DNA from: a virus
Length of the DNA: 27,106 nucleotides
Direction: 5' to 3' (one strand)
Virus record (IMG/VR): IMGVR_UViG_3300030098_004780
Span: 1 to 27,106 of that record
Shown here: piece after piece, positions 1 through 27,106 of the stretch
Layout: every line of letters begins with the position of its first letter
Position numbering within the stretch: position 1 is the stretch's first letter
The notes under the pieces: generated by a model
Told to the model about the DNA's origin: nothing
What the model saw: only the letters and a program-made list of their open reading frames with translations
Database searches by the model: none
Made by a program: the position numbers and the translations under genes

Positions 1-1
1 T

Positions 2-349
2 GATGGATTAAGAGTACAAGGTCTTTATAGATGGTATGATAACCACTATGCTGATTGGAGTCCTGATTCTCGTGAGGTTGATGGTGATGCTGACAGAGCA
101 CAAGTGTGGAAATCTCCATCTTATGGTAAGTTAGATTTACATCTATCTTACAAACTACCAGAAATTGCTGGTCTTGACTTGACTCTTTCAGGTCATGTAT
201 TTAATGCACTTGACGATATATATGTTCAAGATGCTGTTGATAACAGTAAGTACAATGGCTACGGTGATAAACTTCACCTTGCTCATAATGCTGAAGTATT
301 CTTGGGAACACCAAGACATTTTAACTTAGGACTTTCTGTTAATTTCTAA
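2..349 (+). CDS. TonB-dependent outer-membrane receptor, C-terminal fragment (runs off left edge)
   Basis: The frame is open from base 2 to the TAA at 347-349, giving about 115 residues with no start in the window, so this is the 3' end of a longer gene. It has the alternating amphipathic strands of an outer-membrane beta-barrel, including a strand with the motif GHVFNALD, then IYVQDA, typical of the last strands of TonB-dependent receptors. The protein ends LGLSVNF. A terminal Phe after alternating hydrophobics is the usual C-terminal signal for Bam-dependent insertion. Known family role: energised uptake of siderophores, vitamins or glycans across the outer membrane, and frequent use as phage receptor. 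The style resembles receptors of Bacteroidota/Marinimicrobia-type bacteria (inference from memory). It lies upstream of a T4-like replisome, which is unexpected. Whether a full-length receptor with plug domain exists cannot be seen here. Confidence 0.8.
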   Translation, partial: DGLRVQGLYRWYDNHYADWSPDSREVDGDADRAQVWKSPSYGKLDLHLSYKLPEIAGLDLTLSGHVFNALDDIYVQDAVDNSKYNGYGDKLHLAHNAEVFLGTPRHFNLGLSVNF

Positions 350-361
350 AACGATAAATTT

Positions 362-389
362 AGGGGGATTGAAATATATCCCCCTTTTT
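362..389 (+). terminator. Rho-independent terminator after the TonB-receptor gene
   Basis: A perfect 8-bp stem, AGGGGGAT (362-369) paired with ATCCCCCT (378-385), encloses an 8-base loop and is followed by TTTTT (385-389). It sits 12 bases after the receptor stop codon and ends 15 bases before the lipoprotein start. It is the only strong intrinsic terminator I see in the window, and it separates the receptor transcript from what follows. Confidence 0.9.
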
Positions 390-404
390 ATCAAAGGTAT
401 TTAA

Positions 405-905
405 ATGAAAAAGTTATTATTTTTATTATTATTATTCGGATGTGATGATAGGATTGAAGAGCAAAATAAATCAAATATCATAGTTACAATGCTAAGAGTT
501 CCTAGAATAGAAATATTAGATAACACATGGATTACGTCAACACCAATATGGGGACATTTACATTCCGAAGATAGCATACCTTTAGAAAGATTAGTGGTGC
601 ATTGGTGGAGTAATATGTATTGGGATGAAGATGACTCAAGTGGACATTACAGATTATTGTCTAATAGTAGAACTAAAGCAATATGGTATGATAACTTTGG
701 TAATAGAGATACAATGAATGTAAATGTAGACACTTTGAGATGGACTACTAATAGATATTCAATAGTTGACAGTCTAGGATATTTTTATAACTTATTAAGT
801 CCAACACAGGTTATGCAAAATAAAGGCTCTGGTAGTGAAATGAGATTGTATTGGAGTATACAAAACACATTGATAGATTCACAAGAAATTTTTTTAATGG
901 ATTAA
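405..905 (+). CDS. Small secreted lipoprotein of unknown function
   Basis: 166 residues. The N-terminus is MKK followed by a run of Leu/Phe (residues 4-11) and G12-C13, a short lipoprotein signal peptide with a lipobox-like LFGC; Phe at -2 is slightly atypical. The predicted mature protein begins Cys-Asp-Asp and continues with an acidic patch (RIEEQ). In enterobacteria, Asp at +2 retains lipoproteins in the inner membrane, whereas in Bacteroidota acidic residues after the Cys favour surface exposure, so localisation depends on the host. The rest is rich in Trp/Tyr and short beta-like segments with no family I recognise. A weak AAAGG lies just upstream of the ATG. It follows the receptor terminator. 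Phage lipoproteins near receptor genes recall the receptor-blocking Llp of phage T5, but there is no sequence evidence for that role. Confidence 0.7.
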   Translation: MKKLLFLLLLFGCDDRIEEQNKSNIIVTMLRVPRIEILDNTWITSTPIWGHLHSEDSIPLERLVVHWWSNMYWDEDDSSGHYRLLSNSRTKAIWYDNFGNRDTMNVNVDTLRWTTNRYSIVDSLGYFYNLLSPTQVMQNKGSGSEMRLYWSIQNTLIDSQEIFLMD

Positions 906-912
906 AAAACAC

Positions 913-942
913 TTGACTTATATATGGTTTTATTATTATATT
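913..942 (+). promoter_or_regulatory. Sigma70-like promoter upstream of the DNA polymerase gene
   Basis: TTGACT at 913-918 and TATATT at 937-942 are separated by 18 bases, in the 69-base gap between the lipoprotein and the polymerase. The same hexamers recur before the oxygenase gene (25626) and the -35 recurs before the clamp gene (3502), which raises confidence. Assigned by consensus only. Confidence 0.6.
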
Positions 943-974
943 TACATATCGAAAATGGGGATTTTATAATCTAA

Positions 975-3500
975 ATGTATCAAAATATTTGGTGTGAAAA
1001 AAGAGGTGGTAATCAAGTAGAAGTTCATCTTTGGGATGATGTAGCTGGTTATCAAAATTTTATATTTAAGAATTACGCCTATGTTCGAGATGGAAGTGGC
1101 ACATATCGCTCTATCTATGGAGACAAACTTAAGAAAGTCACATATTGGACAGAGGAAGATTTTAAGACTGGTCGTGTGTTCGAGTCTGATGTTCCATTAG
1201 AAACTCGTATCCTTTTGGATAGGTACGAAGACTCTGATGAACCATCTAAAAACCACAGAGAATTATTTTTTGATATCGAGGTAGAAGTTACCGATGGTTT
1301 TCCTGAACCATCTAAAGCACAAAACAAAGTTACCTCGGTTGCTATGTATACCAAACACGATGGAAAGTATCGTGTTTATGTTTTAGGAGAGGGACAAAAC
1401 AATATCAAAGACGAAGTAGACATTCGTTTTTATTCTACAGAGTCAGAGTTACTCAAAGAGTTTTTAAGATATTGGATAAAGGTTCAACCGACTTGTGTTA
1501 CTGGTTGGAACACTAATGGCTTTGATATTCCTTATTTATATAATCGTCTTTCAAAAGTTTTAGGTGAGGAGTTTGCTAATGCTCTATCACCAATACAAAT
1601 CGTTAAATATAATCCAAACAAAAAGATGTATAGAATTGCTGGTGTTAGTTCTTTAGATTATATGGATTTATACAGAAAATTTACATATACACAACAATCA
1701 AGTTATCGTTTAGACCATATCGGAACAATAGAGGTAGGGTTAGGTAAGGTCGAGTATGAAGGTACATTAGATGATTTATACAGAGATGACATTGATAAGT
1801 TTATTGAATACAACCTAAACGATGTTGAGATAGTTAAGGCACTTGACCAAAAGTTTAAATTTTTGGATTTAGCTAGAGCTGTATCTCACTTGGGTAGGAT
1901 ACCTTACGAAGAGGTTTACTTTAGTTCTCGATACATTGAGGGTGCTATGTTAGTATATCTTCGTAGTTTAGGTTTAGTTGCTCCGAGTAAAGGAGCTAAT
2001 GTGACATATGACGGTTCGGAGGGTAGATTTAGTGGTGCGTATGTTAAATCACCAATACCAGGTCGTTATGATTGGGTATTTGATTTAGACTTAACATCTA
2101 TGTATCCAAGTATCATTATGTCTTTGAATATGTCGCCAGAAACTAAAATAGGTAAGATAAATGGTTGGGATGCGGAAGAATTTATTAAAGGTGAAGAGAA
2201 ACACTATTCTGTAGATAAGGGTGGTAAGACAATCAGAACCTTTACAAGTGGACAACTTAAAGATTTCTTTAACAAGAATGAAGTATCCATTTCATCAAAT
2301 GGTGTTTTGTATGACCTCAAACAAAAGGGTGTTATACCAGCAATACTTGAGAAGTGGTTTAACGAAAGAGTAGAGTATAGAAAACTGGCAAAGAAGTATG
2401 GTGAAGAAGGGAATGACGAACTACACGGTTATTTTGACAGACGACAATTGGTACAGAAAATTCTTCTAAATAGTTTGTACGGAGTTTTAGGATTGACAGT
2501 ATTTAGGTTTTATGATATTGACAACGCTGAAGGTACGACAACAACAGGTCAGAAATTGATTCAATTTACAGAAACGATTGCTAATAGTTACTATAATAAG
2601 ATACTAAACACGAAGGAAGATTATTGTATTTACACAGATACAGACTCAGTTTTCTACTCTGCTCTACCACTTGTTAAGAATAGGTTTCCGAATGCTGATG
2701 TCGAAGATGATAAGTTTATGACAGAACAAATCCTTAAGATTGCTGGTGAGGTTCAAGACTATATTAATAAATCTTACAATTACTTCAGTAGTAAGTTTTT
2801 AAATATCAGAGGCGACCATCGTTTTGAGATTAAACAAGAGATGATTGCTAAATCTGCTTTTTGGGTTACCAAGAAAAGATATGGTCAATGGATTATCAAC
2901 GATGGTGGTTTGGAAGTAGAGAAACTTGATGTTAAAGGTTTAGATATTGTTCGTAGTTCATTTCCACCAGCATTTCGTGACTTCATGACTAAGGTTCTAA
3001 AAGCTATCCTTGCCAAAGTTCCAAAAGAAAAGATTGATGAGTTTATTCTAAATTTTAAAAATAATCTAAAGGATGAGGAGTTAGATAAGATTGCTCTTCC
3101 AACAGGTGTTAAAGGTATGAATAAATACATTGATAAATCAAAAAATGGATTTCAGAGTAAGACAATGTTTACATCAATGAAGAAAGGAGCACCAGTTCAC
3201 ACCAAAGCTTCTGTTATTTACAATGACTTACTTAGACATTTCAAGGTTACTAACCACGAACCTATTTCAAATGGTAACAAGGTTCGTTGGGTTTATCTAA
3301 AACAAAATCCTTATAATATTGATGGTTTGGCTTACAAAGGTTATGACGATCCTAAACAAATCATAGATTTTATCAATCAATATATTGACCGAGATAAATT
3401 ATTTGATAAAGCCCTTAGTAAAAAGATTAAGATGTTTTATGATGCTATGTCTTGGGATATGCCAGTAGAAAAGAAAAATACAATTGAAAAGTTTTTTTAA
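975..3500 (+). CDS. 43: T4-like family B DNA polymerase with 3'-5' proofreading exonuclease
   Basis: 841 residues, slightly shorter than T4 gp43 (898). Exonuclease motifs: Exo I FFDIEV (D100, E102), Exo II GWNTNGFD (D184), Exo III Y279-xxx-D283. Polymerase motifs: A, DLTSMYPSII (catalytic D372), B, KILLNSLYG (495-503), and C, YTDTDSVF (D555, D557). All catalytic acidic residues are present, so it should both polymerise and proofread. The extreme C-terminus, IEKFF, fits the short hydrophobic peptide with which gp43-type polymerases bind the sliding clamp. No intein or frameshift is visible. The start is the first ATG of the frame, preceded by GGGG about 14 bases away, a weak ribosome site. It is transcribed ahead of the clamp and clamp loader, an order different from T4 (45-44-62-regA-43), and regA is absent from this stretch. 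Confidence 0.97.
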   Translation: MYQNIWCEKRGGNQVEVHLWDDVAGYQNFIFKNYAYVRDGSGTYRSIYGDKLKKVTYWTEEDFKTGRVFESDVPLETRILLDRYEDSDEPSKNHRELFFDIEVEVTDGFPEPSKAQNKVTSVAMYTKHDGKYRVYVLGEGQNNIKDEVDIRFYSTESELLKEFLRYWIKVQPTCVTGWNTNGFDIPYLYNRLSKVLGEEFANALSPIQIVKYNPNKKMYRIAGVSSLDYMDLYRKFTYTQQSSYRLDHIGTIEVGLGKVEYEGTLDDLYRDDIDKFIEYNLNDVEIVKALDQKFKFLDLARAVSHLGRIPYEEVYFSSRYIEGAMLVYLRSLGLVAPSKGANVTYDGSEGRFSGAYVKSPIPGRYDWVFDLDLTSMYPSIIMSLNMSPETKIGKINGWDAEEFIKGEEKHYSVDKGGKTIRTFTSGQLKDFFNKNEVSISSNGVLYDLKQKGVIPAILEKWFNERVEYRKLAKKYGEEGNDELHGYFDRRQLVQKILLNSLYGVLGLTVFRFYDIDNAEGTTTTGQKLIQFTETIANSYYNKILNTKEDYCIYTDTDSVFYSALPLVKNRFPNADVEDDKFMTEQILKIAGEVQDYINKSYNYFSSKFLNIRGDHRFEIKQEMIAKSAFWVTKKRYGQWIINDGGLEVEKLDVKGLDIVRSSFPPAFRDFMTKVLKAILAKVPKEKIDEFILNFKNNLKDEELDKIALPTGVKGMNKYIDKSKNGFQSKTMFTSMKKGAPVHTKASVIYNDLLRHFKVTNHEPISNGNKVRWVYLKQNPYNIDGLAYKGYDDPKQIIDFINQYIDRDKLFDKALSKKIKMFYDAMSWDMPVEKKNTIEKFF

Positions 3501-3501
3501 C

Positions 3502-3516
3502 TTGACTTTTAGTCAA
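3502..3516. repeat. Perfect inverted repeat TTGACT-TTT-AGTCAA overlapping the -35 hexamer
   Basis: Six bases, TTGACT, are repeated inverted as AGTCAA across a 3-base TTT spacer, immediately after the polymerase stop. It could be an operator or a small hairpin in the clamp leader. The other two TTGACT promoters in the window lack the second arm. Confidence 0.5.
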
Positions 3517-3530
3517 ATAGTTAGTAAATT
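3502..3530 (+). promoter_or_regulatory. Probable promoter of the sliding-clamp gene
   Basis: TTGACT at 3502-3507 is followed after 17 bases by TAAATT (3525-3530). A better -10-like TATATT occurs at 3533 but at a spacing (25 bases) too long for sigma70. The -35 is embedded in the perfect inverted repeat described separately. The only room is the 57-base gap between polymerase and clamp genes. Confidence 0.45.
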
Positions 3531-3557
3531 AATATATTAATATGGAGAATAACAATA

Positions 3558-4280
3558 ATGAATAAAATCACATTAGATACATTTATCCAAAAATACAATC
3601 TTGGTGGTAGTATAAATTCAGTAAAGTGGGAGTCAAATGGCGATACACTTTCTACTCGTTTTATATCACCAGACAAAAGTCTTTTGGGTGAATTATCACT
3701 TAGTAAACAATCACTTCCAAACTTTGAGGTAGGTGTTTATGACACACCACTTCTTTCTAAAATGTTAGGAACTCTTGCTGATAAGATTGATTTCAATGTA
3801 ATTAAGTCACCAGCAGATGAATCACAACCTGTAGCATTTGGATTTTCAGATGGTAAAATATCTGTAAGTTATGTTCTTGCTGCTCTTGGTGTAATTCCTG
3901 ATGTGCCAGAACTAAAGAACATACCTGAGTTTGATACTCTTATCAATATCGATTCTCAGTTCATCAATTCTTTTATTCGTGGTAAAGGTGCTTTATCCGA
4001 TGTAGAACATTTTTCTATACAACCAACAGATGGTGGTGTAGAGTTCGTCATTGGTTTTAGTGACATCAACTCAAATCGTATTAGTATCAAAGTTCAGAGT
4101 GGTGCTGTAAAACTAACTGAACCAATCGTCTTCAACGCCAACTTATTTAAGGAAGTTCTAAATGCGAACAAAGAATGTTCTAAGGCAGTTCTTCAAGTAA
4201 GTTCAGGTGGTCTTGCTCATATTGAGTTTAAGATAGATGACTTTTCTGTTAAATATTACTTAGTATCACAACAGGTATAG
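3558..4280 (+). CDS. 45: T4-like sliding clamp (DNA polymerase processivity factor)
   Basis: 240 residues, close to T4 gp45 (228). The protein has the weakly conserved two-domain clamp pattern: an N-terminal TFIQKYNLGGSINSVKW region, a central strand with FEVGVYDTPLLSKML that parallels the FDVAIYDLNGFLGIL region of T4 gp45, and a C-terminal half with EFVIGFSD followed by beta strands and FSVKYYLVSQ. Known role: a homotrimeric ring encircling DNA that tethers the polymerase and, in T4, also activates late transcription. GGAG sits 11 bases before the ATG. The clamp-loader ATPase begins one base after the clamp stop codon, so the two are translationally linked. Assignment rests on pattern plus the flanking gp43 and gp44 genes. 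Confidence 0.9.
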   Translation: MNKITLDTFIQKYNLGGSINSVKWESNGDTLSTRFISPDKSLLGELSLSKQSLPNFEVGVYDTPLLSKMLGTLADKIDFNVIKSPADESQPVAFGFSDGKISVSYVLAALGVIPDVPELKNIPEFDTLINIDSQFINSFIRGKGALSDVEHFSIQPTDGGVEFVIGFSDINSNRISIKVQSGAVKLTEPIVFNANLFKEVLNANKECSKAVLQVSSGGLAHIEFKIDDFSVKYYLVSQQV

Positions 4281-4281
4281 T

Positions 4282-5193
4282 ATGAGTTCACATGGATTAT
4301 GGGTGGAACGATATCGTCCATCGACATTAGATACATATGTTGGTAATGAAACTCTCAAGACAAAAGTCGAGAGGTTCATAGAGGAACAAAACGTTCCACA
4401 CCTATTATTGTATGGTAGAGCCGGTGGGGGTAAAACAACCCTTGCCAAGATTATCGTAAATGCTATTGAATGTGACTATCTCTATATTAATGCTTCGGAT
4501 GAACGAAACATAGACTTGGTAAGAGATAAACTTAAGAACTTTGCTTCTTCTGTTGGTTTTAAACCAAACAAAATTGTAATCTTGGATGAGGCTGATTATC
4601 TTAATGTTAACTCAGCTCAACCGGCTCTTCGTAATCTTATGGAGACATTCTCACAACATTGTCGATTCATCTTGACTTGTAACTATGTTGAGAAAATTAT
4701 TGACCCGATACAAAGTAGATGTCAGACCTATAAGATTATCCCACCATCAAAGAAAGATGTTGCTGTTCACGCCAAGTATATCTTGGAAGAAGAGAATATC
4801 TCTTTTGATTTAGACGATTTGGCACTCGTGGTAACTGCAGGATATCCTGACTTAAGAAAAGTCATCAATGATTTACAGAGACAGGCGATTGATGGTCAGT
4901 TAAAGATAGACAAAGATGGAATGTTACATAACGAGTTCAAACTTCAGTTCTTAGATATGATAAAACAAGGTGTTGATTTAAGAACTATTCGTAAGTTTGT
5001 GGCCGATAGTAACTTTACAGATTACACAGAGCTGTATCGTTTCCTATATGATGAGGTAGAGAATATTTCTGTAGAGAAACTACCAGAGATTATCGTTGAT
5101 ATATCAAATGGTTCTTATCAAGATGTATTGGTCGTAGATAAAGAAATAAATTTTATGGCTACCATCTCTAACATACTTAGGAGACTACAATGA
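4282..5193 (+). CDS. 44: T4-like clamp-loader ATPase subunit (AAA+, RFC small-subunit type)
   Basis: 303 residues (T4 gp44 is 319). The N-terminus LWVERYRPSTLDTYVGN is the classic clamp-loader entry motif. Walker A is GRAGGGKTT (45-53, K51), Walker B ILDEAD (100-105), sensor 1 LTCN (131-134), and the arginine-finger motif SRC is at 145-147. An alpha-helical collar domain follows. Known role: a 4:1 complex with gp62 that opens and loads the clamp using ATP. It starts one base after the clamp stop and shares an ATGA overlap with the downstream zinc-ribbon gene, whose AGGAG ribosome site lies within its last codons. The gp62-like partner follows two genes downstream, so the complete clamp-loading machine is present. 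Confidence 0.95.
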   Translation: MSSHGLWVERYRPSTLDTYVGNETLKTKVERFIEEQNVPHLLLYGRAGGGKTTLAKIIVNAIECDYLYINASDERNIDLVRDKLKNFASSVGFKPNKIVILDEADYLNVNSAQPALRNLMETFSQHCRFILTCNYVEKIIDPIQSRCQTYKIIPPSKKDVAVHAKYILEEENISFDLDDLALVVTAGYPDLRKVINDLQRQAIDGQLKIDKDGMLHNEFKLQFLDMIKQGVDLRTIRKFVADSNFTDYTELYRFLYDEVENISVEKLPEIIVDISNGSYQDVLVVDKEINFMATISNILRRLQ

Positions 5194-5429
5194 ATATGAA
5201 ACCAAAAAAACCATTACCACAACAACAAGTTCAAGTTGATTTGAAGGATGCTGATACTATGAAGTGTCAATCGTGTGGGAATAGTATCTTTATACAAGGT
5301 TATGTTATAAAGAAAATATCTGCTATTGTTTCACCTACTGGTAAAGAAGTTATCGCTCCAATCCAAGTTTTTAATTGTGGAAATTGTGGGGAGATGTTAC
5401 CACTACAGGAATTAGATGAACTTATTTAA
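5190..5429 (+). CDS. Small zinc-ribbon protein inside the clamp-loader operon
   Basis: 79 residues. Two CxxC knuckles, C26-QS-C29 and C63-GN-C66 (each followed by Gly), are separated by a beta-rich 33-residue stretch, the layout of a single treble-clef or zinc-ribbon domain. The N-terminal 20 residues are Pro/Gln/Lys-rich and likely disordered. Start choice is supported by AGGAG (5179-5183) six bases upstream of the ATG, and by the 4-base overlap with the clamp-loader ATPase. No enzyme motif is visible. Position between the two clamp-loader subunits suggests a replication or transcription accessory factor that binds nucleic acid or the clamp complex, but this is inference. Confidence 0.75.
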   Translation: MNMKPKKPLPQQQVQVDLKDADTMKCQSCGNSIFIQGYVIKKISAIVSPTGKEVIAPIQVFNCGNCGEMLPLQELDELI

Positions 5430-5835
5430 GTGGATAGATGAACTATTTACCAAAAAAAGACCTTGGGATAGTTTTTCGGAAGAAGAGCAAAAGAAGTTTA
5501 GTCCGTTCATGGTTAATCGTTATTTAAGTATGAGTGATGATTTCTTACCTATTGTTAATCACTTTCAGAAGTTAACAATCGAGGTGATGCCACATTCGGC
5601 TGTCTACAAGTTTTATTGTTCTTTACTTCCAAACAAGAAAACATATCTAAGATACCTTAGTGGTAAAAAAACAAAGGTCAATGAAAAGGTTGTTCCTTTT
5701 ATTCAAGAATACTTTGAGGTCAGCAAGATACAAGCCGGTGAATACTATCGACTGATGAACAAAGACGAGTTAAAGTCTTTACTAACCAAGTATGGTAAAA
5801 CAGAAAAGGAAATAAAAAAGATGGGTGTTAAATGA
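5416..5835 (+). CDS. 62: Clamp-loader small subunit (gp62-like)
   Basis: 139 residues. Recognised by pattern against T4 gp62 (187 residues): SPFMVNRYLSM parallels the YSKFMVENALSQF segment of T4, then a helical region, then PNKKTYLRYL parallels PRGKRYGKW, and the C-terminal helices EYFEVSKIQAGEYYRLM and ELKSLLTKYGK parallel the RYQVNTNDAINYKSIL and NGK segments. It lacks the T4 N-terminal extension, as I recall is common in marine T4-like phages. Known role: the single non-ATPase subunit that anchors the gp44 tetramer. The start overlaps the zinc-ribbon gene by 14 bases, and the stop overlaps the next gene by ATGA. Similarity is low but the order 45-44-x-62 supports it. Confidence 0.8.
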   Translation: MNLFKWIDELFTKKRPWDSFSEEEQKKFSPFMVNRYLSMSDDFLPIVNHFQKLTIEVMPHSAVYKFYCSLLPNKKTYLRYLSGKKTKVNEKVVPFIQEYFEVSKIQAGEYYRLMNKDELKSLLTKYGKTEKEIKKMGVK

Positions 5836-6182
5836 GTAAGTTATGGATGGCAATTATTGCTCAATTGATTGGTTCATTATTCGCATTTTTTCAGTTACAA
5901 GGATGGGTTGTGTGGAATAAACAATGGTTACAATCTATCTGGTGGATGTACGCTACAAGTCTTGTTATAGCACCACTATTCTTTTGGAGCACCAAATGGT
6001 CTTATGAATACTTTGGTGCTTTTTGGAACATGAGATTGGCTGGATTTGGTATTAGTACGATTGTGTTTGGTCTACTAGCTTGGTTACTAATTGGTGAAAT
6101 TCCTACACTTAAAACATTAATAAGTATATTATTAGCGATATCAATTATTTTAATACAATTAACAAATGTAATAAAGGTATAA
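5832..6182 (+). CDS. Four-helix small membrane protein, EamA/SMR-transporter-like
   Basis: 116 residues, with predicted membrane segments at about 5-26, 34-52, 68-87 and 92-111 and aromatic-rich loops (WNKQW, FWSTKW). The last two helices, with a GEIPTLKTL turn followed by a long Ile/Leu helix, resemble the GE-turn seen in the drug/metabolite transporter (EamA/SMR) superfamily, whose smallest members are four-helix proteins of about this size. No substrate can be inferred. It overlaps the gp62-like gene by ATGA and ends two bases before the next gene, so it belongs to the replisome transcription unit. In a phage it would sit in the host inner membrane. Function unknown. Confidence 0.65.
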   Translation: MSKLWMAIIAQLIGSLFAFFQLQGWVVWNKQWLQSIWWMYATSLVIAPLFFWSTKWSYEYFGAFWNMRLAGFGISTIVFGLLAWLLIGEIPTLKTLISILLAISIILIQLTNVIKV

Positions 6183-6183
6183 C

Positions 6184-6564
6184 ATGAATATAAAAGAAAG
6201 AGAACTAGAAGTTGTAGAGGACATTCATCCAGTTGTAGAACAAATGGAAAAGGAATGGCCAGTTATGACAAAAGAGTTCAAAAGATTACAAAGACAACAA
6301 TACGAGTTGTTCTTAAAGAAACAACACGACTATGGTCCTGGTAATATTTCAGTTGGTACTATGTTACAAACTGAAGAGGAAATACACCTATCACTTACAG
6401 GTCTTTGGTTTAGAATGAATGACAAGATACAAAGACTTAAGACTTTACTAATGAGTGGTAGAGATAATGCAGTACAAGGTGAACCTATGGAAGATGCTTA
6501 TTTGGATGTATCTAACTATGGTATTATGGCAACAATCGTTAAAAATGGAAAATGGGGTAAATAA
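6184..6564 (+). CDS. Nmad1/DUF1599-like protein (MazG-like, nucleotide-modification associated)
   Basis: 126 residues, all-helical. Motifs in order: KKQHDYGPGN (45-54), an Arg/Asp/Lys helix WFRMNDKIQRL (75-85), and an acidic helix with E100, D104 and D108 in EPMEDAYLDVSNYG. This succession (DYG, then R..DK..R, then E...D...D..NYG) is that of DUF1599, named nucleotide modification associated domain 1, and is reminiscent of MazG-type NTP pyrophosphatases. Family knowledge: such proteins are predicted to act on nucleotides in phages with modified DNA; biochemical proof is limited. AAAGG lies five bases before the ATG. It overlaps the ClpP-like gene by one base (TAATG). Could alternatively be a general house-cleaning dNTPase. 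Confidence 0.75.
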   Translation: MNIKERELEVVEDIHPVVEQMEKEWPVMTKEFKRLQRQQYELFLKKQHDYGPGNISVGTMLQTEEEIHLSLTGLWFRMNDKIQRLKTLLMSGRDNAVQGEPMEDAYLDVSNYGIMATIVKNGKWGK

Positions 6565-7157
6565 TGGAAAGACATTGGGGAGAGAAACAAAAACCAAGAA
6601 AAGCTGATACTTCTACTGGTGAAAAACACATATCAGTACAAGATAATAAAATATATTTTTACTCCGGCGTAAATAGGAATTCTTGTGTAGAGTTAAATAA
6701 AAAGATTGGTGAATTAGAAAGTAAAAGCTTGACATTATCAAAAACTCTTGGTATATTACCACCGTCAGTAAAAATATTTATTAATTCAGGTGGTGGAACT
6801 ATAGTTAGTGGTATTGCTTCTATGGATACTATATTGAGATGTAAAGTTCCTGTTGAGACATATGTTGATGGTTTTTCTGCTAGTGCCGCGACATTCTTAA
6901 CGGTAGTTGGTAAGAAAAGATATATGAGTAGGAATTCTTATATGTTGGTTCATCAATTATCTACTACATTTTGGGGCACATACTCAAACTTCGAGGATGA
7001 GAAGCAAAACTTGGATTTGATGATGAAGAATATTAAGAACATCTATAAAGAATACACAAAGATACCAATGAAGAAACTCAACGAAATACTAAAACACGAT
7101 TTGATGTGGGATGCTAAAACTTGTTTAGAATATGGAATGATTGATGAAATTATTTAA
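6564..7157 (+). CDS. clpP: ClpP-family serine protease
   Basis: 197 residues, the usual ClpP length. The fold markers are the oxyanion strand INSGGGTIVSG, the nucleophile elbow DGFSASAATFL (catalytic S107 by alignment to AASMGAFL of E. coli), MLVHQL (catalytic H130), and LKHDLMWDAKTCLEYGMID (catalytic D179). The triad is complete. Known role of the family: tetradecameric peptidase working with a Clp ATPase. Phage versions may be prohead proteases or may redirect host Clp. Here it lies in the replication region rather than among head genes, and the first 20 residues are hydrophilic with no propeptide evident, favouring a host-proteolysis role (inference). It overlaps both neighbours by one base, so it is co-translated with the Nmad1-like protein and the nuclease. 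Confidence 0.9.
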   Translation: MERHWGEKQKPRKADTSTGEKHISVQDNKIYFYSGVNRNSCVELNKKIGELESKSLTLSKTLGILPPSVKIFINSGGGTIVSGIASMDTILRCKVPVETYVDGFSASAATFLTVVGKKRYMSRNSYMLVHQLSTTFWGTYSNFEDEKQNLDLMMKNIKNIYKEYTKIPMKKLNEILKHDLMWDAKTCLEYGMIDEII

Positions 7158-8020
7158 TGGCACATATATCACATAGTCAGTTTACCACTTATAACGATTG
7201 TAACCTTAAATGGAAACTTCGTTATATAGATAAGTTAGGAACTTTCGTAGGTAACATACATACTCTCTTTGGTTCAGCAATGCACACCGTAATACAAGAG
7301 TATCTATCGGTAATGTACAATAAATCTATTGTTGCTGCTGAGAAGATTAATATGGAGTCTCGGTTAAAAGAAGAGATGGTTGCCGAGTTTACTAAGATAA
7401 AAGAAAGTCAAAATGTGTTACCTTGTAGTCAAGACGAAATGATGGAGTTCTATCAAGATGGTCTTGCTATCTTAGAACATTTCAGAAAGTATCGTAATAA
7501 ATACTTTATGAAACAGAATTGGGAGTTAGTTGGTATAGAAGTTCCAATCCTAAAAGATGTCCAAGAGGGTGTGGAAATGATGGGTTTCTTGGATGTTGTT
7601 TTACGAAACAAGATATCAGGTAAGGTGGTTATCGTTGACCTAAAAACTGCTACTCGTGGTTGGACAGATTATCAGAAGAAGGATTTCAATAAGAAGTCTC
7701 AGTTATTGCTTTACAAGAAATATTACTCAGAACTATTTGATGTTCCGTTAGATAAGATAGATGTAATGTTTTTGATCCTAAAAAGAAAGATAGCTAAGAA
7801 TTCTGATTTTCTAATCACAAGACTACAGAAGTTTGAACCGGCAAACGGAGTTCCAAGTATTAATAAGGTTATGACTAAGTTTGATGAGTTTAGAAAAGGT
7901 GTGTTTGATGATAAGGGTAAATATCTATTAGAAAGAACTTACGCTGCGAAGCCAGGTAAGGTATGTAAGTTTTGTGAATTTTATGATACGGAGCATTGTA
8001 AATGGGGGAAAATCCTTTAA
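7157..8020 (+). CDS. RecB/Cas4-like PD-(D/E)XK nuclease with probable 4Fe-4S cluster
   Basis: 287 residues. The N-terminal helix SQFTTYNDCNLKWKLRY contains C15, and the C-terminus carries C270-KF-C273 and C281, which together form the AddB/Cas4-type iron-sulfur staple. The nuclease core shows H43 (GSAMHTVIQ), D146 (MGFLDVV) and the D161-L-K163 motif (VIVDLKT), followed by a conserved Gln region (SQLLLYKKYY). Family role: metal-dependent exonuclease or nickase used in recombination and end processing. No helicase domain is fused. It starts within the TAATG of the ClpP-like gene and overlaps the next gene by 19 bases. It may serve phage recombination or degrade host DNA; the exact substrate cannot be told from sequence. 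Confidence 0.88.
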   Translation: MAHISHSQFTTYNDCNLKWKLRYIDKLGTFVGNIHTLFGSAMHTVIQEYLSVMYNKSIVAAEKINMESRLKEEMVAEFTKIKESQNVLPCSQDEMMEFYQDGLAILEHFRKYRNKYFMKQNWELVGIEVPILKDVQEGVEMMGFLDVVLRNKISGKVVIVDLKTATRGWTDYQKKDFNKKSQLLLYKKYYSELFDVPLDKIDVMFLILKRKIAKNSDFLITRLQKFEPANGVPSINKVMTKFDEFRKGVFDDKGKYLLERTYAAKPGKVCKFCEFYDTEHCKWGKIL

Positions 8021-8418
8021 AGGTAGGAATTGTCGGTAGTCGAGAATACGAAAACCGAAAGAAGATAAAAGAATTTATTTTTAAATTAAAAGAAGAGAAA
8101 GGTCTCACCACAATCATCGTGAGTGGTGGTTGTCCCAAAGGAGCTGATTTTTATGCTAAAAAGTATGCTCTTGAATTGGGATTACAATATGAAGAGTATC
8201 CACCAGCACATCAGGCACATAATTTATATTGTCCACTACATGAGAGGAATTATGGTAAACCTTATAGTGTTAAAAACTTCTTTGCTCGTAATAAACAGAT
8301 TGCCATTCATTCAGAGTATGTTGTGGCATTTATTCCAAGAGGAGTTGAATCACCAGGTTCTGTATCAACCATAAATTATGCTAAGAAATTTGGAAAAAAA
8401 ACCCTTGTTATTAATTGA
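8002..8418 (+). CDS. SLOG-superfamily protein (DUF2493/YspA-like Rossmann fold)
   Basis: 138 residues, one Rossmann-like domain. The first strand VGIVGSREY (8-16) and SGGCPKGAD (41-49) are the two signature loops of DUF2493, part of the SLOG group related to DprA and LOG proteins. They are followed by AHNLYCPLH, an ARNKQIAIHSEYVVAF helix-strand and the third loop SPGSVSTINYA. Family knowledge: SLOG domains bind nucleotides or nucleotide-derived ligands, and several act as sensors in bacterial conflict systems. The start ATG lies inside the nuclease gene, with GGAG nine bases upstream, so the two are translationally coupled. Role unknown: nucleotide sensor or metabolism enzyme are both possible. 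Confidence 0.82.
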   Translation: MGENPLKVGIVGSREYENRKKIKEFIFKLKEEKGLTTIIVSGGCPKGADFYAKKYALELGLQYEEYPPAHQAHNLYCPLHERNYGKPYSVKNFFARNKQIAIHSEYVVAFIPRGVESPGSVSTINYAKKFGKKTLVIN

Positions 8419-8460
8419 GTCATATATTTATATATACGAGTTATAAACAAGGAATCGGTT

Positions 8461-8664
8461 ATGAAAAGAGATAGTTTAACAAAGTTGACATCTGTAAAAA
8501 TACTTAAATCACTATATGAACAATTTAAGTTTAAAACTGTCAACTCATCAATGAATTTACAAAAGTTAGTCAATCGTTCTATTCATCAATACATACATGA
8601 CAATACTATTCAGGAACAAATAGAAACTTATGACCAACTTCATGTAAGTGGGAGTCAATTCTGA
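8461..8664 (+). CDS. Ribbon-helix-helix-like small DNA-binding protein
   Basis: 67 residues. KLTSVKILKSLYEQFK could form the ribbon strand and first helix, and SSMNLQKLVNRSIHQYI the second helix of a ribbon-helix-helix (MetJ/Arc) fold. The pattern of a short strand, then Leu-Tyr-x-x-Phe, then LVNRSI is typical of phage-encoded RHH proteins. Such proteins usually dimerise and repress nearby promoters. It is preceded by the 42-base gap 8419-8460, which holds an AAGGA ribosome site seven bases before the ATG and AT-rich sequence that may contain a weak promoter. It overlaps the next gene by one base. A regulator for the downstream glycan cassette is possible but unproven. Confidence 0.65.
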   Translation: MKRDSLTKLTSVKILKSLYEQFKFKTVNSSMNLQKLVNRSIHQYIHDNTIQEQIETYDQLHVSGSQF

Positions 8665-8906
8665 TGAGAGAAGAATTAATTAAAGCTAGTAAAATACATT
8701 TTGAGGCACACATAGAAAAACATCGTATTAATGTTGAGAATCTATTACACAATTCAGTTGGTGTGGCAGAACACGCTGATATCATGGAAACTATAGAAAA
8801 AGAGTTAGAATTTATCGCCGAATATGATGATAAATTAAATGTTCTGAATAAATATTTTCCTAAAAATTATCAAGGTGATGACACAAGGAAGTTGATAAAT
8901 GGGTAA
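8664..8906 (+). CDS. Small conserved phage protein, unknown function
   Basis: 80 residues, predicted all-helical and highly charged. The segment with NSVGVAEHADIMETIEKEL resembles, from memory, a small hypothetical protein common in marine T4-like phages; I cannot name a function. No catalytic, metal-binding or membrane motif is visible. The start ATG overlaps the TGA of the RHH gene (TGATG), with GGGAG about nine bases upstream. The end overlaps the first glycosyltransferase gene by eight bases. It thus joins the RHH gene and the glycan cassette in one transcription unit. Confidence 0.6.
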   Translation: MREELIKASKIHFEAHIEKHRINVENLLHNSVGVAEHADIMETIEKELEFIAEYDDKLNVLNKYFPKNYQGDDTRKLING

Positions 8907-10260
8907 GAAAAAAATATTATTGATGTCTGATGACTTAAGGATGCATAGTGGAATAGCTACTGTGTCTAAAGATATTGTGTTTGAAACATTGAACGAATAC
9001 GATTGGGTTCAAATTGGTGGAGCTATAAAACATCCAGAGGAGGGTAAGATTGTTGATATGTCTGAAGGCCTTCAAAAAGACTTTGGGATAAAAGATGGAT
9101 ACCTTAGAATATATCCAGTTAGTGGGTATGGAAATGAGGATATACTTCGACAAGTTATAGAAATGGAAAAACCAGATGCCATACTTCACTACACAGATCC
9201 TCGTTTTTGGATTTGGTTCTATAATATGGAATCAGAAATCCGTAGAGATATTCCAATATTTTATTACAATATTTGGGATGACTTACCAGATCCTCAATAC
9301 AATACCAACTATTACAAGAGTTGTGATTTATTGATGGCAATATCAAAACAAACTTATGGTATCAATAAAAGATTATTACCTAATTATGAAGACTGGCAGA
9401 TAACTTATGTACCACATGGTATATCAAATAGAAGATTTCATAAAGTGGAAGATGACGATACTTCATTATTGGATTTTGATGCTAAATATGGTTTGTCCGA
9501 TAAAACCTTTAAAATACTTTACAGTAATAGAAACATTCGAAGAAAAATGCCAGGTGATGTTTTATTGGCTTATAAATATTTTATGGATGGATTAACACCT
9601 GAACAAAGAGAAGAATGTGTTCTTATTTATCATTGTGCTCCGATAGATGAAAATGGAACGGACTTGCCGAGAGTTCATAAACACCTATGTCCTGAATATG
9701 ATATTTGTTTTACATACGATGTCGATAATAGACCTTTTAATGATTCGGAGATGAACTTATTATTTAACTCTTCTGACGTTTATATCAATCTTGCTAGTAA
9801 TGAAGGGTTTGGTTTGGGTAGTTGTGAAGCACTTACTGTTGGAACACCAATTATTGTAAATGTTACTGGTGGTCTACAAGACCAATGTGGATTTAAGAAA
9901 GATGGTGAGTTCTTAACACCTGATGATTATATCGAGTTAGGTTCTAATCATACAGCAACTTATACTGAACATGGTGAATGGGTATTTCCTGTTTATCCAT
10001 CTAATAAATCTTTACAAGGTTCTCCAATGACACCTTACATTTTTGATGATAGATGTAAATCAGAAGATGCTGCTGTAAAGTTAAAAGAACTATATGACAT
10101 GGGTAGAGAAGAAAGAAAAAGACTTGGTTCGTTGGGAACAGAGTTTTGTAAAAATAATCTAATGACATCACAAGCTATGGGGCAGAGATTTATTGATTCT
10201 ATGAATGGTGCTTTTGATAATTGGAAACCACAACCCAAATATTACATGGAGGCAGTATGA
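8899..10260 (+). CDS. GT4-family glycosyltransferase (GT-B fold)
   Basis: 453 residues. The N-terminal domain begins KKILLMSDDLRMHSGIA, a Gly-containing acceptor loop, and the C-terminal donor domain has the strand KILYSNRNIRRKMPGD and the EX7E motif E302-GFGLGSC-E310 followed by ALTVGTPII, diagnostic of retaining GT4 enzymes using nucleotide-sugar donors. It is soluble, with no membrane helix. Sugar and acceptor are unknown. It begins the 18 kb glycan cassette and overlaps the next GT4 gene by ATGA, with GGAGG (10248-10252) as the ribosome site for that gene. The tail ends WKPQPKYYMEAV. Similar long GT4 proteins occur in large marine phages (recollection, not searched). Confidence 0.88.
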   Translation: MGKKKILLMSDDLRMHSGIATVSKDIVFETLNEYDWVQIGGAIKHPEEGKIVDMSEGLQKDFGIKDGYLRIYPVSGYGNEDILRQVIEMEKPDAILHYTDPRFWIWFYNMESEIRRDIPIFYYNIWDDLPDPQYNTNYYKSCDLLMAISKQTYGINKRLLPNYEDWQITYVPHGISNRRFHKVEDDDTSLLDFDAKYGLSDKTFKILYSNRNIRRKMPGDVLLAYKYFMDGLTPEQREECVLIYHCAPIDENGTDLPRVHKHLCPEYDICFTYDVDNRPFNDSEMNLLFNSSDVYINLASNEGFGLGSCEALTVGTPIIVNVTGGLQDQCGFKKDGEFLTPDDYIELGSNHTATYTEHGEWVFPVYPSNKSLQGSPMTPYIFDDRCKSEDAAVKLKELYDMGREERKRLGSLGTEFCKNNLMTSQAMGQRFIDSMNGAFDNWKPQPKYYMEAV

Positions 10261-11612
10261 AACGTTCAGTAGTTATGATTGCACCTTTTAATACCCGTAG
10301 TGGTTATGGTGACCATGCTCGTTCTCTTTTTTATTCTATTATGGATAGGGAAGATTTGGATATTAAATGTCTTGATGTTAAGTGGGGAAACACACCACGA
10401 AATCATCTAAGACCTGAGGTCCCAAGACATAGAAAGTTATTAGATAGTTTTGTAAATCAAGAACAAATACAAGGTCAACCAGACGTTCTTATTGATATCC
10501 GAATACCTAATGAGTTTGCCAGTGGTGCTAAGGTCAATATCGGTATAACTGCTGGTGTAGAAACAGATGTTGTGTCTCCTGAATTTTTAGAGGGTATGAA
10601 TCGAATGAACTTTAATATAGTTCCATCTAAATTTACGGCAGATACTTTCAATCGTTGTACATACGATAAGATGCAAGATTTACCCAATGGTCAAAAACAA
10701 AAAGCCGGTGAGATAAAGAATGAAAAACCTATAGCTGTATTGTTCGAGGGAGTTGATACAGACATATATTTTCCTAAAGAAAAACATGAATTAGAAAAAA
10801 ATGTGTATCAAGAATTAAATGAACTTATTAAAGAAGATTATGCTTATCTACATGTAGGGCAATGGGGTAAGGGTGGTTTTGGTGAAGATAGAAAAAACAT
10901 CGGAGTTTTAATAAAATCATTTTTGAAAGCATTTTCTAATATTATTAATCCACCAGCACTTGTTCTTAAAACCAGTGGTGCCAACTTTAGTATTCTTGAT
11001 AGAGACGAAACAAAGAAGAAAATACAAAAAGTAAAAGATATGTTTACGGGTGTAGACTTACCTAATATTTATTTAATACACGGTGACTTTACTATTGAAG
11101 AAATGTCAACACTTTACAATCATCCAAAGATTGCCGCTTTCATTACTTGTACTCATGGTGAGGGATTTGGAAGACCTATGTTAGAAGCCAGTTGCTGTGA
11201 CTTACCTGTGATTGCTACTAAATGGAGTGGTCATCTTGACTTTCTTACAGATTCAGAATCTATGTTGATTGATGGGTTTCTAAAAGAAGTTCCTAAATCG
11301 GCTTTGTGGAAACCAATTATTGTAGAACCGTCAAAGTGGTTTAATGTAAATGAAGCGGATGTAGTTAGAAAAATTAGAACTTTTCACAAGAAAAGAAAAT
11401 TAATACAAAAGAAAGCTACTCGTTTAGGTAAAAAAAACAGAAGAGAGTTTTCTCTAAAAGCTATGGCAAATAAATTTAATGGTATTATTAATGATGTGTT
11501 AAAAGAAACACCACAAGCTGTTAGTCTAAAATTACCAAAACTTAAAAAAGTTGATGGCGAAAATCCACAACCACCAAAACTTAAATTACCAAAATTAAAG
11601 AAGGTAACATAA
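10257..11612 (+). CDS. GT4-family glycosyltransferase with Lys-rich repeated tail
   Basis: 451 residues from the ATG at 10257, chosen because GGAGG stands five bases upstream and the ATG overlaps the preceding stop (ATGA); an upstream in-frame TTG at 10221 would add 12 residues without a ribosome site. The N-terminus SVVMIAPFNTRSGYGDHARS is a GT-B acceptor loop. The donor domain has the EX7E motif E302-GFGRPML-E310 followed by ASCCDLPVIATKWSGH. The last 30 residues carry two copies of LKLPKLKKV (424-432, 442-450) around a Pro-rich linker, giving a strongly basic tail that could bind nucleic acid, membrane or a partner. It is the second consecutive GT4 enzyme, so the two may add successive sugars. 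Confidence 0.88.
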   Translation: MKRSVVMIAPFNTRSGYGDHARSLFYSIMDREDLDIKCLDVKWGNTPRNHLRPEVPRHRKLLDSFVNQEQIQGQPDVLIDIRIPNEFASGAKVNIGITAGVETDVVSPEFLEGMNRMNFNIVPSKFTADTFNRCTYDKMQDLPNGQKQKAGEIKNEKPIAVLFEGVDTDIYFPKEKHELEKNVYQELNELIKEDYAYLHVGQWGKGGFGEDRKNIGVLIKSFLKAFSNIINPPALVLKTSGANFSILDRDETKKKIQKVKDMFTGVDLPNIYLIHGDFTIEEMSTLYNHPKIAAFITCTHGEGFGRPMLEASCCDLPVIATKWSGHLDFLTDSESMLIDGFLKEVPKSALWKPIIVEPSKWFNVNEADVVRKIRTFHKKRKLIQKKATRLGKKNRREFSLKAMANKFNGIINDVLKETPQAVSLKLPKLKKVDGENPQPPKLKLPKLKKVT

Positions 11613-12013
11613 TGGAAGATTTTGTGTTAAGAGTTAAGTGTCCACTAGAAACTTGTAGTGAGATAGAAGAGTCAATGGTATTGTTAGGTGATGGTGAACA
11701 AAATATGCAATGTTTAGCCTGTGGGTACGCTTCTAATAGTAAAATGAAAACTCACATCAAACCCTTTCCTGAAGATTTTAAAGATGTATGTATAGAAACA
11801 GATAAGGGTAGATATTGGGCACCATCGGTGTTCACCACGGAAAACTATAATGTTATTCCTATGGTTGATGATGGTGTATTAAAATGGAGAATATTTGCTC
11901 ATCAGAGTCCTGAGACAGAGGTGGTGGTTCCACTATTTTCTGATGCTTATAAAATGGTAGAAAAAATGGAGAAAGTTCTTGGCAAGACGATACAACAACA
12001 GACGGATAATTAA
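11612..12013 (+). CDS. Zinc-ribbon-containing hypothetical protein
   Basis: 133 residues. C10-PLET-C15 and C34-LA-C37 form a probable zinc site in the first 40 residues; the remainder is a beta-rich domain with RYWAPSVFTTENYNVIPM and a helical end. No catalytic motif is recognised. The ATG overlaps the previous stop codon (TAATG). The gene after it starts inside its last 35 bases. It sits between glycosyltransferases but looks like a phage accessory protein rather than a carbohydrate enzyme, and its function is unknown. Confidence 0.65.
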   Translation: MEDFVLRVKCPLETCSEIEESMVLLGDGEQNMQCLACGYASNSKMKTHIKPFPEDFKDVCIETDKGRYWAPSVFTTENYNVIPMVDDGVLKWRIFAHQSPETEVVVPLFSDAYKMVEKMEKVLGKTIQQQTDN

Positions 12014-12437
12014 GTCAATTCAAACAGTCCCATCTCGTAGGCTAATACCTGGTATGATAGTCACATTTAACTATTCTGAACAAGGTGTTATGGATCCTCG
12101 TCCTATTTTACTTTTTTTACATGAAGACAGTAAGACAAAAAATATTGAAGGTTTAAATTTAAATTATCTTAACCCAACTAAGTTAAAAAAATTATTCCAA
12201 GTAATGGATTTCAAAAAAACTAAGTTGGATGAAGTCGAAAATCTAATTAATTTAACTGATGATTATTTTAGGATTCAGATTTCTAACCCAAAGAAAAGGT
12301 CTGCAATGTCCACCAAAAGATTTTATAGTGATGTAATATTATCTGATAAATTTTTTAAAGAAGCATATAGAGCTTATAAAATAGGTAAATTGACCTCACT
12401 AAAAGTTACACAAATAAATACTCAATTTATTCAATGA
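11979..12437 (+). CDS. Conserved phage hypothetical protein (TTG start)
   Basis: 152 residues from a TTG start. This start is preferred because GGAG (11968-11971) lies seven bases upstream, although it overlaps the previous gene by 35 bases; the next in-frame ATG (12053) would remove 24 residues including the conserved-looking TVPSRRLIPGMIVTFNY stretch. That stretch, followed by RPILLFLHED and IEGLNLNYL, resembles small proteins found in many marine tailed phages (recollection). The second half is Lys-rich and helical. No enzyme or binding motif is recognised. It overlaps the GT2 gene by ATGA. Confidence 0.6.
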   Translation: MARRYNNRRIIKSIQTVPSRRLIPGMIVTFNYSEQGVMDPRPILLFLHEDSKTKNIEGLNLNYLNPTKLKKLFQVMDFKKTKLDEVENLINLTDDYFRIQISNPKKRSAMSTKRFYSDVILSDKFFKEAYRAYKIGKLTSLKVTQINTQFIQ

Positions 12438-13066
12438 AAATTAGTTACTCAATGTTGGTTCATAATGAAACCGACACTCTTGAAAAATTATTAGAATTTT
12501 TAGTAAAATTTAAACAACCACAGGACGAGATCGTTGTATTAGATGATTATTCTACTGAGGAAAAAACTAAAGCTATTTTGGATTATTATTCATCAGCAGA
12601 AAATGTTGTATTAGACCAAAGAAATCTATTACATGATTTTGCCAGTCAAAAAAACTACCTTAAGAATATGTGTTCTGGTGATTATAGTTTTAATTTGGAT
12701 GCGGATGAAATGGTTTCACATTGGTTCATGAAAGATATACATGAGATACTTGATGGTAATGAAGTTGATTTGATATATGTTCCAAGAATAAACACGGTAG
12801 ATGGGATAACGGAAGAGCATTGTAGAATGTATGGGTATCAAATAAATGAAAAGGGATGGATAAACTATCCTGACTGGCAAGGTCGTATCTTTCGTAACCG
12901 ACCAAACATACGTTGGGAAAAACCTGTCCACGAACAGATAGTGGGATTTCAAACTTATGCACATTTACCGATGGAGCAAAAGTATTCTATTGTTCACCCA
13001 AAAACAATACAGAGACAAGTAGAGCAGAATAGATTTTATAATGAAGAAATAAACAGTATCAAATGA
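12434..13066 (+). CDS. GT2-family glycosyltransferase (WaaE-like)
   Basis: 210 residues. The GT-A fold signature is clear: MLVHNETDTLEKLL at the N-terminus, VVLDDYSTE (D37-D38) for nucleotide binding, and the metal-binding LDADE (D89, D91). The later DWQGRIFRN and KPVHEQI (H166, E167) are characteristic of the WaaE/KdtX type of GT2 that transfers glucose or similar sugars to lipopolysaccharide core or other acceptors. It is soluble and compact, near the minimal GT2 size. Flanking 4-base overlaps on both sides place it within a coupled run of glycosyltransferases. The acceptor cannot be inferred. Confidence 0.85.
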   Translation: MKISYSMLVHNETDTLEKLLEFLVKFKQPQDEIVVLDDYSTEEKTKAILDYYSSAENVVLDQRNLLHDFASQKNYLKNMCSGDYSFNLDADEMVSHWFMKDIHEILDGNEVDLIYVPRINTVDGITEEHCRMYGYQINEKGWINYPDWQGRIFRNRPNIRWEKPVHEQIVGFQTYAHLPMEQKYSIVHPKTIQRQVEQNRFYNEEINSIK

Positions 13067-13932
13067 TTTTTCTTCGAATTTTAGACAATAATTTATATCA
13101 TGTTAAAGAAACTGATAATTTAGGTTTCGAAAAATCTGAGGGTTTATTTATACCAGATGAGTATTTAGATAGGCAAGAATTTATGGTTATGAAGACTGCT
13201 AGTGGTATTGGTGATTGGGGCATTGTGACAGCTATGCCAAGATTACTTAAAGAAAAGTATCCTAATTGTAAAGTGGTCGTACCATCTAAAAAACTTTTAA
13301 AAAAATTATTCGGACAAGAACATAATAATGTTCATATAACATTTGACAATAATCCATATATAGATGAGTTTGTTGATAAAATAGATGGTGAAGTATACCA
13401 CGACCATTACAGAATATATGATAAAGATAATCCAAACATACCATTAGTAAAACAAATGCTAACTTTTTGGCAATTCAATAAGGAGGAAATAAAAGATTCT
13501 CAACCAGAGGTATATTGGTCTGATGAGGAAAGGGAATTGGGTGATGCTATCATTAGTGAATATGTTGGTAATAAAGAGTTTGGTTGTTTGTTAATATCAG
13601 ACAGATTTGGCACACAGTATGGTAAGTATGATGAAGAATCTTACAAAAATGACTATACTAAAATAGATAAATTTTTAAACGATAATAAACTTCCATATTT
13701 TTATTGGAGCTATAAGGACTTGGATGATATAGGGTATAAAACGGTTGATAAAGCTTTAGATATGAAACATATGCATTTGAGAATACAGCTTTATATAAAA
13801 TCTAAAGCCAAAGTGAATATAAGTAATCAATGTGGTGCTAATCACATCGTTGCCAGATACTCAGATTGTTATGAGGTACAAAGACAATTTCCAATAGCAC
13901 ATAATTTTGTAGAAGGGGAAACCTATCTGTGA
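13063..13932 (+). CDS. GT9/heptosyltransferase-like protein
   Basis: 289 residues. MKTASGIGDWGIVTAMPRLL (G48-I-G50-D51) followed by YPNCKVVVPSKKL matches the N-terminal Rossmann strand and helix of GT9 (heptosyltransferase-type) GT-B enzymes, where the Gly-x-Gly-Asp loop contacts the acceptor. In the C-terminal half, LRIQLYIKSKAKVNISNQCGANHIVARY resembles the donor-domain segment that warns of an unoccupied sugar site in GT9. The usual ADP-heptose motif (DTG-L-HLA) is not evident, so the donor is uncertain. The start is the ATG overlapping the GT2 stop. The end overlaps the next gene, which begins with GTG. Moderate confidence in family, low in substrate. Confidence 0.6.
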   Translation: MIFLRILDNNLYHVKETDNLGFEKSEGLFIPDEYLDRQEFMVMKTASGIGDWGIVTAMPRLLKEKYPNCKVVVPSKKLLKKLFGQEHNNVHITFDNNPYIDEFVDKIDGEVYHDHYRIYDKDNPNIPLVKQMLTFWQFNKEEIKDSQPEVYWSDEERELGDAIISEYVGNKEFGCLLISDRFGTQYGKYDEESYKNDYTKIDKFLNDNKLPYFYWSYKDLDDIGYKTVDKALDMKHMHLRIQLYIKSKAKVNISNQCGANHIVARYSDCYEVQRQFPIAHNFVEGETYL

Positions 13933-14615
13933 ACAAAAAAATTGTATATACTTCTGTATTTGGAAACTATGATGATGTAGTAGAACCACAGTTACCGGAA
14001 GGTTGGGATTGGAAGTGTTTTAGTGAGCAAAATAGTTTACCTATATATGAAGATAACATGAGAAATGCTAAACGATATAAGATACTACCACATAGGTTTC
14101 TCGAAGGATATGAAATCAGTATTTACATAGATGGTAATTATATAATAAAGAGAGATGTTAATGAGTTAGTAGATAAATATTTAAATAATGTTAATGCAGT
14201 TTTTCATAATCATGATTCACAACCGGCCTATGATAAAAGAAATTGTATTTATGATGAGGCTAGAACTATTCTGATGTTCGGTGAAAAAAATATGAAAATA
14301 ACTCCTGAAAGAGGAATGAAAAATTATAAAGATAATCCAAAAGTCATAATAAATCAAATGGAAAGATATATGAATGATAATTATCCTGAACAGAATGGAT
14401 TAATAACTGGTGGTGTAATATTAAGAAGACATAATGAGAAAGATTGTATTAAGGTTATGGAAGATTGGTGGAAAGAAATTAAATATGGTAGTAAGAGAGA
14501 TCAATTGAGTTTTAATTACGTTGCTTGGAAAAATAAATTTAAATTTAATTATATGAATAGTGATTGTAGAGACAATTTATATTTTTACTTAGACAAACAT
14601 ACAGGTAAAAAATGA
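13929..14615 (+). CDS. DUF616-family putative glycosyltransferase (GTG start)
   Basis: 228 residues starting at a GTG that overlaps the preceding TGA; a purine-rich GAAGGGGAAA lies upstream. The order of motifs fits DUF616: YTSVFGNYD (7-15), WDWKCFSE, IYIDGNY (D68, N70, the site of the metal-binding DxD-like motif), a conserved NCIYDEA and the C-terminal LRRHN then SKRDQLSFNYVAW. DUF616 proteins (plant TOD1/MUCI70-like and bacterial relatives) are predicted or shown to be GT-A glycosyltransferases. Arg codons are almost all AGA, unlike the replisome genes. Coupled to both neighbours. Confidence 0.78.
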   Translation: MNKKIVYTSVFGNYDDVVEPQLPEGWDWKCFSEQNSLPIYEDNMRNAKRYKILPHRFLEGYEISIYIDGNYIIKRDVNELVDKYLNNVNAVFHNHDSQPAYDKRNCIYDEARTILMFGEKNMKITPERGMKNYKDNPKVIINQMERYMNDNYPEQNGLITGGVILRRHNEKDCIKVMEDWWKEIKYGSKRDQLSFNYVAWKNKFKFNYMNSDCRDNLYFYLDKHTGKK

Positions 14616-15415
14616 AGAATATAATTTTTATACCTTATATAAAAAGAGAAAAAAATGTAACTGCTCAATCAAGTATAGGTCATTCAAATAGACATCAAGG
14701 TTATGAATATGGAATAAACTCTTGGAAAGCTTGGGCTGAAAAAAATGGACACGAGGTTTACATTATGTCAGAGTTATTATGTCCAGAATCTCATATGTTA
14801 ATAACTTGGCAGAGATGGCGTGTTTTAGATATACTAGAGCACAATCAAATAGAGTATGACCAAGTATTAGTTGTTGATGCTGATTCTATAGTTCATCCTA
14901 ATTGTCCTGATTTTTTTGAATTAACAAATAATCAATTCACAAGTGTTCTTACTGATGGTGATTATGAGTGGGTAAATAGAGCTATCAATGGTTACTCTAA
15001 AATGTTTTGGAACAAAGGGTTTTGTATACCATCTTATGAGTTTTTTCAAACTGGCTTTGTGATTATTAGTAAGAAACACAAATGGTTTTTTGATAAAGTT
15101 TTTGATTTTTATGAAAAAAATAGAAAAAAAATTATAGAATCTTATGATATACTACTTACTGGAAGTGATATAGCATTGATAAATTGCATGAGAAAAGAGT
15201 TTAACTTAGAGCTGAACTTACTACCAAGACAATTTGGTATGATGGATATGGTTAGAAAGAATTTGTTTTATCATCATCCAAAATGTTATTGGGAAGATAG
15301 CTTAACTAATTTGTATAATTCGGGTTGGGTTTACCAATTCAATGCTATACCTCACAATGATATGGGTAGAGATAGGACTTATTGGATGAAGAGAGTTTAT
15401 GAGGAGTTATTTTGA
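14612..15415 (+). CDS. GT-A-fold glycosyltransferase, family uncertain
   Basis: 267 residues. The strand QVLVVDADSIVHPN contains a DxD motif (D89-A-D91) expected for metal-nucleotide binding. It is followed by FFQTGFVIISKK, TGSDIALINCMRKEF and LNLLPRQFGMMDM, the order seen in GT8-like and similar retaining GT-A enzymes (donor loop, then a late Leu-Pro-x-x-Phe segment). I do not recognise a closer family. The N-terminal ITWQRWRVLDIL helix is typical of enzymes that read a nearby partner. ATGA overlap upstream, TTGA overlap downstream. Predicted soluble. Confidence 0.6.
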   Translation: MKNIIFIPYIKREKNVTAQSSIGHSNRHQGYEYGINSWKAWAEKNGHEVYIMSELLCPESHMLITWQRWRVLDILEHNQIEYDQVLVVDADSIVHPNCPDFFELTNNQFTSVLTDGDYEWVNRAINGYSKMFWNKGFCIPSYEFFQTGFVIISKKHKWFFDKVFDFYEKNRKKIIESYDILLTGSDIALINCMRKEFNLELNLLPRQFGMMDMVRKNLFYHHPKCYWEDSLTNLYNSGWVYQFNAIPHNDMGRDRTYWMKRVYEELF

Positions 15416-15837
15416 TACAGAAAATAGGATTTACTAGCGGATACTTCGATATCATGCATCCTGGTCATGTTATGATGTTAAAAGAATGTACACAATACTG
15501 TGACCATTTAATAGTAGCAGTTAATGAATATAAAACTAAAATTAGTCAGCCAGATGGCAGAATTAAAAATGAACCTATTTGGACAGCTGAAGAAAGGTTG
15601 TTAATGGTAAAATCAAATAGGCATGTTGACGATGCTTTTTTATACGATGGTGAACCAGCACTATATAAATACCTATCCAACAATGTAGGATTTATTGATG
15701 TCCGTATATTAGGAGCAGACCATAAAGGAAAACCATTTACAGGAGATGATTTGCCAATCGATATAATATTCAATAGTAGAGATCATGATTATAGCACTAC
15801 TAATACCATAGCTAAAATTATAGAGGAGAGAGGGTAA
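15412..15837 (+). CDS. TagD/RfaE-type cytidylyl- or adenylyltransferase
   Basis: 141 residues starting with TTG, supported by GAGGAG (15401-15406) five bases upstream. GYFDIMHPGHVMML contains the HxGH motif (H-P-G-H) of the nucleotidyltransferase alpha/beta fold, followed by DHLIVAVNEY and the C-terminal STTNTIAKII, where Ser-Thr-Thr contacts the nucleotide. Length and layout match glycerol-3-phosphate cytidylyltransferase (TagD, 129 residues) and the C-terminal domain of heptose enzyme RfaE/HldE. Reaction: NTP plus sugar- or polyol-phosphate to an activated donor. Whether the substrate is glycerol phosphate or a heptose phosphate cannot be told. A GDPD-like gene lies three genes downstream, which slightly favours a glycerol-type substrate. 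Confidence 0.82.
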   Translation: MIQKIGFTSGYFDIMHPGHVMMLKECTQYCDHLIVAVNEYKTKISQPDGRIKNEPIWTAEERLLMVKSNRHVDDAFLYDGEPALYKYLSNNVGFIDVRILGADHKGKPFTGDDLPIDIIFNSRDHDYSTTNTIAKIIEERG

Positions 15838-16586
15838 TGAATGTAGAGTTTATATTTTCAGAATTTGGTTCTAGGTCTACTGCTAATCAACCAGGAAGTT
15901 TTACTGATGAGTTTAGATTAGATCCAACATATTCTTCTGTGAAAAAATTCTTTCCAGAAGCTAAGTTAACATTGTATACTGATATTGAAGAGTTAGGTAA
16001 AAACTATCCTGATGTTGAAGTGAGGTTAGTTGATATAGACGAAAGTCCTTTTACAAAGTCTAATCATAGATGGGGCTGGCATTGTTGTGATTACTACGAA
16101 GCTAAAGGTTTATTGGAGTCAACTGCTGACGTTGCTATATCAGTTGATTCGGACCTTATGTTTGTTTCACCAGATGTGAGAACCATATTACCAATAACAA
16201 AAAGGTTTGGTGTTTGTGTTCCAACCAATGAAAGACAGATGGTAAAAGTTGATGGCATACACACAAGAGGAAACGATGGTGATTATCATTTGAATGAAGA
16301 TGAAAGTAAGGGTAATTTATTAACCTATGATTTATGGTGGTGTAGTTTTGATGTGAGTGATAATAGGGGTAGAGCTTGGTTGAGTGAGTTCTGTAGATTG
16401 ATGGAGACTAATCCAAAAAGAGCACCACTACAGATGAGTAGAGCTAGTTGGAATATCGGTATACATCCTTATTCAATGCCACAGCAATGGGGAGTTGGTA
16501 GTGGTTACATAGGATGTGGAAATGAAATTATACTTCATGTAGGTCATGTTGATGTACAAGACCATTACCTGGAGAGTAGAATATGA
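15837..16586 (+). CDS. GT-A-fold putative glycosyltransferase
   Basis: 249 residues. The likely metal-binding strand is AISVDSDLMFVSPD (D104-S-D106). Preceding it are KLTLYTDIEELG and SNHRWGWHCCDYYEAKG; the latter contains a His/Trp/Cys-rich patch without obvious metal geometry. Later, RASWNIGIHPYS and GSGYIGCGNEIILHVGH resemble donor-site loops of GT8-like proteins. I recognise the fold pattern but no specific family. Start ATG overlaps the cytidylyltransferase stop (TAATG); the end overlaps the HAD fusion by ATGA. Predicted cytoplasmic. Substrate unknown. Confidence 0.55.
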   Translation: MNVEFIFSEFGSRSTANQPGSFTDEFRLDPTYSSVKKFFPEAKLTLYTDIEELGKNYPDVEVRLVDIDESPFTKSNHRWGWHCCDYYEAKGLLESTADVAISVDSDLMFVSPDVRTILPITKRFGVCVPTNERQMVKVDGIHTRGNDGDYHLNEDESKGNLLTYDLWWCSFDVSDNRGRAWLSEFCRLMETNPKRAPLQMSRASWNIGIHPYSMPQQWGVGSGYIGCGNEIILHVGHVDVQDHYLESRI

Positions 16587-17959
16587 TAAAACTTATAATA
16601 TTTGATTTAGATGGTGTTTTGGTTGATGCTAGGGAGTTACATTACAAAGCATTAAATAAAGCATTAGGTTCTATTGATGAAAAATATATAATTCAAAGAG
16701 ATGAGCATCTTTCTACATACGATGGGTTAACAACTACGAGAAAACTTAAAATGTTATCTAAAAACAAAGATTTGTCAGAGAAACTACACGATACCATACA
16801 TAATATGAAACAGGATATGACTTTAAAAATAATCGATGGGTTTTCAGTCGATGATAGAATACAAAGTATATTAAGAAGCTTAAAGTCAGAAGGTTATATA
16901 ATAGCTTGTGCTACAAATTCAATTAGAAAAACTGCTAAATTACAACTCATAAGAAAGGGTTTCTTTGAACACATTGATTTTTTATACACAAATCAAGATG
17001 TAAAAAACCCAAAACCTAATTCGGAAATATATTTAAGATGCATGATTAAAGCCGAAGTTAATCCGAATGAAACTGTTATAATAGAGGATTCGCATATAGG
17101 CAGAAAAGGTGCTTTAAGTAGTGGTGCTCATTTATGTGCGGTGGAAGATAGTAACGATGTTTCTTATGAAAAGGTAAAGAGAGTCATAGATTTGGCTAAT
17201 AAAAATGGAGAGGTTAAACCAAAATGGCAAGGTGGAGATATGAATGTATTAATACCAATGGCAGGTGCCGGTTCAAGATTTGAACAAGCAGGTTATACAT
17301 TTCCAAAACCTTTGATTGAGGTTAATGGTAAACCGATGATACAAGTTGTAGTTGAGAATTTGAATATAGATGCTAAACATATATTTATTGTTCAAAAGAA
17401 TCATTATAAAAAATATAATTTAAAGTATCTGTTAAATTTAATAACCGATAATAATTGTGAGATTGTTCAAGTGGATGGGATAACAGAGGGAGCTGCTTGT
17501 ACAACTTTATTGGCAAAAGAATTAATAGATAATGATGAACCATTAGTAATGGCTAATTCAGATCAATTTTTAGAGTGGGATAGTAATGAGTTTATGTACT
17601 CTATGGTTGCTGATGATGTTGATGGTGGCATTGTTTCATTTGAAGCAACTCATCCTAAGTGGTCATTTGCTAAGTTAGGTGAAAATGGATTTGTAACTGA
17701 AGTTGCTGAAAAGAAACCTATTTCTAATATTGCTACTGTTGGTGTTTATTATTGGAGAAAGGGTTCTGATTATGTAAAGTATGCTGAACAAATGATTGAA
17801 AAAGACATACGAACTAATAATGAATTTTATGTTTGTCCTGTTTACAATGAATCTATTGAGGATGAAAAGAAAATTAAAATATTCCCAATTGAAAAAATGT
17901 GGGGATTAGGAACACCAGAAGATTTAGAGAGGTATATAAATGATTTTAATAGCACATAG
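16583..17959 (+). CDS. Fusion protein: HAD phosphatase + sugar-phosphate nucleotidyltransferase
   Basis: 458 residues. Domain 1 (about 1-200) is a haloacid-dehalogenase-type phosphatase: motif I IFDLDGVLVD (D8, D10), motif II ATNS (110-113), motif III NPKPNS (K144), motif IV IIEDSHIG (E168, D169), with a beta-phosphoglucomutase-like cap. After a linker (KPKWQGGD) domain 2 (220-458) is a sugar nucleotidyltransferase: NVLIPMAGAGSRF (nucleotide-binding loop), FPKPLIEVNGKPMI, then MANSDQFLEW (metal Asp) and WGLGTPEDLERY near the end. Probable role: dephosphorylate and/or activate a sugar phosphate to an NDP-sugar. Both catalytic sets look intact. Residue 220 is Met (base 17240) with GGTGGAG just before it, so an internal start is conceivable. 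Confidence 0.85.
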   Translation: MIKLIIFDLDGVLVDARELHYKALNKALGSIDEKYIIQRDEHLSTYDGLTTTRKLKMLSKNKDLSEKLHDTIHNMKQDMTLKIIDGFSVDDRIQSILRSLKSEGYIIACATNSIRKTAKLQLIRKGFFEHIDFLYTNQDVKNPKPNSEIYLRCMIKAEVNPNETVIIEDSHIGRKGALSSGAHLCAVEDSNDVSYEKVKRVIDLANKNGEVKPKWQGGDMNVLIPMAGAGSRFEQAGYTFPKPLIEVNGKPMIQVVVENLNIDAKHIFIVQKNHYKKYNLKYLLNLITDNNCEIVQVDGITEGAACTTLLAKELIDNDEPLVMANSDQFLEWDSNEFMYSMVADDVDGGIVSFEATHPKWSFAKLGENGFVTEVAEKKPISNIATVGVYYWRKGSDYVKYAEQMIEKDIRTNNEFYVCPVYNESIEDEKKIKIFPIEKMWGLGTPEDLERYINDFNST

Positions 17960-18359
17960 AGGAAATATGAATGGTCCGAATGAGTATGAAAATGGACAAA
18001 AGTATTGTGAAGAAGCTATCGCACAAGGATTTAATATTGAACTTGATGTTTGGTATACAGATACTTGGTGGACTGGTCATGATAGACCACAATATAGAGT
18101 AGATTCTGATTTTTTATTAAAGAAAGAAGTTTGGTGTCATGCTAAAAATGTTAAGGCATTAAAGGAGTTGTTAGAATTAGGTGCTCATTGTTTTTTTCAT
18201 CAAAACGATAATGTAACATTGACATCCCAAGAATACATTTGGACTTATCCAACACAACCACTCACAGAAAAATCAATTTGTGTTTTGCCAGAATTACAAA
18301 CAATTGATGTTGATGGTTGTGCTGGAATTTGTAGTGATTATATAGTGAGGTATATATGA
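17940..18359 (+). CDS. Short GDPD-like phosphodiesterase-family protein
   Basis: 139 residues. LIAHRGN (H6, R7), a Glu in EYEN, IELDVW (E34, D36) and TGHD (H47) are the catalytic and metal-binding motifs of the glycerophosphodiester phosphodiesterase TIM barrel, and WCHAKN and FFHQND continue the barrel strands. Family GDPDs are usually over 200 residues, so this is a reduced version. It may be a sugar-phosphodiester hydrolase or an altered enzyme. GAGAGG lies seven bases before the ATG, which overlaps the preceding gene by 20 bases. The C-terminus overlaps the next gene by ATGA. Combined with the TagD-like protein it might handle glycerol-phosphate groups (inference). Confidence 0.75.
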   Translation: MILIAHRGNMNGPNEYENGQKYCEEAIAQGFNIELDVWYTDTWWTGHDRPQYRVDSDFLLKKEVWCHAKNVKALKELLELGAHCFFHQNDNVTLTSQEYIWTYPTQPLTEKSICVLPELQTIDVDGCAGICSDYIVRYI

Positions 18360-19126
18360 GAGTAGCTTTATGTTTATCAGGACAACCAAGAAATGTGTAC
18401 AGAGGTATACAAAATATTACTGATAATATGAAATTTGATTTTGAAGTTTTTGTCCATGCTTGGTGGGATACTAACTCTAATCAAAAAACATTTAAAAAAA
18501 TACTTTATGATGGTAGAGAAGATGAAGTAAGTGAGCCTATGAATAATGATTGGGTGGGAAAATTATATGAAAATTTTAACATTAATAAAATGATTATTGA
18601 GAAACAAGTTGACTTAGATGTTCCTGAAGTATTAGAACAAAGAAAATTACAATACACTCATACCTTTGGTGTTTGCAGTAGTTTATATAGTATATATAAA
18701 TGCAATCAGTTGAAAAAGGAATTTGAAATAGAAAATAATTTTGAATATGATTGGGTTATAAGAACAAGGTCAGACTTTGGTTTATCTGAACCTTTGAACC
18801 TTGACAGATTGGACAAATCTGTAATATATGCTCCAGATGACAATAGTCATAACTATGGGTTTAATGATCAATTTGCAATAGGTTCAAGTAAAAATATGGA
18901 TGTTTATTCTGATGTTTTTCCTAATATTGTGGATATTATAAATTCTCATCAAGACGGAATACATACAGCTCATTATTGTGATAAGCCAGATAATATGGGG
19001 CATGAACAAATATTACAAAGACATTTAGAAAATAATAAAATAAAATTTGAATTAGTTGATTTTAAAAACTATTTATTTAGAGATAAAGACAAAAGAACAA
19101 GAATTCATTCAATTGAAGATCAATAG
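18356..19126 (+). CDS. Putative glycosyltransferase-like protein (RVALCLSGQPRN type)
   Basis: 256 residues. The N-terminus RVALCLSGQPRNVYRG and the strand YDWVIRTRSDFGL (with Arg-Thr-Arg-Ser-Asp) are the hallmarks of a family of hypothetical polysaccharide-cluster proteins that are thought to be GT-A-like enzymes. FEVFVHAWWD and GFNDQFAIGSS are the other conserved-looking segments. No exact function is known. It follows the GDPD-like gene by an ATGA overlap and is separated from the epimerase gene by 12 bases containing an AGGGGAAAAAGG ribosome site. Predicted soluble. Confidence 0.6.
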   Translation: MRVALCLSGQPRNVYRGIQNITDNMKFDFEVFVHAWWDTNSNQKTFKKILYDGREDEVSEPMNNDWVGKLYENFNINKMIIEKQVDLDVPEVLEQRKLQYTHTFGVCSSLYSIYKCNQLKKEFEIENNFEYDWVIRTRSDFGLSEPLNLDRLDKSVIYAPDDNSHNYGFNDQFAIGSSKNMDVYSDVFPNIVDIINSHQDGIHTAHYCDKPDNMGHEQILQRHLENNKIKFELVDFKNYLFRDKDKRTRIHSIEDQ

Positions 19127-19138
19127 GGGAAAAAGGTT

Positions 19139-19993
19139 ATGAGAGCTATAGTTACAGGAGGTGCCGGATTCATAGGTACAAATTTAGTAAAGAGGTTATT
19201 GAAAGACGGACATAAAGTGGTTTCTTTAGACAATTACTCGACAGGTAAAAAAGAAAATGAACAAGATGGTTGTCAGTATTTTGATGTAGATTTATCTGAA
19301 ACCAAAGACTATACATTTTTTATGGATAATGTAGATGTAATATTTCACATAGGAGCTTTAGCTAGAATTCAACCATCATTAACAGATCCTGCTCCACATA
19401 TAGAAAACAATTTTATATCAACTCTTAATGTATTGGAATATGCGAGACTAAAAAATATACCAGTTGTTTATGCTGGTTCTAGTTCGTTTCATCATGGATT
19501 ATATGAGAGTCCATATGCTTGGTCAAAATGGAGTGGTGAAGAGTTATGTAAACTATATAGTAGTGTATATGACCTTACAACTTCTATATGTAGATTTTAC
19601 AATGTTTATGGACCTTACCAATTAGAGGATGGAGATTATTCAACGGTTTTAGGTATTTTTGAAAAACAATATAGAAATGGTGAGTCATTGACAATTACTG
19701 CTGATGGTCAACAGAGAAGAGACTTTACTCATGTTGAAGATATTGTAGATGGTTTAGTAAGATGTGTTAATCATGAATTTAAAGCTCAATTTTTCGAGTT
19801 GGGTACCGGAGTTAATTTTTCAATTAATGAAGTAGCAGACATGTTTGGTAAGGATTATCCTAGAGAGTATCTTCCAGCACGTAAGGGTGAGTATGATAGA
19901 ACATTATGTGATTATGCTGTAGCAGAGTTGAAACTTGGTTGGAAACCAAAACACAGTTTAAAAGAATATGTAGAAAAGGTGATAGGTAAATGA
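19139..19993 (+). CDS. NAD-dependent sugar epimerase/dehydratase (UDP-glucose 4-epimerase-like SDR)
   Basis: 284 residues, extended SDR. Rossmann motif GGAGFIG (7-13), acidic NAD-binding strand VVSLDNYSTG, AGSSSFHHG (Ser/Ser region) and the catalytic SPYAWSK (Y126, K130). The C-terminal substrate region has GQQRRDFTHVEDIVDG and LGTGVNFSINEV, typical of GalE/WcaG-type enzymes. Slightly shorter than GalE (about 338). Likely role: epimerisation (or dehydration) of a nucleotide sugar for the glycosyltransferases around it. The start is supported by GGGG and AAGG upstream, and the stop overlaps the next gene by ATGA. The donor (UDP, GDP or dTDP) cannot be read from sequence. Confidence 0.9.
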   Translation: MRAIVTGGAGFIGTNLVKRLLKDGHKVVSLDNYSTGKKENEQDGCQYFDVDLSETKDYTFFMDNVDVIFHIGALARIQPSLTDPAPHIENNFISTLNVLEYARLKNIPVVYAGSSSFHHGLYESPYAWSKWSGEELCKLYSSVYDLTTSICRFYNVYGPYQLEDGDYSTVLGIFEKQYRNGESLTITADGQQRRDFTHVEDIVDGLVRCVNHEFKAQFFELGTGVNFSINEVADMFGKDYPREYLPARKGEYDRTLCDYAVAELKLGWKPKHSLKEYVEKVIGK

Positions 19994-20589
19994 TAAAATT
20001 ACATTTGGGTTGTGGTAGAAATATTATTAATGGGTGGATAAATACCGACTCTGATAAATCTTTAAGAAGATGTAAATATTTAGATGTTACTGAAAAATTT
20101 CCTTATGAAGATAATAGTGTTGATTATATATTTTCTGAACATATGATTGAGCACATAAGTCTGCAAGACGGTAAATTTATGTTAGAGGAATCTTTTAGGG
20201 TTTTAAAAAATGATGGTAAAATTAGAATTTCAACACCTGATTTGAAGTTTTTTATCGAACTCTATAACGACAATAAGACAGACTTACAGAAGAAGTACAT
20301 TGATTATAATGTTAATCATCCGGCTTATGATGTTTTTACTGCAATAGATACTTATGTTATTAATAATTTTGTTAGGGCTTGGGGACATGTTTTCATATAT
20401 GATAAAAAAGTGCTTAAAGATTTACTTGAATCAGTTGGGTTTACTAAAGTGAAATCATATTTGATAAATGAGAGTGAAGATGAAAATCTAAAAGATTTAG
20501 AAAATTGTTCAGATTCAGTTAATGTAAAATATGGTCTTACACCAGAAATTTTACAACTAGAGACTTTTACTTTAGAGGCAAGTAAATGA
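19990..20589 (+). CDS. SAM-dependent methyltransferase (class I)
   Basis: 199 residues. KLHLGCGRNIINGWIN is motif I, with the Gly-Cys-Gly loop of SAM binding; NVDxxxx-like acidic residues follow (NTDSD). FPYEDNSVDYIFSEHMIEHI is motif II/post-II, and LKNDGKIRISTPD the motif IV strand. This is the small class I methyltransferase often found in polysaccharide clusters, usually described as methyltransferase type 11. Substrate unknown: sugar, carboxyl or nucleotide. It overlaps the epimerase and the next gene by ATGA, so its production is coupled to the NDP-sugar enzymes. Confidence 0.85.
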   Translation: MIKLHLGCGRNIINGWINTDSDKSLRRCKYLDVTEKFPYEDNSVDYIFSEHMIEHISLQDGKFMLEESFRVLKNDGKIRISTPDLKFFIELYNDNKTDLQKKYIDYNVNHPAYDVFTAIDTYVINNFVRAWGHVFIYDKKVLKDLLESVGFTKVKSYLINESEDENLKDLENCSDSVNVKYGLTPEILQLETFTLEASK

Positions 20590-21362
20590 GAAAGATAGCA
20601 TTTTTAACCGAACCGAGAAGACACAAAGCATTGAAATTTGTCTTGGAAAATTTCTTGAGTGTTTTGCCAAAAGAATGGGGTGTTCAAATAAACCACGGTA
20701 CTCACAACATTGATTATATAAAAGGTATAATAGACGAAAGTGAAATAATATCTAATGCTAATTCTAATGAAAGGTTTGTGTTACATAATTTAGGTGTTGA
20801 AAATATGACACATAAAGATGAAAGTGATTTACTAAGAACAGAGGGTTTTTGGGACAATATCAATGGGGACATATTATTAAAATTTGAGTGTGACACTATG
20901 CTATGTCCAAATTCAGAGTATGAAATTAGTCAGTTTGAAAACTATGATTATATAGGTGGTTATTGGGGATCGCAACTATACGAACCGTTAGATGATTTAT
21001 ACCCAACACTAAAACCTGGAGGTGCATACTCTGCACCATACAATGGACCACAAGTATTACCAATGAATGGTGCTCTATCTATAAGAAATAAAGAGGTTAT
21101 GTTGGATTTAGTTAAGAATCATTTCGATGAATATCTTGCTGCAGGAAAACCTTATTCAGAAGATTATTTCTTTTCAGAGTATGTCACTAAACCAACCACT
21201 AGAGATGTAATAACTTTCGCAATAGACAATGGATATATTTCACCACTTGATATGAAAGCTCCATTTGGTATTCATAAACCTTGGGCAAATAAAGGCGGTG
21301 CGTGGCATAATATTAAATTAGTTTGTGAAGGTGTAGAAACATTAAGAAACTTACAGGAGTAA
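20586..21362 (+). CDS. DUF5672-like glycosyltransferase-fold protein
   Basis: 258 residues. The order KFECDTML (Asp-containing metal motif), YDYIGGYWGS, then LPMNGALSIRNKEVM and EDYFFSEYV matches DUF5672, a GT-A-like family in capsule and LPS clusters. The N-terminal half includes NERFVLHNLG and a helix with TEGFWDNINGDILL. Known examples lack strong biochemical proof, so calling it a glycosyltransferase is family-based inference. The ATG overlaps the methyltransferase stop, and the end is followed by GGAGTAAAAGA, the ribosome site of the carbamoyltransferase. Predicted soluble. Confidence 0.7.
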   Translation: MRKIAFLTEPRRHKALKFVLENFLSVLPKEWGVQINHGTHNIDYIKGIIDESEIISNANSNERFVLHNLGVENMTHKDESDLLRTEGFWDNINGDILLKFECDTMLCPNSEYEISQFENYDYIGGYWGSQLYEPLDDLYPTLKPGGAYSAPYNGPQVLPMNGALSIRNKEVMLDLVKNHFDEYLAAGKPYSEDYFFSEYVTKPTTRDVITFAIDNGYISPLDMKAPFGIHKPWANKGGAWHNIKLVCEGVETLRNLQE

Positions 21363-21366
21363 AAGA

Positions 21367-22974
21367 ATGAAAATATTAGGATTACATGGTGGACACGATT
21401 CTGCTTATGCTATTTTAGAAGATGGTGTTCCAGTAGTGCATAATGAACTTGAAAGATTTAACAGGCAAAAGGGTTGTAAGGGTGATTCTTTAAAGTTATT
21501 TTTAGAACAAGAAACCGATAGGGATTTTGGTTATATTGTAACTAATAGAACAGGTAAATTTAAACAATACTTTAGTTATTCAGAGGACCAGTTTAAGTCT
21601 GCTGTTCCATCTGCTAAATTATTTATAACCAACCATCATCAGGCACATGCCGCTAACTCATTTTATACTAGTCCTTTTAAAGATGCTTTGATAATTACAA
21701 TAGATGGTGGTGGTGTGGACTATAATGATGGTAGAGAAAATAGTTGGTCTGACTTAGATGAATGGCCTAAACCTGGTGCTACTGTTACAGCTACAACATT
21801 TTGGTTAGGTAGAGACAATAAAATAGAACCTATTGAGATAATTGATAGAGTTAAGTTAAATGTTGGGGTGTATTGGGATCATTGTACATATCATATATTT
21901 GGTTTGAATAGAAATCCAGTTAAGAGGGGTGAAGAGGGAACTGTCATGGGAATGGCTGCTTTTGGTAATCCAGATAAGTACATTAATCACTTTAAAAATA
22001 TGGGTTCGGGTGGTACAGGACCAGTAGATACAAGGGAATTACATTATCAGGTATGCAAATCGGAGCAGAATAAGTTTGATATAGCTGCTTCGCTTCAATT
22101 AGAAACAGAGAATGTTTGTAAAGAATTATTTGGTTCTTATATAGAAAAGTATAAACCAAAGAACATTTGTTTGTCTGGTGGGGTTAGTTTAAATTGTGTT
22201 ATGGTGGGTAAGATGTTTGATTGGTTTCCAGATACGAATATATATTGTGATCCGATACCATATGATGCTGGTTTAACATTAGGTGGGTGTAGATATGTTT
22301 GGCATCATGTGTTAGATAATCCAAGAATATACAACAATCCACAAAATAGAAGTCCATATTTAGGAAAAACTTATGATGATGATGATATACAGAAGGCTCT
22401 GAGAGCGCGTGATAATGAGTGTACTTTCAGTCAAACGGATGATGATTTTGTGGTAGACTTATTGACAGAAGATGACAACGTAATATCAGTTTATGGTGGT
22501 GGATCGGAGTCGGGTAGAAGAGCGTTGGGTAATAGAAGTATATTAGCTGATCCAAGAAGTCTTAAAATGAAGGACATTATAAATGATAAGGTAAAGCACA
22601 GACAATGGTTTAGACCATTCGCTCCATCGATATTAAGAGAAGAGGTTTCAAATTGGTTTGTACACGATGTAGATAGTCCTTACATGAGTATAGCATTAAA
22701 GTTTAAAGATGGTATGGCTGATAAAGTTCCAGCAGTAACACACAATGATGGAACTGCTAGGTTACAGAGTGTTGATGAAGAAGATAATAAATGGTATCAT
22801 AATTTTATTAAAAAGTTTGGTGAAAGAACAGGAGTTCCTATTGTTCTCAATACAAGTTTTAATGATAGAGAACCCATTGTTGAAACTCCAGAACATGCAT
22901 TAGATTGCTTTTTGAGAACAAACATAGATTATTTGTATTTTAGAGATTTTGGGTTGCTAGTTAAAAAGGTATAG
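21367..22974 (+). CDS. Carbamoyltransferase (NodU/CmcH/TobZ family)
   Basis: 535 residues, a little shorter than typical NodU/TobZ (about 570-610). Domain 1, Kae1-like: LHGGHDSAYAI (6-16), the metal-binding HHQAHA (H90, H91, H94), TIDGGG (111-116), and GTVMGMAAFG. Middle: LSGGVSLNCVMVG, a nucleotide-loop. C-terminal domain, carbamoyltransferase signature: GGGSESGRRALGNRSI (377-392) then WFRPFAPSILREE. Reaction in the family: ATP and carbamoyl phosphate form carbamoyl-adenylate, then the carbamoyl group is transferred to a sugar hydroxyl (nodulation factors, tobramycin, LPS). Here it probably carbamoylates a phage-made sugar. GGAG seven bases before the ATG; the following gene starts one base after the stop. 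Confidence 0.95.
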   Translation: MKILGLHGGHDSAYAILEDGVPVVHNELERFNRQKGCKGDSLKLFLEQETDRDFGYIVTNRTGKFKQYFSYSEDQFKSAVPSAKLFITNHHQAHAANSFYTSPFKDALIITIDGGGVDYNDGRENSWSDLDEWPKPGATVTATTFWLGRDNKIEPIEIIDRVKLNVGVYWDHCTYHIFGLNRNPVKRGEEGTVMGMAAFGNPDKYINHFKNMGSGGTGPVDTRELHYQVCKSEQNKFDIAASLQLETENVCKELFGSYIEKYKPKNICLSGGVSLNCVMVGKMFDWFPDTNIYCDPIPYDAGLTLGGCRYVWHHVLDNPRIYNNPQNRSPYLGKTYDDDDIQKALRARDNECTFSQTDDDFVVDLLTEDDNVISVYGGGSESGRRALGNRSILADPRSLKMKDIINDKVKHRQWFRPFAPSILREEVSNWFVHDVDSPYMSIALKFKDGMADKVPAVTHNDGTARLQSVDEEDNKWYHNFIKKFGERTGVPIVLNTSFNDREPIVETPEHALDCFLRTNIDYLYFRDFGLLVKKV

Positions 22975-22975
22975 T

Positions 22976-23629
22976 ATGTCCTATAGAAAAGGTCAAACAA
23001 TGAGATTAGGCGATGTTAGAGATTTGGGTATAGAGCCGAATAATATTTTAGACATCGGTGCACACTCAGGACAATTTTATAGGTGGTCAAAAGAAGTTTG
23101 GCCAACCACTCCTATTTTTATGATAGAGGCTAATCCTCTACACGACCAACAATTAAAGAGTATGACTTTCATGGTGGAAGATGAATACCTCATAGCTGCT
23201 TTAGGTGATGAAGAAAGAGAAGTTACTTTTTATACTAGAAGTGACAAACCACATACAGAGGGAAATTCGTATTATGAAGAGGCTAATTATTGGGATATAC
23301 AAAATCTAGTTCAAAAAAATAAAGTGAGATTACAAGTATTAGATAATTTATTTGAAGATGATTCTTCATTTGACTTGATAAAAATAGATACACAAGGTTC
23401 TGAGTTAGATATATTAAAAGGTGGTAAAAATTTAGTTAGTAAATCAACTGCTATAATATTAGAGGTAGCTTTTATTGAATATAATTTAGGAGCACCAACA
23501 GCTGAAGAGACTATTAATTATATGAATAATATTGGTTTTGAAAAAAGAATGAGTATCGGTGAGCATTATGATGGAGAAACTATAGTTCAAAAAGATTTGT
23601 TATTTACAAGCAAGGAGTTAATTAGATGA
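22976..23629 (+). CDS. FkbM-family methyltransferase
   Basis: 217 residues. NILDIGAHSGQF (D26, G28, G32) binds SAM, IFMIEANPLHDQQL (E51) contacts ribose, and LIKIDTQGSELDILKGG is the FkbM signature strand-loop. FkbM proteins O-methylate sugars in polyketides and polysaccharides. It lies between a carbamoyltransferase and a sugar C-methyltransferase, as in decorated-sugar pathways. The ATG is one base after the carbamoyltransferase stop and the gene ends in an ATGA overlap. Substrate unknown. Confidence 0.9.
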   Translation: MSYRKGQTMRLGDVRDLGIEPNNILDIGAHSGQFYRWSKEVWPTTPIFMIEANPLHDQQLKSMTFMVEDEYLIAALGDEEREVTFYTRSDKPHTEGNSYYEEANYWDIQNLVQKNKVRLQVLDNLFEDDSSFDLIKIDTQGSELDILKGGKNLVSKSTAIILEVAFIEYNLGAPTAEETINYMNNIGFEKRMSIGEHYDGETIVQKDLLFTSKELIR

Positions 23630-24813
23630 AAAAAGAGTTTTTAGATTTAGGCAGACAACCTATAGCAAATAAGTTTTTAAAGGAAGAAGAAATTAATGAT
23701 GAGTTCTTCTTTGATTTAAAAGTAGTTTTTGATGAGGAAACTAAGTTGGTTTCTATGAAAGAGTTTGTGCGACCAGAAATGATGTTTAATAAAGATTATA
23801 AATACAATACTTCATTATCAACACCTATGGTAAATCATTTCAAAAGCACCGCTGAAATGTTAGATTCTGAATTTAGTCCGAAAAAAGTTTTAGAGATAGG
23901 TTCAAATGATGGTTCTTTTATATCAAAGTTTGAACCAGAAAACTCTTTTTGTGTAGAGCCATGTGATAATTTTGCTAAAATAACTGGTAATAAGGGATAT
24001 AAAACTTGGACACAATTTTGGACAAAAAGATTATCTAATGATATTAAAAGTTCTGTTGGGAGTATGGATTTGATTTATGCTGCTAATTGTATTTGTCACA
24101 TACAAGATTTAGATGATTGTTTTTCGGCAGTTGAAAACTTACTTAGTGATAATGGTGTGTTTGTTTTTGAAGATCCATCACTATTGACAATGTTAGAGAG
24201 AGGTTCGTATGACCAAATATATGATGAACATGCACATGTATTTTCAGTCACAGCACTTGACAGTATTTTAAGAAAGAATGGTTTGATTATTTTTGATGTT
24301 GACAACTTATCAGTTCATGGTGGTTCTAATAGGATATACGTTAAGAAGCCAAATATTCCATCTAATAACACAGTCAAAGAAAGTGTAAGAGATAATATTC
24401 TCAATGAGAAACTATTTGGAATCAATGAGTTTGAAACTTATGTGGAATTTGCAAAAAGAGTTGAACAATCAAAAAAAGAGTTAATTGAATTACTAAGAGA
24501 TTTTAAATTAAACGGAAAGAGGGTTGTGAGTGTTGGAGCTACATCTAAGTCCACAACGGTGTTTAACTACTGTGGAATCGATAGTTCTCTAATAGACTGT
24601 ATTACTGATACTACGCCAGATAAACAGAATTTATTAGCACCTGGTAGCCACATACCTGTGGTCGATAGGGAGTCTGTAGATTTAAATGAATACGACTATG
24701 TTTTTTTGGGAGCTTGGAACTTTAAAGATTTCATAGCTAATAGTGAGAGAAAATTCGTAGAGAATGGTGGACAGTTTATAACTCATGTGCCACGAGTAAT
24801 GTCATTTTCATAG
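23626..24813 (+). CDS. Sugar C-methyltransferase-like protein (TylC3/TcaB9 type) lacking zinc cysteines
   Basis: 395 residues. FLDLGRQPIANKFL at the N-terminus, VLEIGSNDGSF (E90, G92, G96, SAM binding), YDQIYDEHAHVFS (Y199, E201, H202, the conserved acid-base region) and SVHGGSNRIYV belong to NDP-hexose 3-C-methyltransferases. The C-terminal VGATSKSTTVFNYCG is the Rossmann-like nucleotide-binding end. Family members usually have an N-terminal zinc domain with two CxxC pairs (one before the FLDLG motif, one about 30 residues after); here the protein starts after the first pair, and the second pair is replaced (LKVVFDEETKLV). Likely adds a methyl group to a keto-deoxysugar, but the loss may mean divergent structure. 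Confidence 0.85.
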   Translation: MKKEFLDLGRQPIANKFLKEEEINDEFFFDLKVVFDEETKLVSMKEFVRPEMMFNKDYKYNTSLSTPMVNHFKSTAEMLDSEFSPKKVLEIGSNDGSFISKFEPENSFCVEPCDNFAKITGNKGYKTWTQFWTKRLSNDIKSSVGSMDLIYAANCICHIQDLDDCFSAVENLLSDNGVFVFEDPSLLTMLERGSYDQIYDEHAHVFSVTALDSILRKNGLIIFDVDNLSVHGGSNRIYVKKPNIPSNNTVKESVRDNILNEKLFGINEFETYVEFAKRVEQSKKELIELLRDFKLNGKRVVSVGATSKSTTVFNYCGIDSSLIDCITDTTPDKQNLLAPGSHIPVVDRESVDLNEYDYVFLGAWNFKDFIANSERKFVENGGQFITHVPRVMSFS

Positions 24814-24822
24814 GAGAATTTT

Positions 24823-25206
24823 ATGTATTATAATGAAGACGATAGAGCTCAAAGGTTATTAGATGTATTTGAAGTCATAGATGGGCAGATAAATGTTTCC
24901 TATGTTAATAGCACAGAACACATTGTGGCTTGGCACAAACACGATATACAATCTGATTATTGGACTTGTATAAAAGGTTCTTTCAAAGTAGGAATGGCTA
25001 CAGAAGAAGATGGTTGTGAATTTGTTTATCTATCTGATAAGAATCCGAGAGTCATTGAAATGAAACCAGGAGTATATCATGGATATAGAGCATTAGAACC
25101 AAACTCTATTTTATTGTATTATCTAACAGAAAAATATAATCCAAAGGATGAGTTCAGAGTACCAGTCGGACACTTTGGAGAAGAGTGGACAACGGAGAAT
25201 AAATGA
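24823..25206 (+). CDS. RmlC-like cupin, putative sugar 3,5-epimerase
   Basis: 127 residues, single small cupin. VAWHKHDIQSDYWTCIKGSFKVG contains the HxH (H38, H40) and Lys/Gly strand of dTDP-4-dehydrorhamnose 3,5-epimerase (RmlC); GVYHGYRAL (H86) and LLYYLTEKYNPKDEFRV, with the family YNP.DE ending, follow. Canonical RmlC is about 180 residues, so this version is short. Likely epimerises a dTDP-4-keto-6-deoxysugar. GGAG sits about eight bases before the ATG. The end overlaps the next gene by ATGA. Confidence 0.8.
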   Translation: MYYNEDDRAQRLLDVFEVIDGQINVSYVNSTEHIVAWHKHDIQSDYWTCIKGSFKVGMATEEDGCEFVYLSDKNPRVIEMKPGVYHGYRALEPNSILLYYLTEKYNPKDEFRVPVGHFGEEWTTENK

Positions 25207-25622
25207 TAACGATAGACGATGTAAAAGAATTTACGTTAAAAACATTTATTGAGCCAGATGGTAAATTAACACCAATTGAGTTAGATAGAGATATACCATT
25301 TAGAGTCAAAAGAATGTTTTATGTATATGGTGTTCAAAATCAAAATGATAGAGGAAAACATAGTCATCTAAAAACTAAACAAATTCTAATTGCTTTGAGT
25401 GGTAAAGTAACTGTTTTATGTGATGATGGTAAAAATATAAAAAATTATGTGTTAGATAGGCCTGAAAAGGCATTATATATTCCTGAACTAATTTGGGATG
25501 AACAAATTTATGAAAACGAAAATTCTGTCTTATTAGTTTTAGCAAACACACATTATAACGTAAAAGATTACATAGAAAATTATAGTGATTTCAAAAAAAT
25601 AAAAAATAACTTATCGTCATAA
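25203..25622 (+). CDS. fdtA: FdtA/QdtA-like dTDP-4-keto-6-deoxyglucose ketoisomerase
   Basis: 139 residues, the usual length. DIPFRVKRMFYVYGV, the catalytic motif RGKHSH (H53, H55) with LKTKQ, then the cupin strands with LIALSGKVTVLCDDG, an aromatic W498-type loop (IWDEQIYE) and a DYIENYSDF end match FdtA/QdtA/Tyl1a-type 3,4-ketoisomerases. Reaction: moves the keto group from C4 to C3 of dTDP-4-keto-6-deoxyglucose, preceding a DegT/AHBA-type aminotransferase. Canonical RmlA and RmlB are not in the window, so the precursor may come from elsewhere in the genome or the host. It is the last gene before a promoter. Confidence 0.88.
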   Translation: MITIDDVKEFTLKTFIEPDGKLTPIELDRDIPFRVKRMFYVYGVQNQNDRGKHSHLKTKQILIALSGKVTVLCDDGKNIKNYVLDRPEKALYIPELIWDEQIYENENSVLLVLANTHYNVKDYIENYSDFKKIKNNLSS

Positions 25623-25625
25623 TTC

Positions 25626-25654
25626 TTGACTTAATGATTATTTATTTGTATATT
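25626..25654 (+). promoter_or_regulatory. Sigma70-like promoter before the oxygenase gene
   Basis: TTGACT at 25626-25631, a 17-base spacer and TATATT at 25649-25654 in the 48-base gap after the ketoisomerase gene. It has the same hexamers as the promoter at 913 and shares a TTGACT -35 with the one at 3502. It is the only intergenic promoter I can support inside the 18 kb cassette. Confidence 0.6.
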
Positions 25655-25670
25655 ATGTTGAATATTTAAA

Positions 25671-26315
25671 ATGAAAGTAACTAAAATAGAAAAACCATAT
25701 CCAGCGATGACAATAGAAAATTTTCATCCTTCAGAGGCAATGGTAAGAGCAGCTGCTGAGAGTTTTGATGAGGTTGAAGATTGGGTTAAGTATGGTGGAG
25801 ATGATGCTGGACAGATTCAGTATTGTTCTAAGTTAGGTCGTGAGAATGTTCCAACTCCAGCTTTACTTTTGTTAGATTATATAGCAACACATTGTAATCC
25901 CGATATGATGATGGGATTCAATACTAAATGTTTTCCTGACATGTCTCATTATGGTGGTGGTATGATGGTTACACCTAACAAAAATGGAGAGGGTGGTTAC
26001 TTAGGAATGCATGTTGATGCCAGTCATCACGGAATACACAAAGATTGGAAAAGAGAATTTAGTGCAATACTTTGTTTGTCAGAGGAATATGATTCTTCTT
26101 TTGACTTGAGAGTTCATAACGGAGAGGAGCATGGAACTATACCATATAAATTTAATCAATTAAATATATTTAAATGTTCAGAAAATTCTTGGCATGGATT
26201 ACCTGAAATTACTAAAGGTATGGATAGGAAAACATTAGGTGTTATGTTTTGGTCTAAAGATGTAGAGGGTGAACAAATTAAAGCCAAGTTTAATAATAAT
26301 TTGGAGTTTGATTGA
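25671..26315 (+). CDS. 2-oxoglutarate/Fe(II)-dependent dioxygenase (prolyl-hydroxylase-like)
   Basis: 214 residues. The double-stranded beta-helix metal site is visible: LGMHVDAS (H114, D116), SWHGLPEI (H175), and the 2-oxoglutarate-binding Arg in DRKTLGV (R186). EFSAILCLSEEY and FNQLNIFKCSEN are the core strands. Family members hydroxylate proteins, nucleic-acid bases or small molecules; similar proteins are common in marine T4-like phages (recollection). It has its own promoter but no clear ribosome site before the ATG (AATATTTAAAATG). The end overlaps the next gene, which begins at TTG. Substrate unknown; hydroxylation of a sugar, amino acid or virion protein are all possible. Confidence 0.85.
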   Translation: MKVTKIEKPYPAMTIENFHPSEAMVRAAAESFDEVEDWVKYGGDDAGQIQYCSKLGRENVPTPALLLLDYIATHCNPDMMMGFNTKCFPDMSHYGGGMMVTPNKNGEGGYLGMHVDASHHGIHKDWKREFSAILCLSEEYDSSFDLRVHNGEEHGTIPYKFNQLNIFKCSENSWHGLPEITKGMDRKTLGVMFWSKDVEGEQIKAKFNNNLEFD

Positions 26316-27043
26316 GAATATTAATTACTGGAGGAGAGGGTGATTTTTGTAAACATCTGGTTAAACAAGGTAAAGAACACTCGTTTCTTACACCAACTAA
26401 AGATGATGCTGATATAAGAGACTATTGGAAACTAGATAGATACTTTTACACACACCAATCGGAATTTGATATTGTAATACACGCAGCTGCTATAACTAGA
26501 CCTATGGTTATACACGAGGATAATCCATCGTTAAGTATACAGACAAATATAGTTGGAACTGCCAATACCGTTCTAATGTGTGAAAGATATAATAAGAAAA
26601 TAATTTATATATCTACTGATTATGTCTATGAAGGTAAGGATGGAAACTACAAAGAAACTGATGCTATGAAACCATTTACAAAATATGGATGGTCTAAATT
26701 AGGTGGTGAGTGTGCAGTTCAAATGTATGACAAACATTTGATACTAAGAATGGCTATGAACAAAAAACCATTTCCACATCCGAAAGCTATTAAAGATATG
26801 AAAAAGAGTTTGATGTGGATAAAGGATGCTGCTAAGATTACTTTGAGATTGTTAGATAAAAAAGGTATAATTAATGTAGGTGGTGAATCACAATCTGTTT
26901 ACGACTTCGTAAAAAATGAAAATAGTAGTATAGAGCCTATTTATTTAAAAGACATATCCGATGTTAATATGGCAACAGATTGTTCTATGGATACAACAAA
27001 AATGAAAAAAGTTATAAATGATTCAACTGTTTCACATAAATAA
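26312..27043 (+). CDS. RmlD-like NAD(P)-dependent sugar reductase/SDR (TTG start)
   Basis: 243 residues, short for RmlD (about 290). The start is a TTG with GGAG (26303-26306) five bases upstream, overlapping the previous stop. RILITGGEGDFC is the nucleotide-binding loop but the third Gly is replaced by Cys13. DIVIHAAAITRP, YISTDYVYEG (S101-T102-D103) and FTKYGWSKLGGE (Y125, K129) are typical of dTDP-4-dehydrorhamnose reductases and related SDRs. The C-terminal substrate region is reduced. Likely finishes a 6-deoxysugar together with the cupin and ketoisomerase just upstream. A further ORF begins inside its last 26 bases. Confidence 0.85.
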   Translation: MRILITGGEGDFCKHLVKQGKEHSFLTPTKDDADIRDYWKLDRYFYTHQSEFDIVIHAAAITRPMVIHEDNPSLSIQTNIVGTANTVLMCERYNKKIIYISTDYVYEGKDGNYKETDAMKPFTKYGWSKLGGECAVQMYDKHLILRMAMNKKPFPHPKAIKDMKKSLMWIKDAAKITLRLLDKKGIINVGGESQSVYDFVKNENSSIEPIYLKDISDVNMATDCSMDTTKMKKVINDSTVSHK

Positions 27044-27106
27044 TCATACAATAGATACTTCACAGTTTAGTAATTTACTACACGATGAAATAGTAATCGA
27101 ATACGA
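27018..27106 (+). CDS. Partial ORF running off the right edge, possible sugar aminotransferase
   Basis: An ATG at 27018, in a different frame from the RmlD-like gene and overlapping its end by 26 bases, opens a frame with no stop to the window end (29 codons). The peptide begins MIQLFHINNHTIDTS and continues with LLHDEIVIEY, reminiscent of the start of DegT/DnrJ-type aminotransferases, which would fit after an FdtA-like ketoisomerase. The match is too short to be sure, and no strong ribosome site precedes it, so treat the identity as a guess. Confidence 0.4.
   Translation, partial: MIQLFHINNHTIDTSQFSNLLHDEIVIEY

Follow-up and report, generated by a model that had tools for sequence, protein, structure and literature searches.

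The auxiliary genes of phages mostly encode intracellular enzymes. TonB-dependent receptors commonly serve as phage receptors at the surface of the host, and one of them, the host receptor FhuA, is blocked by the phage T5 lipoprotein Llp. Versions encoded by phages themselves have been reported from the sea. The marine megaphage Mar_Mega_1 contains a SusC TonB-dependent receptor, which the accessible part of its account proposes to be an uptake gene and records in one megaphage and a relative (PMC9723777). The pelagiphage Polarivirus skadi possesses a putative TonB receptor gene situated amid tail and capsid genes, which was taken as a hint to the adsorption receptor of the phage and was not found in other cultivated pelagiphages (PMC10504331). 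Here we describe a family of complete TonB-dependent receptors embedded in the replication module of T4-like phages, together with an RNA element that accompanies it.

The window analyzed by us, a stretch of 27,106 nucleotides, comprises bases 1-27,106 of a 49,964-base IMG/VR virus record, i.e. the left part of a phage contig (Table 1). A preliminary description had placed the 3' end of a TonB-dependent receptor and a small lipoprotein just upstream of a gp43-like polymerase, with a terminator and a promoter in the interval. This layout holds, with the terminator preceding the lipoprotein and the promoter-like sites following it; matching to the consensus yields 11 such sites in place of the 7.1 expected by chance. 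The receptor ORF is incomplete because the contig itself begins at base 1 of the window, and the earlier suggestion of a captured fragment does not stand: contig L006 (55 kb), from another metagenome, is 99.8% identical in nucleotide sequence to positions 2-8346 of the window, i.e. over 8.3 kb, and extends leftward through the entire receptor gene (L006:5583-8348). The gene is therefore complete in the same viral population, as it is in dozens of relatives, and the proposed leftward extension thus recovers the plug as well as, by inspection, a hydrophobic leader. Further to the right, the replication operon includes a gene for a ClpP-like protease (window 6564-7157), seen in only part of the clade, and is followed by a long run of glycosyltransferase, nucleotide-sugar, C-methyltransferase and NolO-like carbamoyltransferase genes (window 8899-24813), which constitutes a surface-sugar cassette in a T4-like phage. 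Relatives of the Mom family are present in many of the loci, suggesting modified phage DNA, and one phage genome encodes two Mom-family (PF25680) proteins (L173:3260-4030 and L171:12167-12805).

Table 1. Features at the left end of the window, with positions counted from its first base
Feature	Position	Strand	Remark
TonB-dependent receptor, C-terminal 115 residues (barrel end, terminal Phe)	2..349	+	weak PF00593 match, E 0.005
Intrinsic terminator of the receptor transcript, 8 pairs and T tract	362..385	+	between receptor and lipoprotein
Small phage lipoprotein (166 aa), optional at the receptor-gp43 junction	405..905	+	
Two promoter-like sites (913-942 and 941-970)	913..970	+	consensus match only
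gp43-like family B DNA polymerase	975..3500	+	PF00136/PF03104
Conserved replication-module protein of unknown type	3558..4280	+	context
gp44-like clamp-loader ATPase	4282..5193	+	context
gp62-like clamp-loader small subunit	5416..5835	+	context

The full-length receptor spans about 910-920 residues and displays a hydrophobic N-terminal leader, a CarboxypepD_reg domain, a plug and a barrel. Its CarboxypepD_reg and plug domains score far above the Pfam cut-offs, with the plug (PF07715) exceeding the cut-off in six full-length phage copies. Inspection additionally reveals an invariant, LEVLASR-like TonB-box-like motif between these two domains. An AlphaFold model (pLDDT 71, pTM 0.67) forms a barrel of about 24 strands as read from DSSP; it is moderate in confidence and poorly predicted in the plug region, and the assignment of loops and turns rests on it. 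In Foldseek searches of the PDB with this model all 50 listed matches are TonB-dependent transporters, with E-values down to 1e-25; they include Fiu, PqqU and FhuA, and neither these nor the other fold matches identify a substrate for the phage protein. The polypeptide terminates in an aromatic residue, F (window 2-346). With plug, barrel and terminal aromatic residue, leader and TonB-box-like motif all in place, it belongs to the TonB-dependent receptor/transporter superfamily. It falls outside the SusC/RagA family, scoring 53.7-70 bits with TIGR04056 against a cut-off of 368 and having no SusD-like neighbor. TonB, ExbBD and periplasmic partners are absent from the annotated phage stretches, which implies that these components are supplied by the host.

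When viral contigs were searched with the 115-residue tail, at least 307 viral stretches proved to encode the receptor, and the best 80 of these derive from 69 metagenomes, as judged by contig names; counts of loci given here overlap in part, the same contigs being recovered by different queries. The search for the receptor-gp43 junction in other phage contigs, as advocated in the preliminary description, thus found it in 80 contigs from 69 metagenomes. Wherever the flanks are present the gene order is uvsX, exonuclease, gp41, NrdJ, receptor, gp43, a gene of unknown type, gp44 and gp62, with gp43 as the right-hand neighbor of the receptor in every relative that extends so far. A gene for gp23, the T4-type major capsid protein, is present on the two longest contigs, of 164,845 and 130,380 bases. 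Two contigs of the receptor clade, L107 (NZWA01000089.1) and L151 (PBHZ01000014.1), are phage sequences misfiled in Flavobacteriales and Euryarchaeota (Euryarchaeote) MAGs. Among named phages, the receptor has only partial or approximately 30%-identical matches, in unannotated gut contigs and megaphages; two of the former, MT837399.1 and MT837128.1 (human-gut 'Bacteriophage sp.'), encode full-length receptors about 30% identical to it and may be bacterial contigs or prophages. The nearest named polymerase, at 46% identity, is that of Microcystis phage Mel-JY01, which has the replication genes but neither the receptor nor NrdJ beside gp43.

The nearest cellular relatives of the phage receptor, with 55-68% identity, come from Candidatus Neomarinimicrobiota (Marinimicrobia, SAR406; Fidelibacterota). 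A maximum-likelihood tree groups 51 phage copies in a single clade nested within Fidelibacterota, and the sole row in it with a cellular label, L108, is a 4.3-kb MAG contig of uncertain nature. All nine Marinimicrobia genomes tested encode exactly one close orthologue (61-70% identity) among 7-16 matches to TonB receptors, and an orthologue is detected at E<=1e-150 in 62 of 120 genomes of the phylum, which vary in size. The tree accordingly points to a single host origin of the phage receptor, from Marinimicrobia. As the gene originates in this lineage, Marinimicrobia phages are its likely carriers, and the T4-like phages that bear it most likely infect Marinimicrobia (SAR406); a library search returned no described Marinimicrobia phage of such a kind. 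The host orthologue stands alone amid housekeeping genes, with neither NrdJ nor the leader element described below adjoining it, and this context does not reveal its substrate.

Across 29 phages in which all four genes are present, the receptor (83%) and NrdJ (87%) have mean amino-acid identities above those of gp43 (64%) and gp41 (67%), and the pairwise dN/dS of the receptor, 0.10, indicates purifying selection. In pairs of phages whose polymerases are less than 60% identical, identity at fourfold sites is 0.60 for the receptor versus 0.44 expected at random, with the corresponding values being 0.50 versus 0.40 for NrdJ and 0.44 versus 0.41 for gp43. This excess in diverged pairs shows that the receptor was exchanged among lineages after their polymerases had diverged. 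It comes from the host and is both intact and under selection in the phages, as expected of an auxiliary metabolic gene of a lytic phage. A search based on NrdJ, and hence unbiased toward the receptor, finds the latter downstream in 66 of the 72 NrdJ loci with room for it. The six receptor-less loci are scattered in the NrdJ tree and call for at least four changes. One of them (L223) retains a deletion scar in which the end of NrdJ is joined to the final receptor codons and the receptor terminator; in L265 and its near-copies the receptor leader and start codon persist without the receptor, the site being occupied in L265 by a 484-aa ORF with no Pfam match (L265:7222-8673); and L271 has a tRNA-like gene at the receptor site (about 7016-7168). 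Such repeated loss implies dispensability, and these comparisons indicate that the receptor is an ancestral yet dispensable gene that has been lost at least several times.

What the receptor might do for the phage is suggested by the parts that have been conserved. Its plug shows 92% identity between phage and cellular versions, and its extracellular loops are 84% conserved among phages and close to those of the host protein; comparison of phage and cellular receptors uncovered no cluster of fixed phage-specific changes in the loops. Retention of the plug, the TonB-box-like motif and the conserved loops argues for a working importer with the substrate of the host protein and not for a diverging decoy, and the phage receptors are most likely functional importers. 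We therefore lean, with moderate confidence, towards the view that the receptor is a host-derived auxiliary gene which maintains or raises import by the host in a widespread clade of T4-like phages likely to infect Marinimicrobia. Under this proposal the phage would make a full copy of the single most conserved TonB-dependent receptor of its host, probably early or midway in infection alongside the replication genes. The product would then be exported, inserted in the outer membrane and coupled to the TonB-ExbBD of the host, and could there sustain or boost active import of its natural substrate during phage DNA synthesis. The phage would thus probably control uptake by the host during infection, in line with the original remark that a phage with its own TonB-dependent receptor is unusual and could alter host uptake.

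A different possibility is that the receptor works as a receptor-replacement or superinfection device, which floods the surface or competes for insertion and thereby shields the cell from other phages. Such a role would suit the frequent use of TonB receptors by phages, and the same contigs have long sugar-modification cassettes, which might likewise alter the surface; the many transporters returned by the fold search include FhuA, the receptor of T5 that Llp blocks. We nevertheless regard it as unlikely, because the loops are host-like with unclustered fixed differences, the retained plug and TonB-box-like motif would be needless in a passive decoy, and an additional receptor with host-like loops would leave the existing receptors in place.

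The interval upstream of the receptor gene contains a near-invariant sequence of about 38 nt, GCGGACAGGCAGACGACACACCTGTAGAAAAATGTGTC, which is present in all 121 NrdJ-receptor junctions for which sufficient sequence exists; many of these overlap, and they comprise 53 distinct sequences. It forms an H-type pseudoknot, in which ACAGG pairs with CCUGU and GACACA with UGUGUC. Both helices are perfect in 108 of the 121 loci, and 98.8% of the pair cells across the 53 distinct sequences are standard pairs. Six of the 11 pairs vary on both sides, accounting for 28 cells as opposed to 4.4 in shuffled controls, and the signal collapses in slid controls. Between the end of the pseudoknot and the receptor start codon lie 28-36 nt, which comprise an A-rich stretch and a ribosome-binding site. 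An interpretation as a 3' element of NrdJ was rejected, as it remains with the receptor where genes have been inserted after NrdJ. Each phage contig that includes the receptor leader has one copy, and none was found elsewhere in the phage genomes, in 18 host genomes or in host leaders. Rfam yielded no match at the gathering level, the only hits up to E 10 being at chance level. This previously undescribed, phage-specific folded RNA element probably sets translation of the receptor or stability of its mRNA. More speculatively, it could be a riboswitch of a new, ligand-sensing class that arose in the phage and tunes synthesis of the importer to the supply of the imported compound, possibly the cofactor of the adjacent reductase; we view this as unlikely. 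At the other end of the gene, 80 of 83 loci have a terminator no more than 90 nt from the receptor stop codon, as against 1 of 300 random windows, and none was found between NrdJ and the receptor. Given this strong terminator after the gene and none before it, transcription probably continues from NrdJ into the receptor and stops ahead of gp43.

The upstream neighbor, NrdJ, is a class II, B12-dependent ribonucleotide reductase of the RTPR type (PF17975, PF21995). Its only PDB match is the enzyme of L. leichmannii (1L1L), the NPC.E and Cys motifs are retained, and NrdB, the class I small subunit, is absent from all 19 phage contigs examined; RTPR domains, catalytic Cys motifs and the lack of a separate beta subunit together place it in class II. 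A class I reductase had earlier been misannotated in P-SSP7 (PMC6370689); for the phages studied here, such an error is ruled out by the absence of NrdB and the presence of the RTPR motifs. Derivation of NrdJ from the same host as the receptor was also rejected: the phage type was not found in nine hosts, in a search that lacked a positive control, and the reductase of these hosts is of the NrdJ_Z type. A CobS-type cobalt chelatase is likewise not evident in the phages, the search giving just one AAA match below the cut-off.

The presence of a B12-dependent NrdJ next door, without NrdB, raises the idea that the receptor imports cobalamin (B12) to feed the phage's own reductase for dNTP synthesis. 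In keeping with it, nearly all loci have a gap of only 27-89 nt between the two genes, and this gap contains no terminator; distances between phages for the receptor correlate better with those for NrdJ (0.68) than with those for gp43 (0.32); and the Marinimicrobia hosts too rely on a class II reductase, which is present in nine of nine genomes with NrdB missing in eight. However, the hosts appear to have a different receptor for cobalamin. A single cobalamin riboswitch is found in 18 of 20 Marinimicrobia genomes and, wherever the downstream gene is readable, precedes another TonB receptor, which shares no more than 21% identity with the phage receptor and whose plug was confirmed in three cases. 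This riboswitch-controlled protein is the probable B12 receptor, a paralogue of the phage-type receptor, and its existence lowers the likelihood of the cobalamin reading. The genomes L181-L198 have one cobalamin riboswitch each, before a plug-bearing TonB receptor where checked, and so furnish candidate host B12 receptors. No cobalamin riboswitch was found near the host orthologue (7 loci) or in the phage loci, which argues against a BtuB assignment, and the reductase is the only B12-related gene in the context of the phage receptor. Moreover, the receptor is missing from six NrdJ loci, over 1,000 named phages possess an RTPR-type reductase without such a receptor, and the RNA element tracks the receptor and not NrdJ. 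We accordingly rate import of cobalamin as rather improbable. These observations suggest that cobalamin matters to both phage and host, but that what connects the receptor to it is adjacency alone.

The lipoprotein, of 166 aa, displays a short hydrophobic leader followed by a lipobox-like Cys that is invariant in 15 relatives. It has no match in Pfam, PHROG, NCBIfam or named phages, and derivation from the host was rejected, as 13 Marinimicrobia genomes lack a homologue. The preliminary description had compared it to T5 Llp, and one may envisage that it blocks the receptor as Llp blocks FhuA, with the two proteins acting as a pair. The adjacency of their genes in the window and the lipobox-like Cys would be compatible with this, but of 79 receptor-gp43 junctions just 11 contain the lipoprotein and 68 lack it; it is also found in unrelated loci of phage contigs that have no receptor nearby; a terminator parts the two genes; and the receptor-gp43 gap, a hotspot for insertions of different kinds, ranges from 102 to 2,638 nt. 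Hence, a functional pair of this type is very unlikely. The structure model of the lipoprotein (pLDDT 44) is too poor for docking. It is best read as a genuine, optional and mobile phage lipoprotein. Phages with members of this family and no receptor nearby also encode, at L094:14187-16248 and L099:9442-10856, several proteins whose N-termini resemble those of type IV pilins/pseudopilins (GFTLIELIMVMIILGIL...).

Finally, the start of the window within the receptor and the bacterial origin of the gene might evoke contamination, a bacterial chromosome or an assembly chimera at the contig end, as the preliminary description had cautioned, yet this explanation has a negligible chance of being right and is refuted by recurrence of the junction, flanked on both sides by phage genes (adjoining T4-type replication genes, and gp23 on the two longest contigs), in 80 contigs from 69 metagenomes, separation of the phage clade from cellular copies, restriction of the leader RNA to phages and persistence of receptor deletion scars in relatives.

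If our favored reading of the receptor as a host-derived importer is true, viruses would also govern what their hosts draw from seawater, by means of a lytic phage clade that almost always bears a complete outer-membrane import receptor under selection. It points to Marinimicrobia, an abundant uncultured phylum, as the host; and as the receptor is the most conserved TonB receptor of that host, its substrate would shed light on the physiology of the host as well as on viral ecology. The pseudoknot newly described here is, in turn, a small and testable RNA.

Comparison with known systems helps to delimit what is distinctive here. The host gene is the closest counterpart: the TonB receptor of Fidelibacterota that is not controlled by a riboswitch is orthologous, with 55-70% identity and the same domains, but it is a stand-alone gene, whereas the phage copy has a pseudoknot leader and NrdJ as neighbor. 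BtuB-type cobalamin receptors share the fold class, and the phage copy adjoins a B12-dependent enzyme; they differ in that the phage receptor has no riboswitch and the riboswitch of the hosts controls another paralogue. The T5 system resembles the present one in concept, namely a phage lipoprotein and a TonB receptor, but Llp acts on a receptor of the host, whereas in the present phages the receptor is their own, and the lipoprotein, an optional component, is unrelated to Llp by any test made. In Polarivirus skadi, too, a marine phage gene is annotated as a TonB-dependent receptor, but that gene lies near tail and capsid genes, and it was not retrieved by our receptor query against named phages. 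With Mar_Mega_1 the phages share a full TonB receptor in a marine phage, proposed for uptake. When the viral structure library was searched with our model, only one full-length match was clear, an uncultured marine phage SusC, A0A8D9FQQ5, which is probably that of Mar_Mega_1; it is distant (11% identity in the fold match), and the accessible part of its account gives no host lineage, synteny, selection or RNA element (PMC9723777). As for the RNA, the T4 gene 32 translational operator is a pseudoknot of about 28 nt followed by an unstructured ribosome-binding region (PMC535899). The element described here is likewise, by covariation and geometry, a compact H-type pseudoknot, and in the mRNA of a T4-like phage it too leads into an unstructured, A-rich segment and a ribosome-binding site; unlike the operator, it precedes the receptor and not gp32, and the motif is absent from the gp32 leaders examined. 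A literature search, which excluded preprints and most subscription journals, returned no paper describing this receptor family in T4-like phages. Thus, phage-encoded TonB receptors have precedents, and what appears to be new is a receptor family in T4-like phages together with its attached RNA element.
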